Virus record (IMG/VR): IMGVR_UViG_3300003691_000023 | Location: 1-40,309 of that record | DNA: 40,309 nt | Source of the DNA: a virus | Reading direction: 5' to 3' (one strand) | Part shown: one piece after another, positions 1-40,309 of the stretch | Layout: each line of letters starts with the position of its first letter | Numbering within the stretch: the stretch's first letter is position 1 | The notes under the pieces: model-generated | What the model saw: only the letters and a program-made list of their open reading frames with translations | Databases searched by the model: none | Told to the model about the DNA's origin: nothing | Translations under genes and position numbers: made by a program

Positions 1-577
1 TTCATTAATTAATGTTGGTAAAAAACCAATAATTGAATTAATTGAAGAATGTGATAATTGGATTGAAAAAGAACAATATTATATAAACTTATATCCAAAT
101 TTATGCAACCATTCTATTGGTGGTGAAAGTGGGACATTAGGTTATAAAATGACAAAAGAACATAAAATTAAAATTTCTAATAAATTACTTGGTAGAAATA
201 GATCAGAAAAAACTAAATTGAAAATTTCTAATGGTCATAAAAATAAAGTACTTAAAGAATCTACAAAAGAAAAACTTAGAATTATTAATACTGGTAAAAT
301 TCAAAGTATTGAAACAAGAATGAAAAAATCCAAAATTGTACAACAATACAATTTAAACAATGAATTATTAAATGAATGGGTTTCACTTGGTATAATACAA
401 GAAACTACTGGTTGGTTAAAATCTAATATTAGTTCATGTTGTCATGGAAGATTAAAAACAGCTTATGGTTATAAATGGTTATTTAAAAATGAAGATATAG
501 TCTAGTCTTAATAGAAATATTAAGAGTTTAACTATAATTAGAGTGATTACTAATTTATATAGTAGTTAAACAGGGAG
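1..577 (+). ncRNA. Group I self-splicing intron, 3' portion (5' end outside window)
   Basis: The sequence AAGATATAGTCTA at 492-504 matches the conserved group I S element that forms the 3' strand of helix P7. It is followed directly by a perfect 8-bp hairpin with a GAAA tetraloop (506-513 pairing with 518-525), the expected form and place of P9 with an L9 GNRA loop. A second stem pairs GTTTAACTA (526-534) with TAGTTAAAC (563-571) and encloses an inner hairpin (536-541 with 550-555), consistent with P9.1. The terminal guanosine should be one of the G residues at 573-577, after which a reading frame resumes. The 5' splice site and helices P1 to P6 lie left of the window or are separated from this part by the homing endonuclease gene. 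The exact 3' splice site is not proven. Confidence 0.85.
2..505 (+). CDS. GIY-YIG homing endonuclease with NUMOD repeats, 5' partial, intron-encoded
   Basis: The frame is open from base 2, so the ATG at 149 is an internal methionine and the gene starts left of the window. The first visible residues include WIEKEQYYINLYP and a following GG, typical of the C-terminal half of a GIY-YIG catalytic domain. The next part holds two NUMOD3-like units (TKEHKIKISNKLLGR and SEKTKLKISNGHK). The end has a NUMOD1-like unit (VQQYNLNNELLNEW ... GYKWLFKN), which usually contacts target DNA. Such enzymes cut intron-less alleles and spread the intron. The stop codon TAG at 503-505 lies inside the group I S element, so the coding end overlaps the catalytic core. 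The family call is strong, but the catalytic N-terminus is not visible. Confidence 0.88.
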   Translation, partial: SLINVGKKPIIELIEECDNWIEKEQYYINLYPNLCNHSIGGESGTLGYKMTKEHKIKISNKLLGRNRSEKTKLKISNGHKNKVLKESTKEKLRIINTGKIQSIETRMKKSKIVQQYNLNNELLNEWVSLGIIQETTGWLKSNISSCCHGRLKTAYGYKWLFKNEDIV

Positions 578-808
578 TTATGTTATCGGCAAGATTATAT
601 TACCCCAGAAGGTAAATTTGATTATGTATTATATGTGTCACAAAAAATTGATGACATTGCCAAAAAAGTAAAAAAACAATTTGTAACTAATTTTGATGGT
701 AGATATCCAGCAAAAAGTAGTTATGGCGTATTTCCTGAACTTCTTATTAACAATGACTTAGGTTTTGTTATAGATGAAATAACTAAATACGAAACAGCAG
801 AAGAATAA
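578..808 (+). CDS. 3' exon of the intron-interrupted gene, product not recognised
   Basis: After the intron a frame stays open to a TAA at 806-808 and reads LCYRQDYITPEGKFDYVL, ending in KYETAEE. There is no start codon in a sensible position, and the frame abuts the predicted 3' splice site, so this is best read as the C-terminal ~76 residues of a gene whose 5' exon lies upstream of the window. The exact first exon base (574 to 578) depends on the terminal intron guanosine. I do not recognise the product. Group I introns in phages usually sit in conserved replication or nucleotide-metabolism genes, and the genes that follow are replication-like, so a replication role is plausible but not shown. 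Confidence 0.7.
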   Translation, partial: LCYRQDYITPEGKFDYVLYVSQKIDDIAKKVKKQFVTNFDGRYPAKSSYGVFPELLINNDLGFVIDEITKYETAEE

Positions 809-814
809 AAAGAA

Positions 815-836
815 TTTTCATTGTGCATAATGAAAA
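815..836. promoter_or_regulatory. Perfect inverted repeat in the gap before the HTH gene
   Basis: TTTTCATT (815-822) pairs perfectly with AATGAAAA (829-836) around a 6-base centre GTGCAT. It lies 6 bases after the stop of the interrupted gene and 32 bases before the HTH gene. It could be a weak terminator for the upstream gene or a dyad operator for the HTH protein encoded next. It is GC-poor and has only a short following T stretch, so terminator strength would be low. No family is recognised. Confidence 0.4.
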
Positions 837-868
837 AATATTAAATATACATTTTTAAAAAACATAGA

Positions 869-1243
869 ATGTCAGAATTAAAAACAATAAAAATTAGTAA
901 TATACTAACAGACCTTGAAGAAGGTAGAGATAGAAAAGCAATTGGTGAAAAATATAACATCAGTGCTGCTGAAGTAAAAGCTATTTTTCAACATGAAAAA
1001 TTGAAAAATAAGAAAGTCAAAAAAATTGTAGTTCCAACATATCAATTACTTGATGATACAATCGAGAAAGTTGAGTCAGCTGAAGAAGTTAAAGAAATTA
1101 TAAACCCAGATAAAATTGAAACAGTTGAAAAAGCTAAAGAACCAATAGCTTCTGGTCAAAATTTAGCTGATATGTTTAACAATGAAAAATTGAACATATC
1201 AGACGAAGAAAAGAAAGTTGTTGCTGGTGAGTCATTTGGTTAA
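869..1243 (+). CDS. Small helix-turn-helix-like protein
   Basis: This 124-residue protein has an N-terminal segment, roughly residues 10-45, that reads as a helix-turn-helix: a helix (ILTDLEEGRDRKAIGEKY), a turn (NIS) and a second helix (AAEVKAIFQHEKL), followed by a basic stretch KNKKVKK. The remaining two thirds are charged and look extended or disordered. The fold suggests DNA binding, either as a regulator of the replication block or as an accessory replication factor. The ATG at 869 follows an A-rich leader without a Shine-Dalgarno sequence, as is usual in Bacteroidota and their phages. It is the first gene after the interrupted gene and has a dyad repeat just upstream, which may be its binding site. 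The specific function is unknown. Confidence 0.8.
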   Translation: MSELKTIKISNILTDLEEGRDRKAIGEKYNISAAEVKAIFQHEKLKNKKVKKIVVPTYQLLDDTIEKVESAEEVKEIINPDKIETVEKAKEPIASGQNLADMFNNEKLNISDEEKKVVAGESFG

Positions 1244-1304
1244 AAAATAATCAAGTAATTTACAATCAGTGTATTAAATAAGTATCTATTAAAAAATATT
1301 AAAC

Positions 1305-2090
1305 ATGAGTGATCAGAATCAAGGTTATGGATATACAGAAGACGATAGTTCTTCAAAAGGTCCAGCATTACAATTTGGATTAAATAGTGGTATTACAAAT
1401 ATGACTAAGTTTGAATTTAATCCTAATGGTGGTAAGAATAATACACCCGGAGAAGTTTTAGACATTATTTTTAGTATCAATGGTAAAGATGTTAGTTATA
1501 GATTATTTCCTGTAACAAAAGCATATGGTAAAAATAATATTGAGATTACTGACCCTTCTGCAGCAGAGTTTAAAGCTGCTGTTCAAGAATTAAATGGTGT
1601 TGTTGTGCATATTTTAAAAGCATTTGTACCTGTTGAAATGATTAAACAAGGTTTTTCAGTTCCCATCACAACATTTAAACAATTTTGTGATGTTTCTAGT
1701 AATATATTGCCACAAAATTTTCAAAATGCAAAATTAGATGTGTTTGGTCAATGGAAATGGCTTATTACAGGTGAAAATAATACCACCTTTGTTAACTTAC
1801 CAAGAAATGTAAAACATGGTAAATGGATTTGTGGACATATTATTCCTGCAGGTGGTGAATGGACAGAGAGTAGATTAAATGGTAATTTAATCTATGTTGA
1901 TACAAATAATATTGAACATCCATTTCAAAGAACAAAATGGTATATGGAATCTAACTTTGCTAAACAGCAAAAAGAAAATTCTATGGAAGATGTTGTTGTA
2001 GGTGTTTCACATGCTGCTACAGCACCAGCAGTAGCACCAGCTGAAATGGGTTCACCTATTGTTGAAGGTGAACCAAAGAAATGGGATTAA
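1305..2090 (+). CDS. Putative single-stranded-DNA-binding / replication protein
   Basis: The 261-residue product has a Gly- and Ser-rich N-terminus, a beta-rich middle (about residues 20-200) with many aromatic residues, such as the KLDVFGQWKWLITG segment, and a low-complexity Ala/Pro tail near residues 235-250. A soluble beta-rich body with aromatics and a flexible tail, encoded 3 bases upstream of a primase gene, fits a phage ssDNA-binding protein of the OB-fold type. I cannot see a diagnostic motif, and the C-terminus (GEPKKWD) is not the strongly acidic tip of typical SSBs. The coding region is secure; the role is inferred from context. The start is preceded by A-rich sequence ending ATTAAAC. 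Confidence 0.8.
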   Translation: MSDQNQGYGYTEDDSSSKGPALQFGLNSGITNMTKFEFNPNGGKNNTPGEVLDIIFSINGKDVSYRLFPVTKAYGKNNIEITDPSAAEFKAAVQELNGVVVHILKAFVPVEMIKQGFSVPITTFKQFCDVSSNILPQNFQNAKLDVFGQWKWLITGENNTTFVNLPRNVKHGKWICGHIIPAGGEWTESRLNGNLIYVDTNNIEHPFQRTKWYMESNFAKQQKENSMEDVVVGVSHAATAPAVAPAEMGSPIVEGEPKKWD

Positions 2091-2093
2091 CTT

Positions 2094-3116
2094 ATGTACG
2101 GTTTTGTAAATGATAATACAATTCCTTTAACAATAGAAAATATCCTCTTGCGAGTTTCACAAGAGGATATTTTTAGTGTTATAATGGGAAAAAGACCACA
2201 GCTAAATAAAAATTATCATTCAATAATAAGAAGTGATGATAATAATCCTAATTGTAATTTTATATGGTTTGGTGATAAATTACTATTTTTAGATTTTGGT
2301 TATCATAAAACACACTTGGATTGTTTTGGTATAATATCAGAAAAAACAGGTAAATCATTAATAGAATCATTATCATTAGTTAATAGACATTTTAAATTAG
2401 GTTTAAATGGTGAGGGTGAACCTGCTAAAATAAAATTTCCCCCATTACAAAATAAAAATGTTGTAAAACCCACAACAAATATTGTATTTAAACCAAGGTC
2501 ATTTAATTCAAATGATGAAAAATATTGGTCACAATATGGTATTACAAAACAAAATTTAATTGATGAAAATGTGTATGCTATAATATGGTATAAATTTTAT
2601 TCTTTTAAATTAAAAAGGGTTGTAGTAGTTAGACCAAAGACTATTACATATGCATATTATGAATTTTTCCCAAAAGTAAAAATATATAGTCCTTATTCTC
2701 AAAAAAACAATGGTAAGTGGGTATCTAATTTAGATAGTAATCATATTGGAGGTCTTAGAACTTTACCTATCTATGGTAATAAATTAGTTATTACTAAATC
2801 ATTAAAAGATGCTATTGTTATTAAAAATTTCAAAGTTAATACAACATGGTTACAATCAGAAGGTGTAATGCCTAATACTGAAACACTTTTAAATCTATTA
2901 AATAGATTTGATGAATATATTGTATTATATGATAATGACAAAAAAGGATTAGAATCATCAATTTATTTGACAGCAGTACTTAACTCACATTACCCAAATA
3001 AAGCAAGGAATGTTATAATTCCTGTTTATCCTAATGTGACAGATAGTTCTGATTTTTATAAGGAAAAAGGAAAAATAGAATTATTGAAATTATTGGTTAT
3101 TAATAATATTATTTAA
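2094..3116 (+). CDS. DnaG-type primase with Toprim domain
   Basis: This 340-residue protein would make RNA primers for phage DNA synthesis. The N-terminal ~100 residues resemble the primase zinc-binding module (SDDNNPNC near 47-54, LFLDFGYHKTHLDCFGII near 64-81), but the usual set of zinc ligands is incomplete. A central linker is followed by a Toprim domain: the first strand motif LVITKSLKDA at 231-240 and the DxDxxG-type motif YDNDKKG at 279-285. The Toprim glutamate normally found in the first motif is replaced by the Lys-Ser of TKSLKDA. The phage may use a variant active site, or the protein may be a primase-like accessory factor. The start codon lies 3 bases after the previous gene, so the two are probably cotranslated. 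Confidence 0.8.
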   Translation: MYGFVNDNTIPLTIENILLRVSQEDIFSVIMGKRPQLNKNYHSIIRSDDNNPNCNFIWFGDKLLFLDFGYHKTHLDCFGIISEKTGKSLIESLSLVNRHFKLGLNGEGEPAKIKFPPLQNKNVVKPTTNIVFKPRSFNSNDEKYWSQYGITKQNLIDENVYAIIWYKFYSFKLKRVVVVRPKTITYAYYEFFPKVKIYSPYSQKNNGKWVSNLDSNHIGGLRTLPIYGNKLVITKSLKDAIVIKNFKVNTTWLQSEGVMPNTETLLNLLNRFDEYIVLYDNDKKGLESSIYLTAVLNSHYPNKARNVIIPVYPNVTDSSDFYKEKGKIELLKLLVINNII

Positions 3117-3135
3117 CAACGTAAAAATTAAAAAA

Positions 3136-3996
3136 ATGAGTAGAATTGTAACAGTTTACACATCAAATGGTCAAAATGCAAAATCAATTAGTATTAATGC
3201 TACAGATTGGGGTACATTACAGGGTGAACTTAATGAGAATGATATTCCAACAAGTGGTTTAAAAGCTATTTTAGGTGAACAGAGAACTACTTTAGAGAGT
3301 AATGCAGCACAATTACCATTAGAAGACTTTAGTTTGTTCTTAATGCCTAAGAAAACAAAATCCGGTATTGATTATTCAACACTCTCTTTTAAAGAAAAAA
3401 GAGCTGAAATGAAAAAAATATTTGCAAAAAATGAATCTGCAAAAGAATATTTCAAAGATGGTTCTAAAAATTGGACTCAATTAAGTAGTGATAAAATTAC
3501 AGAATTACTAACTAGTTGGCATAATGGTGAAAAAACCTCAACTAAAAAAGAAGAGAAGAAAGTAGAGAAAAAACCAAAGAAGGAGTCAAAGAAGAAAATA
3601 GAACCAAAAGTAGAGAAGAAAATAGAGAAGAAAATAGAGAAGACACCAAAAAAGGAAAACACTGGCAATATTGTTAAATCTATTGTAGATTCTAAACAAG
3701 AATTTAAGTATATTGTTCTTGTCACTGATGCAGAAGTTAAATTGAACAGTAAAGAATCAGAAGACTTAAAATCAATTGATAGATTAGTTAAAGATTTAAA
3801 TTCTCAAATTGAAATAAGACTTGTTGCTGAAAAAGCTGCAGAATTAGCAAAAAAAGAAGAAGAAAAAGCAGAAGAAAAGAGAAAGATTGAAGAAAAGAAG
3901 AAAAAGGATGAAGAAAAGAAGAAATCTAATCTTTTGAAAGCAGAGGCTATGAAGATAGCTAAGGAACTTCGTAGGGAATTCAACGACATTAGCTAA
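3136..3996 (+). CDS. Ubiquitin-like (beta-grasp) domain fused to Lys/Glu-rich tail
   Basis: The first 77 of 286 residues read like a ubiquitin-like domain. There is a first strand (RIVTVYTSNG), a second strand (KSISINA), a helix region (WGTLQGELNENDI), a short helix and loop, and a last strand (EDFSLFLMPKKTKSG) ending at Gly77, close to ubiquitin's 76 residues. After Gly77 comes a spacer (78-130), a highly charged Lys/Glu repeat (about 137-175), a short folded-looking segment (about 185-225) and another charged coiled-coil-like tail. Ubiquitin-like proteins often have a C-terminal extension that a JAMM protease removes to expose the glycine, and a JAMM protease is encoded two genes downstream. 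The fold call is by eye and similarity to PRTRC-C and MoaD/ThiS-type domains is only suggestive. A terminator follows the gene. Confidence 0.75.
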   Translation: MSRIVTVYTSNGQNAKSISINATDWGTLQGELNENDIPTSGLKAILGEQRTTLESNAAQLPLEDFSLFLMPKKTKSGIDYSTLSFKEKRAEMKKIFAKNESAKEYFKDGSKNWTQLSSDKITELLTSWHNGEKTSTKKEEKKVEKKPKKESKKKIEPKVEKKIEKKIEKTPKKENTGNIVKSIVDSKQEFKYIVLVTDAEVKLNSKESEDLKSIDRLVKDLNSQIEIRLVAEKAAELAKKEEEKAEEKRKIEEKKKKDEEKKKSNLLKAEAMKIAKELRREFNDIS

Positions 3997-4018
3997 TATT
4001 TTTTTCATTTTATAACTT

Positions 4019-4054
4019 AAAAAAGGTAAATATCATTAGGTATTTACCTTTTTT
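4019..4054 (+). terminator. Intrinsic terminator after the ubiquitin-like gene
   Basis: AAAAAAGGTAAATA (4019-4032) pairs perfectly over 14 bp with TATTTACCTTTTTT (4041-4054) around the 8-base loop TCATTAGG. The 3' arm ends in a T-run, and the matching A-run on the other side lets it work in both directions. It lies between the ubiquitin-like gene and the E2-like/JAB gene, so the conjugation-like cassette is split into two transcription units or attenuated at this point. Confidence 0.85.
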
Positions 4055-4069
4055 ATTAAATAATTAATT

Positions 4070-5161
4070 ATGCACCACAATGAAATACAGTACATAAATA
4101 AACATTTTACAAATGAACAGATACTTGAATATTTAAAGATAGAATATGAACATTTAGATTTATTATATTTATATGATCAAGTTAAACAATATTGTAATTT
4201 GGTTGCCAAGTCATATCCAACCTATGAATTACAATTTACTGTTCGCAAAGATAGTATATTTAATATATCTATTGTTATAGAAATAGGTGATTTTGTAATT
4301 AGTAATACACATTTTAATGATTTACATAAAATAAAAGATATGTATATGAAATTAAATTTTAAAGTTAATAATTATATTGATAATGAGTATGTTAAAAATT
4401 CACATGTGGATTTATATAGTGATGATCAACTTATTAAAAAATTCATATTATATAACATTGAAGGTGTTAGATCCACATTAACAGAAAATGAATTATCTGT
4501 TGGTTATATACATAGTCATTTAGGATCATCTCCTAGAACACAATATGATAATACACCTTTTTATTTTTCACAATTCTGTTTAGGTTCTGGTGCTTTATAC
4601 ATGGCACAACAAATATTTAATGCTGGTTCAGTAAGTAATGAAAACTTATTTACATTAATTGTGTTACAAATAGAACCATATTTAGAATGGGAATCACTCG
4701 AAGGTGGACCACATATCAAACTTGATAGGGTAATACCAAAAGATAAATTATTTACTTTTAATATAGAGTATGATGAATTGCTTAATTATTATGATTTAAT
4801 AGACAAAACTTTAAATCCAAAAGATTTAGAATTAACAATAGGATATGATACAAAATTCATAAAAACTGATGCTTTTTTAGCATATGTTGATTCTATAATG
4901 GACAGCAAATATAGAGTATTTGTTAGTGCAGATGGGACAGAGTATGAAATGCAAAAAGTAAAAAATAATTATAAAGAAGTAGTCACACAATTAAAAAGCA
5001 ATTTTATTTTCAAAGGTGTTAGTACTAGACCATTGAAAGTACTATTAGGTGATGGAGGATGGATTACTAATAAACAATACTCTATATCAAAAGACCTAAT
5101 TGCTATCACATTAGAATATTTAAATAATAAATTAAAATTACAACTTTTAAAACATGACTGA
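4070..5161 (+). CDS. E2-like or degenerate JAB-like protein of the ubiquitin-like cassette
   Basis: The key region of this 363-residue protein is a strand ending in HSH (His148 and His150 in GYIHSHLGSSPR) followed by FSQFCLGSG with Cys170. HxH recalls JAMM proteases, but the Ser and Asp ligands at the expected spacing (S-x2-D, eight and eleven residues after the second His) are missing. A histidine-bearing strand followed about 20 residues later by CLG is instead reminiscent of E2 conjugating enzymes and bacterial E2-like (Prok-E2, PRTRC-B-type) proteins, where that cysteine carries the thioester. Gene order (ubiquitin-like, this gene, JAMM, E1) also matches bacterial E1-E2-JAB operons. I favour E2-like with Cys170 as candidate catalytic residue, but this is inference. 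The stop overlaps the next start by 8 bases, implying translational coupling. Confidence 0.8.
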   Translation: MHHNEIQYINKHFTNEQILEYLKIEYEHLDLLYLYDQVKQYCNLVAKSYPTYELQFTVRKDSIFNISIVIEIGDFVISNTHFNDLHKIKDMYMKLNFKVNNYIDNEYVKNSHVDLYSDDQLIKKFILYNIEGVRSTLTENELSVGYIHSHLGSSPRTQYDNTPFYFSQFCLGSGALYMAQQIFNAGSVSNENLFTLIVLQIEPYLEWESLEGGPHIKLDRVIPKDKLFTFNIEYDELLNYYDLIDKTLNPKDLELTIGYDTKFIKTDAFLAYVDSIMDSKYRVFVSADGTEYEMQKVKNNYKEVVTQLKSNFIFKGVSTRPLKVLLGDGGWITNKQYSISKDLIAITLEYLNNKLKLQLLKHD

Positions 5162-6263
5162 AACTAAACAAAAAGTTCGATATCCTGTAGTAATATTACA
5201 AAGAACAATAAAAATTATCATTAGTGATCAAATAATGAATGAAATTAAATACTTGACTACTCGAATTGCTAGTGTCGAATGGTCTGGTATATTATTTTAC
5301 AGTACTATGAATGATATTGATAGTGATGATTTTGTAATAACATTAGAATCTATTTATCCAATGGACAAAGGTAGTGGAGGTGCTACAGATTATGCTTTTA
5401 CAGAAGAATTTGTAGGGTATAGAATGGATAATCCTGCAACATTAAAAATGAATTTTGGACATATACATTCACATAATACAATGCCTGCTTATTTTAGTAG
5501 TGTTGATATGGATGAGATGAATTTAAATTCCGAAAATCATAACTATTATGTAAGTATTGTTGTAAATAACGCATTAGATATTGTAGGTAGAATTGGATTT
5601 GTTGGTGAAAGTACAAATAATTCCAAATATGCTTTTAAAGGAACTAATGGATCTAAACAGACAATTACATTAAGTAATATTGAAAAAAAAATATTTATTT
5701 ATAATTGTGTATTTGAATATGAAACTAATAATATTGATGAAACTTTTCAATCATTAGTTGACGGTATAATATCTAAAAATGCCAAAAAGTTAGCATTGCA
5801 AAAGGAGGCAATGAAAAACAAACCTAATATTATAGCTAATGTTCATAAATATAATAAACCAAATGTATTTACTAAACCATTACCAGAATTAGGTCTTGGA
5901 ATGCCAAAAATATTTGATGATACTAATGATGAAATATTAATATGGGAAGATACATTTCCAAATTATTGGTTACACCATGGAGATATAGATGCTGAGAGCT
6001 ATGGCCCAGAAGATTCAGTAGTTATATTACTTGATAATTTAAAAGGTTCAGATATTGAATTAACTCAATATACAAAACAATTAATTGATGGTAGCCATGG
6101 TTTATGGAAAAATTACTTTCTACCTACAGATAATGTAAGTTTTATTGATGCAATGACAACTGTATATGATTATTTTGAATTATCTACAGAACTACATCCT
6201 GAACTTGAAGTAATATTAGCTTACTTAAGAATATTAATTGAAAATTTAAAAAATAAAAAATGA
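5154..6263 (+). CDS. JAB/MPN+ (JAMM) metalloprotease, predicted isopeptidase
   Basis: A complete JAMM active site is visible in this 369-residue protein. Glu42 lies in VEWSGILFY, the position of the conserved glutamate. GHIHSH gives zinc ligands His105 and His107. Exactly seven residues later, SSVD provides Ser115 and Asp118, so H-x-H-x7-S-x2-D is intact. JAMM enzymes cleave after the C-terminal glycine of ubiquitin-like proteins, either to mature them or to remove them from targets. The C-terminal half, about residues 190-369, is not recognised and ends in a helical region. The start overlaps the previous gene by 8 bases and the stop overlaps the E1 gene by 4 (ATGA). Its natural substrate would be the ubiquitin-like domain encoded upstream. 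Confidence 0.88.
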   Translation: MTETKQKVRYPVVILQRTIKIIISDQIMNEIKYLTTRIASVEWSGILFYSTMNDIDSDDFVITLESIYPMDKGSGGATDYAFTEEFVGYRMDNPATLKMNFGHIHSHNTMPAYFSSVDMDEMNLNSENHNYYVSIVVNNALDIVGRIGFVGESTNNSKYAFKGTNGSKQTITLSNIEKKIFIYNCVFEYETNNIDETFQSLVDGIISKNAKKLALQKEAMKNKPNIIANVHKYNKPNVFTKPLPELGLGMPKIFDDTNDEILIWEDTFPNYWLHHGDIDAESYGPEDSVVILLDNLKGSDIELTQYTKQLIDGSHGLWKNYFLPTDNVSFIDAMTTVYDYFELSTELHPELEVILAYLRILIENLKNKK

Positions 6264-6934
6264 GTAAAGAAAGATTTAAAGACGCTTTATGGTGTACACC
6301 ACAACAAGTATTAGTTGGTGGTCAAGGTGGTATAGGTAGTTGGCTAACATTATTTTTGTCAAGAATAGGTTATGAATTAATTATTTACGATGATGATTCA
6401 TTTGAAGAACATAATATGTCAGGTCAATTCATTACAAATGAGTACATAGGTATTAAAAAAGTAACAGCTGTGTCAAAATTAGTACATAGTTTTGGAGCAT
6501 CAAACAAAATACACTCTTTTGATGAAAGAATAAATATTAATACTCCATCAGCATTATTTGTAATGGGTGGATTTGATAATATGACTGCAAGAAAGCATCA
6601 ATTTGATGCATGGTTTGAACATAATAAAAATGAACAAAATGAAGATGCTATATTAATTGATGGTAGGTTATCAATGGAGCAATTTCAGATATTTTGTGTT
6701 ACACCAAAAACTACAAAAGAATATAGAGAAAAATACCTATTCAATGATGACGAAGTTGAAGAAACAGTATGTTCGTTAAAACAAACAAGTCATACAGCAG
6801 CTATGATTGCTGGATTCATGACAGGTTTTCTCACAAATCATATAACAAATATGATAGAACAAAATAAGGCAAGAACAGTACCTTTTAAAACTGAATACTT
6901 TTTACCTTTAAATATGTTTAGTAATGTTTCATAA
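6260..6934 (+). CDS. E1-like/ThiF-family adenylating enzyme
   Basis: This 224-residue protein is a compact Rossmann-fold E1. It has the ATP-binding loop GGQGGIGS (20-27), acidic residues after the second strand (YDDDSF, 43-48), Asn52, and the DNxxxR motif at 106-111. A candidate catalytic or metal-ligand cysteine is Cys171 in TVCSLKQTSHTAAMIAG. In most family members an arginine near Asn52 (NxxRQ) contacts ATP; here the segment reads NMSGQF, so that arginine is missing. E1 enzymes adenylate the C-terminal glycine of a ubiquitin-like or sulfur-carrier protein. No thiamine, molybdopterin or sulfur-transfer gene is nearby, so a protein-conjugation role with the neighbouring ubiquitin-like and JAMM proteins is more likely. 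The gene overlaps both neighbours. Confidence 0.88.
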   Translation: MSKERFKDALWCTPQQVLVGGQGGIGSWLTLFLSRIGYELIIYDDDSFEEHNMSGQFITNEYIGIKKVTAVSKLVHSFGASNKIHSFDERININTPSALFVMGGFDNMTARKHQFDAWFEHNKNEQNEDAILIDGRLSMEQFQIFCVTPKTTKEYREKYLFNDDEVEETVCSLKQTSHTAAMIAGFMTGFLTNHITNMIEQNKARTVPFKTEYFLPLNMFSNVS

Positions 6935-8156
6935 TGAATCATACACCACAAAGAATCTTGTTGGTTTGTCACTTCCTTTTATATCATCATTAAATGCTAA
7001 TACATATGTCCCTTATTATTCTTTGTATAATAAATATAGAGTTACAACAAACGAAGATGATGGTATAATGAATTATTATTATGTTTTTGGAAAACATAAT
7101 AATAATAATATAAAAACTAGAGAAATAGCTAACATATTAACAGGTAATACAAGTCAATCAAATTATGTAAATAATGTTTATTATGTTAAGAAAAAGATTA
7201 ACTATTTTATAACATTTGGTTTTGTTGCTACTATTAACAATGGAAAACTCAAAATATTAGCTGGTATGTTTATGAAAACATCTGATATTATTGGCAAACC
7301 ACTTATGGATATTGAACATGATAATAGAGAGTTCTTAATAGATGTTGATTTATTAACAAATAGTTTGTATTCAGAGATGTATCTATATTTCAAAAAATAT
7401 ATATTGAATGATATTACAGTTAATATGTCTATTAAACAAGAATTAACAAAATTTTGTTTTTCTGAAGCATCTGTTAATTCTATAAGTATAGGATTCAATC
7501 AATTAAACAGTTATACTGATAGATTAAAAAGTTATGTTTCAAAGCATGATAATTATGTATCATTACCACATAGTTTTACTACTGAATTACTTGATGAAGA
7601 AGAATTTATATCATTACCACATAGTTTTACTACTGAATTACTTGATGGTATTGATACTAGTGTTTTACAAACTGGTAGTGTGTTAATAACTGGTACAGGT
7701 GGTAATATGGATAATCTTGTTGAATTTGAAAATATATTTGCAGATAGAAATAGATATAGTAGATCATTTATAAATCCTCTTGAGTTTATAGCTAGTATTG
7801 ATTTTTACAAAGCTAACATTTCTACAAATGATGTATTAGTTACTAATATTGAATCTGTAAGAAATTTAACACCACCAACTGCAGAAGAGTTTAATAATGC
7901 TGAAGAACAAGTACAAGATGTTAATTTGTGGGATAATCCACCAATTGATGCTATTTTAGAAAATGATGGGAATCATATTTTTGAAGAAGTAGATGTAATT
8001 ACTGAAGTATTAACAGATTCAAATGAAGATGATGACATACAAGTTGTTGATATAATTGAAGATGCACCTTTAACTGTGTCACCAACACCTAGTTCTGACG
8101 ACAGAATAGAGTATGGATTCATAGATGATGAATCACGAATATTAAACTATGACTGA
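6924..8156 (+). CDS. Unknown acidic protein, last gene of the E1-JAMM cassette
   Basis: This 410-residue protein is not recognised. Its N-terminal ~210 residues look folded, with many Tyr and Asn residues and alternating strand-like segments (NYFITFGFVATI, KLKILAGMF). Near residues 212-241 the stretch SLPHSFTTELLD occurs twice, caused by a 51-bp tandem duplication. From about residue 320 the protein is acidic and probably disordered (DSNEDDDIQVVDIIEDA). The gene overlaps the E1 gene by 11 bases and the next nuclease gene by 8, so it is coupled to the cassette. It could be an adaptor, target or regulator of the conjugation system, or an additional E2-type partner; no catalytic motif is visible to choose among these. 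Confidence 0.82.
   Translation: MFHNESYTTKNLVGLSLPFISSLNANTYVPYYSLYNKYRVTTNEDDGIMNYYYVFGKHNNNNIKTREIANILTGNTSQSNYVNNVYYVKKKINYFITFGFVATINNGKLKILAGMFMKTSDIIGKPLMDIEHDNREFLIDVDLLTNSLYSEMYLYFKKYILNDITVNMSIKQELTKFCFSEASVNSISIGFNQLNSYTDRLKSYVSKHDNYVSLPHSFTTELLDEEEFISLPHSFTTELLDGIDTSVLQTGSVLITGTGGNMDNLVEFENIFADRNRYSRSFINPLEFIASIDFYKANISTNDVLVTNIESVRNLTPPTAEEFNNAEEQVQDVNLWDNPPIDAILENDGNHIFEEVDVITEVLTDSNEDDDIQVVDIIEDAPLTVSPTPSSDDRIEYGFIDDESRILNYD
7558..7647 (+). repeat. Exact 39-bp direct repeat, period 51 bp, inside the 410-residue protein gene
   Basis: Bases 7558-7596 are repeated without mismatch at 7609-7647. The 12-bp spacer keeps the frame, so the protein gains the peptide SLPHSFTTELLD twice within 17-residue steps. 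Zero divergence suggests a recent duplication or active copy-number change. Only two copies exist, so it is not a CRISPR. Confidence 0.9.
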
Positions 8157-8556
8157 TAAAAAACCTGATAAAAAATTAAACTATGGTAAAACCAATAGAA
8201 CTAAAGGTCATAATGCAGAACGAAAGTATGCAAAGATTTTTAGAGATTTTGGTTTTACCCATTGTAAGACAGCTAGATATGCATCAACAATGAGTGATGA
8301 TGCAGGTATTGATTTAGTTTTTTTACCTATAAATGTTCAGATAAAAGCAGGTAAACAAAGAGGCTTGAATCCTATTAATGAATTGAAATTGATGGATGGT
8401 AAAATAGCAGAATTGTTTCCACCTGATGCACCTGAACATGGTAAACCGAACATTGTTTTAATTGAAAAAGCTACTGGACAAGGTGTTAAAAGAACAAAAT
8501 ATGACACCACTGTTACAATGGCTTTTGATGATTTTATTAACTTTTTAACCCCTTGA
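8149..8556 (+). CDS. PD-(D/E)XK nuclease, Holliday-junction-resolvase-like
   Basis: This small 135-residue basic protein fits the archaeal-Hjc/VRR-like branch of PD-(D/E)XK nucleases. The N-terminal helix carries Glu24 (GHNAERKYAKIFRDFGF). Then comes a GxD turn (AGIDLVF, Asp55) and a strand with Gln64-x-Lys66 (NVQIKAGKQ), the D-x8-(E/Q)xK signature with Gln in place of Glu. Such enzymes resolve branched DNA made during phage replication and recombination, before packaging. The ATG overlaps the preceding gene by 8 bases, while the next gene starts one base after its stop, giving a run of coupled genes. The family is fairly clear; substrate specificity is inferred. Confidence 0.8.
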   Translation: MTDKKPDKKLNYGKTNRTKGHNAERKYAKIFRDFGFTHCKTARYASTMSDDAGIDLVFLPINVQIKAGKQRGLNPINELKLMDGKIAELFPPDAPEHGKPNIVLIEKATGQGVKRTKYDTTVTMAFDDFINFLTP

Positions 8557-8557
8557 T

Positions 8558-9712
8558 ATGATTAAACTTGGAAAACAAGGAAATGTAGATATTTATTTTA
8601 GTGATGAAGATCATTTATCACAAAGTAAAATAAAATTATTACTTAAGAGTGTAAGTGCTTTTAATAATAAGAAAGATGAAAAAGCATTATACTATACAGA
8701 AAAAGGACACTTTATAATTGGTAGTGGTGTAGATGTACACCTTACTTGTGGTAAAGAGGAATTTAAATCTTTATACCATATAGTAAACTCTGAAAAACCT
8801 GCTGATAAAGGTTTATCAATAATTACTTATTTATTGGATAATGCTTTTGCTGGCAAAACAAAAGAAGAAATCAATAATTTTAATTACTCAATGTTGAGTG
8901 ATACAGTAATTCTGGAAGCTTGTGATATGCATGAGTATCAAAAAAGATATGGTGATGCAGCTAAATTAAAAGCTGTTGCTAAAATGTCTGATTTCTTTGA
9001 CGAATCTTGTTTATCTAATGGTAAACAAATGATAACACTAGATGATTTTCAACTAATCAATAGAATTGTTGATAGTTTTAAGAAATCTGAATTCAAATGG
9101 TTATTTGATAATACTTATGAAAATGATGAAAGTATTGAAATTCATTTTCAAGTACCTATTTATGGTGATGTGATGAGTGTAAAAACAAAAGTGTTACTTG
9201 ATATATTAGTTGTAGATCATAATAGAAAAATAGTAATACCTATTGATATTAAAACTATGAATGATCCAATAAGTAAATTTGTAAAATCATTTTTTAAATT
9301 TAGATATGACATACAAGGATCTTTCTATACTGAGCATGTCATACAATTAATTGAAAATACACCTAGTCTTAAAGATTATAAGGTATCACAATTTTCATTT
9401 TTAGTTGAAAGCACATCTGATGTTAGTGGAGCTGCTATGTTTACTATTGATGATGAAATGCTTGATATAGGTAAGTATGGATATGATCCAGTAAAAGGTG
9501 TTATTCTTACTGATGATAATAATGTTAAAAGTACTCATGTTATTAAACAAGAAACACATGGTTTTATCCATGGTATTGAGTTATATAAATGGCATTTAGA
9601 AAATGGATTCGATCAAGATAGGATTATTAAAGAAAATAATAATCAATTGGTTATAACAAAACATTCATTGGTGGGAGGACATAATGGACATATCAAAGAA
9701 CTTAGCAAATAA
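8558..9712 (+). CDS. RecB/Cas4-type PD-(D/E)XK exonuclease
   Basis: The 384-residue product resembles phage RecE/Cas4-type exonucleases. An N-terminal GSGVDVHLT segment (55-63) matches the Gx(x)-D/H-x-x-L/h opening motif of this group. The nuclease core follows: Asp215 in KVLLDILVV, Asp230-Ile-Lys232 in IPIDIKT, and a Q-x3-Y motif at 253-257 (QGSFY). Together these form the D ... DxK ... QxxxY pattern of RecB-like domains. It would resect or process DNA ends in recombination or replication. It starts one base after the resolvase-like gene and overlaps the next gene by 29 bases. A divergent RecB-like nuclease is encoded in the structural block at 38668-39378. Confidence 0.82.
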   Translation: MIKLGKQGNVDIYFSDEDHLSQSKIKLLLKSVSAFNNKKDEKALYYTEKGHFIIGSGVDVHLTCGKEEFKSLYHIVNSEKPADKGLSIITYLLDNAFAGKTKEEINNFNYSMLSDTVILEACDMHEYQKRYGDAAKLKAVAKMSDFFDESCLSNGKQMITLDDFQLINRIVDSFKKSEFKWLFDNTYENDESIEIHFQVPIYGDVMSVKTKVLLDILVVDHNRKIVIPIDIKTMNDPISKFVKSFFKFRYDIQGSFYTEHVIQLIENTPSLKDYKVSQFSFLVESTSDVSGAAMFTIDDEMLDIGKYGYDPVKGVILTDDNNVKSTHVIKQETHGFIHGIELYKWHLENGFDQDRIIKENNNQLVITKHSLVGGHNGHIKELSK

Positions 9713-10247
9713 TAGAACATTAAGGTATGTTTTACCTATGTTTAAAGACTATGGTTCGGACTTTGTTAAAAAAGTAAACAAAGTGTTTAAATTAGGTATT
9801 GGTATTAATGATGCTATATTACCTATTAATGAAGTATTTGATAATCATATATTTATATTAATAGATACATCAATATATGAAAAAAAAATATTCATTGATT
9901 TTTTAGATTTTATAAGAAAACAATTATATTTTGAAAAAGATTATGTTTATGATGACGTTAAAACTGGTAATAAACATATGATTATTATAAAAGTACCAGA
10001 AAAAAATATTGATACTTTTAGATATTTCAAGGAAGGAGCATATAGTTGTATGTACGCAGGTGTATTAGATGATTATTTTGCAAAAGATGATGATAGATTA
10101 TTAATTTTTAATAAAGACCCCAAAGCACAAATAAACTTCATTAAAAAACTGAAAGAAGATTTTAATGTTGAATATAATACGTGGGATCTTGAAGTTGATT
10201 ATCCAATTTCACAATTTGAAGAAACATTTAATACTATTAAAAAATGA
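9684..10247 (+). CDS. Hypothetical protein
   Basis: This 187-residue protein is not recognised. It is rich in aromatic, Asp and Lys residues, with an alternating helix and strand pattern (HIFILIDTSIYEK, HMIIIKVPE, YFKEGAYSCMYAGVLDDYF). No membrane segment or known catalytic motif is visible. Its start lies inside the end of the preceding nuclease gene and is preceded by GTGGGAGGACATA, which contains a Shine-Dalgarno-like GGGAGG about six bases from the ATG. That is the only good SD match seen before a start in the window. The stop overlaps the next gene by 4 bases. Position suggests a late member of the replication and recombination operon. Confidence 0.78.
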   Translation: MDISKNLANNRTLRYVLPMFKDYGSDFVKKVNKVFKLGIGINDAILPINEVFDNHIFILIDTSIYEKKIFIDFLDFIRKQLYFEKDYVYDDVKTGNKHMIIIKVPEKNIDTFRYFKEGAYSCMYAGVLDDYFAKDDDRLLIFNKDPKAQINFIKKLKEDFNVEYNTWDLEVDYPISQFEETFNTIKK

Positions 10248-10540
10248 AAGATCAAAAGAAAAAAGAACAATTTGATAAAACATTAGAATCTTCTATTAAT
10301 ATGCTAGTAGATAAAAAAGATGAAATTGAAACTTATTTATTTATTGGTGTATTGAATGAAAAAAAGAATGTATTACTTGGTTCTGATGGTGAAATAGATG
10401 ATATGATTAATGCTTTTATTCAACTAGTTAGATTACAACCGGGTTTAGCAACATTATTTATGCATGCTATTGAAAAAGTAATGTCTGAGAAAGGAGAAAC
10501 AATAATTACTGCGATCAATAAAGTTCTTACAGATGAATAA
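10244..10540 (+). CDS. Small hypothetical protein, last gene of the plus-strand block
   Basis: The 98-residue product is acidic and mostly helical. It has a short strand-like segment (IETYLFIGVLNEKKNVLLGSD) followed by helices (IDDMINAFIQLVRL, TLFMHAIEKVMSE). It has no recognised domain. The ATG overlaps the previous stop (ATGA), and the gene is directly followed by the shared bidirectional terminator, so it ends the left operon. Comparable small proteins of unknown function are common at operon ends in large phages. Confidence 0.8.
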   Translation: MKDQKKKEQFDKTLESSINMLVDKKDEIETYLFIGVLNEKKNVLLGSDGEIDDMINAFIQLVRLQPGLATLFMHAIEKVMSEKGETIITAINKVLTDE

Positions 10541-10542
10541 AT

Positions 10543-10590
10543 AAAAAAGCTCTATTTGGGTCCTTAACAGGATTCAAATAGAGCTTTTTT
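10543..10590. terminator. Bidirectional terminator between the convergent blocks
   Basis: AAAAAAGCTCTATTTG (10543-10558) pairs perfectly over 16 bp with CAAATAGAGCTTTTTT (10575-10590). The loop contains a further short pairing (TCCT with AGGA). The A-run on one side and T-run on the other make it an intrinsic terminator on both strands. It sits 2 bases after the last plus-strand gene and 14 bases before the end of the first minus-strand gene, so it closes both operons and prevents collision of transcription. Confidence 0.95.
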
Positions 10591-10604
10591 TTCAAACTGT
10601 GTAA

Positions 10605-13600
10605 TTATTTTTTCATTGACTTTGGTTTTTTTGGTCTACTAAAAGAAGATTTTACCAATTTTGTAGCTTCTTTTTTTGATTTACCTTTGTTCATTAACAT
10701 ACTTGTCATTCGTGCAATATTTGATTTATAAGTACTTAATGATCTTGTATATTCTTCCTCATCATTTGGTAATGTATTTTTTGAAACCCAATAATCAGAA
10801 TAATCTCTTCTTGATTGAGCAGGTTGACCAAGTATTGGTCTATTTATTATTGGTATAACATTATCTAATCCTAATGTTTCAATAATAGGTCTTTTGTAAT
10901 CAGGATTATTGTCAAATACACCAAAGAATTTACCAATACTAGGCATTAATAATTTTGTACCAGACTTTCGCATTCTACTTCTACCATAATTATCACCACT
11001 TTTATATACTTGATCTTCACCAAATATAACTTTAGTTGTTTCACTTAAGAATTCACCTGTATTTTTCAAAGTTCTTAATAATGCACCATGTAAAAAGAAA
11101 TCTATAATAGCCATTGGATTTACAGGCATCATTATATCATTTAAAAACCTACTATGTAAATTTATAAGTGTTGTTTTTACTGCTTTTTTCTTATTACATT
11201 CTTGTTCAGAATCATAACTTCTACAATCAAGTAGTTTTGCTGTAGCAATTGATGATAAAATTGTAGTCATTGCAATAGCAATTTCATACATAATAGCTTG
11301 TATATCTTTTGCTTCTCTTTCCTGATCTACAGTTGATTTACCTTCTTTATCATGTAATCCAAAATATTTTTTTGTATCTAACTCAACAACTTCTTTACCA
11401 ATTATTGCTCTTGTTGGTATGTTTATCAATGTCCTAGCTAATAATTGTAATGTACCATATGCTTCTTTTAGTATAGAAACATTTTTAGTCATTGTACCAG
11501 TAGCAAATTTAGTTCCTATTGTTGCCAAACCAGCAACACCAATACCAATACCAACTGGTCCACCAAACAATATACCAAGCATTGTTGTTGCTAATGCTAT
11601 TATTGATGAATTTGCTGCACCATAAACTGATTTCTTTCTAACAACACCAGTTGATAATTTACCACCTTTATCAAATCTTGATCCTATATATTCAGGTAAA
11701 AATGTTGCAAAAATCATTAAGTATGGTAATAATCCTTTACCTGCATCACCATCTTTTATTGCCATACCAAGTGTGTCAGAATAGTTACCATTCACAGCAA
11801 CATTAGCTGATTTAGCTGATATTGTAAATGCTGTCTGTTGTTTTCCAATTCCTGTTTCCCAATTAGCAATATTTTCATCAGTTCTGTATTCTTTTTTTAA
11901 TACTAATGTGCCACCTTTGCTTTTTTTACCATCTAAACCTTTTTCACCAAATTTGATACCTTTTAAATCTACATTATCATATATTAAAAACTTTTTTCCA
12001 TCAAATACTTGTGTTTTTATTTGTTCACCTGCAGCATTTAATCCATCAATTTCAAAGTCTTGTAATACATTCAGTATTGTCTGACCTTGGTTTTTCCATT
12101 CCACAGCAGTAATAGACATATAGAATGGATTCATTCTTTTTGTATAATCTTCTTTACCAAGTTTCCTACTAGCTTTTTGAGCTTCATCTCTCATATCCTG
12201 ATGAAGATTGGCATTATTGAAAAATAATACTGCCTTTTCCATTTCAATATCACCTTCACCAATGTATATTTTACCTAAAGAATCTTTTATCCATTTTATT
12301 TGCTTCCTTCTCATGAATTGTTCACTCTTAATATTATTCCCAGAGGTCCAATATTCACCAAGTCTATCATGATAAGAATTACCAAATAAAGCATGTAATC
12401 TATTGAATATACCAGATAATTTATTAAAAGCCATTGAATTAAATATTATAAATTGTCTAAAGTAATTCAATATAAATAGTGCATTTGTTGGTTCTTTTAA
12501 TTTAGTAATAGCAGCTTGTAATTCAGCTTCACCATTTTTTGCAATAAGTAATGCATCTTCTAATTCTTTTATTTTTCTTTTTTGATCAGGAGTACTAGTT
12601 AAAAAATGTTCATTTGTAAGTAATATTTTACTTTGTCCACGTTGATCTTTTACTGCTCTTTTGATCCATTTTTCAGTTTTTAATATTGCATTTTTCCTTG
12701 TATTACCATTAGCATCTTTTACTTCTGCATACAATTTTTGCATTTGGTTAATCATTGGTATAGCTTCATTCTTAGCATCAATATTTGCTGCATGAGTCAG
12801 ATATTGTTTTATAGCTTTTGCTAAATCAAGAGATTGATGTTCCATTAATTCTCTTGATACTTGTTTCCTAACCAATACTTTTATAACATTTAGTGTTACT
12901 TGTGAACCCATATTATGTTTAGTGAATAAATCATACTGTGTATCATCTAACATAGCACGTAATTTATTCATGAGTGTTTGATTTACATCTAGTAATGATT
13001 TATATTTATCATTCCTATGTGTAATAGCAAATTTAATACCTGATTCAAATATTAACATTCTATGTCTAGTTTCAACATCAATAGATGCTTGCATAGATTT
13101 AACTTTTGATGTATTTACTTGGTTTTCATCTTTGCTTACTAAATCCAAAGGATTTACTTGTTTATTTTTTCTCCATTTTGTTATAACATGTTTAGCAAGA
13201 TCACTATACATTTCAGTACCCATAAATCCTTCCATACTGATATGTTCTGTAAATGTCTTACCCATATCCATTAGGGAATTGGAGACAACACTCTTTCCAC
13301 CAGTGGACACTAAAACACTATTAATGTATCTCAAACTCTCATTCATTGCTTTCCAGAGTTCATACATATCAGGATTACTTTCTATACTTTTAAAATTATT
13401 ATCTAAAAATTGATTGTTTTCTGGTTTTGGATATAATTTAGTATATTTACCACTAACTGAAGTACTTCTTGTGTCAGTAGTTATTAAACCACTTTTAGAT
13501 GAGTGTAAAATTAAAGGATTATGTGACTCTCTTGCTTTAGCTAACATAATTTTTAACTGTAAATCAGGTTTATTAGATTTAATCTGACCTTCATTTAACA

Positions 13601-15248
13601 TGAACAATAACTTATTTTCATAATCACTAATAAACTCTAAGTAATCAATATAGAGTCTTTTTTGTGATTCAATCATATCATTGAATTCTAATTCTCCTAA
13701 ATCATTAATTAAAGTATTTCTATATTCATCATCTAAATTAAATTCAGATTGATTATTACCATTATTAACTTCTAAATCAAATTGCTGTAAATCTGATAAC
13801 TTGTTTATATTTAAGAAATTACCATTTTTTGTAGCATCATTATAATATCTTTGATGAGCAAGATTATAATTATTACCACCAGTTCTGTTGATTTCTGATA
13901 TATCATTTTGTAAATTAGTTTCTAAATCATCAGTTAATGTATTCCATTCATTTGTAAATTTACCAACTAAATAAGGTAATAGTTTACCATCAGAATCTTT
14001 TTGATAAAAAGAATCGTAGTCTTTCAATTTTAACTTTAATAATAAGTTATCAATTCTACTGTGTAATTTTTTTATGTTTTGTTCTTTTGTTTTTAGTTTA
14101 TCTTCAAATTCTTCAACCATTAGTTGGGCAATCCAGTTGTTTGAATATTCAGAATCAAATAATGAACCAAAATTCTTTGTTGGATCTCTGAACCATGCTG
14201 AAAAAATACTAATATCAACTTCTCCTGTTTCAAATAATCCTTGTAATGTAATTTTTGAACCTAATCCTTCTGTAACTTTATCATAGTTCCTATGAGTAAC
14301 TAATTTATTATATGTAATACTTTTTGTTTTTTTATGAAAATCATCTGTTATTATTTTTGCTCTATCACTAACAGATTTTAATTCTGATTTCATTAACTCA
14401 TATCTAGCTTTTTTTGTTTTTTCAGTATCATTATTTTCTGGTAAATTATTATAAATAGTATTATCTTTAAATAATGGATGATCTATTAATTCTTCAAAAT
14501 TTCCTAAACTACTATACCATTCAAGTAATTCTTTACCTTCAGTATACATTTGAGGATTATCATTAACCATTAATGATTTTATTCTTGTTAAATCATTTAA
14601 TGCTATTCTGGATATGTTTTTTATTGTGTTTTGAAAATTGGATTGATCTCTTAACATTGCTAAATCTTCTTCATAACTTTCCATGGTTTTTGAAACCCTT
14701 CTTAGCTCTTTAGAGACATTATTATATGTTTCAGTATCATTTGCATTATCAGCTACTATTTTTTGTTCAGCTAATGAATACTTTCTTATTTTTAAATATT
14801 TTATTTGAGCTTTTTTAAAGACTGTGAAATTAGAGAATTGTTCTTTCTTAGAACCGGGTATAGTTGCTGCTTTAATATTAATATCTAAACCTTTAATACT
14901 ATAATCCACATCATTGCCAATACCAACAGTATTTTTACCATTAGCAATTAAATAATTATTTGTTATTTCATTAATCAAATTGTTATTAAACATTGAATTA
15001 AATTCAACAATTGTTGGTTCATTAATAAAGTCTTTCGTATAGAGTAAAGCTTTAGCAATTAAAGCTTTATCTCTTGTTGAATGTTCTAATAATTGTTCAT
15101 ATAACAAACTATGATTCCCTTCTTTATTAAAATCTAAGGAATATCCATTATTTGATGCAATTATAGAACCTGCTGCTGGTTGATTGTTTAATAACTTACT
15201 TAAATCATTAAAGTCTTTTTCTGCTTGTTTATTTTTTATACAACTCAT
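10605..15248 (-). CDS. Large virion protein with hydrophobic segments, putative ejected cargo
   Basis: This 1547-residue protein is the last gene of the minus-strand virion block. The first ~1100 residues are polar and largely helical, with coiled-coil-like stretches. Hydrophobic segments occur near residues 1180-1250 (LMIFATFLPEYIG, and a Gly-rich run with GILFGGPVGIGIGVAG) and near 1316-1340 (IAIAMTTILSSIATA). The C-terminus is very basic (KSSFSRPKKPKSMKK). Long, helical, partly hydrophobic proteins encoded next to the virion RNA polymerase are packaged and injected in podophages, and may form a channel in the host envelope. This role is inferred from position and composition; no enzymatic motif was seen. 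Its ATG overlaps the TGA of the giant gene (ATGA). Confidence 0.9.
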   Translation of the reverse strand: MSCIKNKQAEKDFNDLSKLLNNQPAAGSIIASNNGYSLDFNKEGNHSLLYEQLLEHSTRDKALIAKALLYTKDFINEPTIVEFNSMFNNNLINEITNNYLIANGKNTVGIGNDVDYSIKGLDINIKAATIPGSKKEQFSNFTVFKKAQIKYLKIRKYSLAEQKIVADNANDTETYNNVSKELRRVSKTMESYEEDLAMLRDQSNFQNTIKNISRIALNDLTRIKSLMVNDNPQMYTEGKELLEWYSSLGNFEELIDHPLFKDNTIYNNLPENNDTEKTKKARYELMKSELKSVSDRAKIITDDFHKKTKSITYNKLVTHRNYDKVTEGLGSKITLQGLFETGEVDISIFSAWFRDPTKNFGSLFDSEYSNNWIAQLMVEEFEDKLKTKEQNIKKLHSRIDNLLLKLKLKDYDSFYQKDSDGKLLPYLVGKFTNEWNTLTDDLETNLQNDISEINRTGGNNYNLAHQRYYNDATKNGNFLNINKLSDLQQFDLEVNNGNNQSEFNLDDEYRNTLINDLGELEFNDMIESQKRLYIDYLEFISDYENKLLFMLNEGQIKSNKPDLQLKIMLAKARESHNPLILHSSKSGLITTDTRSTSVSGKYTKLYPKPENNQFLDNNFKSIESNPDMYELWKAMNESLRYINSVLVSTGGKSVVSNSLMDMGKTFTEHISMEGFMGTEMYSDLAKHVITKWRKNKQVNPLDLVSKDENQVNTSKVKSMQASIDVETRHRMLIFESGIKFAITHRNDKYKSLLDVNQTLMNKLRAMLDDTQYDLFTKHNMGSQVTLNVIKVLVRKQVSRELMEHQSLDLAKAIKQYLTHAANIDAKNEAIPMINQMQKLYAEVKDANGNTRKNAILKTEKWIKRAVKDQRGQSKILLTNEHFLTSTPDQKRKIKELEDALLIAKNGEAELQAAITKLKEPTNALFILNYFRQFIIFNSMAFNKLSGIFNRLHALFGNSYHDRLGEYWTSGNNIKSEQFMRRKQIKWIKDSLGKIYIGEGDIEMEKAVLFFNNANLHQDMRDEAQKASRKLGKEDYTKRMNPFYMSITAVEWKNQGQTILNVLQDFEIDGLNAAGEQIKTQVFDGKKFLIYDNVDLKGIKFGEKGLDGKKSKGGTLVLKKEYRTDENIANWETGIGKQQTAFTISAKSANVAVNGNYSDTLGMAIKDGDAGKGLLPYLMIFATFLPEYIGSRFDKGGKLSTGVVRKKSVYGAANSSIIALATTMLGILFGGPVGIGIGVAGLATIGTKFATGTMTKNVSILKEAYGTLQLLARTLINIPTRAIIGKEVVELDTKKYFGLHDKEGKSTVDQEREAKDIQAIMYEIAIAMTTILSSIATAKLLDCRSYDSEQECNKKKAVKTTLINLHSRFLNDIMMPVNPMAIIDFFLHGALLRTLKNTGEFLSETTKVIFGEDQVYKSGDNYGRSRMRKSGTKLLMPSIGKFFGVFDNNPDYKRPIIETLGLDNVIPIINRPILGQPAQSRRDYSDYWVSKNTLPNDEEEYTRSLSTYKSNIARMTSMLMNKGKSKKEATKLVKSSFSRPKKPKSMKK

Positions 15249-18200
15249 TTTTTGCTACAGTTTAAATCTTTTAAATTTACAGTTCCAAAACTACTATTTA
15301 TTATTGATATAGCATTTTCTATATTACCAATAAATTCATCATCTGTTAAGTTTGCTTCCTTTTTTATAGGCATTACATGTTTTGTATCAATATTAAATAT
15401 ACCATTTATGTAGACATCAGCATCAAAAGTAGGGTCATTAGGGTCCAATTCTACTGATTCTTTGTTAATACCTTCTATGATATTAATAATTGAATCACTA
15501 GTAATATCATGTAATGTTTCATTATTGGACCTTGATTTAATCATGTCAAGAATAAAAGTAACAAATCTATCAAATAATGATAAATCAAGTACAGTGATAT
15601 CTTTCATATCATTTATTAGATCTTGTTCAGTCATTACAGAAGTAACAAATTCTTTATAGTTATAAAACATATAAGCTTGTTGTTCTTTGTCTGTGAATTC
15701 AATACTAATACCATTTCTTTTATCTACTATTTTTTTATTTAAAGAATCATATATTTCTTTTGTAAGACTATATTTGGAATCAATTTCTGCTTTTGTAATA
15801 GTGTATAAATTAGCTAGTTGTTGTAAATCTTTTGGTACATCTTTTTTATCAACTAATAATTTATTATCATGTGAAAAATATTTATTTATATAATCACTTG
15901 TTAAGAAATGTAAATATTCATGTAAAAAAGTCTGTGCTTGTTGTTCTTTACTAGAATTCTCAATAATTCTAGTATTTATTGTAATCTCATTATTATCAGA
16001 AGAATATGCACCTAAACCATAAATAGGTTTTTTACTTATGATTGGTGTTATTTCAGTAGGTATATTTAATAATACACCTGCTAATTTACCATAATCACTA
16101 TCTAAATCAGATATATGTGATAAAACAACTAATGGTTGACCAGAATCATAATTAAAATAGTCATATTCTTTAGTATTCAAACTATTACTATCATTGAAAT
16201 CTCTTTTACTTATTGGTGCAACTTTTGCTTCATTATTAACAATACTATTTACATTTTTAACATTTATATTATACTCACTCATACCATGAATTCCAGCAAT
16301 AGGTAATTTAAAATATTTTTCACTACCTAATATATATGGTTGTATAACACCTTTATTTCTTATACCAATCATTTTAGGATAAGTACCATCATCAGAAGCA
16401 AAAGGTTCTTTACTAACAGATGATGCATTAACATTTACATTAAATTCTCTTGCTGCAAAAGCTTTCAATTTATTACTATTGTGTTGGAAAAATTGTATTA
16501 AAAATCCAGCATTATCTTCTTCATAGTTCATTAATTCATTAAATAGTACATCATCATGTACATCTATACTATTCATGAATTCATTATAACCAATTCTTTC
16601 TAAAAAAGACATTGGTATATATTTTGTAAAATCAATAGCACCAGATTGTTCACCAGATAAAAATGAGTAAGATATTAAATCTTGTGCTAACATTAATGTT
16701 GTATACACTGGTGTATATTTAAATACATGTTTTTTATGTCCTTGTTCAACAAAACTTTTTGTTGTCATATCAAGATCTTCATCTGATAAACCATTATCCA
16801 TTAAAAAATCAGATGGATAATTATTTATAGACATTTCACCAATATATTCAACAATAACTCTTTCACCATTATTTAAAGTTGTAAAACCTTTTTCTCCAAT
16901 AGACATTTCATTATTTGAATTACTTACTGAAATTGTTTTTAAACCATTTGAAATCATTGTGTTTACTATGGTTGTTAGTTCTGGAATTTTTATTTTTTTA
17001 CCAGCAACTTTTATGTTTTTGTTATCTGGTAATGGTGTGTTTTCAGATAATAATGTAGCAAATGCATGGTACATAACTTCTTCATCAAAAGCATGTTCTG
17101 TGGTATTATCAAATATTAATTTTGATATTTTATTATCATCATCATTCAATACTTTTAATTTTGATAGTAAAGGATTTGAATGTAATAATTCATTATTATC
17201 ACTTTTAAGTTTTAAAATATAAGCACCCAATGATGGACTAATTTTTGAATTCTTAAACAGTCTTACTCTTTCAGTTTCAGGATCACCATGTATAGTTCCT
17301 AAATTTTGAATAGTATTCATGTATTTTTTTAATTCTTTTATAACAAGCTGTTTTAAATCAGCCATTTCATTAGAATTTGATTCAGATATGTTAGATAATT
17401 CTTGTATTTTATGTGTTATATTTATTATTGCTTTATTCTCATATGGAAATAATGGATTCCATAATTTATAACCACTAACTATTGAATTAACAATTAAATG
17501 ACCCATCATAGTTTTTGGTTTAATCATTACATCTTCCAATTCAACATAACCATTATCTAAGTCTTTTTGTTTATCAATATTGTTTGTTGGTAATTCTTTG
17601 AAATCACCAATTAAATCAGTTATGTTATCACTAAAAGCTTGTAATGTATTAAATTCAATTAATTGATTTTTTAAGTTTATTGTGTTTACAAATTCTTTAC
17701 CTAAACCATCTTTTGTAATACTCATTAAGTTTTGTACTTTATTTATATCTCTTCCGGAATTTTCCAATTCTATAAATAGGTCTAATACAGCTAATTGATC
17801 ACTATTATTAGTTTCTTTTTTAATATTATCATAAAGTACTTGTGGTGTTAAATCAGAATTAGGTGATTTATTATTAGATTCAAATTGTGTTTTTAAATTA
17901 TCTATTAATTCAGTATTTGATGTATAATTTTTTATAATAGATGATTTTCTAGCTGCTTTAGCTTTAACATAAGCTTTCACAATTGGTTGTGATATTAATA
18001 AGTAAGATAAAGACATACCTTCTTTTACCAATTCACCATCAATATTAAAAATACTTTCTGCTTTATCAAATCCTAGTAATGTAAGTAAACTGTCAACATT
18101 AATTGTTTCTGACGTTACACCAACTCTACCCATAATTTGTTCTTTTTCATTGTCAGTAGCAGTATTTTGTTTTTCAGCAAATGCTTCAGAAATAGGTCTA

Positions 18201-21200
18201 ATAAATGATAATATTGATCTATCATTTGTATTGATCAATATTTCTGTTATATCGTCATAATGTATTAATCCATTTTTCAGTTTTTGTTCAAAATTGGAAT
18301 CTTCACCTTGATAGTAACTTAATATTGTATCAATATCTTCATTACTTATTATATTAGTATATCTACCTAATCTACCATCTGATTTATAACTACCAATTTC
18401 AATGTTTAGTCTGGATATAGTACCATCTGATACACTTTTTAAATATACCTTATCTTCTTGTTGTTGTAATAATGAATTCAATACTACATAATTAGAATAT
18501 ACTCCAATACCCATTTGACCAACAGCACCTAAATTCATTTTGTTTCTTTGGTATGAATCAGACAATATAGTTGTAAAACCAGCTTCAGAATCTTGTAACA
18601 ATTTGGCTTGTGCACCAGCAAAATCCATGGATAAAACTTTGTTTATCTTTCTTTGTATTATAGGATTATTGCTACTAATAATTGCACTATTGATTCTTAC
18701 AAGTTTGTTCTGTAAGTTCTTCTTTTTGAAATCCTTAATTAATTTGATTTCAAATTGTTTATTCTTAATATCTTGTGCTGTTATTGTTAATTTTTTATCT
18801 ATAACAGTTGGTGTTTCACTTTTTTTAATTACATCATTAATAATATCATTTGATACTTCATCTGTATTTTCAATTTCTTGTAATATTTTTAAAAATTGAA
18901 CTTCATTATTAAAAGTTAATCTATAACTCTGTAATTCTTTCTTTGTTGTGATTAATAAATCATTTAAATTTTCATTATTAAATAAGTTTTCCAATGATAC
19001 AATTTTACCATCTGCAGTGGTAGCATGCAATAGATGATATGAAAATTCCTTATCTACATCATAATCTAATCCTTTTTGTGGGCTAAATTCAGATGGTACA
19101 ATCATTAAATCACCATTTTCAGGAGGTAAAAAACCAGCAATTTCAACTTGTGATGCAGAAACATGTGATGATGTTGGAATTCTAAATGATGTAATATCCA
19201 TTAGATCTTCACCAACCATATCTTGTTTTAATTGCCACCTACCATTAATTTTACTAACATATTTTCTATCATCACCTTCACCTTGAAATAGATTTATTAA
19301 TGATCCATCAATAGCTCTAAATCTTGAAGGTATAAATATCTGAGCTTTATTATTATCAGTTTTAGCTTTTAAACTTTTACCATCAAATTTATCAGTATAT
19401 ATAATCCTTGATTGTTCTTTCTTATTTAATAGGTTTACATCATCTGTTATTTGATAACCTTCTCTTGAACCAGCTACATAAGAGTAACCCGGAAGTTTTA
19501 ATTTTACTAATTTTTTTGTAATTAATGAATTTAATAAACCTTCGTATCTAATAGCATTTGTTGATAACCAAATTGAATTTCTCAATCTTAATGTTCCATC
19601 TGAATTTCTAATTATTTCAACACCATCGATATCTTGTTTTGGATAGTTTCTTGATGTTGCTTCTTTTTTGAGCATTGTTGATAATTTAACTAAGAAATCT
19701 TCTTCATTTACAACATTACCATCAGAATCTAAACCTAACTCAGTAAACAGCTCTTGTTTTGTTATATCTATTAAATCCTTATATGTATTATCATATTCAT
19801 TTAATAAGTCTCTACCACTAATTGTGGAGTCCATAAAATTAATATCTTGAATATCTGTTACACCATCACCAAATAATAATTTCATAAGTTGTGTACCAAT
19901 CAGAACTTCATCTTTTGTTGTTTCTAAAGCATGTACAGGTACATCCTGCTGAATTCTAAAATTCTTTCTGTCAACAATAGCTGATGATTCTAATAATGTA
20001 TCATTATCTAATTTTCCAGAAAATGGTTCAATACCAGTTTTTGTTGCACCAACCTTAGAACCAGTTTTATAAGTAGCTCTAACATTCATGTTCTGTTTTT
20101 TCTGTAGATTATACATAGCAGCTCTAAGAGGTTCTAATTTTGTCCCTGCTGTAGCTTGGGGGAGCAATGGGTAAGAGGATGTTTTTACATATATCATTCT
20201 CATTTTACCAGTAGTAGGATCAAAAGTACTTCCAGTATGTACAGGTTTTAATGGTTGAAATATGATTTTTAAATCATCATAATTAATTTCATTTTCTTCT
20301 GTTATACCATTTTCTTCTTGATCTTGTATCTTCTCAGAATAGTAAATATATTGTTCTTCTGTTATTTTACCATCAGCATTTAAAAGTATATCCAAATGTT
20401 CTTGTGCAGTTGTATATTCTTGTGCATCAGTTGTTTCAATAGAGAAAAATGAATTTATGATTGGGAATAACCCTGAAGCTTTTTTCAAATTACCATTCAA
20501 AGCTTTTAAATCAGTCAATCCTTTATCACCATAATGCAATTTCACTAAATATTCAATGTTTGTAGCTTCTGATTCAACATCATTTAAAAATAATTGTAAA
20601 TATTGTTTATCAGTAATACCATTTACTTTATCACCCGGAGCTAATAAAAGAGCTAACCTTTTACCTAAATTTGTACTAATGTTTTTTACAACTTCTGTGT
20701 AAGTACCTTTTTCAGAAGGTAAATGTGGTTTTGGATCAAGTAATGAGTTAATAGCTTGTGCTTCATCTGCAGTTAATCTATTAGAAGATTCTAATTCTTT
20801 TACTTTACTTTTTGCATCATTAAAAGATGATATGTTTTTAAATTCAGGACCTAATATTGTTGTATCAACACCAAAATCACCAAACATTTTATCATTTGAA
20901 TAAAATGCAATATCACCAGCAATCAATTGAAACATATTTGATAATGATATCATATTGTTAATAATAAAATCTGCAGATGAAAATTTTAATATATCAGTAC
21001 TTGGTACAGGATTGTATTCATCTTTTGTTTTTAAGCTTTTATATTCAGAATCAATGATTTGTTCTGTATCTGATTTCAATTTAATCTCATTACTTATTAC
21101 ATTAGTTATAATATCATATGCTTTACTAGCTATTTGAGTTTTAAGCCATATTTGATTAATACCTTCACCATTCATAATACTATCATGAATGATTTTCAAT

Positions 21201-24200
21201 ATGTTATTACCATCAACTTCTATTTCATTGATTTGTGGTAATAATAAAAACATTTGTGCAGCTTTATCATAACCTTTTACGTTTTCTTCAATACCTGCTT
21301 TTTTATTTTCATGATATTTTATAATTCTGTTTAATTCAGGTTGTACTAATTGTTCAAATAATACTTCCAATGTTTCAAAATTCAATTCTAATTTTCCACC
21401 ATTAAATTTAATATGTTTACCTGAGAAATTGAATACAGGCATTGTTAAAGCTAACATTTGTTTCTTATCTGACATAGTTGGAAAAAACATAGATGCAATT
21501 CTAAGAGGTATGTTTTTATAACTAACAGATGAACCTTGTCTTGAATATTGAAAGAATCCTTTTTGTGTAGTTTCTTGATCAATATCAATCATTTTACTTA
21601 ATGCATTATTAGGATTTGATTTTTCACCTCTTGGTTTAAGAGCTTCTAAATCAACATGCGTTGTATGTAATGACTCAGATACTAATTCTGTAGTATCATC
21701 ACCCATTAACAAGTTTAATAACATACTGTCTTTAGAATATGGATCTGATTTTAGTTGCTCCAATAATTTGAAATCAGATGTCAAATCTTCTACTCTATCT
21801 GTAGCAAATTTAGATGGTATATATCCATTTATATTTTTATCACCACTTCTAAAAGCAATTGTCAATACTCTTGTGTTATACATACCTTCTATCTTGGCTA
21901 AATTATTCAAAGTTGAATTAATTGATATAAATGGGTGATTTGATTGTGATTCATCAAAAATATTAACTTTTGAAATATCTGGGTTATTGATATATTCATC
22001 TAACATTACAGCTAAACCACCAAATAACCCTTTTGATTTCTTATTAGAATTAAACATGTTGATGTATCTAAGTACTGTACCAGTATTATCTCTTAGTCTG
22101 TTATCTTGTACTTGTTTAAGTGTTTCTTTACCTATTGATATACCAAACTCTTTTAACCAGTTGATTAATACATCATGATCTGTGTCAACTGTAAAATTTT
22201 TAAACTCATCATATAATTTATTAGCATGAGCAACATTTATTGATCCATTATCATTAACTAATGTTTTTATCTTCAAAGTTTCTTTCCACTCATCATTCAA
22301 TATTCTTGATACTTCACCAGAATTAGTGTTTCTTAATTGTATATTGTATTTTTTTGTTTTATTATCATAATTAAAACTTACAAATTTCATAGACATATTA
22401 TGTTTGTTCATATGTTTCATGAATTTTATCTGTAAAGTTCTATCAGCATTTTGTAATTTAAACATTACATCATGAATGAATGGATATACATCTTCATATT
22501 TAACCATTTCATTTATCATATCATCATATGTCATATCAGATTTTGGAATACTACCAATTATATGAGATATAATATTCATTGTTTTATCAAATGGCATATA
22601 TAATGGTAATCCTAAGAAACCTCTAGGTACTGTACCATCTATATTTTTTTGATGAATACCAGCAAAAAACTTTTTTAATTCTGTAGGTACAGAGTCTTTA
22701 CCTTCATATTCAACTGATTCTTTTTCATGAATTTTAGTGCTTGATTCAACATCTTTTTCTTGTTGATCTATAGCACTTAATTGATCTTTGTTTGTATCAA
22801 TATTTAGATATTTTTTAAACAACTCTTTAGTGAATGTTTCTACAACACCCCATTCATTTTCAATAGAATCAAATATTTTTAATCTAGTTTCAAATTCTTC
22901 TATTATTTTATTATACTTATTATTATTGAAACCCTTTAATTTTGTGATAAAAGACTCATACTCAGTCTTTTTCACTTTTAATAATTTATCAAAAGCTGTT
23001 TTTAAATTATCATCAACAAATTTCTTGTTTATTTTTTCAGTACCAGATTCATTTATAATATTATTTAATACTGCAAGAACAATAGTATGTAGTTGCTGTG
23101 GGTTTACACCTTGGATTTTTTCTGTATCATTTATAATCTTTTGTATGTCTTCTTGTGATAAATTACCAATTGATTCATCAATAGATGATATATTACTAAA
23201 TAATACATCAGTATTTTTAGAACCTAGTTCAACTAATGCTTTCTTAATATCTTTTAATAACTCAGAACTTGCTTCAGTTACTTTTTCTACTTGCTCTGTT
23301 GTTATACTTTCTTGTACTGGTTCAGGTTTTGTTACTTCTTTTGTAATTGGTGATTGAACAAGTGCTTTTGTCTCGATAGAAGTATCTAATTCTATTATTG
23401 GATTTGTACCAGTAGCATAAAATGGCTCTTGACCTTCTTCTACTACTTTATGACCTTTAATATTAGTTTTAACACTATTTATTGTATATTTATCATATGT
23501 AGTTTCATCATCAATATTACCAAATTCATCAAATGTTAATATTTTTTGTTTACTGGCATATCCTTTTGTACTATGATTTCTTCTTAATTTTGTATAATTA
23601 GTTTCAAGAATACTTAATAACTTATTCATTTGTTGAATGTTACCATTATTCATTTTAACACCTTCTTTTGGTAATACAAATCTTGCTATATCTGATCCAA
23701 TTACTTCACCATCAGAATCTCTTTTCTTAGCTACTACAATAAACATGTTACCTCTTGTGGCAAATCTTATGTCACTTGGTCCATTTATTGTTTCATTTTT
23801 AAACTTCTCTACATCAATGTTACCATTATTATCTAATGATTTACCGGGAGTATTCATTATAAAATTACCTATGTAATCTGATAATGTTTTTACATTATTG
23901 ATACCTGTTGTAGAAAGGATCTTCTGCACAATGGATGGATTATCTATCATAGAACCTTTGTTCATACCATATTTACCATCTATAAATGCCTTTATAGCTC
24001 CTATAACATTATTTTTATCAGTGCTGGTTGCTAAACCCATATCTACAGGAAAAGCTTTGTAAATGTCAACTTTTTTAATGACACCTTTATATTCTTTTAA
24101 TTTAGTACCTATTTTTCTTACTTCATATGTTACACCAAGTTTCCTAGCTGTTTGCTCACCTTTGTTATTTTTTAATATATCATTTTCATTTACTATTTCT

Positions 24201-27200
24201 CTTGATACATTAGAAAAATTAGAGTTACCTATCTTGAACTTATTATCAGCCCATACAACAAATAAAGCATCTGGATCTTGACTAGATATTACATGGTGTT
24301 CATCTATTGGTAAAGTATCATAACCAGTTGTTATTTTTGAGTTAATGGTAGCAGCTTTAACTTCACCATTAAGTATTGATTTTCTATATAATAACTGTTC
24401 TTTTTTTCTTTTTCTAGTACTTATTAAACCATCATTAAATGCTAATTCGATATTATCAATTGTATGTAATACACCTACAATTTTACCATCAATATCTTGT
24501 GTAAATATTGGTTCAAATGAATCATTTTGATCTGCTACAGCAATAGTATACAATGATGTTTCACCAGATAATTTTTTAATCTCAACTTTTATGTGACTAT
24601 TTTCTCCTGTTTGCATTTCTAATAATGTAACAGTCTCAATATTAGTATCTCTTAGCATACCATCTTGTTCATCATCTAATACAAAGAAATCATCATTAAT
24701 AAATATATTACCATTTTGTTTATTATATAATGGACCTTTTGAATAATGATCATATAATTTTCCATTTCTTTTTTCACCTTTTGATGTTTCTTCAAAGAAT
24801 TTTATAATATTATCTTTTTTAGAATATTTTGTTGAACTACCTTTTGTTTTATTACTTCTTCTGTCTTTGAATTTAAAATTAAAGAATTCATTCCATGGTA
24901 GTTTTTTTAATTGTTTACCATTGGCTGTTATACTAACATTGATATTTGGAATATTACCTATAGTGAAATTAACTTTGTTTCCAGCACCTAATATATTTTG
25001 ATTTAAAAATCTTCTTGAATCAAACCATGTACCTGCTACTACCTTCATTACACCATTTATATTCTCTATGGTCCTAGCTAAAATTTGGACTTTGAATTTA
25101 TATCCAAATCTTTTTTCATTCATGCTTTTTTTCTCAGACTCACTAGCAGTACTAACTTTTTTTGATATAGGTACTGTCTTTTCTTCAACTATTTCTTTTG
25201 GAATATTAGATACAGGATTCTCATTTGTTGTTTCAGATTCTTCTGTTTCAACATTATCATCTAATTTTGATGCTAATTTATTGAATATAGAAGCTCTAGC
25301 TTTCATTCTATCAATTTTAGATATAAAGTACTTATTGTATACAGCTTTTGAGTCTAAAGGTCTTCCTGTTGATTTCCAACCCAATTCATATACTTTATAA
25401 TTCTTTTTTACTTCATTTTTTATTTCTTCTTTTTCTGAGTTTGAATATTCAGCTTCATTATATCCAAGTATTTCTTTTATAAATGAATCAAAATCAGTAA
25501 CATTACCATTAGAATCAGAAATGACTGATTCAACAGTAGATTTTAATAACTCGATGTCTTCTTTTCTAGTATCATTTGATATTGATTCATCAATATTTTT
25601 TGAATCATTAAATAACCTTGTTGTTGCATCTTTTACAGTTGTTGTATCAAATTTATTTCTTTGTGGATTCTTTGATTTTTTAGCTATTTCATTTTTAACA
25701 ATTGCTCTTTCTCTTTGTTTTTTTGATGTAAAAGAATTGAAATTAGTTAATAAGTGTTTTCTTACTTCTTTCTTCTCTTTAATTGTTAATTGATATTTAC
25801 TTATTAATTTATCAATTTCAGTTAAGAATTCTTCTTTTGTATCTACACCATATATATTTGAGAAATTCTTTTTCACATCTTTCAACAATGTTCTAACATC
25901 AGCTATTGATTTTTGTGTAGATTCAGAAGTTAATATATTAATATTTCTTTTAATGGAATTTAGTTGTTTTTTTGCAGATTTTAAATCCTGATCTCTATTT
26001 ACAAAATCATTCATTTCATCAGTCTTTATAGCTAAGTCTTGGAACACTTTTGCATCTTTACCATTAAACACTACTTCACCATTAGTAATGGAAAAATCAG
26101 CATCTATATCAGCATTAAGGGAAGAGAGCTTGGTTTGTAAATTATCAAGTAGTGTAGAGGTTGGATTTGATAATTCTTTTATAACTTCTTCAATACTATT
26201 TTTTGTAGCTAAAGCAGAAAAAACATCATGTTTATTAGCATATTTTGATGCAACATTAAATAATTCTTCATATTTAAGTATTTCAGTTACAGCTTTCTGA
26301 GCTTCAAGCACAACACTCTGATCTTTATTATTTGTTATTACTTGTTGATAGAAATTCAATAATTGTTCAGTAGTACCAGTTTCAAAAGCTAATGCTGATT
26401 GATTAATTAAATGTTGATCCTGTAGCATTGAAATATCTTTGTTTTCAGACATAGCTTTTGAGATTTGCATAGCAAGAACTTCCTGATTACCTTTTGATTT
26501 AGCAACAGATTGTAAATCTCTTTTTGTTTTAATATTTACAGGATTTAATTCTTTTTCCCATCTATCATATTGTTTTTTCCAAGTTTCATATGCTTCTTTT
26601 TTGTTACCATAATTTGAAAATTCACTAATAAAACCCATACCACTACCAAGTAATACACCAGCAAATATGTCATCTGCAGCTTCACCATCTCTTATGGCTC
26701 TATTATACCAGTCAAGAAAAGTAAATTTTTCACCATTAGCCCAAGCTTCACCTTTCCATGCAGCAAATTTATTAATACCACCTTCTTCAAAACCTTCTAC
26801 TGCACCTGCCTTGGCAACAGTACCAAGTGAATTTTTTAATGATACTTTTCCTAAAGCTTTTCTTGAATATTTACTATCACCTAAAGCTTTAGCTACTTTT
26901 TTATATTTACCAATTTTATCAATTAAACTAACATCATAAGCTTCTGTGAAAATCATAATATTGTTTGATTTGATTGCTATATTAGCAGCATCATTTCCTT
27001 TATTCTTTAGTATTTCATATTCTTCTGGTTTATTTTCAGAAAACCATTCATCTATGAATTTCTTTTTTTCTTGTACAATAATATTGTTTATGAATTGACC
27101 ACCTAAACCAACACTAGAACTATATATTTCTTGTTGTTTCTCTAACCAAGCATTTTGAAAATCTTTACCACCTATTTTAGTAGCTTCATTTTCAATAAGT

Positions 27201-28378
27201 GCATCCTTAGCTTCATCACCAATCATCATACTTTCGTTATTTACATTAGCTAATGTGAGACCTGCTTTTGTAATAGTATTTGATTTAATGAGTGATTTCT
27301 TTGCTTTGATTGCTGCTTCCATGATAGCAACTTTATCAAGTGTTGTCTTTGATTTCTTTAACCATTCTGCTACTTTAAACACACCTTTACCTGTTGATAT
27401 TTGTGCAGCTAATTGTGGTATACCTTCTTTTAAAACATTCATTGTATAACCAATGAAATCAGAAGATAATACACTACTATCTTTATCAGCCCATGAAAAT
27501 TCTGTTTCAAAACTTCTTAATGCATTTATTCTTGCATTTTCTTCTATAAAGTAGTCTCTTATTGCATTACCATATTTATCAGTACCATCACCAATTTTAT
27601 TATCTAATGGTATAAAAAATTCTTCATCTATTTTTTCCCATAAATCAGATAATTCAGTATTAGAATTAGAAACATCATTTAATTGCTTATCAGCCCAAAG
27701 TTGTATTTCTTCATTTCTCTCTTGATTTTTTTTGAAATGTTCATCTTCAAATCCCGGATCAATTTTACCACCAACATAACCTCTTAAACTATTGAATCCT
27801 TGTCCAAAATTACTTAATAGATTAATGAATGATGTTTCATCAGGTAATACATTTGCTGCTCTTAAATCTGTTACATCAAACCATGTAGAAAGCATTAAAC
27901 CAACTTGATTTACATAGTTTCTACCAGCATCCACAGTTGATTGCACTGTTTTAGCTGCTGTACCAATAGCATTGTCTTCAGCATCCATTTCATAAATACC
28001 ACCTTGTATTACAGTATTTATAAAAGCTAATGGATCAGGAGTAATACCAAATACAGATTCACCTTTTCTATGTGATTCAACAAAAGCATCAAAAAAAGTT
28101 TTATCTCTATTTTCATAAAGTTCTCTTTCTTTATTCTTTGCTTTTATGTCATTATTATGTTTCTTTGATCTATCAATTTCATCATAATATGATACAATAT
28201 CTTCTTCTTGTTCTTCAGTGAAACCTCTTGTTCTATTATGAATTAGGTCATCAGAGAACATAAAATTATCAGGATTGAGTTGTTCTGACTTTTTTTCTTT
28301 TGGGTTTTCTTTTTTGTACTTACTACTTGCTGCTTGTGCATCAGCTTTGATTTTTTCTAATCCATCATTTTCTATCAT
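15245..28378 (-). CDS. Giant virion protein with crAss-like RNA polymerase and zinc metalloprotease signatures
   Basis: This 4377-residue protein is the largest in the window. Residues 3105-3109 read DYDVD within SPQKGLDYDVDKEF. This is the DxDxD metal-binding motif of double-psi-beta-barrel RNA polymerases such as the virion polymerase of crAss-like phage phi14:2. Upstream, PGYSYVAG near 2962-2970 and, downstream, GAVGQMGIGVYSNY near 3280 fit the same core. Near the C-terminus HEYLH at 4153-4157 is a HExxH zincin motif, followed at a distance by NYKEF, a possible third-ligand region. The N-terminal ~2500 residues are polar, with coiled-coil stretches and a Gly-rich hydrophobic patch near 566-585. 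The polymerase would be packaged and injected to transcribe early genes; the protease might cut the polyprotein. The boundaries of these domains are not certain. Confidence 0.9.
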   Translation of the reverse strand: MIENDGLEKIKADAQAASSKYKKENPKEKKSEQLNPDNFMFSDDLIHNRTRGFTEEQEEDIVSYYDEIDRSKKHNNDIKAKNKERELYENRDKTFFDAFVESHRKGESVFGITPDPLAFINTVIQGGIYEMDAEDNAIGTAAKTVQSTVDAGRNYVNQVGLMLSTWFDVTDLRAANVLPDETSFINLLSNFGQGFNSLRGYVGGKIDPGFEDEHFKKNQERNEEIQLWADKQLNDVSNSNTELSDLWEKIDEEFFIPLDNKIGDGTDKYGNAIRDYFIEENARINALRSFETEFSWADKDSSVLSSDFIGYTMNVLKEGIPQLAAQISTGKGVFKVAEWLKKSKTTLDKVAIMEAAIKAKKSLIKSNTITKAGLTLANVNNESMMIGDEAKDALIENEATKIGGKDFQNAWLEKQQEIYSSSVGLGGQFINNIIVQEKKKFIDEWFSENKPEEYEILKNKGNDAANIAIKSNNIMIFTEAYDVSLIDKIGKYKKVAKALGDSKYSRKALGKVSLKNSLGTVAKAGAVEGFEEGGINKFAAWKGEAWANGEKFTFLDWYNRAIRDGEAADDIFAGVLLGSGMGFISEFSNYGNKKEAYETWKKQYDRWEKELNPVNIKTKRDLQSVAKSKGNQEVLAMQISKAMSENKDISMLQDQHLINQSALAFETGTTEQLLNFYQQVITNNKDQSVVLEAQKAVTEILKYEELFNVASKYANKHDVFSALATKNSIEEVIKELSNPTSTLLDNLQTKLSSLNADIDADFSITNGEVVFNGKDAKVFQDLAIKTDEMNDFVNRDQDLKSAKKQLNSIKRNINILTSESTQKSIADVRTLLKDVKKNFSNIYGVDTKEEFLTEIDKLISKYQLTIKEKKEVRKHLLTNFNSFTSKKQRERAIVKNEIAKKSKNPQRNKFDTTTVKDATTRLFNDSKNIDESISNDTRKEDIELLKSTVESVISDSNGNVTDFDSFIKEILGYNEAEYSNSEKEEIKNEVKKNYKVYELGWKSTGRPLDSKAVYNKYFISKIDRMKARASIFNKLASKLDDNVETEESETTNENPVSNIPKEIVEEKTVPISKKVSTASESEKKSMNEKRFGYKFKVQILARTIENINGVMKVVAGTWFDSRRFLNQNILGAGNKVNFTIGNIPNINVSITANGKQLKKLPWNEFFNFKFKDRRSNKTKGSSTKYSKKDNIIKFFEETSKGEKRNGKLYDHYSKGPLYNKQNGNIFINDDFFVLDDEQDGMLRDTNIETVTLLEMQTGENSHIKVEIKKLSGETSLYTIAVADQNDSFEPIFTQDIDGKIVGVLHTIDNIELAFNDGLISTRKRKKEQLLYRKSILNGEVKAATINSKITTGYDTLPIDEHHVISSQDPDALFVVWADNKFKIGNSNFSNVSREIVNENDILKNNKGEQTARKLGVTYEVRKIGTKLKEYKGVIKKVDIYKAFPVDMGLATSTDKNNVIGAIKAFIDGKYGMNKGSMIDNPSIVQKILSTTGINNVKTLSDYIGNFIMNTPGKSLDNNGNIDVEKFKNETINGPSDIRFATRGNMFIVVAKKRDSDGEVIGSDIARFVLPKEGVKMNNGNIQQMNKLLSILETNYTKLRRNHSTKGYASKQKILTFDEFGNIDDETTYDKYTINSVKTNIKGHKVVEEGQEPFYATGTNPIIELDTSIETKALVQSPITKEVTKPEPVQESITTEQVEKVTEASSELLKDIKKALVELGSKNTDVLFSNISSIDESIGNLSQEDIQKIINDTEKIQGVNPQQLHTIVLAVLNNIINESGTEKINKKFVDDNLKTAFDKLLKVKKTEYESFITKLKGFNNNKYNKIIEEFETRLKIFDSIENEWGVVETFTKELFKKYLNIDTNKDQLSAIDQQEKDVESSTKIHEKESVEYEGKDSVPTELKKFFAGIHQKNIDGTVPRGFLGLPLYMPFDKTMNIISHIIGSIPKSDMTYDDMINEMVKYEDVYPFIHDVMFKLQNADRTLQIKFMKHMNKHNMSMKFVSFNYDNKTKKYNIQLRNTNSGEVSRILNDEWKETLKIKTLVNDNGSINVAHANKLYDEFKNFTVDTDHDVLINWLKEFGISIGKETLKQVQDNRLRDNTGTVLRYINMFNSNKKSKGLFGGLAVMLDEYINNPDISKVNIFDESQSNHPFISINSTLNNLAKIEGMYNTRVLTIAFRSGDKNINGYIPSKFATDRVEDLTSDFKLLEQLKSDPYSKDSMLLNLLMGDDTTELVSESLHTTHVDLEALKPRGEKSNPNNALSKMIDIDQETTQKGFFQYSRQGSSVSYKNIPLRIASMFFPTMSDKKQMLALTMPVFNFSGKHIKFNGGKLELNFETLEVLFEQLVQPELNRIIKYHENKKAGIEENVKGYDKAAQMFLLLPQINEIEVDGNNILKIIHDSIMNGEGINQIWLKTQIASKAYDIITNVISNEIKLKSDTEQIIDSEYKSLKTKDEYNPVPSTDILKFSSADFIINNMISLSNMFQLIAGDIAFYSNDKMFGDFGVDTTILGPEFKNISSFNDAKSKVKELESSNRLTADEAQAINSLLDPKPHLPSEKGTYTEVVKNISTNLGKRLALLLAPGDKVNGITDKQYLQLFLNDVESEATNIEYLVKLHYGDKGLTDLKALNGNLKKASGLFPIINSFFSIETTDAQEYTTAQEHLDILLNADGKITEEQYIYYSEKIQDQEENGITEENEINYDDLKIIFQPLKPVHTGSTFDPTTGKMRMIYVKTSSYPLLPQATAGTKLEPLRAAMYNLQKKQNMNVRATYKTGSKVGATKTGIEPFSGKLDNDTLLESSAIVDRKNFRIQQDVPVHALETTKDEVLIGTQLMKLLFGDGVTDIQDINFMDSTISGRDLLNEYDNTYKDLIDITKQELFTELGLDSDGNVVNEEDFLVKLSTMLKKEATSRNYPKQDIDGVEIIRNSDGTLRLRNSIWLSTNAIRYEGLLNSLITKKLVKLKLPGYSYVAGSREGYQITDDVNLLNKKEQSRIIYTDKFDGKSLKAKTDNNKAQIFIPSRFRAIDGSLINLFQGEGDDRKYVSKINGRWQLKQDMVGEDLMDITSFRIPTSSHVSASQVEIAGFLPPENGDLMIVPSEFSPQKGLDYDVDKEFSYHLLHATTADGKIVSLENLFNNENLNDLLITTKKELQSYRLTFNNEVQFLKILQEIENTDEVSNDIINDVIKKSETPTVIDKKLTITAQDIKNKQFEIKLIKDFKKKNLQNKLVRINSAIISSNNPIIQRKINKVLSMDFAGAQAKLLQDSEAGFTTILSDSYQRNKMNLGAVGQMGIGVYSNYVVLNSLLQQQEDKVYLKSVSDGTISRLNIEIGSYKSDGRLGRYTNIISNEDIDTILSYYQGEDSNFEQKLKNGLIHYDDITEILINTNDRSILSFIRPISEAFAEKQNTATDNEKEQIMGRVGVTSETINVDSLLTLLGFDKAESIFNIDGELVKEGMSLSYLLISQPIVKAYVKAKAARKSSIIKNYTSNTELIDNLKTQFESNNKSPNSDLTPQVLYDNIKKETNNSDQLAVLDLFIELENSGRDINKVQNLMSITKDGLGKEFVNTINLKNQLIEFNTLQAFSDNITDLIGDFKELPTNNIDKQKDLDNGYVELEDVMIKPKTMMGHLIVNSIVSGYKLWNPLFPYENKAIINITHKIQELSNISESNSNEMADLKQLVIKELKKYMNTIQNLGTIHGDPETERVRLFKNSKISPSLGAYILKLKSDNNELLHSNPLLSKLKVLNDDDNKISKLIFDNTTEHAFDEEVMYHAFATLLSENTPLPDNKNIKVAGKKIKIPELTTIVNTMISNGLKTISVSNSNNEMSIGEKGFTTLNNGERVIVEYIGEMSINNYPSDFLMDNGLSDEDLDMTTKSFVEQGHKKHVFKYTPVYTTLMLAQDLISYSFLSGEQSGAIDFTKYIPMSFLERIGYNEFMNSIDVHDDVLFNELMNYEEDNAGFLIQFFQHNSNKLKAFAAREFNVNVNASSVSKEPFASDDGTYPKMIGIRNKGVIQPYILGSEKYFKLPIAGIHGMSEYNINVKNVNSIVNNEAKVAPISKRDFNDSNSLNTKEYDYFNYDSGQPLVVLSHISDLDSDYGKLAGVLLNIPTEITPIISKKPIYGLGAYSSDNNEITINTRIIENSSKEQQAQTFLHEYLHFLTSDYINKYFSHDNKLLVDKKDVPKDLQQLANLYTITKAEIDSKYSLTKEIYDSLNKKIVDKRNGISIEFTDKEQQAYMFYNYKEFVTSVMTEQDLINDMKDITVLDLSLFDRFVTFILDMIKSRSNNETLHDITSDSIINIIEGINKESVELDPNDPTFDADVYINGIFNIDTKHVMPIKKEANLTDDEFIGNIENAISIINSSFGTVNLKDLNCSKK

Positions 28379-28383
28379 AATAA

Positions 28384-30432
28384 TTATATTGAAGAATTTA
28401 AAATGTAACTAAGTATGTATACTTCATCTGTTAGTTCTATATTTTGTCCAGTAGCATCAGTATATGATAACATCATTTTACCACCTGCTGTTTTTTTAAG
28501 TATAGAACCATTTGGTAAATTTATGCTTTTTCCATTTCCTAAACCGGATTTAGCAGTATTATACATTCTTTGAGCTACAAGTGTTTCTTTATTAGTTGGT
28601 TGTACTCTACCATTTTCTGGTGCAGGTCTATAATTTTTAGCTTTCATTATACCCGGTATCTTTAACTCATTATCATTAACATATACAGATATTTTTTTAT
28701 CATTATATGTTGCTTCTAATCTTATCTTACCATGACCATTAGCATCAATTACTTGTGTAGGTATAGCATTGGTAGTTGTTAATTTAAAATTATCTTTCTC
28801 AACTTTTTCCATTGGTATAATAACTTTCCTTCTATCACCACTTATTTCTTCTGAATAGTCATCATTTGCATAATCACCTGCATCATCATCATCAACTACA
28901 GTATATTCAATAATTCTGACATCTTCACCATCTACTTTTGATTTGATTTCTTTTACATCTTTTACACTTCCTAAATCTTCTATATTTTTTAAACTTTCTA
29001 ATTTAGTTTTATATTCCTTTTTTGAATCTTTACTCACAACACTACCAACAATACCTGACTCTTTTAATTCATCTACTGATTTACCATTTAATTCTGGATG
29101 GGCTTCTGATTGTAATGTTATTGTGTTTAAATGAGATTGTGGTACTGCTGATAATTGTTTATTGATTTCAGTTTTCATACCATTAGTCATTTCTTTTGCC
29201 CAACCATCCATTAACACCATAGTTGATTTTTTTGGTATTTCATCAAAAAATTGTTGTTGTAATTGATTTACAATTTCAGGATTACTAATATCAACTAATG
29301 GATTTTCTTTTGCTTGTTTTATAACAAATGCATCAGCTTGTTTTAATTGTTCTTGTAATACTACAGATTCAATTGTTGATTCCATTTTTGAACTCATATT
29401 AGAATTAGTGTTTTCTAATACTTTTGTTTTGAAATCAATCATTTCTAATGTAGTTTGATAACTAGTTACATCTTCACCAGTAGTATTTTTAATCTTATTT
29501 CTATAGGATTCCACTGAACCATGAATATTACTTACTGTAGCACTTTTCTTTAACTCGTTAGTAATATCAATACCATTATATTTTTTATCTGCTTCTTTTA
29601 TTTTTTTACTAGATGATTTAGTTGTTTTATATTTTTTCTTTGTTTTATTAACACTTTTAATTGCTAATTCTTTTATTTTGTCATTTATTACAACTTCTTT
29701 TTCATCTGGTGATAATACAGAACCATCAATAATAAATCCATCATTATCTTTTAATAACCCATATTCTAATTCTTGTGCTATTGTTCCAACAACTTCTTTA
29801 TTGTTTTTCATGGAGTCTATTGTACCTGTAATTCTATCTTTTGATTCTGAATATGGATCAATAAGTTTTGCATATTTTATACTTGCATCTGATACATTCA
29901 TATCATATACAGTTGATGGTAGATCAATTGTATTGAACCCACCTTTTTCATTTATTGTACCACCCCATTTGTTTTTACTACTCTCTAAAATGGTATTAAC
30001 CAATACTGGATCTTTACTTTTATTATTTTTAACAAAGTCATCAATCAATCCTGCATTCTTATTAAAATGATATAATTTTCCAGATTTAAAATTTGATGAT
30101 ACATTAGTCCTTAATGTTCTAATGTCTTTTGATGCATTATTACCAAGAGGATCACTACTAATTTTGTTAGTAATTTTATCAATTTCAGTTTCAATGTTTT
30201 GCATTTCAGCATTATAATCTTCTTTATCTTTTGTATCATACATACCTTTACCAAGAGTACTAGCAGTTTTGTTTTTCTGTTCATTTAATGAAGCTTCTAC
30301 TTCATCTAACTCATTAAATGTATTATCTACTTGTTCATCTTTTTTATTCATTGCACGAGCTAATGCTTGTAAAGGAAATTTAAATGAATAATCAATGTCT
30401 TTTGGCCTTGCTGTTTTGAAAAATCTTCCCAT
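28384..30432 (-). CDS. Putative virion cargo protein
   Basis: The 682-residue protein is hydrophilic and mainly helical, starting with a basic N-terminus (MGRFFKTARPKDIDYSFKF), then long charged segments with coiled-coil character (about 30-330). The C-terminal third is richer in strands, with an acidic run (VVDDDDAGDYANDDYSEE, near 515-535). It has no signal peptide or membrane segment. It is encoded 5 bases upstream of the giant polymerase-protease gene and downstream of another putative internal protein. In crAss-like phages this position holds cargo proteins stored in the capsid or tail and expelled with the DNA. This call is positional; I recognise no domain. Confidence 0.87.
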   Translation of the reverse strand: MGRFFKTARPKDIDYSFKFPLQALARAMNKKDEQVDNTFNELDEVEASLNEQKNKTASTLGKGMYDTKDKEDYNAEMQNIETEIDKITNKISSDPLGNNASKDIRTLRTNVSSNFKSGKLYHFNKNAGLIDDFVKNNKSKDPVLVNTILESSKNKWGGTINEKGGFNTIDLPSTVYDMNVSDASIKYAKLIDPYSESKDRITGTIDSMKNNKEVVGTIAQELEYGLLKDNDGFIIDGSVLSPDEKEVVINDKIKELAIKSVNKTKKKYKTTKSSSKKIKEADKKYNGIDITNELKKSATVSNIHGSVESYRNKIKNTTGEDVTSYQTTLEMIDFKTKVLENTNSNMSSKMESTIESVVLQEQLKQADAFVIKQAKENPLVDISNPEIVNQLQQQFFDEIPKKSTMVLMDGWAKEMTNGMKTEINKQLSAVPQSHLNTITLQSEAHPELNGKSVDELKESGIVGSVVSKDSKKEYKTKLESLKNIEDLGSVKDVKEIKSKVDGEDVRIIEYTVVDDDDAGDYANDDYSEEISGDRRKVIIPMEKVEKDNFKLTTTNAIPTQVIDANGHGKIRLEATYNDKKISVYVNDNELKIPGIMKAKNYRPAPENGRVQPTNKETLVAQRMYNTAKSGLGNGKSINLPNGSILKKTAGGKMMLSYTDATGQNIELTDEVYILSYILNSSI

Positions 30433-30442
30433 GGTTATAAAT

Positions 30443-31345
30443 TTAAAATCCTAAATTAGACATGTAATCTTCATAGTTTCCATATTTTCCAGAACCATAT
30501 AATTTCATACCAATTTCATCAGATTCAGTTTGATTTATTGTTTTACCTAATTGCTTACCATTGTTTGACATATCTGTTACTACATTGGATATTTCAGATA
30601 AATAAGCATCTTTATTTTTTTGATTAATATCATTGGTTCTTTCTTGACCTGACATAATCATGCTATCTCTTTTTAATTGAACATCAGCTTTTTTATTTTT
30701 TACATCAATCATAGTATCTTGATAATTCTCATCAATTTTTCTATCTTCAATCATACCACCAATAAAAGTACCCATATCCAAAGCTCTTAAATCATTTACA
30801 CCTCTTGCTGAGTTTCTATTATTAGATCTTGCTGTATTTTTTGCTAATGTTACACCAGCATGTTGTGAATCTTTAATGCTTCCAGCCATTGATTCAATAC
30901 TGGCTAATGTGCTTAATGTATCCATAGCATAATTAGCAAATGGATTGTTTTTCTTTTTTTCTTTACTTCCTAAAACCATTCCTAAGTTAGCAAGATTACC
31001 AACTGCACCACTAACAGCACCAATAGTATTTCCTGTTGCACCAAAAGATGTCTGTTCCATTTCAGGTATTGAAAATGGAGTTGCTTTTGTGTTCCTAGAT
31101 TCTAATTTAAATGTATCTTTTTGTAATGGTGTATCAATTTGTTTTACTTCTTTGACTTTTTGTTTTGGTTTTTTATCTGCAACTATTAGTTCAGCCAATG
31201 GATTTTTTATTGTATCAGAGTCATTAATTGCAGTACCATCACTATTAGTAATTGCTCTTGCTTTTGAACCAAATAGATCTGTTTCAGCATTCTCATTTAT
31301 CTTATCCCAAGCTATTTGGTTTCTTTCTGTTTTTGTCAGTGCCAT
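30443..31345 (-). CDS. Putative internal/cargo virion protein
   Basis: This 300-residue protein has a polar N-terminus, a Gly/Ala-rich helical stretch near 101-130 (GATGNTIGAVSGAVGNLANL), and long charged helices to the end. The small-residue helix flanked by polar helices resembles the internal virion proteins of short-tailed phages, for example the T7 gp14 class, which enter the host outer membrane during ejection; similarity here is by style, not by alignment. It lies between the muzzle-like gene (11 bases upstream) and the 682-residue cargo-like gene (10 bases downstream). I infer a cargo or ejection role from position. Confidence 0.85.
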   Translation of the reverse strand: MALTKTERNQIAWDKINENAETDLFGSKARAITNSDGTAINDSDTIKNPLAELIVADKKPKQKVKEVKQIDTPLQKDTFKLESRNTKATPFSIPEMEQTSFGATGNTIGAVSGAVGNLANLGMVLGSKEKKKNNPFANYAMDTLSTLASIESMAGSIKDSQHAGVTLAKNTARSNNRNSARGVNDLRALDMGTFIGGMIEDRKIDENYQDTMIDVKNKKADVQLKRDSMIMSGQERTNDINQKNKDAYLSEISNVVTDMSNNGKQLGKTINQTESDEIGMKLYGSGKYGNYEDYMSNLGF

Positions 31346-31356
31346 GATATACTATT

Positions 31357-34300
31357 TTAAGAGTTCATATTCTGTTCAGATTCAATAACATAATTAGTTG
31401 TCAATTTTGTATCTGTATTATTGTCAAAGATAAACCTTATTCTTAGATATTTATCTTTGAATCTTTCTAATGTTGACCAATCTTTATTTTTGTTAATAAC
31501 TGATTCATCAATATATTTGTCAATGAAGATTCCTTCATTTTTAAATGTAAAATCATTTATAAAGAATGGTTTTTCATAATCAATTACCATATCTCTAAAA
31601 CCATTTATTCTCCAATCTTTCTCTAACTTCTTGATATTTAATTCGCCAGCTACATTTTCAACACTTCCCATCATGTAATTCTCAGTTGGATTTTTATCTA
31701 TAGCAGTTAATATTAACTCACCACTACATTGTCTGCTATTATAAGCAATCATCTTGTTAAATGTTGTATATCTTTGATCTATGTTGTTTTTTGTGGCTGT
31801 TGTTTGTAATAGTATATTATCGTGGATCTTTGTCTCTAATGGATTGCTAATACCTACTATATCTAATATATGAGGTTGTTGTTCACCATAATAATTCAAA
31901 TATGAACCTTTAACATTGTGAATAGCTAATTCATTATTATAAGTGCTATACAATCTAGTATTATCAAATATATATGTAGTTGGAATATAACTATGAAAAC
32001 TTATCCATCCATTAGAGAAAGAGAGAGTCCATCCTATATGTTTAAAAAAATCAGAACTAGAAGGATTTATAATCTTTACTAGATATTGATAACATACGTC
32101 ACCTTCTGGACAAGGAATGCACCAACTGTAATAGAATTCACCAGTATCATTATTATAAAATAACTTTTTAAGTGATGTAGCTGGATTACAATGTTCAGTT
32201 GGTAATATTATATTACTAGTACCAATATTACTATTATCAATAACAATAAGATTTGCTTCACCTTTTTCAGATAATATTAATTCTTTTTTTGTTAATAAAA
32301 ATCTATTGTTATAATGATCATAACCACTATGAAATCCTGAACCATTTGGGTTTGCTGGATTACTAATGTTGATTAATTTCCCACCTTTTTTAAACAATTG
32401 ATCTGATAATATAAAATTAGAATTGTTTTTAAACCATTTTGACATACCTAGATCAGATATTTTATTTAATTTAGTACCAGCTTGTGAACTAAATTGTAAT
32501 AAATATACAACACCTTCATTACTATCAATGAAATATACACCATCTGCTGTTTTTATTGTTGCAAATTTTTGATCACTACCTGCAGCACCAATATTTGAAT
32601 CTATTATTTTTTTAGGTGTTGAACCAAAGAATCCACCAGTACCAATTAAACTAACAATGTCACCAGTAACTCTTTCTTGGATATTTTCAGGTACAAACCA
32701 TAAATTGCTTTTAGTATGGGCAAAAAAAGCATTTTTTATAGTAAATATATTTGTAACTTCACCATGCTCACCCGGAATAGTAGTATAATTTAATGGTAAA
32801 AAATTAGAAAAACTATCAAAATTTTCTTCTAAGAAACTCTTTTCAGAATAATAAACTCTATTTGGAAAAGTTTCAAGACAATCAGAACAACAATCATAAG
32901 TAGTAGGTAATGGAAACCATACTTTTTGTTCATTCATTCTTTGATAGTCTTTATTTATCATATATATTTCAGGTTTTGCTATGATATAGTATTTATAATC
33001 ATTTTTCCCATTATCCCACATTAAAAATTTCTCAGTAGTATAACTTTTTAAAGCACTAGCAGTATGTGTTGTTAATACACCTGTGAATCCAAATATTGCA
33101 TCTTGTCTTAATGATATATTAATATCACTTTCTACAAACATACCATAAGCATGTTCTATTGAATTATAAAAAGTATCATCAGTGTCATTCTTCTCATGGT
33201 CCAATGATTGATCCCATCCAAGTTTATCCAATGATGTGTTTTCATAATCTTCCATAAAAGTTGTATATGATTCTAATACTATTGTTGCTGCACCACCTAC
33301 AATTAATGCTCCAATTGTTATAGCCATTAGTGCTACAGCAATTCCAGTAGCAGATCCAAATGAAACTATAGTAACTAATACTGAAACTATAGCAGCAACT
33401 ACAATAGTTACAACTTTTAATGCATAGTCTAATATCCTAGTACCTTTAGTATTTCCTTGATAATTACCATTGGTTAAGAAATAATGTGATATAAATGTAT
33501 CACCTCCAAAATTAATATCAGATTGTTCAGTTTGAATATTATTTTTAGTTTGAAAATATTCAATGTTATCAAGGATTGGATGGATATCTTTTTCAACGTT
33601 CATTGATATATAATAGAGATGTTTAAATCCACTATTATCATCTCCATCATCTGGTGATATTTTTGCATCAATTCTACCAATACCAACTTTATTATCTAAT
33701 GAAGTATTATATAATATTCTTTTAGTTCCTTCATCATCAATGGAATAACCTTCCTTTCTTGATACATATGGTAAATATATAATAGGATTTATTTTCCTAT
33801 TGATATCAGTTTGAGGATGTTCACTAGTTTCATATTTGCTTATTCTACCTGTACCAACCCAATCACTACCATCATTATCAAATACAAAACCAGTACTATC
33901 ATCATCAACATTTTGAGATATAGGAGTAGTTATGCCTTGATTTGCATTTGTTTTTATATACAACTTTTCAATTTTTATATATGAAGGTTGCACATCAGCA
34001 TTACTAAATTGATTCTCAGGAGTTAAGAAAAATCTATTAAGTGGATTCCATGATACATCTGCTTGTTTTAATGGTTGATCATCTCTTTTGAAAGGTTCAT
34101 TTATATTAACAAATCCTAAATATTTATCATTCATCCTAGTTAATCCAGAAAAACCTTTTGATAATATAGTTCTATTTATAGCATCTCTTTTAGCTCTAAC
34201 AATTTTATAACCAACAATCCCTGTTGGTAATTCAATATTATTAAATTCAATACCAAACAAATTTACGTGACCAAAATCAGTTGAATCAATATCACGTACA

Positions 34301-36324
34301 GTTTCAAAAGTCATAATACACAAAGGGTTAACAGTAATAGGATTAACATTTGCTACACCATCTATAATATAATGTTTAATATTACTCCATATTGTTGAAT
34401 TTTCCTCATCAATTACAATATTTGATATTTTACCATTTTCAATTATTTCACCATAGAAATCTGTATCTTGACCAAAAATACCTTCTAAAATTTTTACATC
34501 AATTGTCTGTGACTTATCTACAGGAACACCACCATCAATTGTAACGTTATATGCTACTTTTAATGTACCAGATATTTCTTCAATACCAATAAGTTTTTTA
34601 CCTATTATTACTATTTTATCAGTATCTACTAATTGTAAATCATTACTAATATGATGTGCTAATTCTTGTTTTCTTCTTGCTGGAAATTTGTGATGTCTTA
34701 TTTTTTGACCTAATAATGGATATTCTGAACCTCTGCTATCATGACCCCAATAGTCACTATTGGAACTACATTCATTTCTAGATGTATAATCTCCAATTTG
34801 CATTTCCCAAAAAGCCATATCACCTTTACCATATTCATTAGGTAATGAAGCAGTATCATGTACTCTCCATTTTTCAATATCTCCTTCACCTGCAAAAGAA
34901 CTATTATCATCATTGGCTACATAGTCTCTTTCATTTTCTTTTTCAGGTCTTCCGGGTATATGATAAGCTGGTGTTTCAACCCCATCATCAAATATATAAA
35001 CAATACCAAAAGCATATACTTCACCACCCATATAACTTATTTTTTCAAAATAAGATTTTGGATTTTTTGGATCACCTAATTCATTAGAGTTATAAGTTTC
35101 TACTTGTTTAATAGTATATTGTGATGATATTTTTGATGCAAATGCTTGTAAACCACAATAATTTTTTTGAGAACTTTTTATGTTTGCTAATATTAATCTA
35201 TCTTCCGATTGTGCAATGTGTTCAGCAACTCCAATATTTGGTACATTAGGTATTATTGTTTCGATTGCTATTTCAGTGTATCTACTTTCATTACCATCAT
35301 GTACAAATTTTGTATTTCTAGTTAATATGTTACTAGATTCTAATACTCTTGTTGGTAAACCTGTATTGGAAGTTGATTCAATTACTGCAATCCTATAGTA
35401 TATGTATGATTCATTTAAGTTTCCAAGAGTTAATACAATCCTTTTATTACTAGGATTTTCACCAAAGGCATTATTCAAGAGGTCTGTAGTGTCTTCAACT
35501 TTATTTATTGAACCTTGAATACCATCATAGTTACCATTACCTATATGATTAAATATTGGAACTAATTGAGATGTAGTTAACCAAGGTGTTGAATTACCAT
35601 TTTCATCAACATATTTGATTGCAAAATTATAAGTACCTGATTTTAAACTCCCACCATCCAATACTTCAACATCATCAAATGTTGGGAAAGTAGTGGAGCT
35701 TTTTATCAATTTTAAATTTAAATATTTTATTTCATTTAAAACTAATGTTGGTGGTTGTCCGGGTCTATCATTGCTTAACCATGTATTATAACTTTCTTCC
35801 CATTCATTATATAAATCAGAATTATAGTTTTCTGAATAGTTAATAGTTTTTACATCATTAATACCATCAACCCAATAGATTGTTTTCTCACAACCATTCC
35901 TTAATCTATATTCCCCTGTTATTTGATGTTTAATATCAAACTTAAATATTGAATTATCAGCATCATATAAAAAAATATCAATACCAGTTTTAACACCCAT
36001 TTTACCAACAAAACTACTATTATTACCTGTTTGATGATTGGTAATACCAAATACTGCATGTTCATTATCATCAATGTATATTTTTCCTATTATGATAAAA
36101 TCTTTAATATTCTCATCATAATAAGCAGGATTAACATTAATAGATAATGAGTCAAATGTTGTTGTACCTTCTTCTGTAGTAATAGTATTTTTATCACCAT
36201 TACTAGATTCATTTACAGCATTTAAAGCAAATCTATATGTACCTTTTGGTTGGTTTAAAGGTGACACATCAGTATTTAAACCAACCACTGGTTTCTGGAT
36301 TGTTAAGTCGATATTTTTTTCCAT
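31357..36324 (-). CDS. Large tail protein, muzzle/tail-tube-stabilisation-like
   Basis: This 1655-residue protein begins with NTDVSPLNQPKGTYRFALNA (about 17-36). This opening is typical of the large crAss-like tail proteins called stabilisation or muzzle proteins, equivalent in place to P22 gp10. Most of the protein is beta-rich with many Tyr and Asn residues, suiting propeller-like domains. Near 960-1015 lies a long hydrophobic region (VVTIVVAAIVSVLVTIVSFG and a following Ala/Gly-rich run), unusual in a tail protein and possibly a membrane-inserting or buried segment. A cysteine-rich patch occurs near 1400 (YYSWCIPCPEGDVCYQY). It is encoded 2 bases downstream of a putative ring gene and upstream of cargo-like genes, matching tail-assembly order. 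Confidence 0.88.
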   Translation of the reverse strand: MEKNIDLTIQKPVVGLNTDVSPLNQPKGTYRFALNAVNESSNGDKNTITTEEGTTTFDSLSINVNPAYYDENIKDFIIIGKIYIDDNEHAVFGITNHQTGNNSSFVGKMGVKTGIDIFLYDADNSIFKFDIKHQITGEYRLRNGCEKTIYWVDGINDVKTINYSENYNSDLYNEWEESYNTWLSNDRPGQPPTLVLNEIKYLNLKLIKSSTTFPTFDDVEVLDGGSLKSGTYNFAIKYVDENGNSTPWLTTSQLVPIFNHIGNGNYDGIQGSINKVEDTTDLLNNAFGENPSNKRIVLTLGNLNESYIYYRIAVIESTSNTGLPTRVLESSNILTRNTKFVHDGNESRYTEIAIETIIPNVPNIGVAEHIAQSEDRLILANIKSSQKNYCGLQAFASKISSQYTIKQVETYNSNELGDPKNPKSYFEKISYMGGEVYAFGIVYIFDDGVETPAYHIPGRPEKENERDYVANDDNSSFAGEGDIEKWRVHDTASLPNEYGKGDMAFWEMQIGDYTSRNECSSNSDYWGHDSRGSEYPLLGQKIRHHKFPARRKQELAHHISNDLQLVDTDKIVIIGKKLIGIEEISGTLKVAYNVTIDGGVPVDKSQTIDVKILEGIFGQDTDFYGEIIENGKISNIVIDEENSTIWSNIKHYIIDGVANVNPITVNPLCIMTFETVRDIDSTDFGHVNLFGIEFNNIELPTGIVGYKIVRAKRDAINRTILSKGFSGLTRMNDKYLGFVNINEPFKRDDQPLKQADVSWNPLNRFFLTPENQFSNADVQPSYIKIEKLYIKTNANQGITTPISQNVDDDSTGFVFDNDGSDWVGTGRISKYETSEHPQTDINRKINPIIYLPYVSRKEGYSIDDEGTKRILYNTSLDNKVGIGRIDAKISPDDGDDNSGFKHLYYISMNVEKDIHPILDNIEYFQTKNNIQTEQSDINFGGDTFISHYFLTNGNYQGNTKGTRILDYALKVVTIVVAAIVSVLVTIVSFGSATGIAVALMAITIGALIVGGAATIVLESYTTFMEDYENTSLDKLGWDQSLDHEKNDTDDTFYNSIEHAYGMFVESDINISLRQDAIFGFTGVLTTHTASALKSYTTEKFLMWDNGKNDYKYYIIAKPEIYMINKDYQRMNEQKVWFPLPTTYDCCSDCLETFPNRVYYSEKSFLEENFDSFSNFLPLNYTTIPGEHGEVTNIFTIKNAFFAHTKSNLWFVPENIQERVTGDIVSLIGTGGFFGSTPKKIIDSNIGAAGSDQKFATIKTADGVYFIDSNEGVVYLLQFSSQAGTKLNKISDLGMSKWFKNNSNFILSDQLFKKGGKLINISNPANPNGSGFHSGYDHYNNRFLLTKKELILSEKGEANLIVIDNSNIGTSNIILPTEHCNPATSLKKLFYNNDTGEFYYSWCIPCPEGDVCYQYLVKIINPSSSDFFKHIGWTLSFSNGWISFHSYIPTTYIFDNTRLYSTYNNELAIHNVKGSYLNYYGEQQPHILDIVGISNPLETKIHDNILLQTTATKNNIDQRYTTFNKMIAYNSRQCSGELILTAIDKNPTENYMMGSVENVAGELNIKKLEKDWRINGFRDMVIDYEKPFFINDFTFKNEGIFIDKYIDESVINKNKDWSTLERFKDKYLRIRFIFDNNTDTKLTTNYVIESEQNMNS

Positions 36325-36326
36325 GA

Positions 36327-37253
36327 TTATCTTCTTGTGTTAAGAATATTTTTTACTTCCCTGTTGTTAGAATTACCAAAGTAATTATCATAAAGATTTC
36401 TTCTTGGTATTAATCTTACCATTTGATCTGCTAAGTCTTCCATTTCATCAATACCTTTTGGTATTAATTCACTATTAGATGCTTGTTTTACATACCATTC
36501 CCAATCAGACTGTGCAACATCAAGTCTACCTTTTGCACCAGTATTACCACCTAAGAATTCTCTCTTAGCATATTTCATTGAAATATATGATATAATAGCT
36601 GTAGTAAAAGAAATATTATCTGGGGTCATTGGTAAGCCTTGTTCATCTAATACATTTCTTGTGTAAGCTATTGCTACTAATCCTTTTTCAAAATTAAACC
36701 TTAATACTTTACCTTTTATAATTGAGTATTCAAATTTTAAAGTGTTGTATATACCATTTGTTCCAACATCAGAACCATCTTCTGAACAAACCAAAGTATT
36801 GAAAAAATGATGATTAGATAATCTAACTGGTTCATAATCTCTTTGGTATTGACTTGTATCTCTCCATTGATCATATTCCCATCTTAAATCATAATATGGT
36901 CTATAATAAGCCACATTATAATCATCATATGGTGCGCCATTACAGTCAATATACACAGGATAGTCAGGTTTAGAGTTATCTAATATTTCATCATTATTTG
37001 ATTTTACTGGTTCAGTATTAGATTCAAGTTTTGTATTCTTTGCTATTTGTGTTATTATATGTAAATTAGCAGGTACATCACATTGATAGTTATTAACTTT
37101 TATAAAAGCTACAGACTCTTCAGTTGCTTTTAAAGCATTAATAAATTGTAATGCTTCACCTGTCCATTCAATAATGTCAGATTCACTTACGTTCATATGT
37201 GATAAATCTCTACTTACTTTTGTAAAAATTCTTTCAATTGAAACAAATTCCAT
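36327..37253 (-). CDS. Putative tail ring/collar protein
   Basis: The 308-residue protein starts with a helical segment (FVSIERIFTKVSRDLSHM, then SESDIIEWTGEALQFINAL) typical of podophage head-tail adaptor or tail tubular A proteins (P22 gp4/T7 gp11 group). It continues with a beta-rich middle (YQCDVPANLHIITQIAKN) and returns to helices (ISFTTAIISYISMKYAKREF). Such proteins form 12-mer rings between portal and tail. The neighbours fit: a muzzle-like protein downstream and an IHF-like protein and second ring candidate upstream. The domain call rests on the helix pattern and gene order; a search would be needed to name the ring precisely. Confidence 0.85.
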   Translation of the reverse strand: MEFVSIERIFTKVSRDLSHMNVSESDIIEWTGEALQFINALKATEESVAFIKVNNYQCDVPANLHIITQIAKNTKLESNTEPVKSNNDEILDNSKPDYPVYIDCNGAPYDDYNVAYYRPYYDLRWEYDQWRDTSQYQRDYEPVRLSNHHFFNTLVCSEDGSDVGTNGIYNTLKFEYSIIKGKVLRFNFEKGLVAIAYTRNVLDEQGLPMTPDNISFTTAIISYISMKYAKREFLGGNTGAKGRLDVAQSDWEWYVKQASNSELIPKGIDEMEDLADQMVRLIPRRNLYDNYFGNSNNREVKNILNTRR

Positions 37254-37264
37254 AATATTAATTT

Positions 37265-37465
37265 TTAAAAATGATCAGCTAATGTTTTTTCAATTTCTTC
37301 TAAAGGATTTTCTTTCGAGAAATGCTTTTTTTGGTCATGAAACCACTCACCTTCTTTATTAGTACCTTCTTCTGTTCTGATGATTAAAAAACCATTTTCA
37401 ATTTCTTCAACACTGGTTCTTTTATCAATATTTTCTTTAGTTTTGTTAGTTATTTTTGTTTCCAT
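37265..37465 (-). CDS. Small conserved-looking hypothetical protein
   Basis: This 66-residue acidic protein has the layout of small phage proteins found between tail genes: a polar start, a strand pair around ENGFLIIRTEEG ... EWFHDQKKHFS and a C-terminal helix LEEIEKTLADHF. It fills the interval between two well-supported genes on the same strand, overlapping the upstream IHF-like gene by 20 bases and ending 11 bases before the ring-protein start. That tight fit argues it is real. Role unknown, possibly an assembly chaperone. Confidence 0.75.
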   Translation of the reverse strand: METKITNKTKENIDKRTSVEEIENGFLIIRTEEGTNKEGEWFHDQKKHFSKENPLEEIEKTLADHF

Positions 37466-38018
37466 GATTTTCTCTTTCTATTTTTTCAGTTCTTTTTCTT
37501 TTCTTTTCATCAATATAATATTGATTTTTATCATAATCAACAGGTTTAAATATTCTGTATTCAAAACCATCTAATATTCTTTTCCATAAACTTCTAGCAT
37601 TCTTTCTAGTTATTTTAAATACAAATAAAGATTTATTATTCATATTAGTATAAGTATTTAACCAAAAGAACTTATATCTGTTACCATTGCTATGCTCATT
37701 AAAATGATAAATTCTAGTTTTCTTCTCTTTAGCTGCAGCATCCTTTTCCCATAATGCAATTGTAGCTTTCCAATTTGTTGCAGCACCTTTTATTTTACCT
37801 TCATCATCTACTTTTATGATTTGTTTTCTTCCAGCAACTAATATTGTTCCTGTTTTAGATGGTAGATCTACTTCTTTACCATTTAATATTTTTTTTGAAA
37901 TGAATTTCATAAAACCTTCTGTGATTTTTAAATATTCATCTTTTGATATTTCAACAGGACAGTCATCTTTACTGGTGATTAATGTCTTTAATGATATTCT
38001 TCTTTTATATGTTGGCAT
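37446..38018 (-). CDS. Putative IHF/HU-like DNA-binding protein
   Basis: This 190-residue protein has a segment (about residues 24-65) in which an amphipathic helix (YLKITEGFMKFISKKIL) is followed by NGKEVDLPSKTGTILVAGRK. This is reminiscent of IHF/HU (..G..V.LP..G...) and matches the IHF-like gene reported in the structural block of crAss-like phages. The rest is strongly basic, with a Lys/Arg-rich C-terminus (DEKKRKRTEKIERENHG), suitable for nucleic-acid contact. It might organise DNA in the virion or act in tail assembly; I infer this from position between two ring candidates. Its ATG shares one base with the previous stop. Confidence 0.85.
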   Translation of the reverse strand: MPTYKRRISLKTLITSKDDCPVEISKDEYLKITEGFMKFISKKILNGKEVDLPSKTGTILVAGRKQIIKVDDEGKIKGAATNWKATIALWEKDAAAKEKKTRIYHFNEHSNGNRYKFFWLNTYTNMNNKSLFVFKITRKNARSLWKRILDGFEYRIFKPVDYDKNQYYIDEKKRKRTEKIERENHGNKNN

Positions 38019-38674
38019 TAGTTGTCAGTTGTGTCATTAGTAATATCTTCTTTCATTTTTATAAATTCACCAACTAATTCAGTTGATGTTAATCCTATAA
38101 TCCTATCAGTTAGATTAGGAGGTGTATAAAAATCAATTTGTTGGTAATTTGAAGTTTGTTCACCATTACATATTTGTGATTTGATTTCGATTTGTATAGG
38201 GTCCTCCCATACAGCACCTATTCCAAGCTTTTTTATTTTTGAATTTACAGTTTTTAAGAATCTATTTTTTAAATAATAAAATTCACTTTTACCAGTATAT
38301 TTATTTCCTGCTATATTTCTGACATCACTAAAATTGATTTTATTAAATGTAATTAATCCATCAACTGATTCCACATCTATAATATTATTATCACCAGAAA
38401 AAATAAAAACTGGTATTTTTTCTTTTGAGATAGTTGATTTACAAGTAGCACTTTTACCACATGGTAAATTAGATGCTGATGTCATATCAATATACAATGT
38501 TTGTTTTGTATAGTCATTAAAATTTCTATTTTTTCTGTAATCTTCAATTAGTATTTGCGACCTAATAGTTAATAATTTATTATAAATATGCCTACTAGAT
38601 AACCTAGAATCATCAGATTGTATACCTTTTGAATATAAACTTTGTACTCTTTGTATTACTTCACCTATTACCAT
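38018..38674 (-). CDS. Putative ring/tail-adaptor protein
   Basis: The 218-residue protein starts with helices typical of head-to-tail connector proteins (GEVIQRVQSLYSKGIQSDDS, then SSRHIYNKLLTIRSQILIED), followed by a mixed strand and helix body. The first ~50 residues resemble the start of other crAss-like ring proteins, and the gene precedes an IHF-like and another ring-like gene. A cluster LPCGKSATC (about 70-78) offers paired cysteines. The start overlaps the preceding nuclease gene by 7 bases. I am fairly sure of the coding region; the ring assignment is an inference. Confidence 0.85.
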   Translation of the reverse strand: MVIGEVIQRVQSLYSKGIQSDDSRLSSRHIYNKLLTIRSQILIEDYRKNRNFNDYTKQTLYIDMTSASNLPCGKSATCKSTISKEKIPVFIFSGDNNIIDVESVDGLITFNKINFSDVRNIAGNKYTGKSEFYYLKNRFLKTVNSKIKKLGIGAVWEDPIQIEIKSQICNGEQTSNYQQIDFYTPPNLTDRIIGLTSTELVGEFIKMKEDITNDTTDN

Positions 38675-39378
38675 TTGTGTACCTTTCTTAATGAATTAGT
38701 ATAATCTTTTAACTTATATAATTTATAACCATTATCTGTCAAATATACAATAATTCTATCTTCTATTTCAAATCCATATTCTTCTAACAATATTTGATAA
38801 AAAGATAATTGTAATGCATAATGATTATATGGCATATCAAGCAAATGTTTGTATGGAGCATACATTCTTTTACCTCTAAAATTTTTAAATAAATCTTTAT
38901 TAGTTTTGTAATCTGCTATGATTAATTTATTTGTTCTTGTATTATATAACATTATATCAGCTGTACCAGCATATCCTTTTTTTATTGAATACATTTGTAA
39001 TTCAAAACTAACAGGTATTATATAAGATGGTAAATCATTCCAATATTGAACAGCAGATCTTTCATGTCCATTAGAAGGAAGAGGTGAATTTAAAAATGTA
39101 AAGTATCTAGTAATAGAATATTCTTCACCAAAGTTATGTACATCTGTTCCAAAATCTGCTCTTTCTTTGGCATATCTTGCCCACTCATCAATAAATATTT
39201 GTGGATCAATACCTTCTCTTTTACCTTTTTTAGTAGCTATCCTAACAGTATCAAATGGTTCATAGAAATTCTTAATCATATTAGATGTAGGGGTCAGAAC
39301 TTGACCACCTACACTATAAGTATGAGTTTCATCTACAAAATTTAAATCCAAAAAACAATTTTTCAATCTTTCTTTCAT
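38668..39378 (-). CDS. RecB-like PD-(D/E)XK nuclease
   Basis: All RecB-family motifs can be read in this 236-residue protein: GTDVH with His81, Glu126 in PVSFELQMY, GTADIMLY with Asp141, ADYKTNK with Asp156 and Lys158, and the QLSFY motif with Gln190 and Tyr194. It would be an endo- or exonuclease acting on free or branched DNA ends. The length is that of a stand-alone nuclease domain. Unusually it is located among virion genes, between a putative surface protein and a ring protein, as seen in other crAss-like phages. Its job there may be DNA processing during packaging, or degrading host DNA. A hairpin precedes its start. Confidence 0.9.
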   Translation of the reverse strand: MKERLKNCFLDLNFVDETHTYSVGGQVLTPTSNMIKNFYEPFDTVRIATKKGKREGIDPQIFIDEWARYAKERADFGTDVHNFGEEYSITRYFTFLNSPLPSNGHERSAVQYWNDLPSYIIPVSFELQMYSIKKGYAGTADIMLYNTRTNKLIIADYKTNKDLFKNFRGKRMYAPYKHLLDMPYNHYALQLSFYQILLEEYGFEIEDRIIVYLTDNGYKLYKLKDYTNSLRKVHKW

Positions 39379-39400
39379 AATACAAAAATAATTAAAATTA

Positions 39401-39420
39401 TGTTCACATTAATATGAACA
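39401..39420 (-). terminator. Candidate hairpin/terminator between surface-protein and nuclease genes
   Basis: On the minus strand TGTTCA (39420-39415) pairs with TGAACA (39406-39401) over an 8-base loop TATTAATG. It is followed by TAATTTTAATTATTTTT, a broken T-rich stretch. It occupies the 47-base gap between the 212-residue protein and the nuclease gene, the longest gap on this strand. The stem is short, so it may only weaken transcription or serve as an operator. Confidence 0.45.
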
Positions 39421-39425
39421 ATAGT

Positions 39426-40064
39426 TTATTTCCATTCTCTCATAATAAGATTAGATGTCATATATTGAATTACTTCGCTTGGTCCACCTTTATTTACAAT
39501 TGATGGTACAAACATTAGGATAGAAAAGAATTCTTCCGGTGCTAAAGTAATTACACTATCTATAGATGCATATCCACCACCTATCATGAAAGATCCACCA
39601 CCTCTAATTGTTGGTATTCCTGATATAAAATTACCTATTGCAAAACCAAGAAATACTGGTTGTACAATATTGTCAGCAGCATAAGATAATTTACCAGTTA
39701 CATCGAAATGTAATTGATAATGTGTTGTCACACCTCCTACTTCTGGTCCATAAATTAAACCTGTTGCTTGATCAGGATATTTAATACCTACAGTTTTATT
39801 AGCATCAAGTTGCATAGTAGTTGATACTTTAAACCATGCATCAAAATTAGTAACTGGTATTGTTGTTCTATTTTGAGTTAAATGAATTCTAGCAACTTTT
39901 GGTTCAATTGCTGCATTTAATTGTATATCATCATTTGCTGTTTTAACCATTGGGTTACCATTCTCATCAATGTAATATATACCATGTCCTTCAGCCACAG
40001 AACCTACAGCATTCCTATTAACATAACCTTGTTCTCTTAATTTATATACTTTTGTATTTTCCAT
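39426..40064 (-). CDS. Hypothetical beta-rich virion protein
   Basis: This 212-residue protein has no recognised family. After an N-terminal region (KVYKLREQGYVNRNAVGSVA) it is rich in strands and Gly (RGGGSFMIGGGYAS near 155-168), with the composition of a jelly-roll or fibre-attached domain. There is no signal peptide. It is encoded 5 bases after the stop of the partial fibre-like gene and is followed by a hairpin, so these two may be expressed together. Head-decoration protein, fibre trimerisation part or baseplate-like protein are possible; the sequence alone does not decide. Confidence 0.82.
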   Translation of the reverse strand: MENTKVYKLREQGYVNRNAVGSVAEGHGIYYIDENGNPMVKTANDDIQLNAAIEPKVARIHLTQNRTTIPVTNFDAWFKVSTTMQLDANKTVGIKYPDQATGLIYGPEVGGVTTHYQLHFDVTGKLSYAADNIVQPVFLGFAIGNFISGIPTIRGGGSFMIGGGYASIDSVITLAPEEFFSILMFVPSIVNKGGPSEVIQYMTSNLIMREWK

Positions 40065-40069
40065 GATTA

Positions 40070-40309
40070 TTAGATTAATATTTCTGAGATTAAAACTTTT
40101 ATTTTCTTATCTGCTAATGGTGGTATTGTAAATACTACTCTAACAGTATTATTAAATTTTAAGATTTCTGCTTCTATTTCTGTATCAGGTATAGATGAAG
40201 TGCTTGAATTATCTTGTGATATTACTACATTTAGATCTCTAGTATTCCAATTATGGGTTATACCAAACTCAAATGATACCCCATCACCAATAATTGTTGA
40301 TTTTTTAGT
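40070..40309 (-). CDS. C-terminal part of a fibre- or appendage-like protein, 5' truncated
   Basis: The minus-strand frame is open from the window edge to a TAA at 40070-40072 and encodes 79 residues. The stretch IGDGVSFEFGITHNWNTRDL resembles the short domain (THNLxTRDVxVxV) that ends many phage head and tail fibre proteins. The following segments (NVVISQ, RVVFTIPPL, KIKVLISEI) fit a compact beta sandwich. The start of the gene lies right of the window. The fibre call is suggestive only. Confidence 0.72.
   Translation of the reverse strand, partial: TKKSTIIGDGVSFEFGITHNWNTRDLNVVISQDNSSTSSIPDTEIEAEILKFNNTVRVVFTIPPLADKKIKVLISEILI

Follow-up and report, generated by a model that had tools for sequence, protein, structure and literature searches.

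Bil systems of bacteria encode a ubiquitin-like protein (Ubl), an E2, a JAB protease and an E1 as separate genes. Cap2, one half of the Cap2–Cap3 pair of type II CBASS, is an E2–E1 fusion that conjugates the CD-NTase and functions without a separate Ubl. Through CBASS, bacterial Ubl conjugation is known to act in anti-phage defence (PMC10097602). Iyer et al. (2006; PMC1779556) described bacterial operons that combine Ubl, JAB, E1 and E2-like proteins, of which type 6d resembles PRTRC. In these PRTRC/type 6d cassettes of plasmids and integrated elements, the Ubl, the E2-like protein, the JAB and a ThiF-type E1 each have a gene of their own; the genes are adjacent, and their order is E2-JAB-E1. 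Phages have been brought into this picture by lambda TAPI and TAPK, where a Ubl with an internal conserved glycine and a tail was proposed to be cleaved by a JAB (PMC1779556).

Here we describe a phage-encoded set whose nearest described counterpart is the plasmid Ubl-E2-JAB-E1 cassette (PRTRC, Iyer type 6d). It lies in a viral DNA of 40,309 nucleotides (IMG/VR record IMGVR_UViG_3300003691_000023), referred to below as the window. Its four core genes span positions 3136-6934 on the plus strand and encode a Ubl precursor (3136-3996, 286 aa), a protein that we call X (4070..5161, 363 aa), a JAMM (MPN+) metalloprotease (5154..6263, 369 aa) and a ThiF/E1-like Ubl-activating enzyme (6260..6934, 224 aa). 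A fifth gene, Y (6924..8156, plus strand, 410 aa), follows. An earlier note on this DNA had claimed five adjacent plus-strand genes, the last four overlapping by 4 to 11 bases, in a phage replication block. All five ORFs are found where it placed them, and the overlaps among X, JAMM, E1 and Y measure 8, 4 and 11 bases. The cassette is preceded by a DNA primase gene (2094..3116; phrog_12622, 3.8e-47) and followed by genes for a RusA-like Holliday-junction resolvase (8149..8556; phrog_244, 2.7e-5) and a PD-(D/E)XK exonuclease VIII-like protein (8558..9712; phrog_412, 8e-26), all on the plus strand, which places it within a replication and recombination block.

To survey gene order among relatives we assembled 81 loci, comprising 75 IMG/VR loci, five annotated phage records and the window, with a few duplicates among them. 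Profiles of each protein recovered the order Ubl-X-JAMM-E1 on a single strand in 73 of these; the remaining eight held a partial set, most of them truncated at a contig end, and the order was broken in none. The IMG/VR loci came from a scan with an alignment of E1 sequences, whereas the single window E1 as query in a viral contig scan gave no match. A tblastn search with E1 against 50,697 phage records returned 74 matches, among them crAss001 and the Fpv phages of Flavobacterium; where annotated, these genes mostly carry the label 'thiamine biosynthesis protein'. In crAss001, cr85, cr112, Kolpuevirus and Dulem virus 41 the order extends to primase-Ubl-X-JAMM-ThiF-Y-uracil-DNA glycosylase; in cr112 an additional HNH gene follows the primase. 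The cassette of Bacteroides phage crAss001 corresponds to gp79-76. Flavobacterium phage Fpv3 has the four core genes in identical order, and its uracil-DNA glycosylase gene is upstream. Among 84,980 bacterial and archaeal genomes, matches occurred in two short MAG contigs only, which are probably phage DNA. Pairwise distances of the four core proteins gave correlations of 0.76-0.87, whereas permutation yielded no more than 0.26. Ubl, X, JAMM and E1 have therefore diverged together, and their strict co-inheritance is established.

The cassette is present in undoubted Crassvirales (Steigviridae). It is absent from some crAss-like phages: searches of crAss002, Carjivirus communis (p-crAssphage) and Cellulophaga phi14:2 detected no E1, JAMM or X. 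The window E1 groups with the Fpv3 clade of Flavobacterium phages. These belong to the genus Fipvunavirus, and the NCBI lineage given in the record does not include Crassvirales. The description of the window as a crAss-like phage was thus loose, although it holds for crAss001 and other Crassvirales that carry the cassette. A giant protein encoded in the window has matches in Flavobacterium phages only.

The first 77 residues of the Ubl precursor (3136..3366) had been read as a ubiquitin-like domain. Searches of Pfam, NCBIfam and PADLOC with the Ubl precursor gave nothing significant, and a profile search of the PDB returned low-complexity matches only, due to the tail of the protein. The fold was established by structure prediction. 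The AF2 model of residues 1-77 shows the order strand-strand-helix-strand-strand-strand with pLDDT mostly >90, and the nearest PDB structures in Foldseek were UBX, MoaD, ubiquitin and SUMO, at a probability of 1.0 but with E-values of only about 1e-3. The domain is thus a beta-grasp, as the earlier note had supposed. It ends in KKTKSG77, the predicted mature C-terminus. Gly77 is invariant and Ser76 95% conserved among 66 relatives, with the consensus end K-x-K-S-G. Beyond the glycine, all 66 members continue for 53-217 residues, and the next residue is alanine in 35. In the window this extension (3367..3996, 209 aa) consists of a helical segment followed by a Lys/Glu-rich tail. With a beta-grasp, an invariant internal glycine, a tail and an intact JAMM protease encoded nearby, the protein resembles a processed precursor, and we infer that cleavage would take place after G77, releasing the extension.

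The protease that would perform this step scores weakly with Prok-JAB yet carries the full E...HxHx7SxxD signature of JAMM/MPN+ enzymes. A regular-expression check located H105-S-H107-x7-S115-xx-D118 at 5466..5507, and these four residues, together with the upstream Glu (E42), are invariant in 58 relatives. In profile comparison it reached 95.4% with the JAB of plasmid PRTRC-like cassettes. The gene therefore encodes an intact JAMM protease, as first read, and the enzyme is predicted to serve both in processing the Ubl precursor and in tag removal.

The identity of the E1 is equally clear. It matches PF00899 at E=1.4e-16 with 60.8 bits against a cut-off of 28.1, and a search of the PDB with its profile gave UBA5 as the best match (3e-14), alongside MccB, TcdA, ThiF, the ubiquitin and NEDD8 E1s and Cap2. 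G21, G23, G24 and I25 of the GxGGI nucleotide loop are invariant. So is Cys171 (VCSLKQT, codon 6770..6772) across 60 sequences, and it shares an alignment column with the cysteine of the NCRTAG motif of E. coli ThiF, which we take to be the catalytic Cys184, and with those of Cap2 and plasmid PRTRC-like ThiF. Cys171 is accordingly the predicted catalytic residue. The 'NxxRQ' motif departs from expectation: it reads NMSGQ here, and the position of the arginine is Gly55 in 98% of members. The arginine is also lost in several plasmid relatives, often in favour of Asn. Because of this replacement adenylation is not certain, and the exchange is the main chemical worry about the enzyme.

Membership of the ThiF family raises the question of whether the cassette, as the label of crAss001 gp76 implies, belongs with the ThiS/ThiF thiamine pathway and thiolates a nucleotide or cofactor. 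Both have a ThiF-family E1, and the NCBIfam ThiF model was top-scoring for the window E1, though far below its cut-off. The CxxC zinc motif, present in ThiF with a zinc site, was found in none of 74 E1s. The Ubl would need processing, since its end is buried within a precursor as KSG plus tail, rather than being a C-terminal GG without a tail. No sulfur-transfer domain was found in the cassette proteins, and the partners of the E1 are a JAMM protease and X. We therefore regard a sulfur-carrier role as highly improbable, in agreement with the earlier note.

The identity of X is less straightforward. The gene had been described as E2-like/JAB-like with an HSH...CLG motif. The motif is present, with H148-S-H150 and C170 at 4511..4579, and none of S149, H150, C170, G172, E208 and G212 varies across 67 members, in spite of a mean column identity of <20%; the gap between H150 and C170 varies from 11 to 30 residues, with a mode of 15. 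A match to E2 or JAB families was not obtained. X gave no significant hit in Pfam, NCBIfam or PADLOC, no match in a profile search of the PDB and nothing significant, UBC or RWD folds included, in Foldseek against the PDB. Comparison with the Prok-E2_D profile yielded a non-significant probability of 0.3%; in this forced alignment the HSH pairs with the [SN][HN]V motif and C170 with the E2 cysteine. The AF2 model is of moderate quality (pLDDT 73, pTM 0.69). Its helices are followed by a set of strands (52-99 and 125-134), the H...C loop and a pair of helices, an order that fits the helix, four-strand meander, His/Cys loop and helices of a UBC fold. Atg3 and TSG101-UEV, both of UBC fold, were among the weak, long-alignment Foldseek matches, and in a viral fold library X matched uncharacterised phage proteins only, with crAss-like relatives at the top. 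A reading of X as a degenerate JAMM was discarded at an hhalign probability of 1.9%. A ThiF-linked protein of 892 aa from Xanthomonas jumbo phages has a more classical-looking H..CLG motif (IHPHMAVPSSQESHGSLCLGSF).

The lack of a family match or a significant solved-fold match for X would suit a pathway without an E2, in which a matured, E1-activated Ubl is made or released for building a phage complex and X acts as a scaffold or as a different kind of His/Cys enzyme. There is a precedent for Ubl and JAB without E2 in lambdoid tails, where TAPI and TAPK have been proposed to function in assembly (PMC1779556). Those lambda-type sets are tail-assembly genes and contain neither E1 nor E2, whereas the window has a full activating set in a replication block. 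X also occupies the operon position of Prok-E2_D in plasmid cassettes, and its invariant H..C comes with a CxG motif. An E2-less pathway thus seems to us rather unlikely. Chiefly on the grounds of position and motif, we consider X to be a probable, divergent E2-like conjugating enzyme. The claim that the cassette forms a complete Ubl conjugation system is accordingly firm for the Ubl, the JAMM protease and the E1, and its E2 component is probable.

The fifth gene had been counted as part of the set. Its ORF and its overlap with the E1 gene are as described, its product has an acidic C-terminus, and a gene occupies this slot in 52 complete loci. The profile of the other Y proteins does not match the window Y, in which no homology to the fifth gene of the crAss001 group can be recognised. 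We regard Y as a candidate member of the conjugation system only, with an uncertain role.

Plasmid cassettes offer the closest comparison. Plasmids of Bacillota and cyanobacteria carry a gene annotated as 'prokaryotic E2 ligase family D' upstream of JAB and E1, mostly with the motif C-x-G-x-N, and their PRTRC-like proteins score with PRTRC_A, PRTRC_B and PRTRC_ThiF, though below the curated cut-offs. One plasmid gene initially taken for the Ubl proved not to be one in most plasmids, where its product ends in EDDFI; a Ubl-like protein with a glycine end was seen in one plasmid locus only. The window proteins fall far below the cut-offs of the PRTRC models (TIGR03735-TIGR03737), with scores of 19.9 of 144.75 for ThiF and 11.9 of 101.8 for A, and none for B. 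PRTRC cassettes also include a ParB-related gene, and no such gene appeared among those neighbours of the window cassette that could be named. The phage E1 reached 98.7% with plasmid PRTRC-like ThiF in profile comparison. A tblastn search of plasmids with phage E1 gave no match, and in a tree the phage E1s branch apart as a clade of their own (SH-aLRT 96), with deeper joins unsure owing to long branches. The phage set further differs in being phage- rather than plasmid-encoded, in the long tail of its Ubl precursor and in an X that is not detectably Prok-E2_D or PRTRC_B. Since the phage proteins remain below the PRTRC thresholds and the E1s separate, we describe the cassette as PRTRC-like in its working and do not assign it as a member.

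Relationships to defence systems are looser. Of the Bil models only BilD scored in the window, weakly (6e-5) and from the E1, so that the BilA-BilB-BilC-BilD set is not represented. The phage cassette resembles Bil in having separate genes, but Bil is a bacterial defence and this set is encoded by phages. With Cap2–Cap3 it has in common the E1 catalytic cysteine and E2 and JAB chemistry (PMC10097602), and differs in its separate genes and its genuine Ubl. These affinities can be turned into an alternative in which the cassette is a counter-defence: the phage Ubl would be placed on proteins of host defence or housekeeping, or host Ubl tags (Bil, CBASS) would be stripped by the JAMM protease. 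Such a function would answer the role of bacterial Ubl conjugation against phages, and the E1 scores, weakly, with the E1-E2 defence model as well as with BilD. Counter-defence genes are usually fast-changing and variable in place, in contrast to this cassette, which keeps its order and its position in the replication block across deep divergence. Nor would a mere antagonist have to encode a Ubl, an E1 and an X whose active sites are intact. We judge host targeting of this kind to be unlikely.

Instead, we think it likely that the cassette is a phage-encoded, self-contained and reversible Ubl conjugation system, directed most probably at phage-DNA proteins or at host proteins bound there. In the mechanism we propose, the JAMM protease would first cleave the Ubl precursor behind Gly77, whereupon the ThiF-type E1 would use ATP to adenylate the new C-terminus and load it as a thioester onto Cys171. 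X would accept the Ubl on Cys170 and transfer it to lysines of target proteins, from which the JAMM protease could also strip the tag. For processing and activation the enzymes are well identified and their sites invariant; the transfer depends on X, and the choice of targets on gene context. We infer that conjugates would form on DNA replication or repair proteins because of the primase, resolvase and exonuclease genes here, the uracil-DNA glycosylase in crAss001 and the Rad52 and dnaN genes that adjoin the plasmid cassettes of Bacillota. A broader proposal, which we advance only tentatively, is that Crassvirales and related phages possess a eukaryote-like reversible Ubl pathway, equipped with a phage-specific E2 family, and use it to modify their own replication machinery.

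In a search of 5.39 million open papers we found no account of a Ubl cassette in crAss-like phages. Searches for ubiquitin, ThiF or gp76-79, with terms varying by paper, found no mention in the crAss001 genome paper, the crAss-like comparative paper or the crAss001 virion atlas. The atlas names other proteins as cargo, and so gives no hint that the cassette proteins are virion proteins.

Bacterial Ubl conjugation has so far been characterised mainly as a defence against phages; here phages encode what appears to be a whole pathway. Many public records list the ThiF genes of these phages as 'thiamine biosynthesis protein', a name that should be changed. The gene set has stayed intact over deep divergence and is present in cultured phages such as crAss001, so that what the phage tags is directly testable. 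If the broader proposal is true, a ubiquitin-like tag would control DNA replication post-translationally in a bacterial virus.

The JAMM protease gene of the cassette is broken by group I introns (Rfam RF00028) in three phage loci (L030, L044 and L052), where the insertion lies at, or just 3' of, the catalytic HSH codons, with junctions such as ...GLIH / SHN.. or FFSGTD. In one phage (L027) a group I intron (RF00028) interrupts the gene for X, the probable E2-like protein, at X's own HSH (DYMH / SHICS). The JAMM gene is also split in L024, L031, L032, L058 and L073, close to the site of the intron-bearing loci; searching the first four of these gave no gathering-level Rfam match. Within the window, an ORF at 2-505 contains NUMOD-like repeats (KISNKLLGRNRSEKTKLKISNGHKNKV) and, on inspection by eye, is probably a homing-endonuclease remnant truncated by the contig end. 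The fifth gene, Y (6924-8156), encodes a protein with two copies of the direct repeat SLPHSFTTELLD and an acidic C-terminus.

Near the C-terminus of Ubl precursors from the crAss001 group a short motif, E-[IL]-[ND]-x-M-F, recurs (for example in L002:8292-8966), which is possibly a docking peptide. This end motif is not present in the precursors of the Fpv clade. A SAP match (1.6e-4) fell in the tail of one of the 59 precursors in alignment A11; this single match hints that the tail may bind DNA.

Bacillota plasmids L088, L091, L095, L096 and L099 carry PRTRC-like E2-JAB-ThiF cassettes that adjoin a dnaN sliding-clamp gene, and in most of them an annotated Rad52 gene also lies beside the cassette. 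In the Xanthomonas jumbo phage PhiXhv-12 (L100:3241-6615), the ThiF gene is preceded by a gene for an 892-aa protein carrying an HPH...GSLCLGS motif, and the pair may represent a second phage Ubl-type system.

Follow-up and report, generated by a model that had tools for sequence, protein, structure and literature searches.

A divergent, probably E2-like protein encoded with ubiquitin-like, JAMM and E1 genes in crAss-like and related phages

Is the 363-residue protein encoded at 4070..5161 of a viral DNA stretch an E2-like enzyme, or an inactive relative of the JAMM protease encoded next to it? The stretch, here called the window, is the IMG/VR virus record IMGVR_UViG_3300003691_000023 (40,309 bases). 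Its proteins and gene order match Steigviridae crAss-like phages (crAss001, DAC17, cr85_1 and others) and also Flavobacterium psychrophilum phages of Fipvunavirus. An earlier note, made from the sequence alone, had proposed that this protein either belongs to a divergent E2 family or is an inactive JAB that partners the neighbouring protease. The features that bear on the question are the following.

2094-3116, plus strand: primase gene
3136..3996, plus strand: ubiquitin-like protein (Ubl) with an N-terminal beta-grasp domain (residues 1-77) and a long C-terminal tail, from an AF2 model, PDB matches and relatives
3361..3366, plus strand: codons Ser76-Gly77 (KSG) of the Ubl, the probable mature C-terminus and JAMM cleavage site
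4070..5161, plus strand: putative E2-like (UBC-fold) focus protein, 363 aa, ATG start, from the ORF, conservation, AF2 model and structural matches
4511..4519, plus strand: codons H148-S149-H150 of the E2-like gene, at the position of the HPN-like region of E2 proteins
4577..4579, plus strand: codon of Cys170 of the E2-like gene, the candidate thioester cysteine (81/81 in the alignment)
5154..6263, plus strand: JAMM/MPN+ metalloprotease with the complete motif E42, H105-x-H107, S115-x2-D118
6260..6934, plus strand: E1/ThiF-family activating enzyme (PF00899) with GxGGxGS, D44, D46, K67, D106 and Cys171
6924..8156, plus strand: uncharacterised gene after the E1 gene (410 aa, ORF)

The focus gene lies between the Ubl and JAMM genes, with the E1 gene after them, which is the placement of E2 genes in bacterial Ubl operons that the earlier note had recognised. 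The gene that follows the E1 gene is shorter in relatives, and its product in the window contains no RING-type Cys/His pattern. Resolvase-like and exonuclease-like genes are found downstream of it. Elsewhere in the window a single ORF of 4377 aa on the minus strand (15245-28378) adjoins one of 1547 aa (10605-15248), and the two recall the giant proteins of crAss-like phages that contain RNA polymerase.

The focus protein contains His148-Ser-His150 and, further on, F169-C170-L171-G172-S173-G174 (FCLGSG), as had been read from the sequence. The second half of the JAMM motif was said to be missing, and this is so: the pattern H-x-H-x7-S-x2-D needs Ser158 and Asp161, and the residues found are Gln158 and Asn161. 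The cysteine was also said to follow the HxH at E2-like spacing; it does follow, but the spacing is loose, with 11 to 42 residues (mode 16) between the second histidine and the cysteine among relatives. No HPN sequence is present.

The family alignment comprises 82 relatives, encoded by crAss-like and Flavobacterium phages, with a median pairwise identity of 22%. Cys170 is invariant (81/81), as are His150 and Ser149 (80/80 each), Tyr146 (79/79), Glu208 (82/82) and Gly212 (81/81), whereas the median column conservation is 35%. This near-invariance in so divergent a family argues that the HSH/Cys motif is not due to chance. A further conserved motif is E208-S-x2-G-x-P. His148 is kept in 76 of 79 sequences and is replaced by Phe in three (loci L024, L025 and L077), a change that a metal-binding HxH should not tolerate. 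Judged on sequence, the pattern of conservation fits a catalytic cysteine and not a JAMM metal site. At locus L027 the first E2-like ORF is followed in tandem by another (3949-5043), which has the conserved C-x-G-S-G-P motif (VCMGSGPL); the phage seems to carry a pair of E2 paralogues.

An AlphaFold2 model of the focus protein was built from 66 sequences and has a pLDDT of 72, the conserved core being mostly at 80-94. The model begins with a helix (29-48), followed by a meander of four strands (52-58, 64-78, 85-100 and 124-134), the loop that carries the HSH and the cysteine, and two helices (175-185 and 191-206). This predicted order of elements is the UBC (E2) topology, with Cys170 placed five residues ahead of helix 175-185. 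The C-terminal part, about residues 215-363, is weakly modelled.

The model was compared with known structures using VIA-align, and E2 or UEV proteins occupy each of the first 31 rows for the 1000 best chains, ahead of the first unrelated protein. The best match is the TSG101 UEV (Z 7.5, rmsd 3.5 over 128 residues), and UBE2S (6.2), UBE2K (5.9) and Cap2 (5.8) are also matched, at Z values under 8 that the tool warns can reflect a common arrangement of elements; we therefore put weight on how consistent the list is, taken with the cysteine and the operon. The TSG101 UEV is a catalytically dead E2. In a Foldseek search of the PDB, CBASS Cap2 is at rank 1 (E 0.16) in a top group of Cap2, TSG101 UEV, UBE2S and UBE2W, none with an E-value below 0.1. 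The matches in BFVD are mainly homologous phage proteins of unknown function.

Sequence searches did not link the family to known E2 proteins. Thirteen members had no match in a Pfam scan to PF14457, PF14460, PF14461 or PF14462 at E up to 1, nor to the JAB family PF14464, and none in NCBIfam; divergent is thus an apt term for the focus family. No PADLOC model matches the focus protein, a profile search of the PDB gave no link to a known E2, and hhalign against a CBASS E2 alignment gave a probability of 0.1%. In one hhalign comparison with CBASS-type E2 sequences the sole aligned stretch pairs FCLG with PCLE around CBASS C109. Weak matches to BART (PF11527, E 0.01) and MKT1_N were rejected as chance, being below the cut-off or found in few members. 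Twelve of the 13 members match phrog_15310, which is the phage family of the focus protein itself; it is listed as of unknown function, and a function is proposed for it here.

The protein encoded at 5154..6263 is the true JAMM that the earlier note had placed next door, the complete E-HxH-x7-S-x2-D set (E42, H105, H107, S115 and D118) being present in 72/72 rows that cover it. In seven other rows an interruption of the gene accounts for the absence of the upstream half. A Pfam scan gave a hint of PF14464 for the window's protein, and the family profile has its best PDB matches in CSN5 and JAMM1. Group I introns (RF00028) occur near the HSH codons of interrupted JAMM genes (L038 4749-5051, L058 4133-4345, L067 3546-3805) and at the HSH codons of one interrupted E2-like gene (L035 2207-2438). 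The JAMM gene is likewise split in L032, L039, L040 and L091, and probably also in L074 and L093. The introns seem to home to active-site codons of the Ubl-E2-JAMM-E1 operon.

The E1 matches the ThiF family (PF00899, E=1.4e-16), and its Cys171 is conserved in 83/83 relatives within a C-[ST]-x-K-Q-T motif. The nearest PADLOC models are the E1 regions of CBASS E1-E2 proteins, and there is also a weak match to BilD.

Residues 1-77 of the Ubl are predicted to form a beta-grasp domain, and the PDB matches of the model are ubiquitin-like proteins. Ubiquitin (1ubq) residues 1-76 align to residues 3-77 of the model (Z 8.4, rmsd 2.9 over 70), and Gly77 thereby falls at the place of ubiquitin Gly76. Among relatives Gly77 is invariant (78/78) and Ser76 nearly so (76/78). 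Most relatives continue for 53-217 residues beyond the glycine. In L027 and L032 the Ubl ORF stops three residues past it, and in the uncultured phage cr106_1 (L007 2147-3347) an HNH endonuclease gene is inserted directly behind the KSG site, leaving a Ubl that ends two residues past the glycine and a tail encoded by a gene of its own. These ORFs, ending two or three residues after Gly77 in three distinct relatives, support Gly77 as the working C-terminus of the Ubl; we infer that the JAMM protease cleaves the longer precursors after it. A match to the C-terminal domain of ribosomal protein L7/L12 (PF00542, E 5.1e-12) was obtained for one Ubl precursor and is probably in the long tail of the uncultured phage cr126_1 (L011 2745-3668); if so, the tails of these Ubl proteins may be modules that can be swapped. 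The phage Ubl has no match among the PADLOC models.

The distribution of the operon was studied in 92 loci, comprising 12 further operons from public phage records and 80 viral loci found by an E1 profile scan; single-sequence scans of viral contigs gave no match. By profile search of each locus all four genes are present in 85 of the 92, and all 85 complete loci have the order Ubl-E2-JAMM-E1 on one strand (77 distinct E1 sequences). The loci were chosen by their E1, so the 85/85 shows that the three other genes accompany that E1 and not that the pathway is in every related phage. In six of the seven incomplete loci the stored sequence ends before the missing genes would be reached. The seventh, L023, is the sole locus with Ubl, JAMM and E1 but no E2 match, and an E2 of greater divergence, or some other gene, may lie in its 1.2-kb gap between Ubl and JAMM (3618-4856).

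Members of the E1 family were detected in phages and on three contigs (3.7-12.3 kb) of metagenome-assembled bacterial genomes, which are probably misbinned phage. Plasmids gave no E1 match even at E 1, and no cellular copy of the pathway was found in the collections searched. The annotated flanking genes are replication and nucleotide genes. The phage crAss001 transcribes its replication, recombination and nucleotide genes as middle genes, from 10-30 minutes after infection (PMC10136315). The Ubl-E2-JAMM-E1 module is placed among such genes, so it is likely to be expressed at that stage.

The UBC-type predicted fold, the invariant cysteine, the complete set of partners and the universal operon order lead us to regard the focus protein as very probably the E2 of a phage-encoded ubiquitin-like conjugation pathway, a reading built on sequence comparison and a structural model. 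Of the two identities first suggested, the divergent E2 family is thus the one favoured, albeit with no Pfam E2 match. With an E2-like gene in an operon with a Ubl, an E1 and a protease, this virus lineage appears to carry its own complete protein-tagging pathway. The adjacent JAMM protease would cut the Ubl precursor (3136-3996) after Gly77, and may also strip the Ubl from its targets. The E1 (6260-6934) would adenylate Gly77 and then carry the Ubl in thioester linkage, probably at Cys171, from where it would pass to Cys170 of the E2-like protein and then be attached to a lysine of a phage or host protein. No E3 candidate is visible, and the C-terminal region of the E2, from about residue 215 to 363, may therefore choose the target. 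We consider it reasonably likely, with less assurance than the E2 assignment, that crAss-like and related phages have in their replication block a complete, self-sufficient Ubl pathway, consisting of a precursor Ubl, a JAMM, an E1 and a previously unrecognised E2 family, which modifies phage or host proteins during infection and for which the collections searched contain no close relative from cells. To assign it to replication, to the remodelling of host proteins or to counter-defence would in each case be speculation.

The focus protein could instead be a catalytically dead JAB/MPN partner of the adjacent JAMM, as Rpn8 is with Rpn11. The two genes are adjacent and a similar x-I/M-H-S-H motif is found in both proteins, but hhalign between the two families gives a probability of 0.8%, with an alignment of 14 columns around the shared HSH tripeptide only. 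The first histidine is dispensable, and a cysteine invariant in 81 diverse sequences is not expected of an inactive partner. In its predicted fold the model resembles UBC/UEV proteins, and the VIA-align matches listed include no MPN chain, although absence from the list does not exclude the fold. The earlier note had named a clear MPN fold and a non-conserved Cys170 as evidence against an E2; what is seen is a UBC-type model and a cysteine that does not vary. We regard the JAB proposal as highly improbable. It is less improbable, though unlikely, that the protein has an E2 fold in which Cys170 and the histidines form a zinc site or serve other thiol chemistry, making it a binding scaffold similar to UEV. 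The best structural match is indeed a non-catalytic E2, and a metal site made with H150 and C170, both invariant, is geometrically possible. However, the loss of His148 in three relatives and an H150-C170 spacing that varies from 11 to 42 are unlike a rigid metal site, the invariance of Cys170 speaks against a dead protein, and the operon contains no other conserved E2 candidate.

Another explanation concerns the module as a whole, which might be a sulfur-carrier pathway of the ThiS/MoaD type and not a protein conjugation pathway. In public records the E1 is mostly annotated as 'thiamine biosynthesis protein' (one record has 'ThiF family protein' and one 'E1 enzyme family protein'), a ThiF-family E1 with a beta-grasp partner is common to both kinds of pathway, and the Ubl terminus is a single Gly. 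Yet among the flanking genes with an annotation none was recognisable as a further thiamine or molybdopterin gene, and a JAMM protease and an E2-fold protein are present in every complete locus. We therefore think a sulfur carrier very unlikely and prefer a conjugation pathway with the focus protein as its E2.

Public records list the E2 as a hypothetical protein, and describe the protease as a metalloprotease-domain protein at most. The open-access literature, to which our search was confined, yielded no account of this pathway in crAss-like phages, so earlier notice in subscription papers or preprints is possible. The main texts of a crAss-like genome survey (PMC7886860) and of a Crassvirales review (PMC10136315) mention neither ubiquitin nor ThiF. 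If the assignment is true, a bacterial virus has its own ubiquitin-like tagging, which raises the question of what gets tagged, and a divergent E2 family is added to the evolutionary record of ubiquitin systems. The carriers include crAss001 and other culturable isolates, so the pathway is directly testable. In crAss001 the Ubl, E2-like, JAMM and E1 proteins are gp79, gp78, gp77 and gp76, respectively.

The phage E1 and JAMM have weak matches to PRTRC_ThiF and PRTRC_A, respectively, of the PRTRC system, which we take to be the bacterial operon type 6d. Bacterial operons with Ubl, E1, E2 and JAB genes have been described since 2006, and type 6d has stand-alone Ubl, JAB, E1 and E2-like genes (Iyer et al. 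2006, PMC1779556), the same kinds as are present here. By its description the 6d E2 is set apart from the phage E2, having no upstream His and a conserved His after the Cys (PMC1779556), whereas the phage protein has the HSH upstream. No helical-protein gene of the 6d type was identified at the phage locus.

The characterised BilABCD system also has four genes, for a Ubl, an E2, a JAMM DUB and an E1 (summarised in PMC11354881), and these four kinds of gene are common to both. BilA has two Ubl domains, whereas the phage Ubl has one with a long tail. The PADLOC Bil models match the phage E1 only, weakly (BilD), and the Ubl and E2 are without a match.

CBASS Cap2/Cap3 likewise combines an E2 fold, a ThiF-type E1 and a JAMM. 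In this characterised system Cap2 conjugates the C-terminal Gly of cGAS and Cap3 removes the conjugate (PMC10097602). Cap2 has a His about 20 residues ahead of its conserved Cys (H90...C109 in the alignment); it is the first Foldseek match of the phage E2, and the E1 models of CBASS are those nearest to the phage E1. The phage E2 and the CBASS E2 have no detectable sequence similarity, and no CD-NTase was noted among the annotated neighbours. Cap2 is an E2-E1 fusion, whereas the phage E2 and E1 are separate genes in 85/85 complete loci, and where CBASS uses cGAS the phage has a dedicated beta-grasp Ubl. CBASS is a host defence operon, whereas the phage genes are part of a replication block. 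Both CBASS Cap2/Cap3 and Bil protect cells from phages, whereas the pathway described here is carried by the phages themselves.
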